A DNA stretch of 64,000 nt from Bacillota bacterium (GTDB lineage: Bacteria; Bacillota; Dethiobacteria; DTU022; PWGO01). The translations under genes and the position numbers were made by a program. Below, piece by piece: positions 1 through 64,000 of this stretch. The stretch covers positions 1-64,000 of the forward strand of contig JAAYSV010000008.1 of assembly GCA_012518215.1 (NCBI GenBank), written 5' to 3'. How positions within the stretch are numbered: the first letter of the stretch is position 1; each line of letters begins with the position of its first letter. Below the pieces are notes generated by a model. It was not told the DNA's origin. It saw only the letters and a program-made list of their open reading frames with translations, and made no database searches.

Positions 1-2
1 GT

Positions 3-440
3 AGCTACGTTCCAAACAAAGAACAGCGGGAATTGAGAGAAGTGGTGCGTTACCGCAAAAACATGATTGATGAACGTTCCAGAGAAATCAACCGTTTAGA
101 AAAGACCCTGGAGGGCGCCAATATAAAGTTGAGCTCATTTGTTTCTGATCTGAACGGTGTAAGCAGCCGCAAGATGCTTGAGCAGGCACTGATTGGTGAA
201 GTCGACGAATCAAATATTGATTCTTTGATTCACCATTCCATGAAAGAAAAAAGGGAAGCGCTTCTTCTTGCTATGGAAGGTGTTTTTTCCCCGACACTCA
301 AGTTTTTAGCAAGAAATATTTTAGAATATATCGATGATTTAACCAGAAGCATCAAAAATCTGGATGATGTCATCGATGAGCAGATTGAAAGCAACGAAAA
401 TGCCATCAGAAAAAATGCGGGGATTCAAGATATCACCTAG
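3..440 (+). pseudogene. IS110-family transposase remnant
   Basis: The reading frame is open at the left window edge and ends at a TAG. The translation resembles the part of IS110-family DEDD transposases just after the catalytic N-terminal domain: a VVRYRKNMIDERSREINRL stretch, then EGANIKLSS, then a GVSSRKMLEQAL segment. It stops at the place where the IPGI motif and the C-terminal transposase_20 domain should follow (here GIQDIT then stop). The frame just after the stop reads ESDLSKW, vaguely like the EIG-DMS segment of the family, so the C-terminal part seems decayed rather than cleanly absent. The N-terminus lies outside the window. It is a relic, probably inactive, lying next to a block of dispersed repeats. 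Confidence 0.75.
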
Positions 441-508
441 GAATCAGATTTATCCAAATGGTGGGCACATCACGCTGCTCTGTTCCGGCAGCTGGGGAGA
501 GAGGATCG

Positions 509-665
509 ACCAGGGGATTCTCCGGTCGCAGCAAACACCACCGCTCCCCTGAATGGCAGCATATTGCAAACGGTTCCCCCCTGAATGACAGGTTGTACAT
601 CTTATTTCTCTGGTAATAGGGTGGAGGGGATCGAATGGGGGATTCTTCGGCCGCCTGCGGCTCCC
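509..665 (-). repeat. Degenerate copy of the 284-bp dispersed repeat
   Basis: Two short blocks (GATTCTCCGGTCGC and GGGGATTCTTCGG, each followed by CGCTCCC-type sequence and AATGACAG) match the core of the repeat units at 672-1270 with gaps. This stretch between the IS110 relic and modC has no credible gene. Orientation is that of the 672-1270 units. Confidence 0.5.
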
Positions 666-671
666 TCCCCC

Positions 672-1270
672 CCTGTCATTCCGAGCAAGCGGTGCTTAAC
701 AAGAACACCAACATAAAGCTGCAGAGAAAAATGATGCGGAAACGGTAACAACAGGGTGAAAGAATAGCGCCGCGAGGAATCTCGGGCAGGGGCAAGCGGT
801 CGTCTGTTACACCAACATATGGCGGCGGGGAAAAGAAAAAAGCCAGGAACCAGTTTATGCCGATAGCAAGGTGTATTTGAGAAGGGGATTCTTCGGTTGC
901 GGCAGAAAACGCCGCTCCCTCAGAATGACAGTATAGTATAGACGGCTCCCTCCCCCCTGTCATTCCGAGCCAGCGGTGTTTAACAAGAACACCAACATAA
1001 AGCTGCAGAGAAAAATGATATGGAAATGGTAACAACAGGGTGAAAGAATAGCGCCGCGAGGAATCTCGGGCAGAGGCAAGCGGTCGCCTGTTACACCAAC
1101 ATATGGCAGAGGGAAAAGATAAAAGCCAGGAACCAGTTTATGCCGATAGCAAGGTGTATTTGAGGAGGGGATTCTTCGGTCACGGCATAAAACGCCGCTC
1201 CCTCAGAATGACAGTTCAGTGCAAACAGTTCCCCCCGAGTGACAGTATAGTATAAAAGGTTCCCTCTGAA
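672..1270 (-). repeat. Tandem dimer of 284-bp dispersed repeat, left locus
   Basis: Two head-to-tail units: the same TGTCATTCCGAG block occurs at 674 and 958, a period of 284 bp. Each unit contains the sequences GAATCTCGGGCAG, AAGCCAGGAACCAGTTTATG and GGGGATTCTTCGGT. The same dimer occurs in reverse orientation at 5769-6248. Open frames inside (for example at 676-1035) are products of the repeat and have no independent coding support. The region 441-1410 contains no gene that I can support. Confidence 0.9.
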
Positions 1271-1362
1271 TTTCCACGCGTTACCCGCACCACGATAAAT
1301 GGAAATCGTTTCTTCCGGGTGCATATTTATGCTGGAGTTCGTTTACTTCCATAGCAAGACAG
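1264..1362 (-). repeat. 95-bp repeat module, copy 1
   Basis: The reverse complement of this stretch matches 30186-30284 with only a handful of differences. Shared blocks include TATGCACCCGGAAGAAA and TTATCGTGGTGCGGGTAACG. It abuts the tandem 284-bp units here, and the other copy also lies beside a partial 284-bp unit, so the two modules seem to travel together. Confidence 0.85.
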
Positions 1363-1410
1363 GTACTATACCCGTGATAGAAGAAAAAGGGCATGCTCCA
1401 AACTATTTTT

Positions 1411-2490
1411 CTACTGGTCAATGATGAAGATACGGTTGGAGGGTAGCTGCAGGCAACAGGTTTCGCCGGCAGGTATGAAGGGGGCCATCATCTTGCAAAC
1501 TTCGGCCTCAAGGTGGTAATCCTTTTCCGAACCTTCGGCAACTCGAAAGCAGTAGCTATAGGAAGAAACGCCATCCACCGCCTCCACCACCGTCACCCGG
1601 AGTGGATTGCCCAGGGATGGCTCCTCGATCTGTATATACTCGGGCCTGATCCCGATCGTGACTTTCTGGTTCCGGCAATATCTATGTGTGGGAGGCAGGC
1701 CCACCTCGAACCTTTCATTCCATTCCCCAACCATCACGGTAGCCTGGCCATCTTCAATGTTTTCTATCACGCCCTCGGCCAGGTTCCTGGCACCGGTCAA
1801 TCGAGCCACGGTCCTGTTTACCGGTGCATTGATCAGGTCATTTTTGGGGGCCAGTTGCAGGATCCGGCCGGCATCGTACACGGCGATCTGCGAACTCAGC
1901 CGGTAAGCCTCATCGAGATTGTGAGAAACAAAGATGATGCTGCCCTTGTAGAATTCGTGTATGCTCAACAGTTCCCGTTCCAGTTCTCCCCTGACCTGGG
2001 TGTCCAGCGCCGAAAAAGGCTCGTCCAGCAACAATATTTCTGGCTCGGGAGCCAGTGCCCGCGCCAGCGCTACCCGCTGCTGCTGACCTCCGGAAAGTTG
2101 GCGCGGATAGCGATGTTTGAAATCACTCAGGTGCATCTTGCCCAGCAGGTAACAGACCCGGTCGTCCATGCGGGCACGGTCCTGCCGGGAGATGCCGAAA
2201 GCAACGTTGTCGTAAACGGTCAGATGGGGAAAGAGGGCATAATTCTGGAATACATAGCCGATCTTCCGCTCCTGCGAGGGGATGTCGAGGCCATTTTCGG
2301 AATCGTAGAGGACCCTCCCGTTGATATTGATATATCCCTCGTCGGGTTTCATCAGTCCGGAGATACATTGCAGGGTCATGCTCTTGCCGCTGCCGGAAGG
2401 CCCCACAATGGAAAGTATCTCCCGATTGATAAAAAAGGAAACCTTCAGGCTGAACCCGGGCAGCGTCTTTTTTATTTTGACCTCGAACAA
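1411..2490 (-). CDS. modC: Molybdate ABC transporter ATP-binding protein
   Basis: This is the cytoplasmic ATPase that powers molybdate (or tungstate) import through ModB. The 359-residue length fits ModC/CysA-type ATPases carrying a C-terminal TOBE domain. Walker A is GPSGSGKS near residue 34, the ABC signature LSGGQQQR near 138, Walker B ILLLDEP near 158, followed by a D-loop and VSHNLDEA. The last hundred or so residues form the TOBE-like ligand-binding part. It is third in a modABC order on the minus strand, 19 bp after modB. The family could also move sulfate or thiosulfate, but the adjoining ModA/ModB, moeA and mobB favour molybdate or tungstate. Expression probably follows the riboswitch upstream of modA. 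Confidence 0.9.
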   Translation of the reverse strand: MFEVKIKKTLPGFSLKVSFFINREILSIVGPSGSGKSMTLQCISGLMKPDEGYININGRVLYDSENGLDIPSQERKIGYVFQNYALFPHLTVYDNVAFGISRQDRARMDDRVCYLLGKMHLSDFKHRYPRQLSGGQQQRVALARALAPEPEILLLDEPFSALDTQVRGELERELLSIHEFYKGSIIFVSHNLDEAYRLSSQIAVYDAGRILQLAPKNDLINAPVNRTVARLTGARNLAEGVIENIEDGQATVMVGEWNERFEVGLPPTHRYCRNQKVTIGIRPEYIQIEEPSLGNPLRVTVVEAVDGVSSYSYCFRVAEGSEKDYHLEAEVCKMMAPFIPAGETCCLQLPSNRIFIIDQ

Positions 2491-2509
2491 TTGCCTTCCC
2501 CCCGGAAAA

Positions 2510-3250
2510 TCATTGTTTTATATATGTATGAACATTGCGCTTCCAGTAATTGAGCAAAAATATGGATGTCATCGAAATGACCAGGATCACGGCTACCCAT
2601 AGCAGTGCCTTCTCGTTGTTCCCCGCCGCCACCGCAAAATATATCGCCAGGGGAATGGTCTGTGTTTTGCCGGGTATGTTGCCGGCAAGCATCAGGGTTG
2701 CCCCGAATTCACCCAGAGATCGGGCAAAGGAGAGTATTATTCCGGCCATTATCCCCGGCCAGGCCATGGGTACGGTCACCCGCCAGAATACACTCCATTC
2801 CGAGGCTCCGAGTGTACGGGCTGCATTTTCGATGTTGGGTTCGATCTGTTCGAACGCCCCGCGAGTTGTCTGGTACATCAGCGGGAAAGCCACCACGGTG
2901 GAAGCAATGACCGTGGCCCACCAGGAAAAAATGACCGTGGTCCCCATCTTGAGAAAAAGTTTCCCCAGGGGGCCATGCTTTCCAAACAGTAACAGGAGCC
3001 CAAAACCGAGCACCGTGGGAGGCAAGACCAGGGGAAGGGTGAACAACCCATCAAGAACATCCCTGAACACTTTGTTTTTCCCCTGGTAGGAAGCCATCCA
3101 GCGGGCAGAGGCGATCCCCAGGAAAAAAGCAATAAATGTGGATACGGAAGCGGTTTTTAATGAAATCCATACTGGAACAAAATCAAGCTCGGGCATAAAT
3201 ATCTTCACTTGTCCTGTCAGTAATTTTTCTCTGTCCTTGTTTTGTACCAT
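2510..3250 (-). CDS. modB: Molybdate ABC transporter permease
   Basis: This is the membrane channel of the molybdate importer, 246 residues, with about five or six hydrophobic segments. The family-typical PLVLPPTVLGF segment lies in the first third. The EAA loop reads AARTLGASEWSVFWRVTVPMAWPG, the site that docks onto the ATPase, and LGEFGATLML follows. Length and order match ModB. It sits between modA (93 bp upstream on the minus strand) and modC (19 bp downstream), so co-transcription is very likely. The start used is ATG; an internal start a few residues later cannot be excluded. Confidence 0.9.
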   Translation of the reverse strand: MVQNKDREKLLTGQVKIFMPELDFVPVWISLKTASVSTFIAFFLGIASARWMASYQGKNKVFRDVLDGLFTLPLVLPPTVLGFGLLLLFGKHGPLGKLFLKMGTTVIFSWWATVIASTVVAFPLMYQTTRGAFEQIEPNIENAARTLGASEWSVFWRVTVPMAWPGIMAGIILSFARSLGEFGATLMLAGNIPGKTQTIPLAIYFAVAAGNNEKALLWVAVILVISMTSIFLLNYWKRNVHTYIKQ

Positions 3251-3343
3251 GCCGGGACGGATCCGGCCACTCCGCCCACCCTGCCCCTCTCCGTGGTGGA
3301 GAGGAGCAGTGTTGGCGGTATTTTTTCTACTTGCTCTTCATAA

Positions 3344-4147
3344 CTACTGCAACGTTTTGAAGCCGTACTTTTCAAACACTTTGCCGGCTTCATTTCCAGC
3401 CAGATAATCGAGCAGCGCTTTTGCCTCTTCCTCATTCGGGCTATCCTTGATCAGCGCAACCGGGTAAGTCACCGGATCATGAGAATCTTCGGGGGCAACT
3501 GCTGCCACATCCACTTTGTCGGAGATCTGGGCATCGGTGCGGTAAACCGCTCCGGCCTGAACCGCTTCGGTTTCCACGTAACCCAGTACCTGGCGGACGT
3601 CCTTGCCCAACATGAGTTTTCCGCCACTTTCCAGCTCATCCCAGATACCCAGCGTGGTGAACGCTTCCTGGGCATATTTGCCCGCCGGGACCGATTCGGG
3701 GTCACCGATGGCGACGAGTTCGATCTCTTCCTTGGTCAGATCCGTGAATTCGCTGATTGCGGTAAAACCCTTGGGAACCACCAGAACCAGTTCATTCTGC
3801 AGCAGGTCAATCCTGGTGTCGTCCAGCAGTAAACCCCCCTCCTGGAGTTCATTCATCTGCTTGGAAGCTGCCGACATGAAAATATCCGCCGGGGCCCCCT
3901 GTTCGATCTGCTGCTGCAGAGCACCTGAAGAACCGAAATTGAACTCGATGTTTACATGGGGATTTTCTTCCTTGTAAAGTTCCCCGATTTCTTCCATGGC
4001 ATCGGTAAGACTGGCGGCCACCGAAAGATTCAATGTGACCGGTTCCATTTCTTCGGCTTCTTCCGGCGCACAGCCGATCGGGGCCATGATCATGGCCAGA
4101 ATCAGAGCCAGGGCACTGATGGAATACAATATATGACTTTTTTTCAT
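3344..4147 (-). CDS. modA: Molybdate-binding lipoprotein
   Basis: This is the extracellular substrate-binding component of the ModABC importer, 267 residues. The N-terminus is a lipoprotein signal: MKKS, a hydrophobic core, then the lipobox IGC at about residues 24-26 followed by acidic residues. The mature part has the ModA landmarks AASLTDAMEEI, FNFGSSGALQQQIEQGAPADIFMSA (oxyanion-binding serines) and VETEAVQAGAVYRTDA. It is the first gene of the modABC unit. An intrinsic terminator and a candidate Moco-type riboswitch lie between it and the upstream DUF364 gene, so the cofactor level probably controls read-through. Whether molybdate or tungstate is preferred cannot be read here. Confidence 0.92.
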   Translation of the reverse strand: MKKSHILYSISALALILAMIMAPIGCAPEEAEEMEPVTLNLSVAASLTDAMEEIGELYKEENPHVNIEFNFGSSGALQQQIEQGAPADIFMSAASKQMNELQEGGLLLDDTRIDLLQNELVLVVPKGFTAISEFTDLTKEEIELVAIGDPESVPAGKYAQEAFTTLGIWDELESGGKLMLGKDVRQVLGYVETEAVQAGAVYRTDAQISDKVDVAAVAPEDSHDPVTYPVALIKDSPNEEEAKALLDYLAGNEAGKVFEKYGFKTLQ

Positions 4148-4403
4148 TTGACTGATCCCTCCAATTTATTTTTGATCCCCAATATCGTGTTTTTTCGATC
4201 AAGTTTGGTAAAGTCATGACGTTACGTTTTCGCCAGGATATATCTATCCTGAAAATAACCGGGTCGTTTTTTTGACAATCAGCTCCTTTCAATGAAGACG
4301 AGGGTGATGACTGCTGATGCAGCACATTCCGGCGATAAACAATATATGTAGGGCAAAAAATGACAGCCCGGGCCCGGATCACACCGATCGGCTCCCTATA
4401 CTA

Positions 4404-4443
4404 AAAATAACCGGAGCACTTGTTCAAGTTTTTCCGGTTATTT
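4404..4443 (-). terminator. Intrinsic terminator before modA
   Basis: On the minus strand an 11-bp perfect stem (4433-4443 pairing with 4405-4415, core AATAACCGGA/TCCGGTTATT) encloses a 17-base loop and ends in ATTTTTAG. It lies downstream of the riboswitch candidate at 4459-4557 and upstream of modA, the usual place for a riboswitch-controlled terminator. Confidence 0.8.
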
Positions 4444-4458
4444 CAACTCGCATCTTTA

Positions 4459-4557
4459 CACTCCTTTCCAAGAATGGGAGGCGCCGCAGTTTCCTGCCAC
4501 ACCCTACCGGCCAGTACACCTTTGCTACTGAGAGTTTAGGTGTAGGGGCTCAGAGTG
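4459..4557 (-). promoter_or_regulatory. Candidate molybdenum-cofactor (Moco) riboswitch
   Basis: Read on the minus strand, this stretch can form a closing stem CACTC (4557-4553) with GAGTG (4463-4459), an internal hairpin TACACCT/AGGTGTA, and a GCAG-GAAA-CTGC hairpin with a GNRA loop followed by GGCGCCTCCC. The GCCTCCC end and the GNRA hairpin resemble what I recall of Moco RNAs, and the position before a terminator and modABC agrees. The assignment rests on recalled features and context, not a covariance-model match. A tungsten-cofactor variant or an unrelated structured leader is possible. Confidence 0.55.
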
Positions 4558-4766
4558 ATTTACAATACTGTCGACCTTCGTCTTCATTTTTCCAATCGGT
4601 TCTGTATTCGACATATGCGCATGAATATCCTGCATGCATCATGCTTCGGAAACATTTTTCCCTTTTCCCGGGGGCTTTGAAATCCGTCTTCAGCAGCCGA
4701 TATCACCGGATTAGCGCCCTCAATCGTTTTCTCTTTTCATGCTACCGGCAACTCCTGCCGCCTGCT

Positions 4767-5501
4767 CTACATGCTTTTGGCGCAAAACCTTCTCAATCCC
4801 ATCAGCGCGGCAGCCCCGGAAATCGTCGTTCCATAAAAAATCACCGGTTTCTCACCGATAAAATTGGTGATGCTCTTGTTGGCAATGGTGCTCCCCGTGG
4901 CCACGATCAGATCACACCATTCCAGTACTTCCTCCGTATCCTTTCTACCATCTTCGATTTCTACGCCGTATTTGACTGATCCGATATTATCCTCATCCAG
5001 ATCCACCACCCTGATGGTGAATTTGCCGGCAAGCGCCTGGATCATACTCGGCTGATAGCCGACAAAGGCAATCCGCGGGGAGCCGAATTCTTCCTCTATC
5101 TGCGCAGCCATGCTTGCGGCGCACTCTTCCGGTTCTTCATCCTTGCAGTGAACATTGTTCCTGGAAATGCCCAGGTAGTTGCAAACCGCATTGATACTGG
5201 ATATCAGAACGGCCCGGTCATAGTTCGTATCCAAAGGCCTGTTAACAATTTCCTGAAGGGTGCCGGAAAAATTTTCCGGCATATCCGTGAAAGCCTGACC
5301 CTTGGCACCTTTGAATTCGGCTTCCATCAGCTTTTCCTTTCCTTTCAGCAGGGGGAAATCCTCTCTCGTGGGGGTTCCGATCGCTTCATCGGGTTTCAGG
5401 ACCCTGCCGCTGACTTCAATGGTCTCATTCTGCAGATCATGTTTGTGGATCAACTCCGTGAATCGAGCGATCAATTCCTCATAAAAATCCTTTTCTTTCA
5501 T
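4767..5501 (-). CDS. DUF364 putative metal-chelation protein
   Basis: A 244-residue cytoplasmic protein resembling the DUF364 family (putative heavy-metal chelation). The N-terminal half (DEAIGTPTREDFPLLKGKE, FTDMPENFSGTL) matches the family's enolase-like N-terminal region. The C-terminal half is Rossmann-like, with IAFVGYQPSM and a glycine-rich ATGSTIANKS loop. The ATG at 5501 is chosen because AGGAG lies 12 bases upstream; a TTG four codons earlier sits directly on that AGGAG. It precedes the riboswitch candidate and modABC on the same strand, which suggests a role in molybdenum or tungsten handling. That role is inferred from position; no biochemical function is established by the sequence. 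Confidence 0.75.
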   Translation of the reverse strand: MKEKDFYEELIARFTELIHKHDLQNETIEVSGRVLKPDEAIGTPTREDFPLLKGKEKLMEAEFKGAKGQAFTDMPENFSGTLQEIVNRPLDTNYDRAVLISSINAVCNYLGISRNNVHCKDEEPEECAASMAAQIEEEFGSPRIAFVGYQPSMIQALAGKFTIRVVDLDEDNIGSVKYGVEIEDGRKDTEEVLEWCDLIVATGSTIANKSITNFIGEKPVIFYGTTISGAAALMGLRRFCAKSM

Positions 5502-5768
5502 CTTCCTGTTCAACTCCTGATTTAGTCAATATGTTCCTGTTCAGATCTTTAACAATGGCATGACAATTCTACCGCCGGGACCCTTACGGGGCTTCTGGCT
5601 TCCTGAAATCTGAAATCAGCCCTGTCAGTATGGGACTGGTGGGATACGAAAATAAAAAGGCCTTGATTTGCCGTTCTGAAGGGAAATTATAGCATCTTGA
5701 TTCAATGGGTGTCAATGTTGCGCCACATATCATGTAACATCAAATGTTGGCCAGGCCGCAATTGCTTC

Positions 5769-6248
5769 CCCCTGCCCGAGATTCCTCGCGGCACTATTCT
5801 TTCACCCTGTTGTTACCGTTTCTGCATCATTTTTCTCTGCAGCTTCATGTTGGTGTTCTTGTTAAACACCGCTTGCTCGGAATGACAGGGGGGAGGGAGC
5901 CGTCTATACTATACTGTCATTCTGAGGGAGCGGCGTTTTCTGCCGCAACCGAAGAATCCCCTTCTCAAGCCCCCCTTACTATCGGCATAAACTGGTTCCT
6001 GGTTTTAATCTTTTCCCCGCCCCCATATGTTGGTGTAACAGACGACCAGTTCCCCCTGCCCGAGATTCCTCGCGGCACTATTCTTTCACCCTGTTGTTAC
6101 CGTTTCTGCATCATTTTTCTCTGCAGCTTCATGTTGGCGTTCTTGTTAAACACCGCTTGCTCGGAATGACAGGGGGGAGGGAGCCGTCTATACTATACTG
6201 TCATTCTGAGGGAGCGGCGTTTTCTGCCGCGACCGAAGAATCCCCCCA
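5769..6248 (+). repeat. Tandem 284-bp dispersed repeat, right locus (second unit truncated)
   Basis: CCTGCCCGAGATTCCTCGCG occurs at about 5770 and again 284 bp later; GGAATGACAGGGGGG likewise at 5878 and 6162. The second unit stops after about 195 bp. Orientation is opposite to the 672-1270 locus, so the two loci form long inverted repeats around modABC-DUF364. The region 5502-6499 otherwise holds no gene that I can support. Its open frames, whose translations contain CHSEGAAFSAATEES, come from the repeat. Confidence 0.9.
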
Positions 6249-6499
6249 TCAAAACCCCTTTCCCCTTGCTGCCGCGGAAATCCAGTGCCATTACACCGCC
6301 ATCACTACACATAGCAACATCGCATCGGATTCAGTTGACATCCAGGACAGAGTATTGCTATACTTGCTCCAGAATTTTAACACCTTTGGCTGCCGTGAAA
6401 GCACCAAATACAATTTGACCGGGGATAGGCATGGCCACCACGAATCGGTCCGGCAACTGTTCCTTTTCTCGATTACCTGTCCTGCAAGGAGGGAATTAT

Positions 6500-7744
6500 T
6501 TGACCGAATCTGCGTTGATACCGCTGGAAACGGCCCGGCAACTGTTCCTTGATTCACTGGCAGTGCTACCTTCAGAACCGATCCCTCTCGAGCAGGCCGG
6601 GGGCAGGGTGCTGGCCGAAGATGTTCATGCCCGGAACGATATTCCCCATTTCGATCGTTCTCTCATGGATGGGTATGCTTTCCGGGCAGAAGATACTGTT
6701 GAAGCCACCCCGGAACACCCTTGTTGGTTCAGGGTGCTCGAGGAAGTGCGAGCAGGCCACCTCCCCGGGTATCCCCTCTCCCCGGGAACTGCTACCAAAA
6801 TATTGACCGGGGCCCCCATTCCTGAAGGAGCCGATGCTGTTGTCCGTTTCGAAGATGTTGTGCTGCAAGATAATAATCGGGTAGGGGTAAAACAACCTTG
6901 CCTGCCCGGTTTGAATATTGGCCTGGCCGGAGAAGATATTGCAAAGGGTAAGGTGGGCTTGCACAGGGGAAAAGTGATCACCCCCGGGGCAGCAGGCATA
7001 CTGGCCGCCATGAGCCATGCCAATCCCCGGGTGTTCCGCCAACCCCGGGTGTCCATTGTCAGTACGGGGGATGAATTGGTCGATATCCGCCAACCCCTGA
7101 ACCCTGCAAAAATCCGCAACAGCAATCTTTATTATCTCGTAGCTGCTGTCGGGGAAACAGGGGGTATTCCGCACAATCCGGTCACGCTGGCCGACAATCC
7201 GGCACAGCTGGAAGAAAAGTTGGCAATGGCCCTCGAAGAATCGGATATGATAATCACCACGGGCGGTGCCTCCACGGGTGATTATGATTTCATCAATGAT
7301 GCCTTCAAAAAAATGGGGGCAGAAATCCTGTTCCGCAAAATTGACATCCGCCCCGGCACGGCGACGGTGGGGGCCATCCGGAAGGGAAAGGGGCTGTTGG
7401 GTCTTCCGGGAAATCCTGGTGCAGCATCGATATCTTTCGCGCTCCTGGGGCAACCGCTGATCCGTTATATCGGCGGATGGGGACAGTTCTGTCCACTGGA
7501 AATGGAAGGGGTACTTGCCGATCCCTTTCCCAAAACAAATTCCCGGAGACGCTTTTTGAGAGGTATTGCCACCTGGAAGGACGGCAACTGGCATGTTGAA
7601 CCGTTGACCGGGCAAAATGCGGGCATCTTATGTTCCATGGCTGCCGGCAATGTGCTGATCGAGATACCTGCCGGAACGGGACCTTTGAAATCAGGAAGCA
7701 AGGTGAAAATAATCATGCAGGAAGGATGGGATAAAACAAAATGA
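6500..7744 (+). CDS. moeA: Molybdopterin molybdenumtransferase MoeA
   Basis: MoeA inserts molybdate into adenylylated molybdopterin in the last step of Moco synthesis. This protein is 414 residues from a TTG start at 6500, chosen because AGGAGG lies six bases before it; the frame extends 23 codons upstream without another site. Landmarks are DIPHFDRSLMDGYAFRAED, TGAPIPEGADAVVRFED, VSIVSTGDEL, IRNSNLYYL, ITTGGASTGDYDF and GLPGNPGAASISF, followed by a C-terminal beta-barrel. It overlaps mobB by four bases (ATGA), implying translational coupling. A near-perfect 20-bp direct repeat (6446-6465 and 6531-6550) flanks its start. A tungsten-specific MoeA paralogue is possible. Confidence 0.92.
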   Translation: MTESALIPLETARQLFLDSLAVLPSEPIPLEQAGGRVLAEDVHARNDIPHFDRSLMDGYAFRAEDTVEATPEHPCWFRVLEEVRAGHLPGYPLSPGTATKILTGAPIPEGADAVVRFEDVVLQDNNRVGVKQPCLPGLNIGLAGEDIAKGKVGLHRGKVITPGAAGILAAMSHANPRVFRQPRVSIVSTGDELVDIRQPLNPAKIRNSNLYYLVAAVGETGGIPHNPVTLADNPAQLEEKLAMALEESDMIITTGGASTGDYDFINDAFKKMGAEILFRKIDIRPGTATVGAIRKGKGLLGLPGNPGAASISFALLGQPLIRYIGGWGQFCPLEMEGVLADPFPKTNSRRRFLRGIATWKDGNWHVEPLTGQNAGILCSMAAGNVLIEIPAGTGPLKSGSKVKIIMQEGWDKTK

Positions 7745-8232
7745 TACCGATTATCTCCGTGGTAGGCAAATCGAATGTGGGAAAAACAACGCTGCTGGTA
7801 AAACTGCTACCCGAATTGAAGAAAAGAGGATACAGGATAGCCACTGTCAAACACGATGTGCACGGCTTCAGCATCGACCAGCCCGGAAAAGATACCTGGA
7901 AACATGCCCAGGCAGGTGCTGATATCGTGGTCATCTCCTCGCCCCGGAAAATAGCCATCATGGAAAATGTTGAAGAGGAAAAAACGCTGGATGAAATCGC
8001 CGCAAAACTGGACCATATCGATCTGATCATCACCGAAGGCTACAAAAGGCAAGATAAACCCAAAATAGAGGTTTTCCGCTCGGTTATATCCGATACGCTT
8101 CTCTGCGAAAAGGAAGAGCTGTTTGCTGTCGTTACCGATCAGCCATTGGGCATCGGGGTGCCGGAATTTGATGCGGACGACAGCGTGGGCATCGTCGATC
8201 TGATCGAGAAATTGTTCCTGAAAAAAGGGTAG
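7741..8232 (+). CDS. mobB: Molybdopterin-guanine dinucleotide biosynthesis adaptor MobB
   Basis: A 163-residue P-loop GTPase-type protein that assists formation of the dinucleotide form of the molybdenum cofactor. Walker A is VGKSNVGKTTLL at residues 8-19, followed by ATVKHDVHGF, which carries the conserved histidines, then DLIITEGYKRQDKPKIEVFR near 99, typical of MobB. Start and stop signals of moeA and mobB interlock as ATGA. No mobA is visible, so the guanylyltransferase must be encoded elsewhere or the protein serves another cofactor form. The next 130 bp before the convergent gene contain no obvious terminator. Confidence 0.9.
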   Translation: MIPIISVVGKSNVGKTTLLVKLLPELKKRGYRIATVKHDVHGFSIDQPGKDTWKHAQAGADIVVISSPRKIAIMENVEEEKTLDEIAAKLDHIDLIITEGYKRQDKPKIEVFRSVISDTLLCEKEELFAVVTDQPLGIGVPEFDADDSVGIVDLIEKLFLKKG

Positions 8233-8365
8233 CAGGATTCACGCCGGAAAGACCCCGCCCGATTTGGCATATCCCGCACCGGGCAAGAAGGGCCGTTGCC
8301 GCTATCTTTCAAACGAGGAAGCAGCAACGGGGTGCCCTTCAAACATGTTTCATTCCGATGACGCA

Positions 8366-10102
8366 TCACATGGGCCTCTCAACCGCATCTACTTGCTTGA
8401 TGGAGACAGGTACATGCCGTTCCTTCTTGAACTGCCTGGTTGCCCATCTGGCCAGAAGTGGCCTTTCTATCTTGGAGTTATGGCGGGGATCAAGGGGCAG
8501 GCGAGATTTGAACAACAGGTAACGTATGCAAGAGGTTACATCGTTTCTGGCAGCCATGGCAAGAAGTTCCTTGCGGAGGGCATCGAGATTGGCTGATCGA
8601 TACTCGGGTTTCAATTCAATACAGATCACGGGTATCTGTCCACCCTTCCCCGGTACGCCCACCAGCCCGCTACGCTTCACCTTGGGATGCGTGTCAAAAA
8701 CCGCCTCGCAGGTCAAGGGGAAAACGGGTCCATCCGCGGTTTTGACCCGATGGCCTACACGGCCACAAACCCACAGGCGGCCTTTTTCATCGATGTAGCC
8801 GGTATCGCCAAGGCGATGCCAGAATCCGCCGTCTTTGTCCTGTACCTTGTTTTTCAAGGTGCTCTCGTCCTCGTTGTAGTAGGAAGGGCTGATATGTTTA
8901 CCCCGAACCAGTATCTCACCGATTTTTCCCACATCCAGCACCTCGGCTTGATCCATGGTTTCTATCACTCCGTCGACGATGGAAACGATACGCAATTCGA
9001 CCCCGGGAAGTGGGCGCCCCACACAGACACCGCTCCCCTGGTCTGTTTTACTCCAGGTTTCCGCCAGGGTTTCCCTGGCACCCATTTCTGTTGAAGGCAT
9101 TGCTTCGGTTGCACCGTAATTGGAAAACACCTCTCCCGCGGGATCCATCATTTCAAGTAGCAATTTTTCCACATGGCCCTTGATGATATCCCCGGCGCCG
9201 ACCACATGTTTCAGTGATGGCGTTTTGATACCGTTTTTTAGTGCATAGCGTCCCATATTTTCAAGAAGGACCGGGGAACCGAACATTGACTTGACACCAC
9301 AATCATTGATCACCTCGACAAGAGCCCGGGGGTCGACATCTGCCGGCCCCTGGCGCACGAAGTTGATCGGGGGAACGACCATGGTACCGCCGGCACTGAT
9401 GGGAATGAACAGAAATGCCGGGAAAACAGCAAAATCCACGGGGATTTCCTTCTCCAGGTCAAAACGCCAGCTGTAGTGAGCACCCCGGAATAGATCACAG
9501 AAGGTTCTCTGCAGGTAAAGCGTCGGTTTGGCCGGCCCCGTGCTGCCGGTAGTATAGAGAATGGCTACGGGGTCGTCGGGACTCACCGCCGGAGGCGCGG
9601 GATTTACCGGGGCTTTCCGACGCAACGATTCGACCGTATGCGCTCCCGGAAAACCTGGCTTGCCGGTAACAACCAGCTTGCGCAGTGAACGTGGTCCCCA
9701 GCCGAAGACAATCCGGCCCAGATGTGCTATGGGGAGGCCGAAAAAGGCCTCTATGCCAACCCTTCCCAGGCGCTCCGCGATGTTAAAATACCCCACACCG
9801 GTATCGATCCATACCGTCATGGCTCCCACACGGGTCAGGGCCACCCCCATCACACAGGCCTCATAGCTTGGAGGGGCCATGAACACGATACGTGTCCTCT
9901 CGGCAATACCCATTTCCCGAAGACCCGGGGCCACAGCTTCAGCATCGGCAGAGAGTTCCCTGTATGTGTAACGTTTGTAACGGCGCTTTCCCCGGGAATC
10001 ACGACCATCCAGATCGATGACGGCAATGCGTTCCGGATCTTTTCGAGCTACATCAAGTACGATTTCAGCAAGATTGAAGATGTCGTCCGGAAATACCTTC
10101 AT
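8366..10102 (-). CDS. OleC-like AMP-dependent acyl ligase
   Basis: A 578-residue member of the ANL adenylating superfamily. The nucleotide-binding motif is ILYTTGSTGPAKP near residue 185, the A5 motif YGATEAMPSTE near 325, and the A7/A8 region WHRLGDTGYIDEKGRLWVCGR near 430. The C-terminus ends in PLDPRHNSKIERP, which resembles the end of OleC beta-lactone synthetases and related fatty acid CoA ligases rather than classical FadD. The start has GGGGAGG seven bases upstream. It overlaps the preceding alpha/beta hydrolase by four bases. OleC and OleB (a hydrolase) belong to the long-chain olefin pathway, but no OleA or OleD is nearby, so an olefin role is only a possibility. Confidence 0.72.
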   Translation of the reverse strand: MKVFPDDIFNLAEIVLDVARKDPERIAVIDLDGRDSRGKRRYKRYTYRELSADAEAVAPGLREMGIAERTRIVFMAPPSYEACVMGVALTRVGAMTVWIDTGVGYFNIAERLGRVGIEAFFGLPIAHLGRIVFGWGPRSLRKLVVTGKPGFPGAHTVESLRRKAPVNPAPPAVSPDDPVAILYTTGSTGPAKPTLYLQRTFCDLFRGAHYSWRFDLEKEIPVDFAVFPAFLFIPISAGGTMVVPPINFVRQGPADVDPRALVEVINDCGVKSMFGSPVLLENMGRYALKNGIKTPSLKHVVGAGDIIKGHVEKLLLEMMDPAGEVFSNYGATEAMPSTEMGARETLAETWSKTDQGSGVCVGRPLPGVELRIVSIVDGVIETMDQAEVLDVGKIGEILVRGKHISPSYYNEDESTLKNKVQDKDGGFWHRLGDTGYIDEKGRLWVCGRVGHRVKTADGPVFPLTCEAVFDTHPKVKRSGLVGVPGKGGQIPVICIELKPEYRSANLDALRKELLAMAARNDVTSCIRYLLFKSRLPLDPRHNSKIERPLLARWATRQFKKERHVPVSIKQVDAVERPM

Positions 10103-10983
10103 GACAATACCTCCCCATCGTTTGATGTTCTTTGTGTACCGGGATCAGCACAGCTGACCAAAAAATCCTTGATTATACCGGCAACCTGCTCGGGCTTTTC
10201 CAACATGGGCAGATGCCCGCATCCTTTGAGCCATTCTTCCCGTTGCGGTAGAAGTGTTTTATTCAATTTCCGACCGGCTCTTGGTGACAGCACTTTGTTC
10301 TGCAACCCCCAGACCGTACATACTGGTGGAAAATCGCGGCCTGGCTCAAGATGATCGAGGAACGAGAAGTTCATCAAATCATCAAAAACCCCTATGAGTG
10401 AATCCATCTGGCCATCGCTGGTAAAGCAAGCGCATAGCTCCGGTGTTTTATGTATTTTCCGGGATTTCCCGCAGGTTCCTGTCTGAAAATTAACGACCTG
10501 TGCCGCCAGCCAGTTATTCAACCTGACTTTTCTTAGAATGCTGTAAATCATCCTGGCAAACGAAGGCACTATTTTCCGCATGCGCAGCAATGGCCCCATA
10601 TAGCCGGCCAGGAACGTGGCCTCGGTAAGGGGGTTTATCAATACGATACCCCGCACTTTTTCCGGGTAACGCAAGGCAAATCCAAGAGACATGGAGCTGC
10701 CCATGCAGTTTCCAACGAGATTGACCGGTGCCAGTTCATGCTCATCGATGAATGCGGCAAGAAAATCGATATAATTATTCAGGGTATAGCCTGTACCCGG
10801 TTTGGCTGATGCCCCATACCCCAGCAAATCGAATGCAAACATTTCATAGTCCCCGGAGAGCCAGGGCATGACCTCGCTCCATATGAAATGAGAAGAACCA
10901 CCATTGTGAAGCAAGATCAGTGGCTCCCCCCCGCCCATATGCTCATAACTGATCGGCCATCCATTGTAATAAAAGGTATCCAA
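10099..10983 (-). CDS. Alpha/beta hydrolase with Cys at the nucleophile elbow
   Basis: A 294-residue single-domain alpha/beta hydrolase read from a TTG with AGGTG eight bases upstream. LILLHNGGSS forms the oxyanion region near 22-31. The nucleophile elbow is VGNCMGSS (residues 90-97), with Cys93 in place of Ser. The late acidic position is WGLQNKV with Asn229 where Asp is usual, and the catalytic His lies in GCGHLPM (257). Dienelactone hydrolases use Cys and OleB-type proteins use Asp, so this triad is atypical; it could be a lactone hydrolase, thioesterase or inactive. Its end overlaps the OleC-like ligase start by four bases, indicating joint function on an acyl or lactone substrate. Confidence 0.75.
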   Translation of the reverse strand: MDTFYYNGWPISYEHMGGGEPLILLHNGGSSHFIWSEVMPWLSGDYEMFAFDLLGYGASAKPGTGYTLNNYIDFLAAFIDEHELAPVNLVGNCMGSSMSLGFALRYPEKVRGIVLINPLTEATFLAGYMGPLLRMRKIVPSFARMIYSILRKVRLNNWLAAQVVNFQTGTCGKSRKIHKTPELCACFTSDGQMDSLIGVFDDLMNFSFLDHLEPGRDFPPVCTVWGLQNKVLSPRAGRKLNKTLLPQREEWLKGCGHLPMLEKPEQVAGIIKDFLVSCADPGTQRTSNDGEVLS

Positions 10984-11244
10984 TAGCTATACACCTGCCT
11001 CCGTGCCCCTGTTCCCAATATTAGTACTATTCTATAAATTTTGATATTATCCTTTATATTTTTCATTTTTTTCCTTTGGGCAGATCGGGGAATAAACAGT
11101 TTTTTTGAAATCGGCACGATCGGTTTCCGAAACGAAACAGTTTTGAGGCGAAATTTCAGCACCGGCAAGCAGTATGGCATCCGGTATCACACGGAAAGAT
11201 ACCCGGGTAGCGGGAACAGTCATGATATCACTTTTTTTAATTTG
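10984..11244. other. Intergenic, AT-rich, no gene seen
   Basis: The stretch between the hydrolase start and the hairpin after glutamate dehydrogenase is AT-rich around 11020-11100 and probably carries the minus-strand promoter of the hydrolase-ligase pair. I could not fix its hexamers. Short frames here have no recognisable product. Confidence 0.4.
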
Positions 11245-11288
11245 AAAATCGCCGCAAGCGGCCACCGGCAACCGCGTACGGCGATTTT
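11245..11288. terminator. Hairpin terminator after glutamate dehydrogenase
   Basis: A 10-bp stem AAAATCGCCG (11245-11254) with CGGCGATTTT (11279-11288) closes a GC-rich inner region. It has T-rich flanks on both sides, so it can work in either direction. It lies just beyond the minus-strand stop at 11323. Confidence 0.65.
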
Positions 11289-11322
11289 TTCAACTGCATT
11301 GTTATTTCAAGAATTGCCGAAC

Positions 11323-12588
11323 CTATACAATCCCCCTTATCTTCATCGCTTCATAGATGCGTTTGATGGCGATCATGTACGCGGCTTCTTTCATCGTCGT
11401 TTTGCAACCTTCCCCCAACTTGTAAACATTCTCGAAAGCTTTGGCCATGATGCATTCCAACTTTGTATTGACCTCTTCTTCATCCCAGTAGAAATTGCTC
11501 AGGTTCTGTACCCATTCAAAATAAGAAACGATTACACCCCCGGAATTGGCCAGAATATCGGGTATCACGGTTATATTTCTTCCGGATAATATTTCATCGG
11601 CTTCGGGGACAGTCGGCCCGTTGGCGGCCTCGACAATTACCCTGGCATTGGTAATTTCAGCGACCTTCTCGTTGATGCTACCTTGCATGGCAGCGGGTAT
11701 CAATATATCGATGTCTTTCAAAGCCCAGAATTGCTCCATGCTGATCATTTCTGCATCGGGAAAATTGGCAATGGTACCCTCGCGTTCCCTGTATAGATAC
11801 AGTTCGGAAATGTCGATACCGTTGCTGTTGTGTAAAGCGAAAGTGCCGATTTCTTTATCCCATTCGGCAACAGCGGTTACGGAAACACCACATTCATGAC
11901 AGTTCAGGGCCGCATGGCTTCCGACATTTCCAAATCCCTGAACGGCAACCCTCGCTTTTTGAATATCCTTTCCAAGGATTTCGCATACTTTTCTGGTGAT
12001 TATGGATACTCCAAAGCCTGTCGCCTGGTTTCTGCCGAGGGAACCTCCCATATAGACCGGTTTGCCGGTAACAATACCGGGGACATTGTAACCCTTGATC
12101 TTGCTGAATTCGTCCATGATCCAGGCCATGACCTGGGGATTGGTGGCCACATCCGGAGCCGGGATGTCCCTATGAGGCCCGATGAAATCACCGATTTTCC
12201 TCACGTAACTGCGGGTGAGCCTCTCCAGTTCCCCGGAAGACAATTCAGTCGGATCACAGCTTATTCCACCTTTTCCCCCGCCGTAAGGAATACAGGCCAC
12301 GGCACATTTGAAGGTCATCCAGGTGGCCAACGCCTTGATCTCGTCCAAAGAGACATCGGGGTGGTACCTGATACCGCCTTTTGCCGGCCCCATGACCGTA
12401 TTATGCTGTGCGCGGTAGCCGATAAATGTTCTGGTCTTTCCGTCGTCCATTCGTACGGGGACAGAAACGGTCAAAATCCTTTCCGGCTCTTTGAGCAATT
12501 CGTACACCGATTCCCCCAACCCGAGTTTATCGCAGATTTCCTTGATTTTATTTTGTACTGACAAAAAAGGGTTTTCATCACACTGCAT
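11323..12588 (-). CDS. gdhA: Glutamate (Glu/Leu/Phe/Val) dehydrogenase
   Basis: A 421-residue hexameric-type NAD(P)-dependent dehydrogenase that interconverts glutamate and 2-oxoglutarate plus ammonia. ATG at 12588 is used because GGAGGAG lies seven bases upstream; a frame start 19 codons earlier has no binding site. Substrate-side motifs are GPAKGGIRYHPDVS, the catalytic lysine segment PYGGGKGGI, and DIPAPDVATNPQVM. The dinucleotide fold has VAVQGFGNVGSHAA, and ANSGGVIVSYFEW follows. It stands alone between a repeat-containing gap and a terminator. In an anaerobe the likely role is glutamate catabolism or nitrogen assimilation. Specificity for glutamate rather than branched or aromatic amino acids is inferred from the overall motif match. 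Confidence 0.88.
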   Translation of the reverse strand: MQCDENPFLSVQNKIKEICDKLGLGESVYELLKEPERILTVSVPVRMDDGKTRTFIGYRAQHNTVMGPAKGGIRYHPDVSLDEIKALATWMTFKCAVACIPYGGGKGGISCDPTELSSGELERLTRSYVRKIGDFIGPHRDIPAPDVATNPQVMAWIMDEFSKIKGYNVPGIVTGKPVYMGGSLGRNQATGFGVSIITRKVCEILGKDIQKARVAVQGFGNVGSHAALNCHECGVSVTAVAEWDKEIGTFALHNSNGIDISELYLYREREGTIANFPDAEMISMEQFWALKDIDILIPAAMQGSINEKVAEITNARVIVEAANGPTVPEADEILSGRNITVIPDILANSGGVIVSYFEWVQNLSNFYWDEEEVNTKLECIMAKAFENVYKLGEGCKTTMKEAAYMIAIKRIYEAMKIRGIV

Positions 12589-12861
12589 TCCGCCACTCCT
12601 CCAATCCTTTTCCGGAACATCAAATTTATTGAATTTATTATACATTAGATAATTATATCATGAAATAAGTATATGCAATGTTTTTTTATCAAGTAAAGTA
12701 AAGATTTTAACCGATGCGCGCCCATGAAAATTCCCCCCACGGCCTGAAAGCATGGAAATGAATCGCTTGTTTATCGCGATGCGAAAAAGATGTGCAACGT
12801 GTCATTCTCCATGCCGGGAGAAAAAGCAGTACCTGTCATCCAGTGGGGGTGGTTTTATTGT

Positions 12862-12993
12862 ACCTGTCATTTTTCTCTGCAGCTTCATGTTGGCGTTCTT
12901 GTTAAACACCGCTTGCCCGGAATGACAGGGGGGGAGGGAGCCGTCTATACTATACTGTCATTCTGAGGGAGCGGCGTTTTATACCGCGACCGA
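12862..12993 (+). repeat. Partial 284-bp dispersed repeat
   Basis: About 130 bp match the central part of the unit at 5830-5960, starting TTTTTCTCTGCAGCTTCATG and running through AATGACAGGGGGG, TCTATACTATACTGTCATTC and GACCGAAGAAT. The rest of the 12589-13168 gap contains no gene that I can support. Confidence 0.85.
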
Positions 12994-13168
12994 AGAATAC
13001 GCGTCTTGCAGGAAAAAACACCTCTGCTCCCGAATTGTATCAACTGAAAGGCAAATTACAGGATAGCTTCGAAGTTAAAGGGTAATTAACCTGAACAAAA
13101 TTTACTGCACAATATTTTACCTCGATACAGCGTGAACCCTGGCCCGAAATGGAGGCATCTGCATACCT

Positions 13169-13915
13169 ATGAAGATGAAAAACTCGGAGCGTTTTCTCAT
13201 TGCCTACACGAAGATTGAAAACGAAATAAAAAAGATGCTCGATCTGAAAGAACACCGACGTTTTTATGATCTGGTTCATATGGCAAGCAAGATTGACCCG
13301 GTCATCAGACGCTACAAATTCGATCTGAGGGAATACAGCGATCTGCGCAACGTTCTTGTACATGATCGCGCCGATGGGCGGGTTCTGGCCGAGCCCACAG
13401 ATGAGGTCGTGGCTGCCCTGGAGGAAATCGCTTCCATGTTGCTGGATCCACCGCGAGTTATGCCCCTTTTCAAAAGAAAGGTGCTGGCCCTCGATATATT
13501 TCATTCCGCCTCACGTACCATCAGGGAAATGAGCAGGACCACTTATTCCCAGGTAGCCGTAATCGAAAACCATGTTGTGGTTACGATGCTTACTTCCCAT
13601 ATGATCATCAGCTGGTTGGGAAAAAATTTGGCGGACAGAACGCTCGACCTGGACAATGCCTCCATCCATGATATTCTTGCTTTCACCGGGATGGAGGATA
13701 ACTTCGTCGTCATCCCGGAAAATGCATCTCTTTTTGAAGCGCTTGATCATTTCTACCACTATCAGGTGGAGAAAAAAAAGCTTGAGGCCGCCTTGATAAC
13801 CAAAAACGGCCTGGCCGGTGAAACGCTTCTGGGCATCATCACCAACCGCAATCTTCCCCTGCTGCAAAGGAAACTGGAGCAGGCCCGCCGGGGAACCGTT
13901 GACAACGGGAAATGA
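13169..13915 (+). CDS. HEPN-like domain protein with CBS pair
   Basis: A 248-residue soluble protein. Residues 1-95 are helical and contain RNVLVHDR near 62, an Rx4H pattern typical of HEPN domains, followed by LAEPTDEVVAALEEIASMLLDPP. Residues about 100-240 look like two CBS motifs: YSQVAVIENHVVVTMLTSHMIISWL and, at the end, AALITKNGLAGETLLGIITNRNLPLL, the usual adenosyl-ligand-sensing pair. HEPN domains often act as ribonucleases and CBS pairs as energy or adenylate sensors, so a nucleotide-gated RNase is conceivable but not shown. It stands alone; GGAGG lies 12 bases before the ATG, and an ATG two codons later is an alternative. Confidence 0.7.
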   Translation: MKMKNSERFLIAYTKIENEIKKMLDLKEHRRFYDLVHMASKIDPVIRRYKFDLREYSDLRNVLVHDRADGRVLAEPTDEVVAALEEIASMLLDPPRVMPLFKRKVLALDIFHSASRTIREMSRTTYSQVAVIENHVVVTMLTSHMIISWLGKNLADRTLDLDNASIHDILAFTGMEDNFVVIPENASLFEALDHFYHYQVEKKKLEAALITKNGLAGETLLGIITNRNLPLLQRKLEQARRGTVDNGK

Positions 13916-14003
13916 CCCCGCACCCGGGAATTCCGGTGTAATCAAGAAAAACGGTAATTGTACATGTTCTTCTGATTGCATGACTGCAAAACAAGTTCAA
14001 AAT

Positions 14004-14037
14004 AAAAAATGGGAAGGACCGCTATCAGCCCTTCCCA
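14004..14037 (-). terminator. Intrinsic terminator after ABC binding-protein gene
   Basis: On the minus strand GGGAAGG and CCTTCCC form the stem (14011-14017 with 14030-14036), followed by ATTTTTTATTTT. It ends the permease-ATPase-binding protein unit. Confidence 0.85.
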
Positions 14038-14056
14038 TCACAACAAACAGGCAGCA

Positions 14057-15178
14057 CTAATTCAGTGATATTTGTTTGAACCCGACAAAGACCTCGTCCT
14101 TCTCGAGCATCTCCTGATACATTTCCTTGCCAAGCATTGCCTTGTAGATCTCATCTGCTTTTTTGACGGGGTCGATGTCCTCGAACTTGTCGGGATAGAT
14201 CACCTTTCCGGCATAATAGGCATCGGCTACAGCCGTGTCAATATTGGTCCAGTACCAGTTGTAGGTAACCAGGCTGTAAATCCTTCCACTCTTGACGGCG
14301 GAAAGCGACTCGTAATAATCCGGATTCTTCTGGTAGTCGTCTCTTACCAATTGCAGGCCGCCAGCATCGATGAACAGTATTTCCGGGTCCCAGACCACCA
14401 ACTGTTCCCGATCAATGCTGACAGATCCTTCCTTGCCAACTTCATCAACAACGTTACGAGCATTGACCGCTCTCAGAGGGGGATATTGGACATAGCTGCT
14501 TTCTATCCCATGGGCACCCTTCATGCTCAGCCCCCCCACATAAACCGTGGGTTTCTCGTTATCGGGAATATCCTTGGTGCGATCATCCAGATCCTTGTAA
14601 CACCCCTTCAGAAAATCAACAACTTCCTGTGCCTTCTTCTCCTCGCCGGTCACCTTGCCGATCAATTGCAGGGAATCCATTATCTCCTGGCTGAAGGTGG
14701 AATCCGTCCCGTAATCCAGTGCCAGCACGGGTACTCCGGTCTGGTTCTGAAGATCATCAGCCTTGGCCTTGTCCAGAAAAAAACAGGAGAAGATTACATC
14801 CGGCTGAATGCTTACAAGCTTCTCTGCGTCGGGAATAGAGTCAGGCCCACCCGGCCCGATGGTGGGAAGATCCTTCAGGGAAGGATTGGCCATGAAATAT
14901 CCCCTTCCCGTGAGACTGTTCTTTTCCAGTTCTTCAATCCCCACAATTTTTTCCGCTCCATTGACATAACATACCAACCTGAGCGCCCCCGGTCCAATAG
15001 CAACCACTTTCTTTGCCGGGGCAACAATTTCCACTTCCCTTCCGGCCAGATCCACTACTGTAATTGTGTCCCCACCCGTAACTTCTTCCTCCTCGGGATT
15101 ACATCCAACCATCAAGCCGGATATCAACAATACCAGGGACATTGCCAGTACCAAAACCAAAAATTTACTACGCACCAT
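14057..15178 (-). CDS. Iron-complex/B12-type ABC transporter binding lipoprotein
   Basis: A 373-residue class III substrate-binding protein of the FepB/BtuF/TroA-like fold (PF01497 type). ATG at 15178 is supported by GGAGGG just upstream; the frame continues 67 codons further but without signal features. A hydrophobic signal and lipobox MVGC precede NPEEEE. Landmarks are TITVVDLAGREVEIVAPAKKVVAIGPGALRLV, VSIQPDVIFSC, and ESLSAVKSGRIYSL towards the end. It is last in the permease-ATPase-SBP unit, 130 bp after the ATPase. Ligands for this class include ferric siderophores, cobalamin and metal chelates. The neighbouring fmdE and trmO-like genes hint at molybdenum or tungsten-related compounds, but this is contextual. 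Confidence 0.85.
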   Translation of the reverse strand: MVRSKFLVLVLAMSLVLLISGLMVGCNPEEEEVTGGDTITVVDLAGREVEIVAPAKKVVAIGPGALRLVCYVNGAEKIVGIEELEKNSLTGRGYFMANPSLKDLPTIGPGGPDSIPDAEKLVSIQPDVIFSCFFLDKAKADDLQNQTGVPVLALDYGTDSTFSQEIMDSLQLIGKVTGEEKKAQEVVDFLKGCYKDLDDRTKDIPDNEKPTVYVGGLSMKGAHGIESSYVQYPPLRAVNARNVVDEVGKEGSVSIDREQLVVWDPEILFIDAGGLQLVRDDYQKNPDYYESLSAVKSGRIYSLVTYNWYWTNIDTAVADAYYAGKVIYPDKFEDIDPVKKADEIYKAMLGKEMYQEMLEKDEVFVGFKQISLN

Positions 15179-15308
15179 TTTCCCTCCATCTTTTTGATAT
15201 TGTTTGGTCTTGAACCATTCTCTGAACCTTTTGTTTATCAACCACCTCCAGCATTGCTTTTTCCTGCAATCAGTTTGCCAGAATTTTTGCTGTCTTCCCC
15301 GTCCCGTC

Positions 15309-16061
15309 CTACAATGGAACAACCACGGGGATGGAGTGATACTCTTCCACCGCAACAGGAACAGCATAGACCTCTTCAATATTTTCCGGAGTGATTATCT
15401 CGAACCCGCCAGCGGCAAAGATGGTCCCTTTTTTCAAGAAGATGAATTTGTTCGCAAAACGGATCGCCAGGTTCAGGTCATGCATGGTAACGAGAGCCAC
15501 GATTTGCTGTTCTTTGACTACCGTTCTGATTATCCTGAGCACGTCCAGCTGGTTCTTCAAATCAAGGTTGCTGGTCGGTTCATCCAGCAGCATCACTCTG
15601 GGTTCCTGGGCCAACGCTCGCGCGATCACCACTTTCTGCAGCTCCCCCCCGCTCAATTCATCGATATAGCGAAGGGAAAAAGGCTCCAGACCCATCATCT
15701 TTATGATCCTGTTCACTATTTCAAGGTCCTGCGAGGTAACATCCCAGGTGATATGTGGTTTTCTACCAAGGATAACCGCATCAAAAACAGTGAATCGGCC
15801 ACCCTCATGCCGCTGGGGCACATAGCCTATCCTTTTAGCCACTTCCCGCCGGGTCAGCTTGAACACATCATCTCTTTCGATGGTAACCATACCCCGCTGC
15901 GGAACCAGAATTTTATTGATGCACTTGATCAGGGTAGATTTCCCGACACCATTTGTACCCATTATGGCCAGGCAATCCCCTCTTTTAACCTCGAATTTGA
16001 TATTTTTTAGAACCTGGTTACTCGGATAACGGAATTCAATATTGTCAACTGTTAGCATCAT
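15309..16061 (-). CDS. Iron-complex/B12-type ABC transporter ATPase
   Basis: A 250-residue FepC/BtuD-type ATPase. Walker A is MGTNGVGKSTLI, the Q-loop region YVPQRHEGGRFTVFDAVILGRKP, the signature ELSGGELQKVVIARALAQ and Walker B VMLLDEPTSNLDL, followed by VTMHDLNLAIRFANKF. Start ATG at 16061 overlaps the permease stop (ATGA), so the two are coupled. A longer upstream frame over the permease gene is not needed. Residues after about 230 are short compared with typical FepC. The operon order permease-ATPase-binding protein is normal for this importer class. Confidence 0.9.
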   Translation of the reverse strand: MMLTVDNIEFRYPSNQVLKNIKFEVKRGDCLAIMGTNGVGKSTLIKCINKILVPQRGMVTIERDDVFKLTRREVAKRIGYVPQRHEGGRFTVFDAVILGRKPHITWDVTSQDLEIVNRIIKMMGLEPFSLRYIDELSGGELQKVVIARALAQEPRVMLLDEPTSNLDLKNQLDVLRIIRTVVKEQQIVALVTMHDLNLAIRFANKFIFLKKGTIFAAGGFEIITPENIEEVYAVPVAVEEYHSIPVVVPL

Positions 16062-17233
16062 TTTCTTTTCATCCCCTTTGCAAGAAGATAGAGAAACAGG
16101 GGTGCCCCCATGAACGAGGTGATGGCTCCGACAGGAAGTACAATCGGTTTGATTATCGTTCGCGCAAAGGTATCTGAAACCAGAAGCAGCAGACACCCCA
16201 TCAGCATGGCCCCCGGAATCAAATAACGGTGGTCGCCGCCGACGATTCTTCTCATCATGTGCGGTGCAACCAGACCAATAAATCCGATGATACCCATGAA
16301 AGCAACGGCTACCGAGGTAATCAACGAGGACAACAACATCCCTGCCAATCGGAGCCTATCTACAGCTACACCAAGTCCCTTGGCCGTCTCCTCCCCACCG
16401 TCCAGAGCGTTGTAATCCCAGCGGTGCAACATGAAGTAAATAAAAACGACGATCGAGACCAAAAATAAAATTTTTACTTCCCGCCATGATGCCCTGCCCA
16501 GATCACCGAAAGTCCAGAACACTATAGCCGCAACTTTGACATCGGTGGCAAAATACTGTATCAATGTGGTCGCCGCCGCAAAAAGTGAGCCCAGTGCCAC
16601 ACCGGCCAGAACCATGGCCTCCGGGCTTATCCCCACAAATCTGGTTAGCAACAGGATGACCAGCGTTGCCCCCATGGAACTGACGAAAGCAGCGATGGTA
16701 ACCATGTAAGGATTGTTGATAACCACCGCATCGCTGGCCGAACTCTGTATGCTCCCCGCCCCCAGAACGACAATGGCCAACGCCGCCCCGAAAGCCGCTC
16801 CCTGGGAAATCCCCAATGTATACGGTGAAGCCAGGGGGTTCCTGAGGATATTCTGCATCACACAACCGGAAACCGCCAACCCGGCCCCGGCGATGATCGC
16901 CGCCAGAATACGGGGTAGACGGATGTTCCAGATAACGATCTGCGATGTGCCGCTACCCTTGCCCAGCAAGCTCCTGACCACCTCGCCCACGGTAAGATCG
17001 GCGGATCCGGCATTTATGGCGTATATGGCCATAACGATGGTCAGCAAGACCAGGGCAATGATAATTGCCATTTTCCGCCCCGTATATTCCACATATTGAC
17101 TCGGCAGATTATCTTCCTGAACATTCCTCTGAATCGTCGATATTTCTCTCGGTCCCTTCTTCGGGTAATTTACTTGATCCTGATTCAATATCTGACCGTT
17201 GTTTTTGTTGCAAATATTTCCCCGTTTATTCAT
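16058..17233 (-). CDS. FecCD/BtuC-family ABC transporter permease
   Basis: A 391-residue inner membrane permease with about ten hydrophobic segments. Family landmarks are RLPRILAAIIAGAGLAVSG, MQNILRNPLASPYTLGISQGAAFGA, and near the C-terminus GIIGFIGLVAPHMMRRIVG and LPVGAITSFMGAPLFLYLLAK. The start is uncertain: ATG at 17233 is used because it avoids overlap with trmO and follows its stop by 28 bp, but it gives a hydrophilic 50-residue N-terminal tail without an evident Shine-Dalgarno, so a later start near the first membrane helix is possible. It is the first gene of the importer unit. Confidence 0.85.
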   Translation of the reverse strand: MNKRGNICNKNNGQILNQDQVNYPKKGPREISTIQRNVQEDNLPSQYVEYTGRKMAIIIALVLLTIVMAIYAINAGSADLTVGEVVRSLLGKGSGTSQIVIWNIRLPRILAAIIAGAGLAVSGCVMQNILRNPLASPYTLGISQGAAFGAALAIVVLGAGSIQSSASDAVVINNPYMVTIAAFVSSMGATLVILLLTRFVGISPEAMVLAGVALGSLFAAATTLIQYFATDVKVAAIVFWTFGDLGRASWREVKILFLVSIVVFIYFMLHRWDYNALDGGEETAKGLGVAVDRLRLAGMLLSSLITSVAVAFMGIIGFIGLVAPHMMRRIVGGDHRYLIPGAMLMGCLLLLVSDTFARTIIKPIVLPVGAITSFMGAPLFLYLLAKGMKRK

Positions 17234-17261
17234 ATCTACAATTGGACGATCCAACCATAGC

Positions 17262-17699
17262 CTACTTGCCCACGCTCCGGTCAGCCCAACCTGTCGTGGC
17301 TTCGGGAATGCTGTCCAGTTTGCCGGAATATGGCTTGACATCTATCAAAGGGGTACCATCTATGGCTTCTACCCCCCGGACATGCAGGACATTGCCTTCC
17401 CGTTGCAATAAATCGGCCACGCAAAAAGCGATGGGGTTGGGGCGGGATGGTGAACGGCAGGCAAAAACACCCCTTGGCTCCTCGCCGAAGGGTGTCCTGG
17501 TCTGCAGCACGTCTCTCGAGGCCAGGTGAAACCAGTAGAGAACAATCAAGTGTGAAGATCTTTCAACATCTTTGAGCCCCTCGGCATATTCCGGAAAAAT
17601 CTCCAGTTTGACCTGGAGATCGGAAAGCCGCCCTTGACGGGGAGCATCCGCAGGTACACGATAGGGGCTATGAATGGTTCCGATAGGTAACAAATTCAA
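17262..17699 (-). CDS. TrmO/TsaA-family protein
   Basis: A 145-residue beta-barrel protein of the TrmO (YaeB/VirR) family. Characterised members use SAM to methylate the t6A37 base of tRNA. Motifs include IGTIHSPY at residues 6-13, LIVLYWFHLA, the RSPSRPNPIAF segment near 80 and VRGVEAIDGTPLIDVKPY. TTG at 17699 is used, with GAGGTGG six bases upstream. Short homologues like this occur next to metal-related genes, where a tRNA role is uncertain. Here it stands between fmdE and the ABC importer. A pair of 20-bp-spaced direct repeats lies just upstream, resembling the pair in front of fmdE, which suggests a common regulator. Confidence 0.8.
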   Translation of the reverse strand: MNLLPIGTIHSPYRVPADAPRQGRLSDLQVKLEIFPEYAEGLKDVERSSHLIVLYWFHLASRDVLQTRTPFGEEPRGVFACRSPSRPNPIAFCVADLLQREGNVLHVRGVEAIDGTPLIDVKPYSGKLDSIPEATTGWADRSVGK

Positions 17700-17719
17700 C
17701 GTCCGCCACCTCGCTTTCC

Positions 17720-17748
17720 CGTATTATTAAATTTATTTTCGTGTTACC
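17720..17748 (-). promoter_or_regulatory. Direct-repeat operator before trmO-like gene
   Basis: On the plus strand CGTATTATT (17720) and CGTGTTACC (17740) are spaced exactly 20 bp start to start, with an AT-rich spacer AAATTTATTTT. The layout and spacer match the element at 18465-18492 in front of fmdE. It ends about 20 bp before the trmO-like start. It could be a binding site for a common transcription factor. Confidence 0.5.
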
Positions 17749-17830
17749 ACAAAACCTTAAAAAACACCGGGGAGGGTTTCCCAGGTCTTTGTTGCAAAAA
17801 GCCATTGTCCTTGACTGTTTCACGTACCGT

Positions 17831-18448
17831 CTATGCCATCCAGCCACGAGAATATTTATCAGAGCAGGGGATACATGCCGGTTTGCCATCTTTTATACGC
17901 GCTCTGGGCTCCATGACTTTCTCCCCACACTGGGAACAGATCACCGAAGAAAAAATACGCGCCTTTTCCGGTGGATTGAAATCTTTCAATTCCTCCACCC
18001 GGCAGACCTCTGAAACGGGGCATGACAGGATACGTTCCTGTTTTTCTTTTGTTTTATCACGAAATAATTTTTTTTCTTTCTCATTTGCTTCCCCGCCGAA
18101 TACTTTCTTGCGGAGAAGATCCATTTCCTCATCCTCTTCTTCTTGCTGATCATCGAAAATGATGCGAATCGCCTTGCCGCTCTTGCGCAATACAAATGTA
18201 TATACCGGCTTGCCGAAATCATGAAAGATAAGGTTGCCTTTTCCCAGGGTGCATCCGGTGATAAACTGTATGGCATCCACCGCGCAGCTGTCATTCTCAA
18301 CGATAGCCAGTATTTCCTCGTCAATGTCGCGGTCAGCCTCCAGGTTTTTCAGGGCAGCCTCCGCAACCTTGAAACCCCACGCCAGCCCTATACATTCATG
18401 CCCATGGAAAGCAACCGCTTTTTCCCACAGAGCCCGATCATATGCCAT
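17831..18448 (-). CDS. FmdE-family protein with C-terminal zinc ribbon
   Basis: A 205-residue protein of the FmdE family, first seen with molybdenum formylmethanofuran dehydrogenase operons. ATG at 18448 follows GGAGGAGGG by seven bases. Residues 10-100 hold FHGHECIGLAWGFKVAEAAL, whose His/Cys cluster binds metal, then VENDSCAVDAIQFITGCTLGKGNL. The middle is charged and helical. The C-terminus is a Cys4-type zinc ribbon, ICSQCGEKV and ACIPCSDKYS. The organism need not be a methanogen; FmdE homologues are common in anaerobic bacteria near Mo/W-linked genes. It heads a minus-strand group with the TrmO-like gene and the ABC importer. The function is unproven. Confidence 0.85.
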   Translation of the reverse strand: MAYDRALWEKAVAFHGHECIGLAWGFKVAEAALKNLEADRDIDEEILAIVENDSCAVDAIQFITGCTLGKGNLIFHDFGKPVYTFVLRKSGKAIRIIFDDQQEEEDEEMDLLRKKVFGGEANEKEKKLFRDKTKEKQERILSCPVSEVCRVEELKDFNPPEKARIFSSVICSQCGEKVMEPRARIKDGKPACIPCSDKYSRGWMA

Positions 18449-18464
18449 TTGATTACCCTCCTCC

Positions 18465-18492
18465 CGTGTTACCAAGTTTAATTTCGTGTTAC
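18465..18492 (-). promoter_or_regulatory. Direct-repeat operator before fmdE
   Basis: Two CGTGTTAC octamers (plus strand, 18465 and 18485) are exactly 20 bp apart with spacer CAAGTTTAATTT. They lie just downstream of the TATAAT hexamer at 18497-18502 and before the ribosome binding site, a place suited to repression. A related pair lies at 17720-17748. Confidence 0.55.
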
Positions 18493-18496
18493 TTTC

Positions 18497-18525
18497 ATTA
18501 TACAATATTCTTTGTTATTGTTGAA
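18497..18525 (-). promoter_or_regulatory. Putative promoter of fmdE
   Basis: Minus strand: TTCAAC (18525-18520), a 17-bp spacer, then a perfect TATAAT (18502-18497). The -35 box is weak, which would fit an activated or regulated promoter. Confidence 0.5.
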
Positions 18526-18608
18526 TATCCTGCCAGAATAAAAATTATTTTTTTAATTGACGGAATTTGTCGATTTCAATTCTTGAAAAACTGCATGGCT
18601 ACAACTGT

Positions 18609-19877
18609 TTATTTTTTTTCCGTGGATTCTTGTTGTGGAGGATCAACCGGGTTTGCAGTATTGGTGCCGCCATTTTCTGCTTCAGCGAGGATTTTCCGTA
18701 CCACGGTTCGGTTTATTCTCTCTCTATTCAAACCCATCGGCGTCTCTGTCAGGCCAGAGAAGCCTTGCCTCGAGGCTTTTTTCCTATCTTCGTGCAGGAT
18801 CGCCCGCAGAACGTTCCTGCAAATCCGGCGCGATAGCTTCCGGGGGTCTTTCCCCTGCCTGACTTCTCCCTCAAAATATATTCTCAATCGGGGATCTGCG
18901 ATCAGTATTTCAATCTCGTCTTCATCCAGCAAGTATTTAACATGGAATCTTTCACGGCAAGTTTCCGGCAATTCGGGGATCATCTTTTTCATTTTTTTGA
19001 TCCACTCTTTTTCAAGGTGGATAGGCGGGAGATCGGGGTCGGGAATAGAAAAATAGTTGGGATGGGCAGCTGCCCTTTCCAGGAGGCGGGTTTTGCCTGC
19101 CGCCTCATCCCAAGAATATGTTTCCACAATTCCTTCCCCTTCCGTTCCGCCCCTGTCGCAAGCCCGGTGCTGCAATTCATATGCAAGCGCTTTCCCCACG
19201 TGGTCGATAGAGGTGATGTTTTTGATTTTCAGCACTTCACCCTGCCGACCGCCGATATCGGGTTTTGAAAAGATGTCTATATCATAAAATAAAGATCCTT
19301 TTTCACCGATGCTGCCCGATACGCCGATATAGGTCAGCAATAACCGTATTTCTTCCAGGTAAAGCTGTGCTTCCCCGGGCGTGAAGAGGTCGGGATCGGA
19401 TACAATCTTGATCATGGCAACTCCCGCCCGGTTGAAATCGATTCCTCCCGCACAGCCGCTCCCGGGCATCCGTTCATGGACTGTTTCTGCCGGGGCTTCT
19501 TCGAGTTCAACCCGTGCTATCCTTGCCATCCCCTTCCCCCGGAAAGATTTCATTTTCAAATAGCCGTTCGAACCCAGGGGAGAAAAATGCTGGCAGATCA
19601 GGTACCCCCTGGGCAAAAGGGGGTTGGCGTAGTGTTTGCGGTCAAAACAGAGGTGTCCGGCCGGTGAGCAGTTCAGGGTTAAAGCGGTGACAACAGCGAG
19701 TTCCAGGGCCCGCCCATTCAGCACGGGCAAGCTACCGGGCAACCCAAGACAAACCGGGCAGCAACGACTATTTGGCGGAGCAGCTTCGGAAGATGCACTG
19801 CAGGAACAGAAAAGTTTGGTGCGGGTTTTTATCCGGGCATGAACCGTGAGCCTGGTCATAGTTTCATGTTCTTTCAA
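18609..19877 (-). CDS. gatB: Divergent Asp/Glu-tRNA amidotransferase subunit B
   Basis: This is the kinase-type subunit of GatCAB, which activates Glu-tRNA(Gln)/Asp-tRNA(Asn) for transamidation. It has 422 residues against about 475 usually. Recognisable motifs are TKLFCSCSA, CCPVCLGLPGSLPVLN, FDRKHYANPLLPRGYLICQ, IDFNRAGVAMIKIVSDPDL, KNITSIDHVGKAL and PDPDLPP. However the family's GLEVH is LTVH here (Glu replaced by Thr), HLEED is ELEEA, and DYRYFPDPD has become NYFSIPDPD. The C-terminal YqeY-like tail is short. TTG at 19877 has GGGAGGAG ten bases upstream. It follows gatA by 25 bp. It may still be functional, or the set may have shifted specificity. Confidence 0.8.
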   Translation of the reverse strand: MKEHETMTRLTVHARIKTRTKLFCSCSASSEAAPPNSRCCPVCLGLPGSLPVLNGRALELAVVTALTLNCSPAGHLCFDRKHYANPLLPRGYLICQHFSPLGSNGYLKMKSFRGKGMARIARVELEEAPAETVHERMPGSGCAGGIDFNRAGVAMIKIVSDPDLFTPGEAQLYLEEIRLLLTYIGVSGSIGEKGSLFYDIDIFSKPDIGGRQGEVLKIKNITSIDHVGKALAYELQHRACDRGGTEGEGIVETYSWDEAAGKTRLLERAAAHPNYFSIPDPDLPPIHLEKEWIKKMKKMIPELPETCRERFHVKYLLDEDEIEILIADPRLRIYFEGEVRQGKDPRKLSRRICRNVLRAILHEDRKKASRQGFSGLTETPMGLNRERINRTVVRKILAEAENGGTNTANPVDPPQQESTEKK

Positions 19878-19902
19878 GGTCTTTTTTCTCCTCCCGCCGA
19901 AG

Positions 19903-21366
19903 TTATTTTGGTTCAGGCGGCGTCAACGGTGGATACAATTTTTCCACGGCCGTGGCAACCTGGAAAAGAAGCTCCTCTTTCATGGGCGGAGCCGTGAACT
20001 GCATGCCCACCGGCAGATTGCCTTCGGAGAGGCCGGCAAATACCGATACAGCCGGAAACCCGGCCAGGGACGCCATGATCGTGCATATGTCCGAAGCATA
20101 CATCTGCAAGGGGTCATGAACCTTCTCTCCTATTTTGAATGCCGTGGTTGGTGCCGTGGGCTCCAGTAACAGATCGCAGTGCCTGAAAGCACACCGCATT
20201 TCATCCCTTATCAATGCCCGAACTTTGAGTGCTGCCGAGTAGAAGTTCTCTTTCTGTTCGTTCCGGAGAAGGTATGTTCCGAGAATGATCCGGCGCTTGA
20301 CTTCCATTCCCGGGCCTTTGTAGCCTGAAGAGGGTACCCCTTTGCTGAAATGGCTGCCGTTCCCGGAATCAATTCCGTAACGCAAAACATGATGTCCCAG
20401 GTTTGAAGATGCTTCCACCGTGTTGATCAGATAGTATACTGCCAGGGCATAATCAGCATGGGAAAATGATACCTCCGTTATCTCTGCCCCCAGGTCCTGC
20501 AGATATGTTGCTGTCTGGTCAAGCCTGCCTGCAACCTCTTCGTCGAAATAAGCATCCTTCTGGCCCCTGATTACCCCCACGGTCATATCGGAGATTTTTT
20601 TCTCGATTGTTCCCGGTCGACAGCCCCCCGCCGTGTGGTAAACAAGAGTGGTGGAATCGTGGGGATCATATCCGGCCAGGAGATGAAAAAGAGCCGCCCC
20701 GTCTGCAACATTCGCACCGAGAATGCCAACCTGATCCATGGATGAAGATAGGGGTAGAAGGCCATAACGCGAGATGCACCCGTACGTGGGACGTAGCCCG
20801 AAAAGACCACAGAAGGCGGCCGGCTGGCGCACGGAACCTCCCGTGTCCGATCCCAGGGCCAACGGTGCTTCATGAGCAGCCACCGCAGCGGCCGATCCGC
20901 CGCTGGAACCGCCGGGGGCCTTCTCCACGTCCCATGGATTGTGTGTGGGAAAGAAAGCCGAGTTCTCGGTGGATGAACCCATCGCGAATTCATCCATATT
21001 GGTCTTGCCGAGAATCGGCAATCCCGCTTCACGGAGTTTTTTTACTACCGTGGCATCATAGGGAGGGATATATTTTTTCAGTACATTGGAAGCACAGGTC
21101 GTGCTGATTCCCCGGGTGCAGATATTGTCTTTAACAGCCACGGGCACACCGGCCAGCGGGTGCAGTTCCTCCCCCGCCACTCGTCTGGAATCCACCTGAC
21201 GGGCCGTTTCCAGGGCATCATCCGGGGAGAGGGAGATGAATGCCTTGATTTTCTTCTCCATTCTCTCGATGCGTACCAGGAAACTGTTGACCACATCGAC
21301 AGCGGAAATTTCTTTTCTCTTCATCAGGCGGGATAGTTCCAGGGCATTGTACTCGCATAATTTCAT
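19903..21366 (-). CDS. gatA: Asp/Glu-tRNA amidotransferase subunit A
   Basis: The amidase subunit of GatCAB, releasing ammonia from glutamine for transfer to mischarged tRNA. The 487-residue length is normal. The amidase-signature triad is visible: Lys79 in VAVKDNI, a cis-Ser in APGGSSGGSAAA (about 154), and the nucleophile Ser178 in GSDTGGSVRQPA. Also typical are GKTNMDEFAMGSSTENSAF and SSMDQVGI. ATG at 21366 has GAGGAG 11 bases upstream; the frame's 71 upstream codons overlap gatC and lack homology. The order is gatC-gatA-gatB on the minus strand. The subunit is canonical, in contrast to its divergent GatB. Confidence 0.93.
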   Translation of the reverse strand: MKLCEYNALELSRLMKRKEISAVDVVNSFLVRIERMEKKIKAFISLSPDDALETARQVDSRRVAGEELHPLAGVPVAVKDNICTRGISTTCASNVLKKYIPPYDATVVKKLREAGLPILGKTNMDEFAMGSSTENSAFFPTHNPWDVEKAPGGSSGGSAAAVAAHEAPLALGSDTGGSVRQPAAFCGLFGLRPTYGCISRYGLLPLSSSMDQVGILGANVADGAALFHLLAGYDPHDSTTLVYHTAGGCRPGTIEKKISDMTVGVIRGQKDAYFDEEVAGRLDQTATYLQDLGAEITEVSFSHADYALAVYYLINTVEASSNLGHHVLRYGIDSGNGSHFSKGVPSSGYKGPGMEVKRRIILGTYLLRNEQKENFYSAALKVRALIRDEMRCAFRHCDLLLEPTAPTTAFKIGEKVHDPLQMYASDICTIMASLAGFPAVSVFAGLSEGNLPVGMQFTAPPMKEELLFQVATAVEKLYPPLTPPEPK

Positions 21367-21490
21367 GTTTGTCCGTTCTCCTCGATTCTTCCGCAAACAA
21401 ATTGAAGCTCTCGTATCCTGCCAGGGAAAGGGCATGCAATTTCTTGAAAAATTTATTTTGGCGGATTGCATGCAGCAAATATCCACAATA

Positions 21491-21769
21491 TTATGGCAAG
21501 TTATTTTTATTTTTTTCCGGGAGCAGAAGAACGCTTTCCAGTATTTCCTCGCAAGCAAGAGAAGGGCCGACCCTGTCATCCCTCAGCACGTCAGGGCCAA
21601 TGGAAAGATGCAGGGCAGATCCGGTTGTTGCGACATCGAGCTGGCGCAATTTGACCATGATGTCGAGCATCAAATTCAACTGCCCCAGAAGATATTTTTC
21701 TTCTTTGTGACTCAGTTCAAGACGCACGCATGCTGCCAGTTCCTTGATCGTGGCAAGTGTACCTTTCAT
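21491..21769 (-). CDS. gatC: Asp/Glu-tRNA amidotransferase subunit C
   Basis: A 92-residue GatC, the small belt subunit that holds GatA and GatB together. The N-terminal helix region IKELAACVRLELSHKEEKYLLGQLNLMLDIM has the GatC pattern (A-LARLELSEEE-like). The C-terminal third is less conserved and lacks the usual LREDE motif. AAGGGG lies eight bases before the ATG. It is first in the gatCAB unit; gatA follows after a 124-bp gap. Confidence 0.8.
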   Translation of the reverse strand: MKGTLATIKELAACVRLELSHKEEKYLLGQLNLMLDIMVKLRQLDVATTGSALHLSIGPDVLRDDRVGPSLACEEILESVLLLPEKNKNNLP

Positions 21770-22082
21770 GCAAAACGCCCCTTCCCTTCCGGCCCATCTT
21801 CCCTGATCCGGCTTGAAGCAAACCTGATCCCGGCAATCATGAGGATATTTCAGCTATTGCAAACTCCTTCATCACCGGCAAGTTCCTTCAGTGACCCGGC
21901 AATACCCGGGCCACCATTGCCCGGATGGTACTTCCATCATGAAATGTAGAATACTCTTTGTTAAGAAATGCGGTCCTTCTGCCACCCATGATCGGGCAAA
22001 GATACACCCGCACTTCTGCCAATCTGTGCAGATTGAAATTACCATCCGTTTTTTGGCGATAGGAAAATAGGTCGATGTAATT
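21770..22082. other. Intergenic between gatC and purC, no gene seen
   Basis: A GC-rich inverted repeat of the CCCGGCAATACCCGGG type lies near 21895-21935, and the region probably carries the gatC promoter on the minus strand. No credible coding frame, RNA gene or clear terminator was found. Confidence 0.4.
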
Positions 22083-22778
22083 CTATTTTTCTGTTTCCAG
22101 CAAAAGTTTTTCCAGTTCCAGGGGCTCGATACAGGTGCCGTCCTTGCGATAGGCCCTCATGCATCCCCCCGATATTTCATCGATCAAGGTGATCTGCCTG
22201 TCTTTACCCACCCTGCCGAACTCAAGCTTGATGTCATACAATTCGGCATCTTTCCGGGCAAGTTCTTCCTTGATGATGCCGGCAATTTCCCTGGTCATCT
22301 CTTTCAATGTTCGGTATTCATCCGGGGAGAGTATTCCCAACATCTCCAGAGCATCGGCGCTGATCGGCGGATCGCCGCGTTTGTCATCCTTGAGGGTGAT
22401 TTCCACAAAAGCATCGAGGGGCTCTCCTTCCTCGACATACAGACCGTAGCGGCGCAAAAAACTGCCCACGGCCCTGTAACGGCAAATCACCTCGATCCCT
22501 TTGCCGAAAATTTCCGCGGGTTTGACGATCATCGATGCCTTTTCTATATCGGCATCGATATAATGAGTCGGTATTCCCCTCTCTTCCAGAATCTCAAAAA
22601 ACAACTTGCTAATTCCCAGGCCGGCCCTGCCGGCTCCCTCCACCGATAAACCGATGGTGTTTGCACCCGGATCAAACTTGCCGTCTGTTCCGGTCAGGTC
22701 ATCTTTGAATTTAAGCAGATAATTTCCGTCTTTCAGAACATAGATATCCTTGGTCTTGCCCGTCAATAGTAGTTTCAT
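22083..22778 (-). CDS. purC: Phosphoribosylaminoimidazole-succinocarboxamide synthase
   Basis: SAICAR synthetase of de novo purine biosynthesis, ligating aspartate to CAIR with ATP. The 231-residue length is typical. Motifs are LLTGKTKDIY, KFKDDLTGTDG (usually DDATAFNG), GIPTHYI, EVICRYRAVGSF and KLEFGRVGKDRQITLIDEISGG. The DDLTGTDG variant occurs in clostridial-type PurC. The gene stands alone here, with no other pur gene in the window. Upstream, 22779-23105 carries no gene. Confidence 0.93.
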   Translation of the reverse strand: MKLLLTGKTKDIYVLKDGNYLLKFKDDLTGTDGKFDPGANTIGLSVEGAGRAGLGISKLFFEILEERGIPTHYIDADIEKASMIVKPAEIFGKGIEVICRYRAVGSFLRRYGLYVEEGEPLDAFVEITLKDDKRGDPPISADALEMLGILSPDEYRTLKEMTREIAGIIKEELARKDAELYDIKLEFGRVGKDRQITLIDEISGGCMRAYRKDGTCIEPLELEKLLLETEK

Positions 22779-23105
22779 CGTTTTTCCCCCATACAGTCAT
22801 GTCAAAAAGATTATATATTATAAGATTTGTAGAAACAACAAGCCCGGCACAGGTTCAAACCGATTATCAAAAAATGACTGCGAAGTTCCCCTTGCCGTGA
22901 ATCGCAGACAAATTCAATCCATTCTTTCTACCTGTTCATTGCCGGTCAGGGCCATGTCTTGTCAAAGACAATATTCAGGGATTTTGGCATGGATCAGCAT
23001 TATCCCCCTGCGCCATTTCCCCGTGAATAATTGAACAGGAATGGAAATATAAATCTAGTAAGGAACCGAGCCATCTTTCCATATATTTTTGGATACTTAT
23101 TACAT

Positions 23106-23135
23106 TTGACAGACATTGCAGAATTGTGCTATTAT
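23106..23135 (+). promoter_or_regulatory. Promoter of acyl-CoA ligase gene
   Basis: TTGACA (23106-23111), 18-bp spacer, TATTAT (23130-23135), about 85 bp before the ATG at 23219. The preceding 22779-23105 has no credible gene. Confidence 0.65.
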
Positions 23136-23218
23136 TTTCACGATTCTATGATTATACATATTTCCGGCCTTTCAAAATTGTCTTGAAAAACAAAAGCTTG
23201 GATCAGGGAGGGGATATC

Positions 23219-25054
23219 ATGACTCAGTTCAAGGAAAACAACATCGCTGCCGTCTTTCAAAACAAAGCAGCCAGGTACAGGGAAAAGGCTTACGCCATGT
23301 ACAGAAAAGGAGGGGAAGGAGGGCCTTACACCGACATTTCATGGAGCGAAATGAATGAAATGGTCAAAGGGCTTTCTTACTACCTTCTTTCCCGGGGTGT
23401 AGAAAAGGGCGACCGGATCGCGATATTTTCCGATAATCGTTACGAATGGCACGTAGCCGCTCTGGCCATAAATTCAATTGGGGCAGTCGATGTGCCTATC
23501 TATGCCACCAATTCAACCGAAGAAGCAGAATTTATACTGGCCGATTCCAGTGCAACAATTTGCCTCTGCGGTAGCGTAGACCAGCTGGAACGTGTTCTGA
23601 AAGTCAGGGACAATCTGACCGATTTGAAGGAATACATCGTCTTCGATGATTATAGCGGCGGCGCAGAAGGGGTCAAAACCTTTACCCAGTCCCTGGCCGA
23701 GGGAAAAGCCAATCCAGCAGAGGATGAGTTTGTGAATCGATTGAATTCCATCCAATCCGATGATCTTTCAACCCTGCTTTACACTTCCGGAACAACAGGA
23801 GATCCCAAAGGTGTCATGCTGACTCACAATAACCTGTATTCCAATGTCGAAAACACCCTCCATGACATGGTCGACAAAAAGACGGGGAAACCCCTGCTCA
23901 CGGAAGATGATCTTTTTCTTTCGTTCCTGCCTCTGTCCCATTCACTGGAAAGGACAGCGGGATTCCATGGCGCCCTTACCAGGGGAGCCAAAACAGCCTT
24001 TGCCGTCAACATCAACACATTGCTGGATGATTTTGTTGAAGTCAGGCCTACCATCATCATCAGCGTGCCGCGCATATACGAGAAGGTACATGCCGGAATC
24101 CTGGCCAATATAGCCGGGTCCTCGGCCCTGAAAAAAGTTTTCTTCAACTTTGCCACCAAACAGGCCCGGCTCAATATTGACAAGGTCTGCAAAGACCAGG
24201 AAATCAACAGTTTCAAGTACAAACTTGCTGATAAACTTGTTTTTTCCACCCTGAAAGAAACTTTGGGAATGGACCGTCTCAGGTTTGCAATATCTGGCGG
24301 GGCGCCTCTCTCCCAGGATGATTGTGAATTCTTTGTCGGCATGGGCTTCAAAATCCTGGAAGGTTTCGGGTTGACGGAAACATCCCCCATCACCCATTTC
24401 AATCGTCCGTGGCATATGAAACCTGGCACCGTGGGCTTGCCTATCAAAAATACCGAAGCCAGAATATCGGCCGACGGTGAGCTTCTGATCAAAGGGCCCC
24501 AGGTTATGGCCGGATATTACAAAAATAAGGAAGCAACAGAAGAAGTCATGACCCCGGATGGTTTTTTCAAAACGGGGGACATGGGGGAAATCGATGAAGA
24601 AGGTTTCTTGAAGATTACCGGGCGGATCAAAGACATCATCGTCACTGCCGGTGGGAAAAATATCTCCCCACAGAACATCGAGAATAGCGTCAAGGGTTCC
24701 CGTTTCGTCGAGCAGATAGCAATTATCGGTGATAGGCGCCGTTTCCTCTCGGCCCTCATCGTTCCGGCATTTCCGGAACTGGAAGCCTGGGCCAAACAAC
24801 AAGGGATTTCTTTTACAGATTCCTCCGCCTTGCTTACCAATCCGCAGGTACTGGATCTGTATCGGAAAGAAATCGATGAGCACACGACTCAATTTGCCAG
24901 GGTGGAACAGATCAGGCAGTTTACACTGATCAAGGCGGAATGGTCCCAGGAAACGGGCGAACTTACCCCCACCCAGAAGATAAAGAGGAAAGTGGTCAGT
25001 GAAAAATATGCTCCCCAGATCGATGCCATGTACGATGTGGAGAATACCGGATGA
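23219..25054 (+). CDS. Long-chain acyl-CoA synthetase (AMP-forming)
   Basis: A 611-residue ANL-superfamily ligase of the FadD15/FACL type that activates fatty acids to acyl-CoA. ATG at 23219 is chosen for AGGGAGGGG five bases upstream. Motifs are LYTSGTTGDPKGVMLTHNN near residue 180, LPLSHSLER, ISGGAPLSQD, EGFGLTETSP near 380, KTGDMGEIDEEGFLKITGR near 455, and a C-terminal TPTQKIKRK with the catalytic lysine. A long middle helical insertion is usual in this subfamily. It is monocistronic with its own promoter and a strong hairpin after the stop. Confidence 0.9.
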   Translation: MTQFKENNIAAVFQNKAARYREKAYAMYRKGGEGGPYTDISWSEMNEMVKGLSYYLLSRGVEKGDRIAIFSDNRYEWHVAALAINSIGAVDVPIYATNSTEEAEFILADSSATICLCGSVDQLERVLKVRDNLTDLKEYIVFDDYSGGAEGVKTFTQSLAEGKANPAEDEFVNRLNSIQSDDLSTLLYTSGTTGDPKGVMLTHNNLYSNVENTLHDMVDKKTGKPLLTEDDLFLSFLPLSHSLERTAGFHGALTRGAKTAFAVNINTLLDDFVEVRPTIIISVPRIYEKVHAGILANIAGSSALKKVFFNFATKQARLNIDKVCKDQEINSFKYKLADKLVFSTLKETLGMDRLRFAISGGAPLSQDDCEFFVGMGFKILEGFGLTETSPITHFNRPWHMKPGTVGLPIKNTEARISADGELLIKGPQVMAGYYKNKEATEEVMTPDGFFKTGDMGEIDEEGFLKITGRIKDIIVTAGGKNISPQNIENSVKGSRFVEQIAIIGDRRRFLSALIVPAFPELEAWAKQQGISFTDSSALLTNPQVLDLYRKEIDEHTTQFARVEQIRQFTLIKAEWSQETGELTPTQKIKRKVVSEKYAPQIDAMYDVENTG

Positions 25055-25112
25055 GATGGTGAAAAAATGTGGGCTCCGAAGCCCATCTATAACGATTTGA
25101 ATGGTGCAGCAA

Positions 25113-25140
25113 GGCGGCAGGTTCGGTTGAACCTGCCGCC
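25113..25140. terminator. Perfect hairpin terminator
   Basis: A 12-bp perfect stem GGCGGCAGGTTC/GAACCTGCCGCC with a four-base loop, then GAAATTTTG. It separates the convergent acyl-CoA ligase gene and the minus-strand gene ending at 25173. The T-run is weak, but the stem is very stable. Confidence 0.7.
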
Positions 25141-25172
25141 GAAATTTTGAAATAAATATCAGCCAGGACGTT

Positions 25173-25757
25173 TCAACCAACAAGTTCTTTCAGTTTCATC
25201 AATTCGCAAGGCCTGTGTTTGTCCGCACATATCAGCAACCAATCCCCACCCATGCTCCGGATATCTTTTTCTATGGAGGGGGCAACCTCGATACCGTATC
25301 GATCCGTAATTATAACACCGAGATCCTGTAAACCGGGATGAAAATCTCCATACTGACCATGCTCCGGAAACAATTGCTCGATGATGCCGGAATATAATTC
25401 ATTTTCATCGGCATATTTTTCATAGTAATTCCTGACAGTCGCAAGAATATCGTTCTCCTTGACCATGGAATTGGGGTGAATGATCTCGTTGTTGGAATTG
25501 TTGAGAAAAAACGTGGCATAGTTCTTTTTCCTGGTTCCAATCCGGCCGACGATGTCCCTTATTATTTCCGCTGTCAAATCAAGATCCACCAGATTGGAAA
25601 GTTTGAAATAAAAAATACCACTGCGGAAACTCCGACATTCCCCACCTTCTCCCCCCGACAACGCAATATTTTCCGCGGAATCTTCATCCTTCCCTTTCAG
25701 GGATAAAATTAACCGCTCCAGATTCTCCTTCCAGGATGATAATCTTGACTCTTGCAT
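25173..25757 (-). CDS. Hypothetical protein
   Basis: A 194-residue soluble, acidic protein that I do not recognise. It has no signal peptide or membrane segment. Features are SWKENLERLILSLKGKDEDSAENIAL at the N-terminus, KKNYATFFLNNSNNEIIHPNS in the middle and DRYGIEVAPSIEKDI near the end. ATG at 25757 is used (AAAGGA 12 bases upstream); an ATG 20 codons earlier at 25817 is an alternative. Codon choice resembles its neighbours, so it is probably a real gene. It runs convergent with the acyl-CoA ligase and lies downstream of another small unknown gene on the same strand. Confidence 0.6.
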   Translation of the reverse strand: MQESRLSSWKENLERLILSLKGKDEDSAENIALSGGEGGECRSFRSGIFYFKLSNLVDLDLTAEIIRDIVGRIGTRKKNYATFFLNNSNNEIIHPNSMVKENDILATVRNYYEKYADENELYSGIIEQLFPEHGQYGDFHPGLQDLGVIITDRYGIEVAPSIEKDIRSMGGDWLLICADKHRPCELMKLKELVG

Positions 25758-25988
25758 TTTACATGCCAGTCCTTTCTTTATTTGATTTGAAATATTAAAA
25801 TATCGGTGATAATTCAAAGCTGTAGAGTTTCGGTAAACCTGGGTGACAGAAATTGTGATAATTTGATTTTACCTGAAAAAGTCGTAAATTGGAAGACTTC
25901 CAGGAATGATCACTGACAACATGTTTTCATGAAAGAATTGAATTGGAAGGTATTTTGAGTGTAAATTTGTGAAATATCCTGTTTTTGC

Positions 25989-26303
25989 CTATTTATCAGA
26001 ATCCATATTCCGGTCGGGCTTTACAAAATCATCTGGCAGACATTCGGCCAGATTTTTCCTGCAAATGGGACAACTGATACTTCTCCTGTGGAAATCATCA
26101 AGGCTGATGAATAAACGTCCGTCATAAAACAAGTAATGCCCGCAATAACATCTAACATAATACTCATACAAGATAATCAATTCCTTCCGACTGTCAATTT
26201 GCATATACAGATCTTCACCAAACAACAGCAATGCCAGACGACCCGATGTTAGCCGGAATAATTTGATGTTTGCCGAGTCTCTATCCAAGAGGATGATTTT
26301 CAA
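25989..26303 (-). CDS. Small hypothetical protein with zinc-ribbon-like cysteines
   Basis: About 104 residues from a TTG at 26303 without a clear ribosome binding site. Cysteines occur as CYCGHYL near 52-54 and SCPICRKN near 78-81, a C-x-C plus C-x-x-C arrangement that could hold zinc. The N-terminal half is hydrophobic-alternating (beta-rich). I do not recognise the family. It is AT-richer than its neighbours. It could be partnered with the 25173-25757 gene, 231 bp downstream. Confidence 0.45.
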   Translation of the reverse strand: MKIILLDRDSANIKLFRLTSGRLALLLFGEDLYMQIDSRKELIILYEYYVRCYCGHYLFYDGRLFISLDDFHRRSISCPICRKNLAECLPDDFVKPDRNMDSDK

Positions 26304-26639
26304 TTATGTCGATGCCCGATCATTATCCCTTTTCTAGTTGTTGCGGTACAATTGAAACTTGTAAAATTACTTTCAGGTTTCATTATTATACTATTAAAAG
26401 TTTATTTTTGTCCAGACCTTCCAAATTTTTTTTGTCAAAGTAAAGCAGTACCCCGGAATAATTTCCTCCCGAGCTACCCTTGCATGCCAAACAATGATAT
26501 AAATAACATAGAGGGAGTATCGGTTTTTTGTGAGGCAGTAGCATCACCTGTTGCTTTTCACTGCGCGGATAATTTCAGGTTGACTCTTTTTTGAAATGTA
26601 ACATATATTTTCATGAGATGATTTTGAGGGGGGATTGAA
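26304..26639. other. AT-rich intergenic region, no gene seen
   Basis: The divergent gap between the small cysteine protein and the chemotaxis-type gene is AT-rich and presumably holds promoters in both directions. No coding frame or structured RNA that I can support was seen. Confidence 0.4.
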
Positions 26640-28433
26640 ATGCCGGGCACAGACATGATTTTGGCCATACTCGTTACGGCAGCCGTCGTAATTGCATTGT
26701 TTGTAGCCAGGGATTTGTTTTCAAAAAAGAGAATGATCGGAAGGGGTTCGGCCGATGATCTGCTTGGTATATCTGAACGTATTTCTTTTGATGCCCAGCA
26801 GTTGATCTGGCTTATCAACGCTTACAATCTCCAGATCGCAACCCTGGTAAATATCGTGGACAACGTGGCTGTGTCTTCTGAAGGAAATGCCGCCAAAATA
26901 GAGGAAATTTCCGCGGGTATTCAACAGCTATCTTCACTTTCCCGTGACATATCCAAACGGACCGGGCGTATCAAGACAGTATTTGAAGATATTCTGGCCG
27001 GATCTCTGGAAAACCGAGGATGGATAGATAAATCTGGAAAAACACTCCTGGACATCTCGGAAACGATAAAAGAATCGGCCAAGGCCATGGATGATCTGGA
27101 AAATGTAGTGGGAAAAGTCAATGATTTGCTAGGAAACATTCAGAACGTCACCGAAGAAATCAATCTTCTGGCTCTCAATGCGTCAATCGAAGCTGCAAGG
27201 GCCGGTGAATACGGATTGGGATTTACCGTCGTGGCCGATGAAGTCAAAAAGCTATCCGAAAAAACTGACAGGATGACACAGGAAGTACAGTATACAATCG
27301 GTGAAGTCAACGATCAACTGCGCATAACCGGCGATACCATCGACACCGGTGTGGAAAAGATATCCGTGGTAGAAAACATTTCCCGCAAGTCGGTCCAATC
27401 ATTTGACAAGACCGTCCAACAATTGCAAGAAGTCAAAGATTTTATCTGTGAACTGGCCACCAATACAGAAGACCAGGTTGAAGTTACCCAGAACAGTGCC
27501 GGGGCTATACAGTCCATATCGGATGAATCCACGGAGGTCTCCAATAACATCTATGATATGAGCAAAATATTCGGCGAACAACGCAAGGATAGCGAAAAAA
27601 TACTCGATTACTCCAAAAATTTGAACAAGGTCGGTTATGATTTGCATACAACTTCTGTCCTCCACAAGAAACGAAATGTACTGATCTTCGGGGTAAACCC
27701 ATTCACCGTACCCGAGAATATCAGGGAACAGTATCTGCCGATTATCGATGAGATCGGCAGACTGGTGGGGCGAAAAACGAGGACGGTGATTGTTCCGGAT
27801 TACGAGGCTCTGACCAACTACATCAAGGACGGATTGATCGATCTGGGCTGGTTTTCCCCCAAAGCTTACGTGAATGCCAAAAAAGAAATCAATCTACAGC
27901 CCCTTATAACACCGATCAAAAACGGGAGTGCATTCTACAAAGGCCAGATTATTACCAGTAGAGATACAAACTATTACAAGCTTTCCGATTTGAAAGGGAG
28001 CAGTTTCTGTTTTGTGGATCCTCTCTCCACGTCCGGTTACATTTATCCCTTGCAACTGTTAAAAAATGCAGGATTGAACATCGACAAAGATTTCAAAAGC
28101 ATCGCCTTCCTGGGCAATCATGACAATGTTATCAATGCGGTTATAGACAGAAGAATTGATGCCGGCGCTACCTTCACTGAAGCGATCAACATGGCCGGTA
28201 AAGTCGGTGTGAAGGTAGATCAACTGAGGGTTATAGCTGAAACGGAACCCATCCCCAACGATGCCATATCGGCCAGCCCCAACCTTTCCCTGCTACTTTC
28301 CCAAAAGATCAAAAAAGAATTCCTGTCCATCGATAAAAATGAAAACGTCAAGAAGGTTATGAAAGAGGCAGGGATAGATGGTTTCCAGGAGGCGCTGGAC
28401 TCGTCCTACGATGTGGTCCGGAAACAGCAGTAG
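26640..28433 (+). CDS. Methyl-accepting-type signalling protein with C-terminal PhnD-like binding domain
   Basis: 597 residues. One N-terminal membrane helix (about 6-23) followed by KK; no periplasmic sensor and no HAMP. Residues about 60-330 form an MCP signalling coiled coil with the hairpin tip at 173-207 ([18 protein letters not shown] and [15 protein letters not shown]). Residues 344-597 resemble phosphate/phosphite/phosphonate-binding PhnD proteins: [48 protein letters not shown] and PNDAISAS. With a single N-terminal anchor the binding domain would be cytoplasmic, the reverse of normal chemoreceptors. GAGGGGGG lies six bases upstream of the ATG. No cheA/W genes are nearby. The ligand is unknown. 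Confidence 0.85.
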
Positions 28434-28467
28434 CCCGGTAAAATCATGATCCAACCGGAGGGATAAA

Positions 28468-28499
28468 AAAGAGGAGATTGAAAAATCTATCTCCTCTTT
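28468..28499. terminator. Bidirectional terminator
   Basis: AAAGAGGAGAT (28468-28478) pairs with ATCTCCTCTTT (28489-28499). It is flanked by TTTACATTT on the plus side and TTTTTTATCC on the minus side, serving the two convergent genes. Confidence 0.85.
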
Positions 28500-28536
28500 A
28501 CATTTGCCCTGTACGGCCTTGAAATAAAAACTGCTT

Positions 28537-29796
28537 CTAGGCAACTTCCTCGTCTTTCATTTTCAGGTAATTCAGGCAGATATGCAATACTTGCTGCAAC
28601 ACTTTGGGGTCCACCTTGTCAGGTGTATCACGAACAGTATGATAGTGGTTGAAATACCCCTTTCCCTCGATGACCTTGCCCAGATCCAGGCCAATAATAC
28701 ATGATGTCTCGATCCCCGCGCGGGCAAAAGCAGCCGAATCACTTGATCCGCCGCCCAGGGGCATGCCCATCGTTTTTACTTTGTAGCCCAATTTATGGGC
28801 AACTTTTTTCAGATCATCAACCACCCTTTTTGACAACTTCACCGTCCCGTTGAGGTCCGAGGTCATGAAAAACAGATCATCTTCCTCCACGAGGGTTTCC
28901 ACGTTGATGAGAATGGTATTCTCGGCTTTCAATCTGTCGTGGTGGGCTTTGACGTAAGCCATCGCTCCCCGCAGGAAAGCTTCTTCTGCGCCAAAAGCCA
29001 TCGTTACAACCCGGGTATGTTTGGGGAAAAATCCTCCTTTTTCTTTCAAGTTGTTGAGAGCGCGCCCCACCCCGAGGGCCACGGAAACACCAGAAAGATT
29101 ATCCGCGCAGCCGGGAGTTTCTATCCAGGTCGTGAAGAAAAAAAACAGAATGGCAAGGGGGACCAGGCAGATGATTACTATCCAGATTATATGAAAAACT
29201 TCGTTGACTATCCCCGGCACCTCGAACAAAATACTGTAATTGTTCATTACAACCAGGATACCATTGGCGATACTTGTAAGCCCAAAAACCAGAAAGGTAA
29301 CCAGTACCAGAAATACCAGAACGGTGTAGGCTCTACCCCCCCACCACTTGATCAGGTTGAATTGAAATGCCGAATCTATATGCCCGGCAAAAATGATCGT
29401 TTGTTTGGCTTCACCGGAAGGGTTTATGACCCCATATGTATTGCAAGATGTTTTTTGTGGGTAGAAAGGATCGATAATCTGTTTGTAAAAAACAAACTGG
29501 CCGATAACGATAAAAAAGTTGAAGATCATGATCAGGGCGCTGATTATCGGTTCGATTTTGAAAAGTGCCAGGGCTACCAGGAAAAGGGGTATGACAAATT
29601 TGATCCATCCCAGTGCCGCCTTGGGAGCCAGTTGAAAATCCTCGATCTTTACCTCATGTGCAAATTCTTTCATGGCGTCTGCGGCCATCTCTGCACCCTT
29701 CCGTTCTCCCGGTGAACCCGGAGAACGGGTAAAGGAACCTACCCTGCTCACAAAATCATGCATGTATTTCCCATCTTCATCTGTAACTTTTATCGA
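28537..29796 (-). CDS. M28-family metallopeptidase with membrane insertion
   Basis: A 419-residue Zn aminopeptidase-like protein. Metal ligands are visible: GHIDSA (His140, Asp142), PGCADNLSGVS (Asp233), FGAEEAF (Glu272/273), NVETL, and a final HYHTVRDTPDKVD (His). Two hydrophobic helices lie at about 64-104, and two more at about 156-185 and 200-223, between the first and second metal-ligand motifs. The even number keeps both halves on one side of the membrane. ATG at 29796 is used because GGGAGG lies about 10 bases upstream; GTG four codons earlier abuts it. It could be a cell-surface or cytoplasmic-face peptidase. The substrate is unknown. Confidence 0.82.
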   Translation of the reverse strand, partial: SIKVTDEDGKYMHDFVSRVGSFTRSPGSPGERKGAEMAADAMKEFAHEVKIEDFQLAPKAALGWIKFVIPLFLVALALFKIEPIISALIMIFNFFIVIGQFVFYKQIIDPFYPQKTSCNTYGVINPSGEAKQTIIFAGHIDSAFQFNLIKWWGGRAYTVLVFLVLVTFLVFGLTSIANGILVVMNNYSILFEVPGIVNEVFHIIWIVIICLVPLAILFFFFTTWIETPGCADNLSGVSVALGVGRALNNLKEKGGFFPKHTRVVTMAFGAEEAFLRGAMAYVKAHHDRLKAENTILINVETLVEEDDLFFMTSDLNGTVKLSKRVVDDLKKVAHKLGYKVKTMGMPLGGGSSDSAAFARAGIETSCIIGLDLGKVIEGKGYFNHYHTVRDTPDKVDPKVLQQVLHICLNYLKMKDEEVA

Positions 29797-30025
29797 CATG
29801 AAGACCACACCTCCCGGGAATATTTTCTATTATTCGTTACAATATTTATTCCACATCGATGAATTAATTCCTCCAAATGCATGTTTGGAAAGCCGGTCTC
29901 TCCTGACTTTCGTGAAGGGGGTTTTACGTTGTCATTCGAAGCTGGCATGCTTTCAAAAATACACAAACGTTCCGCTTCCTCGCCTTCATCGGCCATGGCA
30001 GCCATTCGCTCCGTGTCGCTTACGC

Positions 30026-30138
30026 CAACATGTCCGTACGGGGAAAAGCCAGGAACCAGTTTATGGCGATGGCAAGGTCTGATCGAGGAGGGGATTCTTC
30101 GGTCGCGGCAAAAAACGCCGCTCCCTCAAAATGACAGG
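30026..30138 (-). repeat. Partial 284-bp dispersed repeat
   Basis: It contains GAAAAGCCAGGAACCAGTTT, then GGGGATTCTTCGGTCGCGGC, then CGCCGCTCCCTCAAAATGAC, in the order of the 672-1270 units but with gaps. The gap 29797-30430 has no supported gene apart from repeats. Confidence 0.8.
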
Positions 30139-30185
30139 TAGTGCGCTTTTACTCGGTAAGCTTGGGAATGCTTTTTCGTTATCAT

Positions 30186-30284
30186 TGCTATGGAAGTAAA
30201 TGAACTCCGGCAGAAATATGCACCCGGAAGAAATAATTTCCGTTTATCGTGGTGCGGGTAACGCATGGAAATTCAGAGCAAGCG
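30186..30284 (+). repeat. 95-bp repeat module, copy 2
   Basis: Nearly identical (about nine in ten bases by eye) to the reverse complement of 1264-1362, including TATGCACCCGGAAGAAA and TTATCGTGGTGCGGGTAACG. It sits next to a partial 284-bp unit, as at the left end. Confidence 0.85.
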
Positions 30285-30430
30285 GTGTTTCGTTGGAAAG
30301 CTATCATTTTTCAAGGGAAAATTGACAGTGCATTGTTTTTCCTTGCAAGAAACAATCGGGAAGAAGGATATCAAATGCATAAAATCGAATATTAGATCAA
30401 TTGAAAAATATAATGAGGAAATTGGATCAA

Positions 30431-31960
30431 ATGCCACCTACCAACAAACAGAAGCAACCTTACCCTGCCAACCCCGGAAATGATGAGGCCGGCCCCGGCA
30501 AGTTCAAACCCGATCTGGACAGTGGAATCAGAATTGGCAAAAAGGTATTTGTCTCCTCGATGGTCATACTGTTAACATTGATGCTTGTGGCCGGGATCCT
30601 CACATACGTGATCCCGAGCGGGTCATATGACAGAACTATCCAGGATGGCCGTGAAATCATCGTGGCCGATTCTTTCAAATTCATGGAGAGGCCGGATTAT
30701 TCTCCCTGGAGATGGCTGATCGCCCCCATCGAAGTTATCGGCAGTGAGGATTCATTGATGATCCTGGGTATCATCCTCTTCATAATTATCATCGGTGGCG
30801 CCTTTTCGGTCATGGATCGTGCCGGGGTGATGAAGGCCGTGATCAACAGAACCGTGGGCAGATTCGGCCAGCGCAGGTATCTACTCATGGCCTTGATTGT
30901 ATTTTTCCTTATGTCTCTCGGTGCATTTTTGGGTATTTTCGAGGAAGTTATACCGCTGGTCCCCATCATCGTGGCCCTCTCTTACAGGCTTGGCTGGGAC
31001 TCCCTGACCGGGCTGGGGATGAGTCTGATGGCCTCGGCGTTCGGCTTTTCAGCGGCGGTCTCCAACCCCTTCACGGTAGGTATTGCGCAACGATTGGCCG
31101 GATTGCCCGCTTTCTCGGGTTTTGCTTTCCGCATCATTGTCTTTCTTGTTATCTATGTTATCCTGGTTACTTTCCTGTACAGACACATACGCAAGATTGA
31201 AAAGGACCCCCGTTCTTCTCCGGTATATCGGGAGGATCTGGCCGAAAAAGAAAAATACAGCGGTGTTGAGGAGGCTCTGTCCCCGGAAGAACAGATCAGG
31301 ATGAGCAAGGCTATCAGGTTTTTCGCATTCATGATTTTGCTGTTGCTGGCCATGCTCGTGGTTTCTTCATTTGTTCCCCTGGTAGCGGATCTTTCCTTTC
31401 CCCTTATCGCCCTGTTGTTCCTGATCGGGGGATTGGGAGCATCGGTCATTGCAGGAATAAAATTTAAAGAGATATTGCTTACCTTCGGATGGGGTATCGC
31501 CAAGATCTCACCGGGAATCATCCTCATTCTCATGGCTGTAAGCGTAAAATTCATCATTACCCAGGGCGGGATCATGGATTCCATCCTTTACTACGCCTCG
31601 GAAGGAATTTCAAGAAGCACCCCTTATCAGGCGGTGATCATGATCTACGGGCTGGTTCTGGCCCTGAATTTCTTCATTGCTTCGGGATCGGCCAAAGCTT
31701 TCCTGGTCATGCCCATCATCGCCCCCCTGGCCGACCTGATGAACGTAACCCGGCAGACCTCCGTCCTGGCTTTTGTCTTCGGCGACGGTTTCAGCAACGT
31801 CATCTATCCCAGCAACCCCGGCCTGCTCATTGTCCTGGGTTTGACGGTGGTGAGCTACGTGAGGTGGTTCAAATGGTCTGTCGGCCTGCAACTTCTGATC
31901 CTTGCCGTAACCTCTTCCCTGCTTCTTCTTGCCGTGAAGATCGGGCTGGGACCTTTCTAG
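30431..31960 (+). CDS. YfcC/DcuC-family carboxylate or amino-acid carrier
   Basis: A 509-residue secondary transporter of the YfcC/C4-dicarboxylate anaerobic carrier group. There are about a dozen hydrophobic segments after a hydrophilic 35-residue tail. Family features are TYVIPSGSYDR after the first helix, GAFSVMDRAGVMKAVI, GAFLGIFEEVIPLVPI, SNPFTVGIAQRLAG and, near the end, FIASGSAKAFLVMPIIAPLADL and GDGFSNVIYPSNPG, the inverted-repeat SG/SN motifs. ATG at 30431 has AGGA about 10 bases upstream; ATG at 30413 is an alternative. Substrates in the family include peptides, citrulline/ornithine and short-chain acids; none is indicated here. Confidence 0.82.
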   Translation: MPPTNKQKQPYPANPGNDEAGPGKFKPDLDSGIRIGKKVFVSSMVILLTLMLVAGILTYVIPSGSYDRTIQDGREIIVADSFKFMERPDYSPWRWLIAPIEVIGSEDSLMILGIILFIIIIGGAFSVMDRAGVMKAVINRTVGRFGQRRYLLMALIVFFLMSLGAFLGIFEEVIPLVPIIVALSYRLGWDSLTGLGMSLMASAFGFSAAVSNPFTVGIAQRLAGLPAFSGFAFRIIVFLVIYVILVTFLYRHIRKIEKDPRSSPVYREDLAEKEKYSGVEEALSPEEQIRMSKAIRFFAFMILLLLAMLVVSSFVPLVADLSFPLIALLFLIGGLGASVIAGIKFKEILLTFGWGIAKISPGIILILMAVSVKFIITQGGIMDSILYYASEGISRSTPYQAVIMIYGLVLALNFFIASGSAKAFLVMPIIAPLADLMNVTRQTSVLAFVFGDGFSNVIYPSNPGLLIVLGLTVVSYVRWFKWSVGLQLLILAVTSSLLLLAVKIGLGPF

Positions 31961-32065
31961 AACCAGTGCGGCTTTCCTCAACAACTGCATTCTTTACCCC
32001 GGGGACGACTTTTCTGGCAAAGCCCATCCACAACCGGGGGGATTTGCAAGACAAGGGGCCTTTTT

Positions 32066-34069
32066 TCAAGCCGTAGCCGTCTTCTTCTTTCGCCGATGCC
32101 GACGAATGAGCAATATCGCCGTTACCAACAATACAATGGCAAGGAGGGGCCATAACAGCAAGGGAATTGTCCATACCGTATTGATTCTTTCTGCGGTGTC
32201 CTCGTAATAAGAAGATATACCGGGTATCCCATCCTCGCCGATCGGTTGTATGGCAGCATATTCCACCAATGCTTGCCAGGCTTTCAGTTCATTTCCCTGA
32301 TCGTCATGGATGATGGCTTCCTTGGAAATGTCACCATCCGGAGTCATGTATGACAAGGGATTCCCATCCTCGTCTCTGGGAACGATTCTGGCCTTCGGCA
32401 ACAGGTGGACAACTTTATCCACGGTGGGCAGATGATACAGGATGTAGGATTCTGTAACCACCCTGTAAAGTTTTTCGTCTCCCCATTCAATCGGCAAGTA
32501 ATCCACGTCATCCATACTCTGCCGCCCGTTCCCGGTGAATCTATCGGCTCCTGTCACCGCCCTGAAAGTGGGTACAGGCGTGCGATCCCCCAGAAAATCC
32601 ACCACTTTGAACGGCAAGTCGAGAAGGACAACACGGCGGGGATCATAATCAAGCCTTAAACCTGATATCTGGGGATATTCATCCTTTCCCCTGAGCTCGG
32701 GAAGGAAAAAGAATATTTCCAGAATACGACGTACTTCTTCTCCAGTGAGAAAAAAAGAAACCAGCGGATGGCCGGGTTTCAGATCCTGTCCCGTGCCCAT
32801 GAGGGGTATATCGGCAATATCCCTGAAAGTTATAGCCCCGGGACCCAGTTCTCCCCAGCACATCCCGGATGGAACCAGGGCGAAGTCCACCTTCTCTCCA
32901 ATCTTCTGACCGGCAATGATCCTGTAAGCATCGGCAGCAAAGTTACCCAAGGGCATCTCCTGCATCTTCATGCTTTTCAATGGGAATTGTGCATGAGCGA
33001 CAACATCATCTGCCCCTCTGTATTTCCCACCGGTAAGTTGCCTTACACCGCGGTCCAGTTTGTCTTCAAAATCAACCACCAGGGCTGCGATGGTAGTATC
33101 TTCCTCTGCAGAATCATCCAATGGAATTTGATAGGGTAGCCCGGACTCCTCGTTCCTGAGCCGCAACTTGCCGCTATCAGGATCATATGCCAATTCAATC
33201 ATGCAGAGGTGTTCCAGAAATGAAGATGTCTGCATGATGATGGTCCCGTTTTCCATCAGCGGTTTTTCTTCGGCCCGATGCTCATGTGCCGCCAGAATGA
33301 TATCGATACCGGAAACATCACGCGCCAGATCCCTGTTGCTTCCCGTATTGGCATGGGACAGAGCAATGATGATGTCCGCGCCTTCCTTCTGCAAAATGTT
33401 TATCGCTTCGCGGGCAGCCTCATGGGGATCGGAAAAAGTAACCGGCCCATTCTTGAATATGTACGGAGGAAGTGTATCCCTGCCGATAATGCCAAAAAAA
33501 CCAACGGACAACCCGTTATCCAGTTTCTTCAAATATGTACGCTCAAAGAGCCCGGGTTCGTTCAAGGGGTGATTGTCCGGCGGAACGATGTTTGTTCCCA
33601 GCAACGTGGTTACGGCATTCTTCTCCGGGTATCCGGCATTTTTCAACAACTTCGCCAGCCCGAGGTGGCCGGGGTCAAATTCATGGTTGCCAAATGTAAC
33701 CACATCGTAGCCGATTTCCTGCATGATCGTCAGCTCGGGGGCGAAACCCATGAAATTAAGCCAGGTATTCATGATCGGGCTGACAAAGTCCCCCCCATCG
33801 GTCAACAAAACCGGTTCCCCCAGAGCCTCCTTGCGGGCTCTGATCTCATTGGCCACCCCGGCCATACGGGGGAAACCTTGTATGCGGGCGTGGATATCGC
33901 CAGTATGCAGTATAGTCAGATATTTTTCTGTCCCCTCCGGATTCTTGTCCCCGTCGGCCGATCCCCCCTCGTCGGTCAGCGTGACCGCCAAAACTGTTCC
34001 CGTCACCGGGAATATCATCAAGGAAGACAACAACAATGCAACAACGGCAACAATCAAATTTTTGCCCAT
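32066..34069 (-). CDS. Membrane-anchored 5'-nucleotidase/cyclic phosphodiesterase family protein
   Basis: A 667-residue surface metallophosphoesterase. A signal peptide covers residues 1-25. The metallophosphatase domain has LHTGDIHARIQG (58-60), TDGGD (94), TFGNHEFD (128-129), LSHANTGSNRD and AAHEHRAEE (usually GGHSH). The C-terminal 5'-nucleotidase domain includes PLGNFAADAYR and FFLTGEEVRRILE. A TM helix near residue 640 followed by RRHRRKKK anchors it to the cell surface. ATG at 34069 is used because AGGGG lies seven bases upstream; TTG two codons earlier is closer. It probably salvages extracellular nucleotides or phosphate. It stands alone. Confidence 0.88.
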   Translation of the reverse strand: MGKNLIVAVVALLLSSLMIFPVTGTVLAVTLTDEGGSADGDKNPEGTEKYLTILHTGDIHARIQGFPRMAGVANEIRARKEALGEPVLLTDGGDFVSPIMNTWLNFMGFAPELTIMQEIGYDVVTFGNHEFDPGHLGLAKLLKNAGYPEKNAVTTLLGTNIVPPDNHPLNEPGLFERTYLKKLDNGLSVGFFGIIGRDTLPPYIFKNGPVTFSDPHEAAREAINILQKEGADIIIALSHANTGSNRDLARDVSGIDIILAAHEHRAEEKPLMENGTIIMQTSSFLEHLCMIELAYDPDSGKLRLRNEESGLPYQIPLDDSAEEDTTIAALVVDFEDKLDRGVRQLTGGKYRGADDVVAHAQFPLKSMKMQEMPLGNFAADAYRIIAGQKIGEKVDFALVPSGMCWGELGPGAITFRDIADIPLMGTGQDLKPGHPLVSFFLTGEEVRRILEIFFFLPELRGKDEYPQISGLRLDYDPRRVVLLDLPFKVVDFLGDRTPVPTFRAVTGADRFTGNGRQSMDDVDYLPIEWGDEKLYRVVTESYILYHLPTVDKVVHLLPKARIVPRDEDGNPLSYMTPDGDISKEAIIHDDQGNELKAWQALVEYAAIQPIGEDGIPGISSYYEDTAERINTVWTIPLLLWPLLAIVLLVTAILLIRRHRRKKKTATA

Positions 34070-34284
34070 TTCCAATCCCCTTCTCCCCTTGAAATTGATC
34101 GTATATTGATTTTGATTTTGGGGTCTCTTTGATTATTACATTCTGTCAATATTATGAATATCCTCCATATTCCATTTTGATGCCATACCCGGGCTTTGAT
34201 GATGCATTATTCACGGGAAAAAGGCAATCGCTGCTGTTGGAGAAAATAGCGTCGCGGAGCTCCCTTGCCCCATGGCAGCGCTCA

Positions 34285-34460
34285 AGTTTCCCTGGCCGCC
34301 CGCGGCTCCCTTTTTCAAGTGGTATCCGGGGAGGGTATTCTTCGGTAGCCCTGAAACGCAGGGCGACCTTTGAATGACAGGTAGGCCACTTTTTTACTCC
34401 CGTTGGTAGGAGGGCTTTTACGTTGTCATTCGGAGCAAGCGGTGTTCAGCACTACGCAGG
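34285..34460. repeat. Degenerate dispersed-repeat remnants
   Basis: Blocks such as GGGTATTCTTCGGTAGC, AATGACAGGTAG, and GTCATTCGGAGCAAGCGGTG match parts of the 284-bp unit out of their normal spacing. The 34070-34571 gap contains no gene that I can support. Confidence 0.55.
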
Positions 34461-34571
34461 CGTTCTGTTCCCGGGTAAAATTGATTGCAAGAACGCTGGC
34501 CCGGGTTCAAAAAATGATTGTAATGTCATGGTAAATAGAGGATAATAGGAATAAAATGAGGGGGTGCTGAT

Positions 34572-35546
34572 ATGCATTCTAAAATCAAACAGGATCCTTA
34601 TCGGTCCGAAAGAAAGAAGGAAGCAAAATCAGGATACAAGCTTCTCATTGTTTTGATATTGATCGCAGTTGTAATATTGGGCCATGTCAGGCTCGATATT
34701 CCCGTGGAAACTTTGGCACAGGAATACGCCAACGAACAGTCCCGCTTTCTGGAAGTTGATGGGCTCGATGTTCATTATCGAGACGAAGGCGAAGGCGAAC
34801 CGCTGGTATTGCTTCATGGCTGGTCGGCCTCGCTCCATACATGGGATGCCTGGGCTGAAATACTGAAAGAGGATTTCAGGGTTATAAGGTTGGATCTTCC
34901 CGCCTTCGGCCTTACGGGACCGGCCACCGATGCCGATTATTCCATTGATTACTACGTCGATTTCCTGGATCACTTCCTTGCAGCCCTGGATGTGAAGGAA
35001 AGCTACATAGCCGGTAACTCGCTGGGGGGCGGAATCACCTGGTTGTACGCCGCCAAACATCCTGAAAAAGTAAAAAAAATAATTTTGCTGGACGCTGCCG
35101 GGTACAAGATGGAGATGCCTTCAATAACCAGGCTGGCCGCACCGGAATTTGTCCGCTCTGCTATCAAGTATATAACTCCCCGCTATGCCATCCGTTTTCT
35201 GGTCGGACAGGTTTACGGGGAAAAAGAAAAAATAACCAACGAGACGGTCAAGCGCTATCACCGCTTGTTGTTGAGGGAAGGAAATCGGGAAGTTCTTTTC
35301 GGGGTTCTGGACAGGATCCAGGATCGTTCAAACGAGGAAGTGGCACAATTGCTGGGCAGCGTCGAGATTCCTGCCCTGATCATGTGGGGCGAGAAAGATG
35401 CCTGGATTGCTCCGGAACTGGCAGATAGATTTGAACAAGATCTTCCCGATGCCCGCCTGATAACTTACGAAAACGCCGGGCATATACCCATGGAGGAGGT
35501 TCCCGAAGACACAGCACATGATGCCAGGAGTTTCCTGCTGGAGTAG
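34572..35546 (+). CDS. Membrane-anchored alpha/beta hydrolase
   Basis: 324 residues. A basic N-terminal tail and one membrane helix (about 22-38) precede an alpha/beta hydrolase domain. LVLLHGWSASLHTWD forms the oxyanion loop, IAGNSLGGGI the nucleophile elbow (Ser150), WGEKDAWIAPE holds the acidic residue, and AGHIPMEE the histidine, a complete triad. GAGGGGG lies seven bases before the ATG. The catalytic domain is predicted outside the cytoplasm if the N-terminus is inside. The substrate is unknown (esterase, lipase or epoxide hydrolase-like). It is convergent with the nitrilase gene and shares its terminator. Confidence 0.8.
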   Translation: MHSKIKQDPYRSERKKEAKSGYKLLIVLILIAVVILGHVRLDIPVETLAQEYANEQSRFLEVDGLDVHYRDEGEGEPLVLLHGWSASLHTWDAWAEILKEDFRVIRLDLPAFGLTGPATDADYSIDYYVDFLDHFLAALDVKESYIAGNSLGGGITWLYAAKHPEKVKKIILLDAAGYKMEMPSITRLAAPEFVRSAIKYITPRYAIRFLVGQVYGEKEKITNETVKRYHRLLLREGNREVLFGVLDRIQDRSNEEVAQLLGSVEIPALIMWGEKDAWIAPELADRFEQDLPDARLITYENAGHIPMEEVPEDTAHDARSFLLE

Positions 35547-35577
35547 TGAACGCGAATCGCCCGAGAGGTATCGGGAC

Positions 35578-35629
35578 AAGTGGGCACGGATTCCCGGTGT
35601 TTTATCGGGGCAGAACTCTGCGCCCACTT
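35578..35629. terminator. Bidirectional terminator overlapping the nitrilase stop
   Basis: AAGTGGGC (35578-35585) pairs with GCCCACTT (35622-35629), followed by TTCATTCTTTTT on the plus side. The nitrilase stop codon at 35602-35604 lies inside the loop. It serves the plus-strand hydrolase; on the minus strand the structure overlaps coding sequence. Confidence 0.6.
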
Positions 35630-36567
35630 TTCATTCTTTTTGCTTTTTCAACATTTCTTCCATACCATACTTTTCCGTGCCACCTCTGGTAATTCCAGGC
35701 GACGGCAGGAATCGGGCCACGGGCATGAAGCCAATATTTTCGAGGAATATCCCTCAACGGTTTCGTTCGCCCAATTCCAATATCTCCGACAAGGATGCCT
35801 TGCCCCGCATGGCGGCTGCACACAGCAACCGTACCTCCCTGACTATCCACGATCATGGAACCGCCTTCGTAATGCCCTCTGTATCTCATCGGCAACCATG
35901 GAAGCGAGCATTCAACCTGGCCCACGTGAGCAGCATGAATGATAGGGGCACCTACATAAGTGGCAAATGAGCGTACAGATTCAAGCGCAGTTTCCTCATT
36001 TTTTTCTTCCCAGCGGCCTGTCACCAGTCCTGGTGCCCATGACGGAACGCTCCACCAGCAACTGCCACCGACAACGGCATCAACTTTTCCACGCAGTCTT
36101 CTTGCCGTTCGTGAACGCATGAATTCCCAGCAAAGCGCTACCCCGATATATTTTTCTTCCACCTTCATGATGCCATCATCTGTTCCACCCACGTAAAAGC
36201 AATTCTCCCACATCGTGGGGATGTCTTTGTTGTGCCTGCCGACAATCCCTTCCGGTGAAACAAGAAAGAAAGCATTGCGTACAATGCTGTCTTCATCACG
36301 CATGATGAATGATCCCCCGACGTACGCCCGATGCCGCCTGGCCACGTTGAGCAACATTTTCAGCGCCGGACTGTCCGGCCCCTGGATCGCATCAGCAATG
36401 CTTGGATTGAAGGCCATACCCGTGGTGAAAAATTCCGGAAGGAGTATCCACTTTGCACCTTTTTCACCGGCTTCATTGGCCATATTTTCGCATGCAGTCA
36501 GATTTGCCTGAAGGTCACCGATTTCGGCTTCCAATTGAATCGCGGCAACCCTTGTTTTGCCAGTCAT
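35602..36567 (-). CDS. Nitrilase-superfamily carbon-nitrogen hydrolase
   Basis: A 321-residue CN-hydrolase. The Glu-Lys-Cys triad is visible: Glu in WILLPEFF, Lys in GRHNKDIPTMWE, Cys in GVALCWEFMRS. RVAAIQLEAEIGDLQANL is the typical family opening. ATG at 36567 is chosen for AGGGTGG eight bases upstream; the frame extends 29 codons further without a site. The C-terminal region is longer and Trp-rich relative to common omega-amidases, so the substrate (aliphatic amide, nitrile or carbamoyl compound) cannot be named. It follows the C45 acyltransferase gene on the same strand, separated by about 200 bp that contain a GC-rich palindrome. Confidence 0.82.
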   Translation of the reverse strand: MTGKTRVAAIQLEAEIGDLQANLTACENMANEAGEKGAKWILLPEFFTTGMAFNPSIADAIQGPDSPALKMLLNVARRHRAYVGGSFIMRDEDSIVRNAFFLVSPEGIVGRHNKDIPTMWENCFYVGGTDDGIMKVEEKYIGVALCWEFMRSRTARRLRGKVDAVVGGSCWWSVPSWAPGLVTGRWEEKNEETALESVRSFATYVGAPIIHAAHVGQVECSLPWLPMRYRGHYEGGSMIVDSQGGTVAVCSRHAGQGILVGDIGIGRTKPLRDIPRKYWLHARGPIPAVAWNYQRWHGKVWYGRNVEKAKRMKSGRRVLPR

Positions 36568-36665
36568 GATCGTTGCCACCCTGATTTTATGAGTTCTCAT
36601 ACCCCTGCAGCATGGCAGATAAAACCGGTATGCCAGTACATCTTTCAATCTCATGCAGGTTGAAA

Positions 36666-36686
36666 GACGGGGGCAGCGCCCCCGTC
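36666..36686. repeat. GC-rich palindrome
   Basis: GACGGGGGC and GCCCCCGTC pair with a three-base AGC loop. It sits between the C45 and nitrilase genes. There is no strong T-run on either side, so it may be a weak terminator or mRNA-stability hairpin. Confidence 0.5.
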
Positions 36687-36775
36687 CTGTACCAACTCCT
36701 GCCGGGAAATCGGACTCTGATCAGGAGCCGCCCTTCGGGAGGAGAAGCCCCGAATCGCAGGGGTAGGGATACTAT

Positions 36776-38479
36776 TTATATTTCCTGGGCATCGCCCATG
36801 AGAAATTCGGCAACTACATGCTTGACTGCACCGGATTTGTACGGCTTTTTGAGCCCTTTTCCGGCAGCCGCAAACGGACTGCTGTCCTGCGGGGCGGAAT
36901 CCAGGACCCGGCGGTAGATTTCCATGGCCTGGCTTCTCTGCCCAAGAATATCATGGCAACGTCCTTGCCAGAGCCAGACAAGGGCGCGGCGATAACTGCT
37001 GTTGAACGGTTTGTCAGCTTTGTAAAATAATTCCAAAGCAGCCTCGGTTCTGCCTCTTTTGAGATAAAACAGGCCCAGCATGAAAGCATATATGGGTTCC
37101 TCCGGGTGAAGCTGACAGGCCTTCTCGAGGTGATCCACAACTTTATCTTCATTCAGATCATCAAAGGCCTGGTAAGCAAGTGTATACTGGCGCAGAGCCG
37201 GGTATTCGGAACTATGGAAAAAAGCATTTCCGGGAATGGTTCCCAGATCTCCATCCTCGCCCCTCCGCAGGGCATCGATGTCAAAGCCGACGTAGGCAGA
37301 AGTGGTGTTGGCCGGGGCCGGGCCCTCGGCCACCCAGACCCTCTGTTTGTCAGGCTCTATCACGGCACTCGTGACATTGTGAACTGCCGAAACGATATTT
37401 CCCATCGGGCGTTCCATCCGGGAGATAGGATCGTAGTGGTCTCCCAACATGGCTGCCATGGTTTCAGGTGTAATTTCGCCGGCGCTGTCCTCCAACAGGT
37501 GGTTCATCCTGTGCAAGCGGGCATGGTTGTGTTCCAGCAGGCCATGCCCCGGAATATATTCCTTCTCTATCATCCGGGGATGAAGATAATTGTTGGCATA
37601 GCAGAGCCAGGGCTTGTCGGGTTCGGAGGAAATAACCTCGTAACCTTCGGCATTGGTTTCGATTATTACAGCATTGCCTTCGGCGGCACTTCCAATCACG
37701 ATGGTCCAGCCAGACGTTGCCTGGCTACTGCTTATTATCTTGATGGCATCGGAAATACTTCGTGCGCAGACGGCGATCTCGTTGGTAAGAGAAATGATAC
37801 TGCGTCCCCTGGTGTTGATGGATTTGCTGAAATTCTGATGGGTGGATACGGTCAGCCCCTCGGCATTGAAAGCCGTAATACCTTCAATGGGGATGCCGGC
37901 ACTGGTGATCGAGGTAAAGGGTATCTCCCCCGGCCCGGGTTCGGCAACAAGGACAACGGCCTGATCTATCCATTTGTCGCCTGTAAAAAAGTCCAGATTG
38001 CGACCAAAGATCATACCCCCATCTGCCGTGGCTTTCCCCCAGGCGACAAGGCTTGAACAACCGAGCCCGTTCCCCGGTATGGGCGGCGGTGCCGGTAATC
38101 TGGCACCGAGGGTTCTGAAAAGCCAGCCCAGGCAGTAGTTGTAGGCATCGGGAGCCGCAGCGGCGCGTTTCAAATCCTCGTAGCTTACGGCGTGATCGAT
38201 GCCTTCGGAATAACCTTTGAGCAACTCCCGATCACGTAGCGGAAGCCGCCGATCAATAGTACCGGGCCTTACAACCAGTTTATTGATCAAGGAAACCAGG
38301 GTGCGCTGTATTATTTTGGGCATTCCGGGAACCATGTGTGCAATCTGGATATCCCAGAAATTACGGTAGAAGTCCATGCTTCCCGCAAGAGCCTCGCGCC
38401 CCAGTTCCTGAGCATGCTGGAAAGAACGTTGATAGGGGGTACCGGACACCTTGACTACTCGAATTTTCCGCGGATTTGA
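36776..38479 (-). CDS. C45-type acyltransferase/peptidase with C-terminal TPR-like repeats
   Basis: 567 residues. The first 430 resemble the acyl-CoA:6-aminopenicillanate acyltransferase (peptidase C45)/choloylglycine-hydrolase-like Ntn fold: GLGCSSLVAWGKATADGGMIFGRNLDFF, with the Cys as presumed nucleophile after self-cleavage, then GLTVSTHQNF and a late MERPMGNIVSAVHN. Residues about 430-540 have alternating helices (AFDDLNEDKVVDHLEKACQ, YLKRGRTEAALELFYKA, ILGQRSQAMEIYRRVL) like TPR repeats. ATG at 38479 has GGGAGG about 12 bases upstream. There is no signal peptide, so it is cytoplasmic. It follows the CooC gene after 115 bp and could extend that operon. The natural substrate is unknown. 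Confidence 0.75.
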   Translation of the reverse strand, partial: SNPRKIRVVKVSGTPYQRSFQHAQELGREALAGSMDFYRNFWDIQIAHMVPGMPKIIQRTLVSLINKLVVRPGTIDRRLPLRDRELLKGYSEGIDHAVSYEDLKRAAAAPDAYNYCLGWLFRTLGARLPAPPPIPGNGLGCSSLVAWGKATADGGMIFGRNLDFFTGDKWIDQAVVLVAEPGPGEIPFTSITSAGIPIEGITAFNAEGLTVSTHQNFSKSINTRGRSIISLTNEIAVCARSISDAIKIISSSQATSGWTIVIGSAAEGNAVIIETNAEGYEVISSEPDKPWLCYANNYLHPRMIEKEYIPGHGLLEHNHARLHRMNHLLEDSAGEITPETMAAMLGDHYDPISRMERPMGNIVSAVHNVTSAVIEPDKQRVWVAEGPAPANTTSAYVGFDIDALRRGEDGDLGTIPGNAFFHSSEYPALRQYTLAYQAFDDLNEDKVVDHLEKACQLHPEEPIYAFMLGLFYLKRGRTEAALELFYKADKPFNSSYRRALVWLWQGRCHDILGQRSQAMEIYRRVLDSAPQDSSPFAAAGKGLKKPYKSGAVKHVVAEFLMGDAQEI

Positions 38480-38594
38480 CATTGTCTTCAACAACCTCCC
38501 TTGCAGAATGTACAGGTAGATACTTTATCCTATATTTATATTCTGAATCACGGAAGGAATACCTTTTATTGTTGACAGATTTTTGTTACGCGCC

Positions 38595-39335
38595 TCACAG
38601 TTTTTGCATCAAGGTCTCGACAGCCTGCAAAGCGGGTGTGGTCGGCAGATCCAGAAAGGATTTTCCGTTGATATCGTAGTCCCTGACCATGCCATCTTCA
38701 GGAAGCCAGCCGATGACGGGAAGACTGGTGGATCTTTGAGCATTCATGACTTCTTCCTCGTTTTTGGCCCGGTTGATCAGCAGCCCTGCCTTGTGCTCAC
38801 CGATAGCCCGTGCCGCAACTTTTTCAATAGTTTCGGCCACGTTCAATCCCTTGGCAGACAGGTCGGAAACCAGAAGTAAAAAATTCACATCTTCCATCAC
38901 ACGGCGATTTACCTGTTCAACACCGGCCTCCGCATCAATGATGGTGAAATCAAATTGTGAGGCCAGCATCTGAATGGATTCGCGCAGGAATGAATTGATC
39001 TGGCAGTAGCACCCCTCTTCCTCGGGCCTTCCTACTGCCAGGAAGGCAAGGTTTTTGTATTCCGAAAGGGACTCCAGAAGTTGAAAGTCGATGGAAGCGG
39101 CCAGATTCAATTTGTCGGCACTGTGTTCCCGGGCAGCGGCAATTATGGATTCACGCAAATCGTTTACCGTTTTCTTGACAGGCAGGGAGAGAGCCATTGA
39201 TAACCCTGCACTGGGATCGGCATCGATCACCAACCCGCGTTGCTTTTCCTGCTCCACGATCAACCTGGATAGAAGTGCAGCGACGGTTGTCTTTCCCACG
39301 CCACCTTTTCCACAGATAGAAATAACCTTTTTCAA
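38595..39335 (-). CDS. CooC-type ATP-dependent metal-insertion protein
   Basis: A 246-residue MinD/ParA-like ATPase. The deviant Walker A is ICGKGGVGKTT (residues 7-17), IDADPSAGLSMA follows, and IIDAEAGVEQVNRR holds the switch region. GCYCQIN (Cys109, Cys111) reproduces the CxC motif at the CooC dimer interface that binds nickel or zinc in carbon monoxide dehydrogenase maturation. TTG at 39335 is chosen because it overlaps the preceding stop (TTGA) and has GAGGGG six bases upstream. It is directly coupled to the ACS-like domain gene, suggesting that it loads metal into that protein or activates the neighbouring reductase. No CODH is in the window. Confidence 0.85.
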   Translation of the reverse strand: MKKVISICGKGGVGKTTVAALLSRLIVEQEKQRGLVIDADPSAGLSMALSLPVKKTVNDLRESIIAAAREHSADKLNLAASIDFQLLESLSEYKNLAFLAVGRPEEEGCYCQINSFLRESIQMLASQFDFTIIDAEAGVEQVNRRVMEDVNFLLLVSDLSAKGLNVAETIEKVAARAIGEHKAGLLINRAKNEEEVMNAQRSTSLPVIGWLPEDGMVRDYDINGKSFLDLPTTPALQAVETLMQKL

Positions 39336-40051
39336 CTCAGTCCCCTCTCTTTCCGCAGGCGGTCCCGTATCTCTCTCAAACCTGCCACTTCGCTGCAAAC
39401 ATCAATGTATTCGCAGCTATCGCAATCAAAATTCATTTCTTCGTACATCCTGATAAGCGCCTCCAGGGTATCCCGAACACGCTCGGAAGTGGATGAAAGT
39501 CCCTTGAGAGCCCCGGTCGATTCCGTTATAAAGATGACCTCGCAACCCTTGATGTTTTTGTTGCGAACTATTTTTTTTATAAGGGTGGAACCGTAGCGGA
39601 CCAGGCTGAAACCTTTTTTCAAGGCATCACTGCTGACCCGGCACCAGATTTTCTGCCTGTCGGGCCTGATCCTGATCGAAATCCCTTCCGGTTTAACATC
39701 GAACACTACATCCCTGATATCCTTGTAGGTGTCGTAGTCATCTGAAAAATGTCCGTGAACCAGAACGATCTGGGCAAAAGGAAGTCTATCTGGCGCCTCC
39801 GTTTCCGTCAGATCTTGACCGACGAGAGATATCCGATTGGGCTTGACCATTTCGGCACGGGTGGTCCACATGATCAGAAATAGCGAATGATTTGCACTGC
39901 CAAGTTCCACGGCCATGTCTTCTTGCAGAACGAGAGACCTTTTCTCGGGCCAGGCCGAAAAAATGTTAAACTCATTTTCAGTGAGGACACCCCGCAAACG
40001 GGCATCGGCGAGGTAATCGGTCAGATTTTTGAACGGCTCGTCAAACAGCAT
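39332..40051 (-). CDS. Stand-alone acetyl-CoA synthase (CdhC/AcsB) middle-domain-like protein
   Basis: A 239-residue protein. Its central part (about 70-200) follows the CdhC/AcsB pattern: PNRISLVGQDLTE, FAQIVLVHGHFSDD, ISIRIRPDRQKIWCRVSSDALKKGF, RYGSTLIKKI, then IFIT. The C-terminus has DCDSCEYIDVCSE (Cys 210, 213, 219 from this start), reminiscent of the first two A-cluster cysteines (GCTLCQ) of acetyl-CoA synthase, but the rest of the A-cluster domain is missing. ATG at 40051 has GAGGG five bases upstream; GTG four codons earlier is an alternative. It overlaps both neighbours, an HgdC-type ATPase and CooC. The homology is by recalled pattern, so moderate; a metal-binding electron-transfer or scaffold role is inference. 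Confidence 0.6.
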   Translation of the reverse strand: MLFDEPFKNLTDYLADARLRGVLTENEFNIFSAWPEKRSLVLQEDMAVELGSANHSLFLIMWTTRAEMVKPNRISLVGQDLTETEAPDRLPFAQIVLVHGHFSDDYDTYKDIRDVVFDVKPEGISIRIRPDRQKIWCRVSSDALKKGFSLVRYGSTLIKKIVRNKNIKGCEVIFITESTGALKGLSSTSERVRDTLEALIRMYEEMNFDCDSCEYIDVCSEVAGLREIRDRLRKERGLS

Positions 40052-40826
40052 CTTCTCCCTCACTCTGCCCTATAAGCGCAGCTCCATAAGCAACGGCCAG
40101 TTGTGGATCGATCGGAAAGGATTGATATTTCCCTTTGAGGCGTTCCTCCAGAACACGGATTATACTGTTTACCCGGGCCACCCCCCCCGTGACGGTAAAA
40201 CTATCTACAGGGCCGACACGCATTGCCTGGGAAACTATTATTCTGGCCATGGCATCGCATACGCCAGCCAGTATGTTGGGTACGGCCTCTCCCTGGTTAA
40301 CATAAGAGATGATTTCGCTTTCGGCAAAAACTGCACACTGTGTACTGACCGATATCCTCTTCGTTGCCTCGCCGATGGTGCTGTCAAGGTCATCCATATT
40401 TACCCTCAACGCAGAGCTTATCACCTCTACAAAACGCCCCGATCCCGAAGCACATTTGTCGTTGCGCATGAAGTTCAAGATATCACCATCGGGATCGGTA
40501 AGAATGGTGCTTATGTTCTGCCCCCCGATATCTATGGTCAGTTCCGTTTCGGGAAGCAGGTGCCTGCTTGCCACGGCAATACAGGCCACATCGTCTTCCA
40601 TAAAATCCGCATCTTTTACCAGATCTTCCCCTTGCCCGGAACTGACGCATATATTTATATCCTTACGTGTTATATTTGCTTTCCCGGCCACCTCATCAAT
40701 AATTGAATCAATTTCTCCGGCGATGTTGCCGGTCGTCTCCCTGATTGTGCTGGCGATTATTTCGCCATCTTTCATCAGAACTGCCTTGGTAAAAAGACTG
40801 CCGACGTCCATACCCAGTGTAATCAT
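40041..40826 (-). CDS. BadF/HgdC-type activator ATPase, second copy
   Basis: A 261-residue ASKHA-fold ATPase that in the family hydrolyses ATP to drive electrons onto a dehydratase or reductase. GMDVGSLFTKAVL is the phosphate-1 motif, TIDIGGQNIS phosphate-2, and GGVARVNSIIRVLEE the adenosine motif. Cys125 (NDKCASGSGRF) and Cys164 (TQCAVFAESE) are the positions that bridge a [4Fe-4S] cluster between two subunits. The family GGQD is GGQN here. Start ATG overlaps the stop of the first ATPase (ATGA) with GGAGGAG upstream. Two non-identical ATPases are typical of class I benzoyl-CoA reductases rather than of the homodimeric dehydratase activators. Confidence 0.88.
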   Translation of the reverse strand: MITLGMDVGSLFTKAVLMKDGEIIASTIRETTGNIAGEIDSIIDEVAGKANITRKDINICVSSGQGEDLVKDADFMEDDVACIAVASRHLLPETELTIDIGGQNISTILTDPDGDILNFMRNDKCASGSGRFVEVISSALRVNMDDLDSTIGEATKRISVSTQCAVFAESEIISYVNQGEAVPNILAGVCDAMARIIVSQAMRVGPVDSFTVTGGVARVNSIIRVLEERLKGKYQSFPIDPQLAVAYGAALIGQSEGEDAV

Positions 40827-41620
40827 CCGGCTTTCTCCTCCCTGATTTTCCTTGCATGCAAAGCGGCCCCCAGAGCTCCCACAATTTGTGAGTCAATATT
40901 GTACGGTAACAATCGCACATTCATCATTTTTTCCAATTCCTTGCAGACAGCCGGGTTTTTGGCTACCCCGCCGGTTATGGTAATGTCCTTTTCCACTCCC
41001 ACTCTGCGTACCAGGGCCATCACCCTTCCGGCCATGGTCTTGTTGATACCGGCAGCAACATCTGCCATGTCAGCCCCCCGCTGCAGATAATGATGAACTT
41101 CGGTTTCACAAAAAATACTGCACCTGTTGCTCATCTCTATGACCTCTTTTGCCTTGAATGACAATGGCCCGAGTTCCTCGATGCCGATACCCAGGGTTTT
41201 GCTCATGACTTCGAGAAAGCGTCCCGTTCCGGCGGCACACTTGTCGTTCATGACAAAATTGACCAGCTCACCTTTATCGTCCACCTTGATCACCTTGGCA
41301 TCCTGGCCCCCTATATCAATGATTGTCCTCACTGAAGGCAGAATCCACTGGGCTCCTTTCCCATGGCAAGATATTTCACTGATGTTATCCCCGGCAAGGC
41401 CCTCCTTCTGGATCTGTTCCCGTCCGTACCCGGTACTCACGCACATGGCCAGGTCCTTGTAGGTCAACCCTTTTTTCTTGAGAGCTTCTTCCATTGCCGA
41501 GGAAGCGGAATCTACCGGGTTCGGTTTTACCTTTATACTATGGTAACTGTAGATAGAATTGTTGGTGATAACAACGGCCTGTGCCGTCAATGAACCGACA
41601 TCTATTCCTCCAAACAACAT
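40823..41620 (-). CDS. BadF/HgdC-type activator ATPase, first copy
   Basis: A 265-residue ASKHA ATPase. GGIDVGSLTAQAVV, STGYGREQI, IIDIGGQDAKVI, NDKCAAGTGRFLEVM (Cys128), NRCSIFCETEV (Cys167) and ITGGVAKNPAVCKELE follow the 2-hydroxyglutaryl-CoA dehydratase activator almost exactly. ATG at 41620 is used because GGAGGG lies seven bases upstream; a frame start 14 codons earlier has no site. It lies 67 bp after the HgdA-like gene and is coupled to the second ATPase. It probably forms an iron-sulfur-bridged dimer, with itself or with the second copy, and feeds electrons to the two dehydratase-like subunits. Confidence 0.9.
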   Translation of the reverse strand: MLFGGIDVGSLTAQAVVITNNSIYSYHSIKVKPNPVDSASSAMEEALKKKGLTYKDLAMCVSTGYGREQIQKEGLAGDNISEISCHGKGAQWILPSVRTIIDIGGQDAKVIKVDDKGELVNFVMNDKCAAGTGRFLEVMSKTLGIGIEELGPLSFKAKEVIEMSNRCSIFCETEVHHYLQRGADMADVAAGINKTMAGRVMALVRRVGVEKDITITGGVAKNPAVCKELEKMMNVRLLPYNIDSQIVGALGAALHARKIREEKAG

Positions 41621-41687
41621 TTTCTCACCCTCCGTATCTTTTTCGATGCTTTGATTTACCACCCCTCCACCCTACCCTCTCATCCAA

Positions 41688-43088
41688 TCAACGTGCGACC
41701 CTCCGGCGACGGCGCTTGGACAGAACCACGTTGTTGATGAACTGCTCGATTTCCTCCTGGATGGCACCGATAGGAGTCATCGTCCTGATCCATGAGTCAC
41801 CATGCAATCCGAGGGTGGGAACACCCGTTCTCTTGAGCACCTCGTTACGGGTCAAGGAAAAAACACTCCAGGTCTGCTTGCAGGAATGATGCCCGCAGTA
41901 GATACATCCATCCAATCCCCATTCGTTGACCACGTACACGATATCATCGGCCCATTTTGCGGACATGGATACTCCACCCATCTGCCTGGTCATGACATTG
42001 TTCCAGGCACTTTCTATCATACCCTCCAACATGGTTTCCTTTGATGTAAGGTCAAGCGTTTCCGGGAAAGCTAACTGAAGGGCGTCCCCCATGTTGCTTA
42101 TCCTCATCTCTTCCATCCAGTCATAAAAGTTCAGAAAATCATAGTAATAGCTCAGATAGACCCACACCACCCGCGCTATTTCACCACGGGCCCTGTACTC
42201 TTCGTCAGCCAGGTTGCGCCGTGCCACCTCCACACATTTTTCGAGCACCCGGATTCCTTCGTCACGCCCCCACATGGCAAACCTTGTGGCACAAACAAAC
42301 AATGAAAAAACACCCGGAACAGGGCAAGGGACCTCTTTTTTCAGTTCCCAGATGTCATCATAGAGTTCCGTGCAGCGGTTAACCTTTTCCGCCACCCGAC
42401 GCACTTTTTCTTCCGTCAGTTCCTCCCCCGCCAGTTCTTCCAGATGTCTGATCATCTTGTAATAATTGTTCTTGAAAAACTCGAAACCCCTCTTGGTGTT
42501 GTCCGGTGCCTTTTCCAGCGGGATCTGGGGCAATCCCACCAGCAAGGAAACAAACTCATGCGTCTTGGCGTTAACATCACAAGTTCCCACACAGCCGGAA
42601 ATAATGGCATCGGGTTTAAAATCCAAGCCGGTAAGCGTTGATCCCAGGTCGATGGTGTTGGCTGAACAGAGATGGTCGGGAAGCCCCAGCCCCATGGCAT
42701 AATCCCAGTACCTTTCTCCCTGGCCTTCCAGAGTAACCACCCCCATGGTGGTCAGAACTTCCGTAGTAATGGGAACCAGGTTATCAAATGCATGGATGAT
42801 CTCCGGAGGGAAATTGAAAGGGGCCAGAACAACTTTTTTCCCCTCCTCTCTGGCCCTTTTTGTTTCTTCAAGGGCCGTTCCCAGCATGCGTACGAATTCG
42901 TATGTTGCATCCTGGATGGATGGTTTGAAAAGACTTTTCAACGAATTGGCGCTATCATCCGGAATAACCCCGGCCAGCCCTTCGAGTTCCTCGGCACTTA
43001 TTTTCGGTGGCAGTCTCTGCAACAGACTGAACAGAGAATAGACCCGATCATACAATCCCTTCTTTACCGCGCCCGTTTTGTTTTCCAT
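41688..43088 (-). CDS. 2-hydroxyacyl-CoA dehydratase/benzoyl-CoA reductase-like subunit (large)
   Basis: A 466-residue member of the HgdA/BcrB (HGD-D) family, the iron-sulfur component that receives ATP-energised electrons. VVLAPFNFPPEIIHAFDNLVPI is the family opening. Cysteines cluster as DHLCSAN (141), SGCVGTCDV (166, 170) and DGCIYCGHHSCK (395, 398, 403). The C-terminus is a basic KRRRRRVAR tail. The start has GAGAGGTG upstream. It follows its partner at 43093 by only four bases. With two ATPases downstream it forms a four-subunit set like BcrCBAD, but nothing nearby proves an aromatic substrate; a dehydratase of an amino-acid fermentation pathway is an alternative. Confidence 0.85.
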   Translation of the reverse strand: MENKTGAVKKGLYDRVYSLFSLLQRLPPKISAEELEGLAGVIPDDSANSLKSLFKPSIQDATYEFVRMLGTALEETKRAREEGKKVVLAPFNFPPEIIHAFDNLVPITTEVLTTMGVVTLEGQGERYWDYAMGLGLPDHLCSANTIDLGSTLTGLDFKPDAIISGCVGTCDVNAKTHEFVSLLVGLPQIPLEKAPDNTKRGFEFFKNNYYKMIRHLEELAGEELTEEKVRRVAEKVNRCTELYDDIWELKKEVPCPVPGVFSLFVCATRFAMWGRDEGIRVLEKCVEVARRNLADEEYRARGEIARVVWVYLSYYYDFLNFYDWMEEMRISNMGDALQLAFPETLDLTSKETMLEGMIESAWNNVMTRQMGGVSMSAKWADDIVYVVNEWGLDGCIYCGHHSCKQTWSVFSLTRNEVLKRTGVPTLGLHGDSWIRTMTPIGAIQEEIEQFINNVVLSKRRRRRVAR

Positions 43089-43092
43089 GAAA

Positions 43093-44202
43093 TCACCTCT
43101 CTATCCTTTCCAGGAAAGCCTGGACCCTGGTTTTTAGCCGCCCGATATCGGCGGTGGCACCATATTCCTTCTCCAGAATCAACACCGGAATGCCCTTTTT
43201 TTCCAGATCAAGGCGCAGCTTGACATTTTCTATACCGTGCAGATCACAGAATTTATTGTGAAACAGGATAGCCCCCTCGGATCGAGATTTTTCGATCATC
43301 TCCATGATGTAATTCTCACGTGCATAAAAATCGAGAAACATGCGGGGACAGAGCAGATTCAGAAGATATGTTTCAGCCAACCTTCTCAGGGGAACATCGG
43401 AAACAGCCTCCCGGCGAAAGAGACGGGTCCCGAAACAGAACGAATCGGCAACCATGATCCCCCCCAGATCCTCAAGTTCAGAAATAAGACCAATTTCATC
43501 GGTAGCAGCACCCCCCATAAAAAGGCGGGCACGGCATTCAAGCGGTTTGCGATGAGGTAGTTTTTCCATGAAATCATCGATCAACTGTTCAAATTCATCT
43601 GCCGGCAGTGATCCTTCCGCCACCGACAAAGACATCACCTCACTGCCCGGAATCTTCACCTCGCTGTTCCAGCGGCTCATGTAGATTTTGCGCATTTTGT
43701 CCGCGATTCTGTCTTGCTGTTCGATGGCTGACATGATCTCTTGCTCACCGATGGCAACGTTGAAATGATCTTGCAGCGCAACAACAAGAAGTTCCAACTC
43801 GCCGGTAAGCCACTCCAGCGAATCTTCATCTTTCTGATGCGGGACGCGCAAGTAATAAAAAAATTCCCGTGGCGATACATGCTGCCAGTTTTCGAACATG
43901 CCACGCAAATGATCGCAACCGTTGGTTTCGATGATTCCATCCAGGAATTCGTATGTGCCATCCATTCCAAGCTGCAGGCAAGCACGGCAGAAGCCACAGT
44001 TGAACCGTGAAAGATATGCATCGGCCATATCCGTCTCGCCACTTGCCAGGGCCTTGATGCGATAGGGGATGATTCCGGCTGCATCCAGAATTTCACGGGG
44101 GGTGGCCAGGCAGGTATAACCGACAATTTTCCGGCCTTCTTCCCGCGCTTTTTTTATCCGGCTATTCTCGATTACCGTTACCAACTCATGTAGAATGTCC
44201 AC
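43093..44202 (-). CDS. 2-hydroxyacyl-CoA dehydratase/benzoyl-CoA reductase-like subunit (small)
   Basis: A 369-residue HgdB/BcrC-type protein. IVGYTCLATPREILDAAGIIPYRI (Cys31) and RFNCGFCRACLQLGMDGTYEFLDGII (Cys 69, 72, 75) followed by TNGCDHLRG (Cys96) match the family core. SFCFGTRL and HNKFCDLHG (near 320) give the later cysteines. CFGTRL and KFCD are the usual positions for substrate and cluster contacts. GTG at 44202 has AAAGGAGG 11 bases upstream and overlaps the end of the helical-protein gene by 17 bases. It is the likely heterodimer partner of the 41688-43088 product. Confidence 0.87.
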   Translation of the reverse strand: MDILHELVTVIENSRIKKAREEGRKIVGYTCLATPREILDAAGIIPYRIKALASGETDMADAYLSRFNCGFCRACLQLGMDGTYEFLDGIIETNGCDHLRGMFENWQHVSPREFFYYLRVPHQKDEDSLEWLTGELELLVVALQDHFNVAIGEQEIMSAIEQQDRIADKMRKIYMSRWNSEVKIPGSEVMSLSVAEGSLPADEFEQLIDDFMEKLPHRKPLECRARLFMGGAATDEIGLISELEDLGGIMVADSFCFGTRLFRREAVSDVPLRRLAETYLLNLLCPRMFLDFYARENYIMEMIEKSRSEGAILFHNKFCDLHGIENVKLRLDLEKKGIPVLILEKEYGATADIGRLKTRVQAFLERIER

Positions 44203-45964
44203 CAGACACTGTACCTCCTTTCACTTTTTTGCCGCTGTTTTTGCGCAACGTTCCTTTGATCAACCCGCGTACCAGTGCATACAGGGATTTCATGATTGAT
44301 TTGGACAACGGCGGGTTTGCAGAAAGAGCAACGGATATCTGGTTGGAGGTGTTCAATATGGCATCCGATACCTCTTGCTGGTCGATCTGTGCCGCGAATA
44401 TCGCCAGCGCTTCTTGTGAATTTTCCGTGTACATTCTGGGATTTCGGTTGTAAGCCCTCAGTATAGAATTGACCATCTTGCCCGCTTCTTCGGGCGACAA
44501 TAGATCCCAGATGCTTTCTTTCTCCAGAAAGGCAACAGATTGGGCTACCATTGTCTGGGCAAGGGTTCCAAGTTCCTTCTTGTCCACCGTCCGGTAAACA
44601 GATGATAAAGTTTTTTCGATAATGTCAGGATGTGGTACAAGCACCTGATTTACAAGGCGTATAACAGCGGTAACCAGCAGTCCCGTTTCCTTGAAATCCA
44701 GGTTTTTCGTCCATTCCAGATAGATCTGTTGGTAAAAATCTTCGGGTAATTGCCCCAGCTTGGCGACCAGATAACCGGATCCCTGCATCAGCGCATTGAA
44801 AGCGGAAATCAGAACCGGAGCACCTTTCTGCAGCAGTTCCGGCCTTTCCAGTATTGCATCGGTAATAACCGGGATCATGATTTCCAGATCCTCGGACAGG
44901 GCTGTAAATGCATCCATGATCTGCGTCTCATCAATTTCTCTGACAATTTCCTGTACAAGGTTTTGAAAGACTGCCCGGAAACGTGGTTCATCCCCGCCCA
45001 GTACCGAGCTACCTTCATGCAAGCCGTTGATAAAACGTGAAAGACCATTCACCAGTTTCCCGATTTCCTTGACCTCAAGATTGTCGATCAAATTGAAAAT
45101 GGCACTGGCGAGGATCTCCGGGGGGAAATCGATCTCCGCAATACCGTGAGCGATCCCTTTCAGGAGGTTATTGATGACGGGTGGCAAGGCGGTTAAAACA
45201 TTGGCAAAGATGACAGGATCGGTAACGATGGTTCCTATGGCGCTTTCAATAACCGGATAATTTGTCTTTGCCCGCCGGGTCAAGGTGTCACGGATGACCC
45301 CGAAATCCATCGTCTGCATGGTTTCCTGCAATACATCGGTCGTTTTTTCCTGCCAGGCGGAGATACTTGCCTCATCCTTGCCCGCCGCCGCCCCCATCCA
45401 TCTGAACAGAGACGTGATACCCGCAGCAAGGGCCTGCGGGTCTGGATGAAAACCTTCCGGAGACAATTCTTGCATTTCTTCCCGTCTCATGGAGGCAGCG
45501 TTCAAAAAATCGGCCAGCATGTACATCAAGGCATTCAGTGCCTCGAAACCACCCGTTTTTATATTTTGCCTTCTTTCCGCATCCTCCCAGATCAAAGTTT
45601 TCAACAGCGGCGCATAGGTCTCGGGAAGGGCCTTCAGCGCCTCCCTGTCAATTTTCGCCGCCATCTCGGTAACAAATTGTTGCAGCAACTCGGGCGGAAC
45701 ATGGTGCAATTGAATCCCTATTTCATCCAGAAAAGCAAGTAAAATATTTATGTCCTGGGGCAGTCCTCCCAGCATGCCGAATGAAAAGGCAGCGTCTTCC
45801 CAGAGAAGGGTTCTGGCCAATTCCCGTGCCGATTCCGGATCCTTTGCATCAACAGACAATGCAGCCAGATCCTTGAACATGGGCGTCCGGAGCAATTGTC
45901 TCATTATCCGGGGGCCAGCACTTATTTCACCGGTTTTTCCCGGTTTGAACCTTTTTTCTTCCAT
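44186..45964 (-). CDS. Large all-helical protein of unknown family
   Basis: 592 residues, almost wholly amphipathic helices with HEAT-like spacing. It has no cysteine cluster, signal peptide or clear membrane segment. I do not recognise a family. The N-terminal part shares a pattern with the next upstream gene: LL-TP-FK, then ARTLLWEDAAFSFGMLGGLPQDINI and PPELLQQFVTEMAAKID. Further internal blocks such as FPPEILASAIFNLIDNL and the repeated INGL/IVREID units suggest repeats. ATG at 45964 is preceded by GGAGGAG eight bases upstream. It overlaps the HgdB-like gene by 17 bases, so it is made with the reductase subunits. A scaffold or chaperone for the complex is a guess. Confidence 0.7.
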   Translation of the reverse strand: MEEKRFKPGKTGEISAGPRIMRQLLRTPMFKDLAALSVDAKDPESARELARTLLWEDAAFSFGMLGGLPQDINILLAFLDEIGIQLHHVPPELLQQFVTEMAAKIDREALKALPETYAPLLKTLIWEDAERRQNIKTGGFEALNALMYMLADFLNAASMRREEMQELSPEGFHPDPQALAAGITSLFRWMGAAAGKDEASISAWQEKTTDVLQETMQTMDFGVIRDTLTRRAKTNYPVIESAIGTIVTDPVIFANVLTALPPVINNLLKGIAHGIAEIDFPPEILASAIFNLIDNLEVKEIGKLVNGLSRFINGLHEGSSVLGGDEPRFRAVFQNLVQEIVREIDETQIMDAFTALSEDLEIMIPVITDAILERPELLQKGAPVLISAFNALMQGSGYLVAKLGQLPEDFYQQIYLEWTKNLDFKETGLLVTAVIRLVNQVLVPHPDIIEKTLSSVYRTVDKKELGTLAQTMVAQSVAFLEKESIWDLLSPEEAGKMVNSILRAYNRNPRMYTENSQEALAIFAAQIDQQEVSDAILNTSNQISVALSANPPLSKSIMKSLYALVRGLIKGTLRKNSGKKVKGGTVSGGHST

Positions 45965-46001
45965 AAACATGTCTCCTCCTTTCCCTTACATCAATTTATT
46001 G

Positions 46002-46673
46002 TCAATTGTCCACCGCATGGCGGAAAGCTTCTACCAATGGCTTGCATACATGTTCCACAAAATCCGGGTTTTTCTTCAAGGATGCTTCGATCATCGACGA
46101 GAGCCCATCCACAAGTTTGCGAGTTTCGGAATCCTTTTTTTTGGCTTCTTTGCCCAGAAAATGTATCTGCTCGTATAGAAAAGGTTCGACCAGGTTGAAT
46201 AAAAAAAATATGGCACTTTCGCCTTTTCGCCCCATCTCTCCACCTACCCGGGAAAAAAGAGCCGAAACTGATCTTTTCAGCAACCCATCAGGAAGGCTGC
46301 AAACATTGCGTACCAACTCGAAAGTTGAATCCATGGCCAGACCCAAAGTCTGGCCATCAATACGTTCCAGCAGCCCGGACAAAAACCTGTCCAGCAGCAA
46401 TGGCGGATATTTCCCCAGCTGCTCCATTATCTCCTTGCTGCCCAGAATGGCGATGTTGACCAGATCCGGAACTGTCCCCAGAACTGACATGGATAACTCC
46501 GTATCTTCCCACATCAAGGTTCGCACCAGCCGGGGGACTGAACCCGTGTCGATGGAATTGATGATGATTTTCAACGCCGCCTTGAAGCGCGGTGTTTTTA
46601 ACAACTCCTCCAATACCCTGTTCAAAGCTTCGATCAAGCCTGATTGTAATTTTTTTTCATCAGCATCTTTCAT
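46002..46673 (-). CDS. Small helical paralogue of the 44186-45964 protein
   Basis: A 223-residue all-helical, basic-acidic protein. It shares with its larger neighbour the order ELLKTPRFKAAL, LVRTLMWEDTELSMSVLGTVPDLVNIAI, EIMEQLGKYPPLLLDRFLSGLLERID, so the two come from one family or an old duplication. No domain name is recognised. ATG at 46673 is used; TTG four codons earlier at 46685 is an alternative, with AAAGG close by. It lies between the acyl-CoA dehydrogenase gene (22 bp upstream) and the larger helical gene, inside the same apparent operon. Confidence 0.68.
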   Translation of the reverse strand: MKDADEKKLQSGLIEALNRVLEELLKTPRFKAALKIIINSIDTGSVPRLVRTLMWEDTELSMSVLGTVPDLVNIAILGSKEIMEQLGKYPPLLLDRFLSGLLERIDGQTLGLAMDSTFELVRNVCSLPDGLLKRSVSALFSRVGGEMGRKGESAIFFLFNLVEPFLYEQIHFLGKEAKKKDSETRKLVDGLSSMIEASLKKNPDFVEHVCKPLVEAFRHAVDN

Positions 46674-46694
46674 CCAGATTACCAACCTTTGTCT

Positions 46695-47963
46695 TCAAAG
46701 TGTTTTACTGTTGAAAAACAGCCGCGCCGTTTCCATCTGGCAGAGCTGTTTCCCCCCCATCCATAGCTGGACAATCTTCAGGTCCCTCCAGTGCTTTTCG
46801 ATATCCCAGTTACGATCACTTCCATACGATTCCATCAGATTCATGGCCTTGCCTACACTCTCCATGGCACGATCACAGGCAAAATATTTGTAGGCACGCC
46901 CCTTGGCTACTACTTCATCATCCCAGCGTGCCCCGTACAGATCGGGACGATCAAGCATGCGGGCATATTGATATCCAATGATCCTGATAATTTCTATATC
47001 CCTGGCTATGTCCGCCAGAACACCGGCGATAGCATCATGCTCTTTCAGGGGCAGCCCTTTGAAATAATGCGAATTGGAGAATTCATACAGTCTTTCGTAA
47101 ACATTCATCATGGCACCACTGACAAATGAAATGCTGCCCATGTTTCCGAAAGAGATAACTTCTTTAAAATAAAGGTAATCATCTCCCGGCCCACAAGCCC
47201 GGTAATAAGCCGGAACACGGACATCCTCGAACCAGATGTCCCCGTTCATATCGGCGGCCATACCTGCCTTCTGGTAAGGCCCCCCCTGGGTAACCCCCGG
47301 GGTGTCAGCCGGCACGAAGATAAAAGCAAAATCCTTCAGGTCGGTTGATCCGGTATTGGTACTGCAGACCACCCCGAACAGATTTGCTATACCCCCGCTG
47401 TTGGTTGGCCATAACTTGTGCCCGTTGATAACCCATTCATCACCTTCCAGCACGGCTGAAGTCTCGATGGTGCTGCCCTTGATTATGTCCATGTTTTCTA
47501 TATCAGCGCCCCCTTGCGGTTCAGTCATGGCATTGGCAGCAAAAACAGCTTTGTCGGTTTCACAGAACAGAGGTGCAAATTCCTCGCAAAGCCGACGGTT
47601 TACATGGGGTTCATTGCAGATCATGGTCAACGGCCAGTACACTACACCAAGGGCCACCGCCATGGCAGAATCTGCACGGGCCACCTCTTCAAACAAGCGG
47701 TAAGAGGCAGTTGCAGTATACTGGGAATGTCCCAAACCCCATCCCCCCAGATCTTCCGGGAACAATACCCGTTGTACACCCAGCACACCCATCAGCCGAT
47801 CAAATGCGGGTCCTATTATTTTATGCTCCTCCCAATCCTCATCGAATTTACGCCGATAGGGGATCACTTCATTTTCCGCCCAATCCCTGACAACCTTCCC
47901 CAGCAGCTCATCAAGGGGGGAAAGGTACTCGAGCGGCCTGGTAAAAATGTCAGTGAGATTCAT
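46695..47963 (-). CDS. Acyl-CoA dehydrogenase-like flavoprotein, subunit 2
   Basis: 422 residues with the three-part acyl-CoA dehydrogenase fold. LFPEDLGGWGLGHSQYT is in the N-terminal helices. The FAD-side motif AANAMTEPQGGADIENM is near 140-155, WVINGHKLWPTNSG follows, and DIEKHWRDLKIVQLWMGGKQL closes the C-terminal domain. The usual late catalytic EGT glutamate is not at its position (LWMGGK instead), so another base or subunit must act. GGGAGAG lies upstream of the ATG. It has the same C-terminal ending (SKTL) as its upstream partner, NCKTL. The two probably form a heteromer that oxidises or reduces a CoA ester related to the dehydratase-like enzyme. Confidence 0.83.
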   Translation of the reverse strand: MNLTDIFTRPLEYLSPLDELLGKVVRDWAENEVIPYRRKFDEDWEEHKIIGPAFDRLMGVLGVQRVLFPEDLGGWGLGHSQYTATASYRLFEEVARADSAMAVALGVVYWPLTMICNEPHVNRRLCEEFAPLFCETDKAVFAANAMTEPQGGADIENMDIIKGSTIETSAVLEGDEWVINGHKLWPTNSGGIANLFGVVCSTNTGSTDLKDFAFIFVPADTPGVTQGGPYQKAGMAADMNGDIWFEDVRVPAYYRACGPGDDYLYFKEVISFGNMGSISFVSGAMMNVYERLYEFSNSHYFKGLPLKEHDAIAGVLADIARDIEIIRIIGYQYARMLDRPDLYGARWDDEVVAKGRAYKYFACDRAMESVGKAMNLMESYGSDRNWDIEKHWRDLKIVQLWMGGKQLCQMETARLFFNSKTL

Positions 47964-47979
47964 CTTTGATCTCTCCCTC

Positions 47980-49230
47980 TTATAAAGTTTTGCAGTTGTA
48001 AAAGTAGCGGGCCAGATCCATCTTCAGTAATTCCCAGTTGCCAAGATACACCTGCATGGTCTTTACATCCCGCCAGTAACGTTCAAGGTTCCACTCGGTA
48101 GCATATCCTGCAGAGCCCATCAATTCCATGATGTTGTTGATGGATTTCTCTGCAGAGCTGCTGACATGGGCAAAAATACCAAGCGCGGTTGCAAACAAGC
48201 TTTCGTCCGTGGTGTAACGAGTATCATCCGGTTGGGCAAGCAAATTTGCCAGTTGATGAACCAGGAGGCGGCTTAACAATATCTGGTGACCTATTTCAGC
48301 CATGAGGGAAGCTGTCAAGGGGTTTTCCTTGAATATGCAGCCCCGCCCTTTGATCACCCGTGTGTCCCCCCATTCTCTTATAATCTCGAAAGCAGACAGT
48401 AGAGATCCCACCGTAACCGCCCCCGCCCCCATATAAAGCCAGGAAAGCATCTTTAAATAGGGGGCTTCACCACGAAAAACGAGGTTATCCGTTTCCACCT
48501 CAACATCTTCAAAATCTATATCAGCATTCACGCTTGCCGCCAGGCCAGTCTTCAAAAATGGTTGGCCCCTTTTGATCCCCTTGCAATCAGCCGGGACAAT
48601 AAAAAATGCCGGTTTCTCCCCTCCCTCTCCCTCCACCGCACACAGTATTCCAAAAATATGGGCATCCGCTCCCGAGTTGAGAGGCCTCATTCCATTGCCA
48701 GAAATTATCCATCGGTCCCCCTCCTTTCGGGCGGAAGCCTGCAAGCACCTGCCCCGGAAATTGAAAGGTGTTTGCTCTTTTTCTTCCCTCCCGTAAGCCG
48801 GAAGTATCAGGGATCCCAAAACTACCCGATCGCCCTGACAACATGAAGACGCAAGTTTCTTGCAGAGTGGATCATTCAATGTTGATTGAAAAGCAAAAGT
48901 ACTGTAAATGGCAAAAGTAGAAGCGGTAACGAACCCTATACCGGTGTCCGCACTGCCTATTTTTTCCAACGACAGGGCAAGCGTAGGGGCGATTTGCGAA
49001 CTGTTATGTCCAGCGCCACCGTATTTTTCTTCCCATACCATTTTCTGCATTTCTATATCCAGATACAGTTTTTTCATCGCCGGCCTCAACAGCTTTTCTA
49101 CGTTTTCTTTCAGTTCCAACCTCTTGCCCATAACCTCCGCATTTGCCCACTTCTCAAGGCTTCTGGCCAGAGAAAGGTCAGCGTCTTCGGCCTTTTCTAT
49201 TGGAAACAACATCGTTTCTTGGGCACTCAT
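47980..49230 (-). CDS. Acyl-CoA dehydrogenase-like protein, subunit 1 (degenerate FAD motif)
   Basis: 416 residues, first gene of the long minus-strand unit. The fold is recognisable: EEKYGGAGHNSSQIAPTLALSLEKIG, DRWIISGNGMRPLNSGADAHIF, PFLKTGLAASVNADIDFEDVEV and WNLERYWRDVKTMQVYLGNWELLKMDLARYF. However the FAD-phosphate loop normally written as TEPxAGSD is replaced by LPAYGREEKEQTPF, and the C-terminal EGT is absent (YLGNWE). It may be a structural subunit of an alpha/beta pair with the 46695-47963 protein, as seen in other heteromeric dehydrogenases. GGGAGGG lies just before the ATG. The 49231-49549 gap upstream carries a palindrome and AT-rich promoter-like DNA. Confidence 0.78.
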   Translation of the reverse strand: MSAQETMLFPIEKAEDADLSLARSLEKWANAEVMGKRLELKENVEKLLRPAMKKLYLDIEMQKMVWEEKYGGAGHNSSQIAPTLALSLEKIGSADTGIGFVTASTFAIYSTFAFQSTLNDPLCKKLASSCCQGDRVVLGSLILPAYGREEKEQTPFNFRGRCLQASARKEGDRWIISGNGMRPLNSGADAHIFGILCAVEGEGGEKPAFFIVPADCKGIKRGQPFLKTGLAASVNADIDFEDVEVETDNLVFRGEAPYLKMLSWLYMGAGAVTVGSLLSAFEIIREWGDTRVIKGRGCIFKENPLTASLMAEIGHQILLSRLLVHQLANLLAQPDDTRYTTDESLFATALGIFAHVSSSAEKSINNIMELMGSAGYATEWNLERYWRDVKTMQVYLGNWELLKMDLARYFYNCKTL

Positions 49231-49298
49231 CTGGTCCCTCCCCCATTGATAAATATGTTATGAATGAATCTCGATAGTGCAAAACATACGGTTCAATT

Positions 49299-49321
49299 TT
49301 TCCTGTCTCCTGGACAGGAAA
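49299..49321. promoter_or_regulatory. Palindromic candidate operator
   Basis: TTTCCTGTC-tcctg-GACAGGAAA, a 9-bp perfect inverted repeat about 70 bp before the first gene of the acyl-CoA dehydrogenase/dehydratase unit. Its size suits a TetR-like dimer. No regulator gene is adjacent. A second looser inverted repeat ATAACCT/AGGTTAT lies at 49440-49468, and the DNA between is very AT-rich. Confidence 0.5.
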
Positions 49322-49549
49322 TGTAAAAGACAACCCTCCCTGTTTCCGAATATTATATATTTTCTGACAATTGTGTATATTCGATAATTCTACATATTGC
49401 CATAATTTCCTTCTTTTTAATAAAATATATTATTATTTAATAACCTATTTGTGATTTCAGCAGGTTATGACTGATTTTAGGTTTTAATTCTTTCTTTTAC
49501 CGCTGTCTGTAAGGGTTTTATGAAGACTTTGTGCGTATTGTTTCTGGAG

Positions 49550-50515
49550 TTACTTGCAGAGGTCCGAAACAGATTTTATGTTGCAAAGGGATGTTGCAGA
49601 ACGTACCGCTCGTAAAATTGATATTTCCACGGCACGAACCGCCAGCAAGCCCACGGTATCGGGATTCGCATCGATCTTACAGGTAGACAGGGCAAAGATG
49701 GTATCGCCATCGTACAGTGTATGCGCCGGGCGGACCACGCGCCCAATACCATTTTGCGCCACCATCGCCAACCTGTTGGCCCCCGATTTGGAAAGGTTGG
49801 CATTGGTGATTACCGCACCGATAATGGTGTTTCCATTCGCCATTCGAGGTCCACGATCACACAATTCAACAAACATCCGCTCGGTGTCAGCAAAAGTTAA
49901 CCCGTCATCATCAAGGGCACCGGCTACAATCTTGCCCGTGGCAGGATCAACAACATCCCCCAGGCAATTGACAGCCATGATCGCTCCCACATCGAGTTCA
50001 CCCGCCCTGAAACAACAGGTTCCGATCCCACCCTTCATGGCCTGTTTCATTCCCAAAAATTTGCCGACCGTGGCACCTGTCCCCGCCCCAACATTGCCTT
50101 CCCGGCATTCATTGTCCGATGCATTCTTGCATGCCTGGTACCCCATTTCTTTCCCCGGCCTGATACGGAAGTCGCCGATATGCAGATCAAAAAGCACGGC
50201 ACCAACCACGATGGGAACCGTGGTCACACCCACATTATATCCACAATTTCGTTCCTCAAGATAGCTCATCACCCCCGCGGAAGCATCAAGGCCAAAGGCA
50301 CTGCCGCCAGCAAGCAGAATGCCATGTGTCTCGCCAACCAGATTCATGGGATTCAGAAGATCGGTCTCCCTCGTACCCGGGGATCCCCCCCGGACATCGA
50401 CCCCACCACACCCACCCTTTTCGCAGAGAATAACAGTGCAACCTGTAGCTGCTTCCACATCCTGGGCATGTCCAATTTTTATACCCTCTATATCCACCAG
50501 TTTTATTATTTCCAT
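49550..50515 (-). CDS. P1/S58-family aminopeptidase (DmpA-like)
   Basis: A 321-residue N-terminal-nucleophile hydrolase of the DmpA/S58 family. ATG at 50515 has GGGAG eight bases upstream; 27 further upstream codons lack a site. Motifs are GIKIGHAQDVEAATGCTVILCEKGG, VDVRGGSPGTRETDLL, LAGGSAFGLDASAGVM, GNVGAGTGATVGKF, and near the end GAVITNANLSKS, which contains the expected self-cleavage and nucleophile region (Asn-x-Leu-Ser/Thr), then YDGDTIFALST. Members cleave N-terminal residues from peptides or beta-amino substrates. It is monocistronic on the minus strand, downstream of an unrelated gap. Confidence 0.87.
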   Translation of the reverse strand: MEIIKLVDIEGIKIGHAQDVEAATGCTVILCEKGGCGGVDVRGGSPGTRETDLLNPMNLVGETHGILLAGGSAFGLDASAGVMSYLEERNCGYNVGVTTVPIVVGAVLFDLHIGDFRIRPGKEMGYQACKNASDNECREGNVGAGTGATVGKFLGMKQAMKGGIGTCCFRAGELDVGAIMAVNCLGDVVDPATGKIVAGALDDDGLTFADTERMFVELCDRGPRMANGNTIIGAVITNANLSKSGANRLAMVAQNGIGRVVRPAHTLYDGDTIFALSTCKIDANPDTVGLLAVRAVEISILRAVRSATSLCNIKSVSDLCK

Positions 50516-50715
50516 CACATATCTCCCGAAACCTTGTTTGTTTTTTACGAAACAGCTGCTTTTTTTATAATAATGTACCATGCAGCTGCATCGCAAGCCC
50601 GAAATTGAATTTTAATTTTTGCTGTTTCAAAGCTTTACAAATTATGTTATTATATTATCAGCCAGTTTATCAGGCATAGTTGATCATGTACATAACTGTG
50701 GTGAGGTGAAAGATA

Positions 50716-50886
50716 GTGTCGATAATCATGTTTCCCAGGGAGTTCATATGGATGGTCGATCTGAAGATGGACCCAAGACAGGGCTTGATCACAAGAACCA
50801 GAGAAAACATCGAAGCTTCCAACACCATGCTTGAAAGAAACACCGCTGCGCGTCGTAGCCGTTACAAGATTGATGCCAGGGCTTGA
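50716..50886 (+). CDS. Small uncharacterised protein
   Basis: A 56-codon frame from GTG at 50716 with GAGGTGA six bases upstream. The translation begins VSIIMFPREFIWMVD and continues through IEASNTMLERNTAARRS to a basic end. Third positions favour C/G as in neighbouring genes, and there is no overlap with a better frame. An internal ATG at 50728 is an alternative start. The family is unknown. It is the only coding frame that I would defend in 50516-51242. Evidence is limited to the ribosome binding site and codon character. Confidence 0.4.
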   Translation: MSIIMFPREFIWMVDLKMDPRQGLITRTRENIEASNTMLERNTAARRSRYKIDARA

Positions 50887-51089
50887 AATTTCCATTTCCA
50901 GATCTCTTTGAAAATTGGGGGTTTGCTTCAACATGCAAATCAGGGTTGAAGGGAAATGATGCCCTCATCGTGGAACCGCAATTCCTTCCCCCGACACGCT
51001 CATTCATGTCCAAAGCGGAGCAAAATTTGCCGCCCGGCAGAAAGAGACTGGCTGACCGCAGTTTTTTCGTTGCAGGAATCAAAATTTAC

Positions 51090-51180
51090 CCTATTTCTTT
51101 TTTTGAGTCAAATATTTCCCATCTGTATATTCAAGAACCTTGCCGGGATCGAATGCCCCGGCTGCGGCATTTTACCCTCT
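51090..51180 (+). pseudogene. Possible DUF2752-like fragment
   Basis: In one plus-strand frame the sequence reads FPICIFKNLAGIECPGCGI, close to the CPGCG core of DUF2752 membrane proteins. After it the frame turns into unrelated residues, and an adjacent frame reads LTNRGLF, loosely like the LTRA-- continuation. If real, it is a frameshifted remnant with no start. The surrounding 50890-51242 shows nothing else. Confidence 0.25.
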
Positions 51181-51242
51181 GACGAACCGAGGATTATTTC
51201 CCGGGCAAGCGCATATTGCGACATCTTGATACAAGATGCTGA

Positions 51243-52157
51243 TCAAACCCCGTAACGAAAGGCTTTCAAGGTCTGGTTCTCGTCATGTTGATGCATGAAC
51301 CCGGTTGCCTGCCTGAATTTCTTGTCGTCGATGATGACCGAATATTTGATATGATTGATTGAATTGGCAAATATCCTGGAATATCCAAAGCGTTCCAGGA
51401 ACGAGGGATACCACCTCTGGGGAATGGGTATTGCTATTTTTCCGGCCCTGTCAATCAGGGCCGAAAGGGGTAGCGGTTGTGGCCCCGCTATGTTGTAAAC
51501 CCCGTGCAGTTCTGCCTCCATGGCTGTCATGATAGCGCGGGTGTGGTCATCCTCATGCATGAACTGGAACAGCGGATCGAAACCCAGTACGGTCGGCACA
51601 CCCGGCCCCTTCAAAAATCGCGATAATACCCCCCTTCGTGAGGGGCCAAGCGTATATACCATACGCAGCAGAATGATATCGAGGTCCGGATAACGCCACA
51701 AAGCTTGCGAAGCATAAAGATCGGCCATAAAAAGATCATTCAATCTGGGAAAGGTAAGTCCACCGAAGGGAGGGTCATCCTCGCTACAGTACATGGATGT
51801 ATCGGGTGCAGCACCATAAACCATATGATTGCTGACAAAAACAACCTGCTTCGCATTGTAATTGTTGCTGTATTCAAAAACAGCCCGGGTGCTTTCCAGA
51901 TTGACCCTGTATCTCCGGTCATAATCCTGGGAGGATCTGGCTGCCGAGGCAATGTATATTACAGTATCCGGACGACCGGTACGGAATACTTCTTCCGCCG
52001 ACCTTCTGCGTATATCGGCACGGGTGATTTCTATCCCTTCCGGAACGTCTGGCCAGGACCGGACATCCAGGCCAAGAACATCATAACCCTGGTTCAACAT
52101 TTTTTCCGCAAGCCTGCGGCCCACGGCCGTGGAAATCCCGACAATCAGCGCTTTCAT
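51243..52157 (-). CDS. NAD-dependent epimerase/dehydratase-family protein
   Basis: A 304-residue extended-SDR protein. The nucleotide loop is ALIVGISTAVGRRLAEKM, with GxxxxxG spacing rather than GxxGxxG. DTVIYIASAARSS follows, then VVFVSNHMVYGAAP. The catalytic YxxxK is not evident in the usual place; LNDLFMADLYASQAL stands there instead. The C-terminal part includes VYNIAGPQPLPLSALIDRAG. It overlaps the upstream acyltransferase by four bases (ATGA), so the pair is translationally coupled. Pairs of this type occur in lipid or polyketide-like metabolism, but the substrate here is unknown. Confidence 0.75.
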   Translation of the reverse strand: MKALIVGISTAVGRRLAEKMLNQGYDVLGLDVRSWPDVPEGIEITRADIRRRSAEEVFRTGRPDTVIYIASAARSSQDYDRRYRVNLESTRAVFEYSNNYNAKQVVFVSNHMVYGAAPDTSMYCSEDDPPFGGLTFPRLNDLFMADLYASQALWRYPDLDIILLRMVYTLGPSRRGVLSRFLKGPGVPTVLGFDPLFQFMHEDDHTRAIMTAMEAELHGVYNIAGPQPLPLSALIDRAGKIAIPIPQRWYPSFLERFGYSRIFANSINHIKYSVIIDDKKFRQATGFMHQHDENQTLKAFRYGV

Positions 52158-53014
52158 GGTTGTTCCATCTCCTCCACCCTGTTCTTTAGCCCCGTTGCAA
52201 TCAAATCCTCGACCCTTTCTTTTACCGATTCCACTTTTTTTTCAATGTCTTCATTGTCCCCTACCCCCTCGAAATACATGGGCTCCCCGAAATATATCTG
52301 GCAAGGCACGGGTAAGGGAAGAGGGAGTATATAAGGCGTGATGGGAAAATAGGGTGCTCCCAGCAAATTCCCCAGTTTCCTGGCATGCATTATGGTGGGA
52401 ATCGCTTCTTCCCCGCCGATAAAGGCAAAGGGTACCACCGGGGCTCCGGTTTTCAGGGCAAGGCGCATGAAGCCGCTGGTGAAATTCACCAGATTGTAAC
52501 GGTCTTTGTACAATTTGCCTATGCCGCGGATACCTTCGGGGAAAATCAACAATACCCGGCCTTCGTTCAACAGGCGTTCTGCCTGCTCACGAACTCCTGT
52601 AACCTGGCCCAAACGTATGAGCAGCGGTGAAACAATGGGCATCTTCTGGGCAAACCTATCGACCATACCTACGGGATAACGCGGCGGATCATGGTCAACG
52701 ATCATGGACATCACGGTCATCGCCCCATCCACGGGGATACCCCCCGAATGATTCCCCACCAGCATCACGGGCCCCTCGTCGGGAACATTTTCTATGCCAA
52801 TGGCCTTGACCCTGAAATAGTGCCTGTACAGCCATTTCATGGCGGGGTACAGCATTTTAAGGTAATTGCGCGACACACCGTAGGGATCGATGCCATCCTT
52901 GTTCAGGGAAAGATCAACCTTCTCGAGCAAATCATTGCATTCCTGAATATCATCATAGACGCCGGCCACTATCCCTCTGATCAGATTTAGCAATTCACCC
53001 AGCGTGTCTTCCAT
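52154..53014 (-). CDS. Lysophospholipid acyltransferase-like protein (PlsC superfamily)
   Basis: 286 residues from ATG at 53014 with AGGAGAG upstream; the frame extends 37 codons further without a site. Motif I reads GNHSGGIPVDGAM, in which His and Asp are six residues apart instead of the usual four, as in the NHSGG subgroup. LLIFPEGIRGIGK is motif III, and PVVPFAFIGGEEAIP motif IV. The N-terminus is helical (NLIRGIVAGVYDDIQECNDLLEKVDLSLNK). It is coupled to the downstream epimerase-like gene. It probably acylates a glycerolipid or related alcohol; whether acyl-CoA or acyl-ACP is the donor cannot be told. Confidence 0.8.
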   Translation of the reverse strand: MEDTLGELLNLIRGIVAGVYDDIQECNDLLEKVDLSLNKDGIDPYGVSRNYLKMLYPAMKWLYRHYFRVKAIGIENVPDEGPVMLVGNHSGGIPVDGAMTVMSMIVDHDPPRYPVGMVDRFAQKMPIVSPLLIRLGQVTGVREQAERLLNEGRVLLIFPEGIRGIGKLYKDRYNLVNFTSGFMRLALKTGAPVVPFAFIGGEEAIPTIMHARKLGNLLGAPYFPITPYILPLPLPVPCQIYFGEPMYFEGVGDNEDIEKKVESVKERVEDLIATGLKNRVEEMEQP

Positions 53015-53466
53015 CGTTGTTCTCTCTCCTGTTGATGAAATTTGTACCATGCTTGTACGGGTATGTTCTTCTTTTTTTCGCAGCCGTTTCACTGTATTGA
53101 TCCAATTTGTTTGCCCCGTCATCATACATGGAAAGTGTCATGCTGTCTGCCAGGCTTGATTCATGTATGATTTATTTCGGGCGGGCTGCAGTTCAAAGAA
53201 TGTCAAGATGTTTTTCCGTCTGTCAACCTTTATTATATCTCAATACATGCCAGTTACCAATAGGCGAAAATGAACATGATGGCGTGAACCAATCATGAGC
53301 AAAAATGGGAGAACCTCGCAAGTTTCAATTCACTTTTTTGTCTATCCAATCGTTGGTAGTTTCTCTGGTGAAAACCGAAGCCTCCCTGTAGTAACGGCAT
53401 ATTCCCCCTGCATTCATCGCCGTATCACCGGGTGTAACTTCTGTGCCATCTCCGGATAAAAATAAG
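53015..53466. other. Intergenic region before the palindromic repeat, no gene seen
   Basis: Upstream of the acyltransferase gene. It probably includes its promoter. No coding frame with homology or a ribosome binding site was found. Confidence 0.35.
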
Positions 53467-53496
53467 CGGCAGACAGTGAACGTGCACTGCCTGCCG
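53467..53496. repeat. Palindromic repeat, copy 1
   Basis: CGGCAG...CTGCCG ends with inner pairing (CAGTG with CACTG), 30 nt long, then TTTGTAGTTC. It aligns without gaps to the hairpin at 60957-60986, and several differences keep pairing possible. It could act as a terminator beyond the KamA-type gene (minus strand, stop 53706). Confidence 0.55.
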
Positions 53497-53705
53497 TTTG
53501 TAGTTCGGAATCAGCTTTCAAGGTATACATCGATCCTTGTCATGCTGCCTGCCAATGGCATTGTCAATTGTCTCACACCGGAAAAACAGCCAATGCCAAT
53601 CCGGCATTCGCTGGAAAGAGCACCCCCGGCACCGTCCGGCTCTTCACCGGAAAGCGCAAATCCTTCCGCCTGTTTGTTCCCGTTCCAGGCCGGCATCCCC
53701 AACCC

Positions 53706-54815
53706 TTATTTCATGGGCTGCAGGTCAGCATCAAGCCAGTTGGCCTCGTCATCAATGGGCCGCAGGAACAGCGCATCAGATTCATCCACGTTCTTGCTCT
53801 GATGACGCCTGAATACAAATTGTGTGTCGGTTTTGCCCACCACCTCGATCTTGCCTTCCACATGGGCCATCGCGTAACGGAAACCTTTGGCGATACCATT
53901 CAGTCTTTTACGAGCCCGTGTCAATATTTCAATTCCTCTGGCCAGGGGCACCTGGAAGTGTTTGCAATGTTTGACGGGTCGGCATTGAAAAATGTAATAG
54001 GGATGCACACCGCAAGCCACCAGGCCATCCAGAAGTTCCACCAGTGTATCCGGATCGTCATTGACACCTTGCAGCAATACCCCTTGATTTCTGAGGGTAC
54101 TGCCACTTTGTTTCAGTGCAGAAATAGCCCTTTTCGCTTCTTCCGTCAATTCCCGGGGGTGATTGAACTGGGTGACAACTACTATTTCCCTGGTCTGGCC
54201 GTAATTCTTGAGAATGGTCAGAAATTCTTGATCGAGGTATATGCGCTGGGGAAAAACCACGGGAACCCTGGAACCAAATCGGATGAATTTCAAATGTTCA
54301 ATAGCACCCAGACGACGCAGATAATCTTCAATAACCTCGTTACTCAAGGTAAAGGGATCGCCGCCGGAAATGAGTACGTTTTTTATTTCTTCATGTTCGC
54401 GGATATACTCAACCGCATCTTCCATTCTTCTGTTAATCTCATCTTCCGAATATCCCACCATTCTTTTGCGGAAACAATGGCGGCAATAGGCGTAACAAAT
54501 ATTTGTGGACAATACCAACGCCGTGGGCCCGTACTTGTGTTGCAACCCGGGTATTTTGGTGTTGTAACTTTCTCCGCTGGTGTCGTATTCCCCCGCTTCA
54601 TTCAGTTCCTGTTCATCGGGAATACATAGTTTTCTAACAGGATCGCCCTCGTCCGACCAATCGATCAGGTCCAGGTAATATCTTGTCACCCGCATGGGAT
54701 GCCGTGCACAGACCAACATCAACCTTTCTTTCTGTTCAGGCGGAAGATGAAATTCCTTTTCCAATTCTTCCACACTGGCCACACTTTCTTTCAGCAATTC
54801 ACTCCAAACAGCCAT
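53706..54815 (-). CDS. Lysine 2,3-aminomutase-family radical SAM enzyme
   Basis: A 369-residue KamA/YodO-type protein. ATG at 54815 has GGAG nine bases upstream. The radical SAM cluster motif is CYAYCRHC (Cys 107, 111, 114), then FRKRMV. NVLISGGDPFTLSNE follows, as does RFGSRVPVVFPQRI and VVVTQFNHPRELTEEAKRA. The PLP lysine region is near the C-terminus, after HPYYIFQCRPVKHCKHFQVPL. It is shorter than KamA (about 415) and without the C-terminal zinc cysteines, so lysine 2,3-aminomutase, glutamate 2,3-aminomutase or an EpmB-like enzyme are all possible. It stands alone. Confidence 0.85.
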   Translation of the reverse strand: MAVWSELLKESVASVEELEKEFHLPPEQKERLMLVCARHPMRVTRYYLDLIDWSDEGDPVRKLCIPDEQELNEAGEYDTSGESYNTKIPGLQHKYGPTALVLSTNICYAYCRHCFRKRMVGYSEDEINRRMEDAVEYIREHEEIKNVLISGGDPFTLSNEVIEDYLRRLGAIEHLKFIRFGSRVPVVFPQRIYLDQEFLTILKNYGQTREIVVVTQFNHPRELTEEAKRAISALKQSGSTLRNQGVLLQGVNDDPDTLVELLDGLVACGVHPYYIFQCRPVKHCKHFQVPLARGIEILTRARKRLNGIAKGFRYAMAHVEGKIEVVGKTDTQFVFRRHQSKNVDESDALFLRPIDDEANWLDADLQPMK

Positions 54816-55385
54816 ACCGATCACTCCACATATTTTAAGGACCCTGCGCCTTGATGTGATCAAGTAAAAGCATTATACCGGTTGGCTCTTCCGACAGAGA
54901 AAAAATAGAAGTACGATGATCCTTGCCTTTGATAGTCAGATCTACTGAAAAACAGCCCTCGCCTTTCAACGGGGGGTTTGAAAATGACAACGTGCCCGGG
55001 ATGTCACTCGAATTGGTTCCTGCGGTATCAACCGGTATACGCTTCTATTGTTCTTTATTCAAAAATAAATTTGCGACGCAAAACAATCCCTTTTTTCCCC
55101 GCTACATGATATAGTTCAACAAAACTGACCCAAACCCTGCAAAAATACGACCATTTTCTGTTGGGCAAATTCTGGCATGCCATCCATAAATCGCTTCATG
55201 TCCCCGAAAAGCTTGAAGAAACCGATGAGAAGATTGCAGTTTATGCTTGTGAATTTACCCCGGCCGGGACCGCGGGCGTACCGGTAAAACCTGTAGCTTC
55301 ACCGGAAACAGGCCTGTTTTTTCAGGCACTCCGGGAGTATGTACAGGAATTTATACAGCCCCCGGCATCGGCAAGGGCGAAATTG
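54816..55385. other. Intergenic region, no gene seen
   Basis: The gap lies upstream of the aminomutase gene and downstream of the amidase gene (both minus strand). A plus-strand frame beginning at 55161 lacks homology and continues as the antisense of the amidase gene, so I do not call it. No repeat or structured RNA was recognised. Confidence 0.4.
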
Positions 55386-56819
55386 TTATTCCCGGTCCTG
55401 GATACGACGCCAGGGCTGTGCCGCCTCGAGCTCGAAGGCAAGTTCAAGCAAAGTACGTTCGTCGCCCTCCCTGGCCGCCAGCTGGATACCGATAGGCAGA
55501 TCGCCTGCCGAATGCCCCAGGGGCAGCGAGATGGCCGGCGAACCCGAAGCATTGTTGGGCGGAGTGAAATTCATGAAATTGATGACGCGCACGATCAGTT
55601 CCTCGTAAGGGACACCGGGATTCAACCACCCCAGGGGCGGTGGCACAGTGCCGACGGTAGGTGATATCACCACGTCATGATCATCAAAAAAGTGGGCATA
55701 GCTCTCACGGGAGCGCCGCAGACGAAGCGCAGCGCCGGGTAATTTACCCAAGCGAGCAAGCCCCATTTTCGCAAGGCTCTTCGACATATCATTCAGACGG
55801 TTGGCATCGAATCCCCGCCCGAAGAGTACAGGCCCCAGCTTTGCGATACCGAGAGCCAACCCCCCGTAATAGGTCAGGAAATCGGAAATGAATTCCTCAT
55901 CCAGGGGGATGGTAGCATGCTCCACGCGGTGGCCGAGACTCTCCAGCAGTTCTGCTGCCTTTTCCACGGCAGCGCGGGTTTCCCTGTCCGTGGGCTCTTC
56001 GGTGATGGAATCAACGATCATACCGATACGCAGGCGCCGCTTGCCCGGGCCTTCCACTTTCCCCACAGGCTTCAGCTTGGTGTTGCGGTAGTAACGCTCC
56101 GCCTCCGCGAGGAAGAAAGCCGTGTCGCGCACGCTGCGCGTGAGCACCCCTTCGTATACGATATTCACGGGCAGGAAGCGCCCGACCTCGGCATTCACCA
56201 GGCGATTGCGAGTTACTTTCAAGCCCACCACACCACAGCAGGCGGCAGGAATGCGTATGGAACCACCGCCGTCCTCGCCGTGAGCCAGGGGTAAAGCCCC
56301 CGTGGCCACCAGTACGGCAGAGCCGGCCGAGGAGCCTCCGGAAGAAAAACCGGGATTCCAGGGATTGTGCACCGCCGGTTCGTTCTGGAATTCTCCTGAA
56401 GGTATGAGCCCGAACTCGGGCAGGCGGCTCTTGCCCAGGATGATAGGGCCCTGAGCCAGCAACTGGCGGGTGAAAGCACTGTGTTTCCTGGCAGGTGCCA
56501 CGTTTTGCAGCGCCTCGGAGCCGTTCCGGGTAGGCAATCCAGCCACATCGATATCGTCCTTTATCATGGTGGGCACACCGCCGAAAGGCCCCTTCGGCGG
56601 CCGCTGAGCCTCTTTCCGTGCCCGCTCGTAATCCCTTGTAGCCACTACATTCAGCAGTGGATCGATACTTTCAATGCGGGCGATTGCCGCATCCACTGCT
56701 TCTGCAGCACTGATTTCACCTTTCGCAATGCATTCTGCCACTCCCGTGGCATCCATCTCGCCCAGAGCATCATCGCGGAAAGCATGCACCCTGGCATTGT
56801 CTTTAACTACCCCAGACAT
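55386..56819 (-). CDS. Amidase-signature family amidase
   Basis: A 477-residue amidase. The catalytic triad is visible: Lys87 in PTMIKDDID, a cis-Ser in GFSSGGSSAGSA (about 163), and the nucleophile Ser187 in GEDGGGSIRIPA. LGKSRLPEFGLIPSGEFQNEPAVHNPW is typical of bacterial amidases distinct from GatA. ATG at 56819 has GGGGGTGAAGG upstream; TTG five codons earlier is an alternative. The gene is GC-richer than its neighbours, which may indicate later acquisition. The substrate is unknown; ring- or carboxyl-linked amides are typical for the family. Confidence 0.87.
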   Translation of the reverse strand: MSGVVKDNARVHAFRDDALGEMDATGVAECIAKGEISAAEAVDAAIARIESIDPLLNVVATRDYERARKEAQRPPKGPFGGVPTMIKDDIDVAGLPTRNGSEALQNVAPARKHSAFTRQLLAQGPIILGKSRLPEFGLIPSGEFQNEPAVHNPWNPGFSSGGSSAGSAVLVATGALPLAHGEDGGGSIRIPAACCGVVGLKVTRNRLVNAEVGRFLPVNIVYEGVLTRSVRDTAFFLAEAERYYRNTKLKPVGKVEGPGKRRLRIGMIVDSITEEPTDRETRAAVEKAAELLESLGHRVEHATIPLDEEFISDFLTYYGGLALGIAKLGPVLFGRGFDANRLNDMSKSLAKMGLARLGKLPGAALRLRRSRESYAHFFDDHDVVISPTVGTVPPPLGWLNPGVPYEELIVRVINFMNFTPPNNASGSPAISLPLGHSAGDLPIGIQLAAREGDERTLLELAFELEAAQPWRRIQDRE

Positions 56820-57102
56820 AACCTTCACCCCCAAGGCAAATGTTCTTCATTCTACGGGATAATTATAGCAATACCTGGTAATGAACGTCAAACCCCCAAC
56901 CCGGGGAGACGGTTTCAACCTACTTCAGGAAAAAAGAAAGAACCCCGCAATTTTCAACACACTTTTTTATCTATTGTATTTTGATAGCTTCCCTGATGGG
57001 GGTACACGGGAGGTATGAATTGAAACCTCGAATCGATGCCAGTCGCTTCCGAAAACCATCCCGGTATAATTGATTTCAACCGGGAAAATAATAATAAGGT
57101 AT

Positions 57103-58161
57103 ATGATGAACATCAGAAACAAATTCAGATATGAAACAAATTCAATCCAGCCTGGCCAGCTGGCTGACATCGTCCCCGGCCTGGACAAAGTGCAGAACCT
57201 GCTTGGCACTACCCTGTGCTCCAGGGTTCCATCACTGCAAAAGGCCCTCTCCCATAGCCGGCAAGTTCCGGGCAAGATGATCCGCCCGGCTCTGGTGATT
57301 CTTTCTTCCCTGCTTTTTTCCGGAAATGAAACCAGGCCCGTTTTCAATGAGTCCGATGTGGTGATCGAGGTGGCAACCGCCGCGGAACTTATCCATTCCG
57401 CCTCCCTTATCCATGACGATATCATTGACAATGCGTCTCTCCGCAGGGGAATCCCCGCCGTTCATGTGGTCTTCGGTAAAACACCGGCAGTACAGGTCGG
57501 CAATTTCTACCTGGCCAAAGCATTTCATCTCTTGCAAAAAAACAAAAAAGCCAATATCCTGACGTTGATGAATAAAGCCGTTTCCCTGATGTGCCAGGGT
57601 GAATCCGAACAGCTTGAAAAATGCTTTGACTGCAACCTGAGCGAGAAGGAATACCGGGCCCGGAATTTTAAAAAGACTTCCATCCTGCTGGCCGCTTGCT
57701 GCGAGGCGGGCGCACTTGCTGTGGGTATCAAGGATGAAAAACAACTTGGGCATCTCCGTTCCTTTGGTAAATGTCTGGGCCATGCCTTTCAGATCGTTGA
57801 TGATATATTGGACTTCATAGCTCACCCCCGTGATCTGGGAAAACCGGTAACCAACGACTTCAAACAAGGGAATGTGACCCTGCCCCTTATTTACATGCTC
57901 AGGAAAAAACATTACCGAAAAATTATTGCTACGATGATAGATTCGGGCGATGTGTCTTCAAAAAGAAATATTCTCAGAAAAATGGTTATCGGAAGCGGTG
58001 CTTTGAAATACTCTCTTGATGAAGCAGACAGGGCAATTGCTGCCGCATACTTGAATTTGAACAGTTTTGCTCCTTCAATTTACAAAGATTGTTTGCAGTT
58101 GATAATGGAAAAAATCCCTGAAAAGATAAAAACCTTTATGTTGTCAAACCAGGGAAGATAG
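57103..58161 (+). CDS. Polyprenyl diphosphate synthase
   Basis: A 352-residue trans-isoprenyl diphosphate synthase. The first Asp-rich region reads LIHSASLIHDDIIDNASLRRG and the second GHAFQIVDDILDF, both with the DDxxD core. GKMIRPALVILSS and FYLAKAFHLL are other family positions, and KPVTNDFKQGNVTLPLIY follows the second motif. The start is uncertain: ATG at 57103 or 57106, with AAGGT close upstream. It likely makes the isoprenoid side chain of a quinone or a chain-length intermediate. It is followed, 164 bp later, by an SCP2-domain gene on the same strand that has its own promoter. Confidence 0.85.
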   Translation: MMNIRNKFRYETNSIQPGQLADIVPGLDKVQNLLGTTLCSRVPSLQKALSHSRQVPGKMIRPALVILSSLLFSGNETRPVFNESDVVIEVATAAELIHSASLIHDDIIDNASLRRGIPAVHVVFGKTPAVQVGNFYLAKAFHLLQKNKKANILTLMNKAVSLMCQGESEQLEKCFDCNLSEKEYRARNFKKTSILLAACCEAGALAVGIKDEKQLGHLRSFGKCLGHAFQIVDDILDFIAHPRDLGKPVTNDFKQGNVTLPLIYMLRKKHYRKIIATMIDSGDVSSKRNILRKMVIGSGALKYSLDEADRAIAAAYLNLNSFAPSIYKDCLQLIMEKIPEKIKTFMLSNQGR

Positions 58162-58208
58162 AAAGGTTTCAAAGATGATCGATATGGGAATATTTCCAAT
58201 ATTCCATA

Positions 58209-58237
58209 TTGACAAAATTTTGTAATTAAATTATAAT
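58209..58237 (+). promoter_or_regulatory. Consensus promoter of the first SCP2 gene
   Basis: TTGACA (58209-58214), 17-bp spacer, TATAAT (58232-58237); a perfect sigma-A type match. The following 5' leader is about 80 bp and resembles that of the second SCP2 gene. Confidence 0.85.
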
Positions 58238-58325
58238 CGCCTTTGGGAAATATTTTAATTGCTTAAGTAATCAATTATCCGTGATTGATTGCTTGAGTAA
58301 ATATTCTAAAAGGAGGTTTGCCTAT

Positions 58326-58658
58326 ATGACTTATGAAGAAATCCTTGTTGACATCAAGAAACAAGTGGGGGAAGCCGACCCGGCAAAGATCAAGGGTGTT
58401 GATGCGGTATTCCAATTTGAACTTACCGGTGACAACGGCGGAACTTTCCATGCCGTGGTGGCGGAAGGCAAAGCGGATATCGTAGATGCTGTTCATGACA
58501 GCCCCAACGTCACCATCATCCTGTCAACGGACGTCCTGGCAGATTTGATGGATGGAAAACTTAACCCCACATCCGCTTTCATGGCCGGAAAACTGAAAGT
58601 AAAAGGTGATATGGCCCTGGCCATGAAACTGCAGGCCCTCATCGGCTCTGCCAGATAG
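58326..58658 (+). CDS. SCP2 sterol-carrier-domain protein, copy 1
   Basis: A 110-residue, single-domain SCP2 protein, a small soluble lipid-binding fold. IKGVDAVFQFELTGDNGG, FHAVVAEGKADIVDAVHDSPNVTIILSTDVLADLMDGKLNPTSAFMAGKLKVKGD and ALAMKLQALI follow the family pattern. ATG at 58326 is supported by AAAGGAGG nine bases upstream, so the frame's 15 upstream codons are excluded. It is 82 of 107 residues identical to the second copy at 60538. It has its own strong promoter and terminator, so it is probably well expressed. The bound lipid is unknown. Confidence 0.92.
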   Translation: MTYEEILVDIKKQVGEADPAKIKGVDAVFQFELTGDNGGTFHAVVAEGKADIVDAVHDSPNVTIILSTDVLADLMDGKLNPTSAFMAGKLKVKGDMALAMKLQALIGSAR

Positions 58659-58688
58659 CTGTTTTTGAATATGATTTGTGTGCAAAAA

Positions 58689-58717
58689 GGAAACCCTGTC
58701 ACAGGGTTTCCTTTTTT
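58689..58717 (+). terminator. Intrinsic terminator of the first SCP2 gene
   Basis: GGAAACCCTG (58689-58698), TCA loop, CAGGGTTTCC (58702-58711), then six T residues. It is a near-ideal rho-independent terminator. Confidence 0.95.
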
Positions 58718-58929
58718 ATCTTCCACCCCCATGTTTATCATTTATCCTTCCATCATGGAAAAAATGTCATTTCCCGCTTTCAGGTTTGTATCTGTTTTGG
58801 GAAAAACCGGGTAGAGGGGAAGGTATTACCCGGTGGCATTTTTTCTTCAGGCCCAACTCTTTATGTACAATTATTTGAATGTCTTCAGTTTCTAGGATAT
58901 AATTTCCCCTGTGAAAGGATCCTACGAAC

Positions 58930-60318
58930 GTGGAAAAACTACTTCATCTCGACCGGGACAAAATATACCAGGATCTGTGGCGTCTGTCATGGCCGGTTAT
59001 GACTTTTATGGTGTTCCAGACCACCCTGGAACTGGTAGATCTGTACTGGGTTGGTTACCTGGGCACGGATGCCGTAGCGGCACTTTCCCTTTCCAACGGC
59101 CTTTTCTGGATGTTGTTTACCTTCTCGGATATAATAACTATCTCGACCCTCGCTCTGGTCGCACGCTACCGCGGCGCCGATGATGCTGGCAACGTGGCTG
59201 TGGTAGCGCGTCACAGTTTCTGGCTGGCCACCTTCATCTCGGTAGCAGTAACCGTACTGATTCTTGCTCTGGGCAATACCTTCATTTCCCTTTACAGGGT
59301 CGATATGGAAGTACACGGAATGGCTGTAACTTACCTCGATGTTATCGGCATCAGCATGCTCTTTGCTTATCCCGGCATGGCCATGGGTGCTACCTTGCAA
59401 GGAGTCGGCGATACCCGCACCCCCATGGTTATCCTGGTGATAACCAATATCGTCAATATCATCCTCGATCCCATCCTGATCTTCGGATTGGCCGGAGCGC
59501 CCGAAATGGGCATTCTGGGTGCCGCTCTTGCTACATTGCTGGCCCGGGTTGTCGGCTTCCTGTTGATGTTCTATATCTTGCTTAGCGGCAAGATCTCTTC
59601 CAGCAGGCTCAGGGTAGCAGGGCTTTTGAAATGGAAATTTCAGCTTTCCTATTTCAAGAGAATCATCGAGATCGGACTGCCGGCCTTCACCCAAACCCTC
59701 ACCCGTCCCCTCACCGGCCTGATCCTGATGTGGCTGGTCGCTTTTTTCGGAACTTCGGCTATAGCCGCCTACGGCATCGGGCTGCGGCTGCTGGGTTTTG
59801 CCTTTATTCTTCTTTCGGGCCTGACGGTGGGTACCTCCACCATGATCGGTCAGAGCCTCGGCGCAAATTTGCACTCCCTCACCAGGGAAATCATCCGCAA
59901 GGCCATGCTGCTTAGCCTGATCGTTCAGGCGGTCATAACCTGCCTTTTCTTCTTTGCCGCCCCGGCCGTGGTGGGGCTCTTTACCAAAGATCCCGAAGCC
60001 TTTCAGCTTGGAGTCAGTTATCTGAGAATAATCTCCGCATGCATGATACCGATGGGCCCCTTTCATATTATTGACGCCGTATTCAAGGGTTCCGGTTATA
60101 CGGTGCCCCCGATGGTCAGCGCCCTGGTATCCAATTTTGTGATCAAACTGCCCGCCGCATATATCATGGCCTTGCCGCTCAACCTGGGTATCGATGGTAT
60201 CTGGTGGGCGATCAGCATATCAGTGGTCACCGAACTTTTTATCCTGTGGCCCTGGTATCGCCAAGGCGGTTGGTCCCGTCGCGAAATACGGGTCGGCACC
60301 CTCGGTACAGCGGAATAA
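58930..60318 (+). CDS. MATE-family efflux transporter
   Basis: A 462-residue, twelve-helix multidrug/toxin extrusion-type transporter that exchanges cations for Na+ or H+. GTG at 58930 has AAAGGA ten bases upstream. Features are SWPVMTFMVFQTTLELVDLYWVG in helix 1, ATLQGVGDTRTPM, GLPAFTQTLTRPL in the second half, and LTVGTSTMIGQSLGAN plus FHIIDAVFKGSGYTVPPM. The end of the second half repeats the first. It stands between the two SCP2 genes, which have independent promoters. A lipid-flippase-like substrate is conceivable but not shown. Confidence 0.92.
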   Translation: MEKLLHLDRDKIYQDLWRLSWPVMTFMVFQTTLELVDLYWVGYLGTDAVAALSLSNGLFWMLFTFSDIITISTLALVARYRGADDAGNVAVVARHSFWLATFISVAVTVLILALGNTFISLYRVDMEVHGMAVTYLDVIGISMLFAYPGMAMGATLQGVGDTRTPMVILVITNIVNIILDPILIFGLAGAPEMGILGAALATLLARVVGFLLMFYILLSGKISSSRLRVAGLLKWKFQLSYFKRIIEIGLPAFTQTLTRPLTGLILMWLVAFFGTSAIAAYGIGLRLLGFAFILLSGLTVGTSTMIGQSLGANLHSLTREIIRKAMLLSLIVQAVITCLFFFAAPAVVGLFTKDPEAFQLGVSYLRIISACMIPMGPFHIIDAVFKGSGYTVPPMVSALVSNFVIKLPAAYIMALPLNLGIDGIWWAISISVVTELFILWPWYRQGGWSRREIRVGTLGTAE

Positions 60319-60422
60319 AGCCCACTTCCTGCATCCCTGTCGATGACCCGTTCAGACCTTGGCTTCCTCGATGGATTCAACCATGTAATTGAACTATCTG
60401 CAGATATTATCGATTTTTGTTG

Positions 60423-60451
60423 TTGACAAAAAATTATGAATCTATTATAAT
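60423..60451 (+). promoter_or_regulatory. Consensus promoter of the second SCP2 gene
   Basis: TTGACA (60423-60428), 17-bp spacer, TATAAT (60446-60451), another perfect match. Its leader again ends in a GATTGCTTG...AAAGGAGG stretch like that of copy 1. Confidence 0.85.
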
Positions 60452-60537
60452 TTCGATTGGAACTAATTAAACAGGTTAAGTAATTGATGAATTATATTGA
60501 TTGCTTGGCCAAAAAATTTTAAAGGAGGTTTTGTTTA

Positions 60538-60861
60538 ATGGCTTTTGCAGATATCCTGAGCGCCATCAAGCAAAAAGTAGGAGAAGCGGATCCGGCAAAA
60601 ATCAAGGGCGTTGACGCTGTATTCCAATTTGATCTTTCCGGTGACAACGGCGGTGTTTTTCATGCCGTGGTGGCAGAAGGGGAAGCTGAAATCGTGGACG
60701 CTCCCCATGACAGCCCCAACGTGACCATTATTTTGTCCGCAGAAGATTTTGAAAAAATGATGGAAGGGCAACTCAATGCCACTTCCGCCTTCATGGCTGG
60801 CAAACTGAAAGTCAAAGGCGACATGTCTCTGGCCATGAAGCTGCAAGCACTCATTGGCTAG
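60538..60861 (+). CDS. SCP2 sterol-carrier-domain protein, copy 2
   Basis: A 107-residue SCP2-domain protein and close paralogue of the 58326-58658 product. Differences cluster in the N-terminal nine residues and a central loop (AEDFEKMMEGQLN against TDVLADLMDGKLN); the C-terminal KLKVKGD-helix part is nearly identical. AAAGGAGG lies nine bases upstream of the ATG. Its own promoter is at 60423. No T-run terminator is obvious downstream; a palindromic repeat is at 60954. It may be a small, abundant lipid carrier. Confidence 0.92.
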   Translation: MAFADILSAIKQKVGEADPAKIKGVDAVFQFDLSGDNGGVFHAVVAEGEAEIVDAPHDSPNVTIILSAEDFEKMMEGQLNATSAFMAGKLKVKGDMSLAMKLQALIG

Positions 60862-60953
60862 GTTGTAGTTACATAATGTGCCAAACCTGATAATACCCCC
60901 TTCTACACAAAAACCGTGGGCGTTTGTCAGGATGTGGAAAGAGAAATGATACG

Positions 60954-60989
60954 AAACGGCAGATAGTGGGAATCCATTGTCTGCCGTTT
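60954..60989. repeat. Palindromic repeat, copy 2
   Basis: AAACGGCAGA and TCTGCCGTTT form a 10-bp perfect stem, with weaker inner pairing. It is alignable to the 53467-53496 hairpin. It could terminate the SCP2 transcript or the opposing tRNA transcript. Confidence 0.6.
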
Positions 60990-61195
60990 GTTGTTCATCG
61001 TTCTGCGCAAAAAATATTCCAGACAGAAAAGTCGCAAAGGATCGGAAAGAAAACCGGCAGCGGGAAATGTAAAGTCCTGCCGCCATTTTTTGTATGTACC
61101 GGTTTTGCTGCGCTCTCCACGGGGACAAGCCATATAACCCTGAAATGTTATGGAGTGGAGGAAAACGAAAAGAAATTGTGTATCCACCGATCAAA

Positions 61196-61224
61196 AGCAA
61201 AAAGCCCGCTCTTGCGAGTGGGCT
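61196..61224 (-). terminator. Terminator after tRNA-Leu
   Basis: On the minus strand AGCCCACTC, loop GCAA, GAGCGGGCT, then TTTTTGC. It lies about 50 bp beyond the tRNA 3' end. Confidence 0.85.
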
Positions 61225-61273
61225 TCCGCTGCTTGCCAGATAATTTGTTTGTACGAAATGTTGCCCAAGGCAA

Positions 61274-61358
61274 TGGTGTCGGGAGGGGGACTTGAACCCC
61301 CACGGTATAAACCACACGCCCCTCAAACGTGCGCGTCTGCCGATTCCGCCACCCCGAC
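61274..61358 (-). tRNA. tRNA-Leu (anticodon GAG)
   Basis: Minus-strand class II tRNA of 85 nt with encoded CCA. The acceptor stem pairs GTCGGGG with TCCCGAC (one G-U), the discriminator is A, and CCA follows. The anticodon stem CACGT/GCGTG encloses loop TTGAGGG, so the anticodon is GAG, reading CUC/CUU leucine codons. A long variable arm (TGTGG...CCGTG type) and a T-arm with GGTTCAAGTCC are present. Its terminator is at 61196-61224. Confidence 0.95.
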
Positions 61359-61521
61359 ATGTAATATAACGCCTGCACGCTTATAATAACAAATATGGCC
61401 GCTTTTTTCAAGGACAATTCATGTACAACTTGCTTCATCGTTTGTCAAAGGAGGCCCGCCCGCAGGAGGCAGGCCCATCCTTCTCGTTCATTGCTTCAAC
61501 ATGATCACTGCTATTTCCATA

Positions 61522-63516
61522 TCATGACAGTGTCATCATTTTCAGTGCTTGCTCGACGATATTGTCAACGGTGAAGCCCATCGTCTCGAGCAGCAACCCG
61601 CCCGGAGCGGATTGACCGAAATCGTTCATGCCGATAACACGCCCCTCGTCGCCGACAAAAGGTTCCCATCCAAGGGGCAGAGCTGCCTCGATGGCCAGGC
61701 GTTTTTTTGCCTCTTCCGGAAGTACAAATTCCCGGTATTCCTCGGTTTGCATGGCAAACAATTCAAAGCTCATCATGCTTACCACCCGTGCATCAATATT
61801 CTTTCCTGCCAGTATCTCTCGGGCCTCGAGGGCCAGGTGCAGCTCCGAACCGCTGGCAATCAGTACAAGATCCGGGGTTTCCCCTTTCTCCTTTTTCAAT
61901 ATATAGGCACCTTTCAAGGCTTCTTCTCCTGTACCGGAAAGCTGTGGCAGTCCCTGACGTGAGAGTATCAATGCGCAGGGGCCATCCTTTTTTTCTACCG
62001 CCAGGAGCCAGGCCATGGCCGTCTCCCGGCCATCAGCCGGCCTCAAAACGGTGAGATTGGGTATGGAACGTAAATTCGAGAGTTGCTCGATCGGCTGATG
62101 GGTAGGGCCATCTTCACCCACGGCGATACTATCATGCGAAAAGACATAGGTTAGCGGAATGCCCATCAGGGCCGCCAGCCTGATCGAGGGTTTCATGTAG
62201 TCACAAAAAACCATGAACGTAGAACCGAAGGCCCGCAGGCCGCCATGAAGTACCAGACCGGACAGTATTCCCGCCATGGCATGCTCTCTGATACCAAAAT
62301 AAATGTTATTTCCTTCCGGGCTTTCAGGTTGAAATACGCCCCGGTCATGGAGAAATGTCTGAACCGAAGCATTGAGATCGGCGGAGCCGCCCATCAAATT
62401 GGGAAGATGACCGGCCAGAACTTGCATGATCCGGCCCGAAGCGGCGCGGGTGGCCGCCGGTTCGTCAAAATTCATCTGCTTCAATTCTACTTCCATTTCG
62501 GCAGGAAACTCTCCCGAAAACCAGTCGTCGAGTTGCGCGGCGAGTTCCGGAAAATCGTGACGATACGCTTTTTCAAGTTTGTCCCAATCTGCTTTTTCCG
62601 CGGAGAGCTTGCGGGCCAGCCCCCTGAAATGTTCCCGCACTTCATCGGGAACAAGGAAAGAAGGCTCCGCCGGCCAGCCCAGATTTTCCTTGGTCAAACG
62701 GACTTCTTCTTCGCCCAGGGGAGCACCGTGAGCAGCGGATTTTCCCTGTTTGTTTGGACTTCCAAAACCGATTTCCGTGCGTATTTTAATCAACGAGGGG
62801 CGATCCCGGTCCTTTTTACATTCATCGATAGCCGCTGCCACCGCATCGATATCGTTTCCGTCCTTGACGTTGACCACCTGCCAACCGCATGCTTTGAAAC
62901 GGCCTTCAATGTCTTCCGTGAAAGACAGGTCGGTGGAACCATCGATGGTGATTTTGTTGTCATCATACAGGCAGATCAATTTGCCCAACTTCAGGTGCCC
63001 GGCCAGTGAAGCGGCTTCATAGGCGATTCCTTCCATCAGGCAACCATCACCAACATAGCAGTATGTGTAATGGTCCATGATCGGGAATCCGGGACGATTG
63101 AATTCCGCCGCCAGCCTTTTCTCCGCCATGGCCATGCCCACAGCGTTGGCAAACCCCTGGCCCAGCGGGCCGGTGGTCGTCTCTACACCGACGGTGTGAC
63201 CATATTCCGGGTGGCCGGGGGTCTTGCTGCCCAGCTGCCTGAAATCCTTGATGTCTTCCAGTGAAAGATCATATTCAAAAAGATGCAGCAAGGCATAGAG
63301 CAGGGCCGAACCATGGCCGGCGGATAAAACAAAACGGTCTCGATTTATCCAGCGGTCGTCCTGTGGACTGTGTTTCAAAAAACGGGACCAGAGCGTGTAG
63401 GCCATGGGTGCACCACCCATGGGCAACCCGGGATGCCCCGAGCGGGCCTTTTCAATGGCATCGACAGCCAGAAAACGAATTGTGTTGACAGCAAGTTCCT
63501 CGATATTTTTTGTCAT
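61522..63516 (-). CDS. tkt: Transketolase
   Basis: A 664-residue thiamine-diphosphate enzyme of the non-oxidative pentose phosphate pathway, transferring two-carbon ketol units. [19 protein letters not shown] is the N-terminal motif. The ThDP/Mg site is [23 protein letters not shown], with YDDN later. FGIREHAM holds the catalytic Glu of the pyrimidine-side domain. [21 protein letters not shown] begins the C-terminal domain. The start has AAGGGGTG five bases upstream. It is monocistronic. In this organism it probably provides pentoses for biosynthesis. Confidence 0.95.
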
Positions 63517-63665
63517 ATCTACACCCCTTATTGTTATGTTATCGGTAGTTTTATCTGTTTTATTCTATCATACTGTTTTGCATTGCGCCCGGGCATGTCC
63601 TTCCGTGATGGCCCGGGGAACCCGCGGGGAACCGATTGAAAAACTTTTGTGGCCTGGTCAGCTTC

Positions 63666-64000
63666 TCACTGCAGTTCCAAAGCATCCTTGAAACAGGATA
63701 TCACCCTGTCCTGCTGCTCGTCGGTCAAGCCCGATCCCGATGGCAGGCAGAGCCCCCTGGCAAAAAGTTGGTCGGCAACGTAATTTCCGGATTCGTGGGG
63801 ATAGGATCGACATTCTTTGAATATCGGTTGCCGATGCATGGGTTTCCAAACGGGGCGTATTTCAATGTTATGCCGATCCATATGATCGATAATTTGTGAA
63901 CGCCTGGATGCCGATGTTCCGGGTTCTAGCAGGAGGGCAGTCAGCCATCTTGTGGAACGTCCCGATGAAGCTTCGGGCATGAATTCTATGCCTTTCATGC
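63666..64000 (-). CDS. DegT/DnrJ/EryC1-family aminotransferase (C-terminal fragment)
   Basis: The frame is open at the right window edge; only about 111 C-terminal residues are present. NIEIRPVWKPMHRQPIF and ARGLCLPSGSGLTDEQQDRVISCF are typical of the C-terminal end of PLP-dependent sugar aminotransferases (PglE/LegC type). The catalytic lysine lies outside the window. The gene probably belongs to a polysaccharide or glycan-modification locus beyond the edge. The 150 bp before transketolase contain no terminator that I can fix. Confidence 0.82.
   Translation of the reverse strand, partial: MKGIEFMPEASSGRSTRWLTALLLEPGTSASRRSQIIDHMDRHNIEIRPVWKPMHRQPIFKECRSYPHESGNYVADQLFARGLCLPSGSGLTDEQQDRVISCFKDALELQ

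Follow-up and report, generated by a model that had tools for sequence, protein, structure and literature searches.

What do ten adjacent genes encode when they join relatives of class I benzoyl-CoA reductases (BCRs) to a CooC-type ATPase and a piece of acetyl-CoA synthase (ACS)? The genes lie in an uncultured, anaerobic Bacillota bacterium (DTU022; PWGO01; GCA_012518215.1), and the window analysed is the 64,000-nucleotide stretch at positions 1–64,000 of contig JAAYSV010000008.1.

Gene layout and recurrence of the cluster

The ten open reading frames (ORFs) are adjacent and tightly packed on the minus strand at 38595–49230. The gaps between them lie between −17 and roughly +67 bp, this upper value depending on the start chosen for BADF1. 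The earlier note had described a single tight run of minus-strand genes, and all ORFs were present where it had placed them, including the overlaps at 44202/44186, 40826/40823, 40051/40041 and 39335/39332 and the near-contact at 43093/43088. Its family assignments also held (two acyl-CoA-dehydrogenase-fold (ACAD) proteins, two helical proteins, two HGD-D, two BcrAD_BadFG, one CdhC and one CooC-like P-loop ATPase), as did the ATG start of CDHC at 40051, which orthologues (MGLFDEPL..) fit better than the longer GTG-start ORF. A promoter/terminator consensus scan at the locus was uninformative, with counts close to those of shuffled sequence. The features, in order of transcription, are:

ACD1, 47980..49230 (−), acyl-CoA-dehydrogenase-fold flavoprotein (Pfam Acyl-CoA_dh, PDB alignment)
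ACD2, 46695..47963 (−), second acyl-CoA-dehydrogenase-fold flavoprotein, paired with ACD1
HEL2, 46002..46685 (−), helical protein of no known family; ATG start probably 46673
HEL1, 44186..45970 (−), all-helical protein of no known family
HGDA, 43093..44202 (−), subunit of the BzdN/DCCP kind, carrying all six [8Fe-9S] double-cubane cysteines
HGDB, 41688..43088 (−), BzdO/HadB-like catalytic subunit
BADF1, 40823..41662 (−), ASKHA-type activator ATPase (PF01869, 195 bits); likely ATG start 41620
BADF2, 40041..40826 (−), second ASKHA-type activator ATPase (PF01869, 155 bits)
CDHC, 39332..40051 (−), stand-alone ACS domain 2; the GTG-start ORF extends to 40063
CDHC CX2CX5C motif (C214, C217, C223), 39395..39424 (−), in 33/33 sequences
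COOC, 38595..39335 (−), CooC-type P-loop ATPase with a TTG start and deviant Walker A GKGGVGKT
COOC CXC (Cys-Tyr-Cys) motif, 39003..39011 (−), aligned with Cys112/Cys114 of CooC1

The same gene order, for which the earlier note had proposed a search in other genomes, was found across three phyla. It is identical over all ten genes in an Actinomycetota MAG (L074), Geothermincola and a distant Bacillota MAG have it nearly unchanged, and a core of a helical protein, HgdA-like and HgdB-like subunits, one or two BadF proteins, and CdhC-like and CooC-like proteins recurs in Bacillota, Actinomycetota and Spirochaetota. An order recurring in three phyla argues that the arrangement is beyond chance; the ten genes are a real conserved unit. 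Among the sampled genomes, 33 had the CdhC-like and HgdB-like proteins together, one had the HgdB-like protein alone and 411 had neither. Co-occurrence was 21/22 in 296 Actinomycetota (Fisher p ~3e-31, relatedness not corrected for) and 12/12 in 149 Spirochaetota (Fisher p ~6e-18, relatedness not corrected for). In the host phylum a short CDHC was found in none of 398 sampled genomes besides the window's own, and the Bacillota cluster members were drawn from the host's own family and order. Geothermincolia-type genomes have up to seven HGDB homologues and yet one CDHC, which would fit a maturation module used in common. In one related cluster a PaaK-like CoA ligase and EtfA/EtfB lie upstream of ACD1-ACD2-HEL1-HGDA-HGDB. 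The literature searched, which did not extend to subscription papers, gave no description of the ten-gene combination, in agreement with the earlier view that it is absent from the described HAD and BCR systems.

The reductase-like subunits and their partners

Six cysteines of HGDA (C31, C69, C96, C256, C285, C319) align with all six ligands listed for the [8Fe-9S] cluster of BzdN (PMC11971306). Five of these positions are conserved in 41/41 alignment rows and the sixth in 40/41, where one HadC-like outlier has a gap, and every full-length HGDA of the cluster has the complete set. HadC aligns without equivalents of C31 and C256. In HGDB, C141, C170, C403 and Glu110 are invariant in 60/60 sequences; the three cysteines align with Cys95/Cys128/Cys380 of BzdO, and Glu110 retains the place of Glu65 in the BzdO active site. 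The position of the BzdO catalytic His131 is taken by Asn173 (Asn in 56 of 60, Gly in 3, Gln in 1), so the proton or hydrogen-atom chemistry of HGDB cannot equal that of BzdO. No extra conserved cysteine site was present in the 60 HGDB sequences besides the three expected ones; the extra metal centre that the earlier note had suggested remains hypothetical. Most loci have two BadF genes, though at some a single one lies next to the module, and C142 and C181 of BADF1 and C125 and C164 of BADF2 are invariant.

The unit shares with the Bzd-type class I BCR (BzdNOPQ; 8s02) a pair of HGD-D subunits, the first carrying six [8Fe-9S] cysteines and the second three cysteines and an active-site Glu, usually two BadF-type ATPases and an expected CoA-ester substrate. 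It differs in the replacement of His131 by Asn, in scores that are all far under the family cut-offs of the NCBIfam BCR-subunit models (bzdN 138 against 453.8 bits; bzdQ 226 against 380.2), in its CooC-like, CdhC-like, helical and ACAD-like genes, and in the lack of BamA/Oah, for which the 34 genomes searched gave no match over the cut-off. This last result excludes benzoyl-CoA degradation by the known route, and the classical pathway was rejected. The DCCP model was likewise under its cut-off (156 against 350 bits). DCCP and its reductase have in common with the unit a six-cysteine [8Fe-9S] subunit and an ASKHA reductase; DCCP, however, is a homodimer with one [8Fe-9S] cluster per monomer, whereas here there are two distinct subunits, HGDB having just three conserved cysteines.

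That the enzyme is instead a radical hydroxyacyl-CoA dehydratase (HAD type), in which HGDA/HGDB would remove water with a recycled electron, the BADF proteins would act as activator and the ACDs would reduce or oxidise the enoyl-CoA, is in our judgement unlikely. HadBC/HadI and HgdABC belong to the same superfamily, with an activator ATPase and the three-cysteine cluster of HGDB; HadB (1e-16) ranks ahead of BzdO (2e-12) among the closest solved relatives of HGDB, which also include DCCP; the missing catalytic His fits a dehydratase, and an enoyl-CoA product would suit ACAD-fold partners. Set against this, HGDA keeps both cysteines that HadC lacks, and the two activator ATPases encoded at most loci may also speak against it, as HAD uses a homodimeric activator and one [4Fe-4S] per subunit (PMC8473912). 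A dehydratase would also leave the CooC and the ACS domain without a reason. We know of no CooC/CdhC partner for 2-hydroxyacyl-CoA dehydratases. The residues make it likelier that the enzyme belongs with class I BCRs than with the dehydratases; of the "low-potential reductase or dehydratase" proposed earlier, the BCR/HAD type stands and the six-cysteine HGDA favours the reductase.

Both flavoproteins lack the catalytic Glu of their fold at the MCAD-376 or IVD-254 position. At residue 396 of ACD1, the usual place, 14 of the 16 family members have Leu and the other 2 have Val, and ACD2 has Met402 there, with Met or Leu across ACD2 of this cluster type but Glu retained in five divergent paralogues. 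ACD2 is 72–83% identical to its orthologues of other phyla. The nearest NCBIfam models for both ACDs are the cyclohex-1-ene-1-carboxyl-CoA and cyclohexanecarboxyl-CoA dehydrogenases, far under cut-off (111 and 70 against 650 bits). Ch1CoA dehydrogenase likewise has no catalytic Glu; an equivalent of its Asp91 is not apparent in the ACDs. HEL1 is conserved in Bacillota, Actinomycetota and Spirochaetota, with HEL2 conserved beside it. Neither matched a Pfam or NCBIfam family above cut-off, and HEL2 had no PHROGs match. The AlphaFold2 model of HEL1 (29 sequences) is all alpha with a pLDDT of 72, residues 200–580 being mostly at 80–93, and it matched no PDB fold with E <0.4. A first model was weaker (pLDDT 67).

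The CooC-like and ACS-like pair

CDHC matches PF03598 (53.9 bits; cut-off 24) and consists of ACS domain 2 and, behind it, three cysteines left over from the A-cluster region (33/33). It is homologous to AcsB/CdhC acetyl-CoA synthase over domain 2 and also shares the beginning of the A-cluster motif: in the HMM alignment the first two cysteines of the tail fall on FYSCxLCQ. It differs in being only ~240 aa long and in having CX2CX5C in place of the A-cluster ligands: the protein ends ~20 residues past this motif with no complete A-cluster ligand set, and the Cys-Gly-Cys nickel-site region is absent. The best PDB match of COOC is CooC1 (3kje), and like the nickel ATPases CooC1/AcsF it has a deviant Walker A, GKGGVGKT(T/S) in most members, and a CXC Ni/Zn-binding motif, kept in 36/36. 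Unlike them, the COOCs of the cluster form one clade over three phyla, separate from the CooCs that go with CODH (support 0.90), and are encoded with a BCR-like enzyme, also where Ni-CODH is undetected: seven cassette-bearing genomes, of assembly completeness not given, had no TIGR01702 match. The near-perfect co-occurrence with HGDB and the presence without detectable Ni-CODH indicate that the CooC-like and CdhC-like genes are part of the unit, as the earlier note had supposed.

Two other roles for this pair were weighed. CDHC might itself be catalytic in a DCCP-/ACS-like manner, its ACS-derived CoA-binding domain, with a metal on the tail, handling an acyl or C1 group while HGDA/HGDB just supply low-potential electrons; this is improbable, even though the ACS domain-2 core is kept, the first two tail cysteines align with the A-cluster motif, COOC is kin to the Ni ATPases of CODH/ACS, and DCCP is a near relative of HGDB, since the Cys-Gly-Cys region is missing, genomes with several HGDA/HGDB pairs have a single CDHC, and no Ni-CODH partner was detectable in the seven genomes. 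Alternatively, COOC and CDHC, which both stem from Wood-Ljungdahl families, could be displaced genes beside a BCR-like operon, serving the CODH/ACS locus that the window genome has elsewhere. The data contradict this and we give it hardly any credence, as that locus already has a separate CooC and full ACS of its own, while the single COOC clade, the seven genomes and the co-occurrence with HGDB also speak against it.

The double cubane itself does not need CooC, as E. coli still assembles the BzdNO clusters when given a bzdNO plasmid that lacks a CooC gene (PMC11971306). If there is an extra metal, the candidate site for it is the CDHC tail with its three cysteines.

Proposed working of the operon and its meaning

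The reading that we prefer, and consider moderately probable, is that the operon encodes an ATP-dependent, very-low-potential acyl-CoA reductase of class I BCR architecture with its own CooC/ACS-derived metal-cluster maturation pair. The analysis shows the genes and their order, the conservation and co-occurrence of the set, ligand residues that do not vary and, in some genomes, independence from Ni-CODH. Counting against the reading are the Asn in place of His131, the missing usual catalytic base of ACD1 and ACD2, the CooC-free assembly of BzdNO and the lack of BamA/Oah. We infer a complex that would reduce rather than dehydrate. BADF1 and BADF2 would use ATP to drive electrons one at a time into HGDA. 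From its [8Fe-9S] double cubane the electrons would pass to an aqua-[4Fe-4S] site in HGDB and there reduce a bulky acid, probably aromatic, alicyclic or isoprenoid, bound as its CoA thioester. ACD1/ACD2 may catalyse a flavin reaction coupled to this one, with CoA esters of the same family, and HEL1/HEL2 may be scaffold or hydrophobic-substrate proteins. COOC, through its CXC motif and ATPase, would put a metal, possibly nickel, onto CDHC, the putative CoA-binding ACS domain with its three-cysteine tail, and the CDHC-COOC pair would mature or tune the reductase. A more tentative idea, possible but doubtful, is a nickel- or hetero-metal-dependent branch of the BCR superfamily in which CooC and the ACS-derived carrier install or present the metal and are shared by several substrate-specific modules per genome. 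The 'Magic' benzene cluster of Ca. Anaerobenzenivorax (PMC13101534) was rejected as a counterpart, having different genes (GlcDEF-like, CoA-transferase).

The system looks, from its sequences, like a relative of the "hard reduction" enzyme that breaks the benzene ring, and a conserved unit with a CooC-ACS-like module suggests a variant undescribed in the literature searched. To our knowledge, no enzymes of this fold other than class I BCRs, HADs and DCCPs employ ASKHA ATPases to drive reductions at potentials beneath the usual redox window of biology, and we know of no earlier link between BCR-type ATP-driven reduction and CODH/ACS-type metal handling. If true, the present reading would provide the first such link, via an ATPase of the nickel-insertase type and a piece of ACS, both conserved in three phyla. 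It supplies concrete genes for knock-out or expression work, and hints at the possible growth substrates of hot-spring and subsurface anaerobes of the Geothermincolia lineage, which have as many as seven homologues.

The ten-gene unit and its conservation

The ten minus-strand ORFs that the earlier note had placed at window positions 38595-49230 were present, and the gene overlaps it had listed were also seen, with junctions ranging from -17 to about +67 bp. In order of transcription they encode two acyl-CoA-dehydrogenase-fold flavoproteins (ACD1, ACD2), two helical proteins (HEL2, HEL1), BzdN- and BzdO-like subunits (HGDA, HGDB), two ASKHA-type activator ATPases (BADF1, BADF2), an acetyl-CoA synthase (ACS) domain 2 protein (CDHC) and a CooC-type P-loop ATPase (COOC). 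Family assignments were upheld by Pfam and NCBIfam, neither of which assigned a family to HEL1 or HEL2. The unit is flanked by the following genes:

49550-50596, peptidase family S58 (DmpA-like) gene, directly upstream of the cluster
36776-38494, penicillin-acyltransferase-like protein with TPR repeats, downstream, 100 bp past COOC
35602-36654, carbon-nitrogen hydrolase, downstream, next after the preceding gene

Neither the peptidase nor the penicillin-acyltransferase-like neighbour looks part of the unit. A 319-bp gap separates ACD1 from the peptidase gene; it is AT-rich and could house a promoter.

A scan of GTDB genomes with a CdhC-like alignment returned 15 loci, and at these both the neighbouring genes and their order were shared. 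All ten genes occurred in the exact window order in Actinomycetota GMQP.bin.3 (L074), and in near-identical order in a Bacillota genome (L075), Geothermincola secundus (L066) and three further loci (L181, L184, L186). The genes of a sister genome (G451) were spread over two contigs, the first eight at L118 and the last three at L065. Solincola-type loci (L068, L070, L076) carried HGDA-HGDB-BADF1-BADF2-CDHC-COOC, with ACD/HEL/HGD clusters elsewhere in the same genome. Most Spirochaetota loci (L168-L174) read HEL1-HGDA-HGDB-BADF-BADF-CDHC-COOC, often followed by a second HGDA-HGDB-BADF, with a GMC-type flavoprotein adjoining; at most loci from L168 to L179 a GMC-type FAD oxidoreductase near HEL1 replaces the ACD pair. 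Across 55 loci the commonest adjacencies were HGDA-HGDB (41), HGDB-BADF1 (34), HEL1-HGDA (31) and CDHC-COOC (29, median overlap 4 bp), in relatives that were mostly MAGs sampled from three phyla, with genes called by a simple codon-usage caller that missed some low-GC genes. The L075 cluster (1355-14951) appears mosaic, which suggests module exchange, since its ACD2 is 76% identical to that of the window, its HGDA and HGDB only 34% and 25%, and its COOC clusters with the spirochaete type.

CDHC was found in 21 of 296 Actinomycetota genomes and HGDB in 22, with all 21 common to both, and a short CDHC in twelve of 149 Spirochaetota genomes, the same twelve that held HGDB (Fisher p about 3e-31 and 6e-18, respectively, ignoring shared ancestry). 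Besides the window's own, none of 398 sampled genomes of the host phylum held a short CDHC, and the system is therefore patchy there. A genome of the same GTDB-type family as the host carries a CDHC locus at 414-1115 of a 26877 bp contig (G002:C27), which is Syntrophomonadaceae record PUKQ01000089.

Reductase subunits, activators and accessory proteins

HGDA aligned best to BzdN (8s02 chain B), whose [8Fe-9S] cluster is bound by Cys36/73/100/263/293/327 (PMC11971306), and keeps all six ligands as C31, C69, C96, C256, C285 and C319. These were invariant among 41 sequences, the sole exception being one gap in a HadC-like outlier. The six-cysteine set is likewise complete in double-cubane cluster proteins (DCCP), whereas HadC lacks two of the six. 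In HGDB, C141, C170 and C403 line up with BzdO Cys95, Cys128 and Cys380, the spacing of Glu110 matches BzdO Glu65, and all four residues were invariant among 60 sequences. BzdO His131 and Glu65 touch the cluster-bound water; the His131 position is, however, Asn173 in HGDB (Asn in 56/60 sequences). Because the ligand cysteines are kept but this histidine is replaced, the pair is predicted to have a class I benzoyl-CoA reductase (BCR) architecture with an altered active site. Neither subunit matched a curated family above cut-off. An extra metal centre had also been proposed; HGDB offers no evidence of one, as no cysteine beyond these three was conserved across the 60 sequences. A second HGD-type pair in the host genome (contig C46, L189:7727-10273), whose A subunit also has six double-cubane cysteines, falls outside the cluster family.

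Two invariant cysteines were present in BADF1 (46/46) and in BADF2 (25/25), as expected of ATPases in which two subunits are bridged by a [4Fe-4S] cluster. The activator of 2-hydroxyacyl-CoA dehydratases (HADs) is a homodimer (PMC8473912), whereas class I BCRs have two different activator copies, as encoded at most loci here, and we infer that BADF1 and BADF2 form a heterodimer.

Both ACD proteins carry the ACAD fold signature and lack Glu at the catalytic positions, which are occupied by Leu or Val in ACD1 and by Met or Leu in ACD2, with Glu only in five divergent ACD2 paralogues. Conservation is strongest in ACD2, which is 72-83% identical between genomes belonging to two phyla. HEL1 was predicted to be all-helical, with residues 200-580 well predicted, and had no match in Pfam or PDB; a hydrophobic-substrate or scaffold role for HEL1 and HEL2 is a guess.

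CDHC and COOC as a proposed maturation pair

The CDHC match is limited to ACS domain 2 and includes the Trp and Arg of the IWCRVS stretch (W140, R142), of which the Trp is implicated in CoA binding in ACS. The nickel-site region of ACS is missing. At the end of the HMM alignment, the FDCxxC of the tail falls on the ACS A-cluster motif FYSCxLCQ, and a CX2CX5C tail was present in 33/33 sequences. The alignment of COOC with CooC1 spanned the whole protein and placed the two CXC motifs opposite each other; in CooC1 these cysteines bind Zn or Ni at the dimer interface (PMC6006190).

An unlikely alternative is that COOC is simply a maturase of CO dehydrogenase (CODH). The host encodes CODH/ACS on a separate contig (C20) with a CooC of its own; its MAG is 2.14 Mb and 97% complete, with the window on contig C8. 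In small trees the cluster COOCs formed one clade (support 0.90) apart from the sampled CODH-associated CooCs, several of which come from the same genomes. A Ni-CODH model had no match in 7/34 cassette genomes tested, all Spirochaetota with assembly completeness not given, and COOC there therefore cannot be a mere CODH maturase. Nor is CooC needed for the double cubane as such, since BzdNO with clusters was obtained from an E. coli strain carrying bzdNO only (PMC11971306). Something must differ in the present system, and CDHC is the best candidate for the recipient served by COOC.

Proposed shared use and candidate substrates

In Geothermincolia-type Actinomycetota (L122-L136), each genome combines one CDHC-COOC with two to seven HGDB homologues, which lie in separate ACD/HEL/HGDA/HGDB clusters. 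One such genome (G457) has one CDHC against seven HGDB homologues, and several of its ACD-HEL-HGDA-HGDB clusters (L125-L128) lack CDHC-COOC. A single CDHC-COOC maturation pair shared among several substrate-specific reductases would explain this ratio, which a substrate-specific role for CDHC leaves unexplained. A small hydrophobic protein of ~140 aa without a Pfam match (L127:11722-12159 and five relatives) lies between or beside HEL1 genes of the paralogous clusters.

The standard benzoyl-CoA route was ruled out because no BamA/Oah reached the cut-off in any of 34 genomes. Actinomycetota loci usually have a long-chain acyl-CoA ligase as neighbour, and one related cluster (L128) starts with TetR, a PaaK-like CoA ligase, EtfA, EtfB, ACD1, ACD2, HEL1, HGDA and HGDB. 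At L125:3001-12625, ACD2-HGDB lies beside an SCP-x-like thiolase, a ChsH2-like OB protein, an enoyl-CoA hydratase and an OYE-like reductase (thiolase and hydratase identities being our reading of the sequences), a gene set reminiscent of steroid or aromatic side-chain oxidation. The substrates favoured here are CoA esters of bulky hydrophobic acids. The operon is real and conserved and, as far as open-licence papers were searched, undescribed; judged from its sequences, it would represent a relative of the BCR/HAD/DCCP systems with a novel CooC/ACS-derived maturation module.
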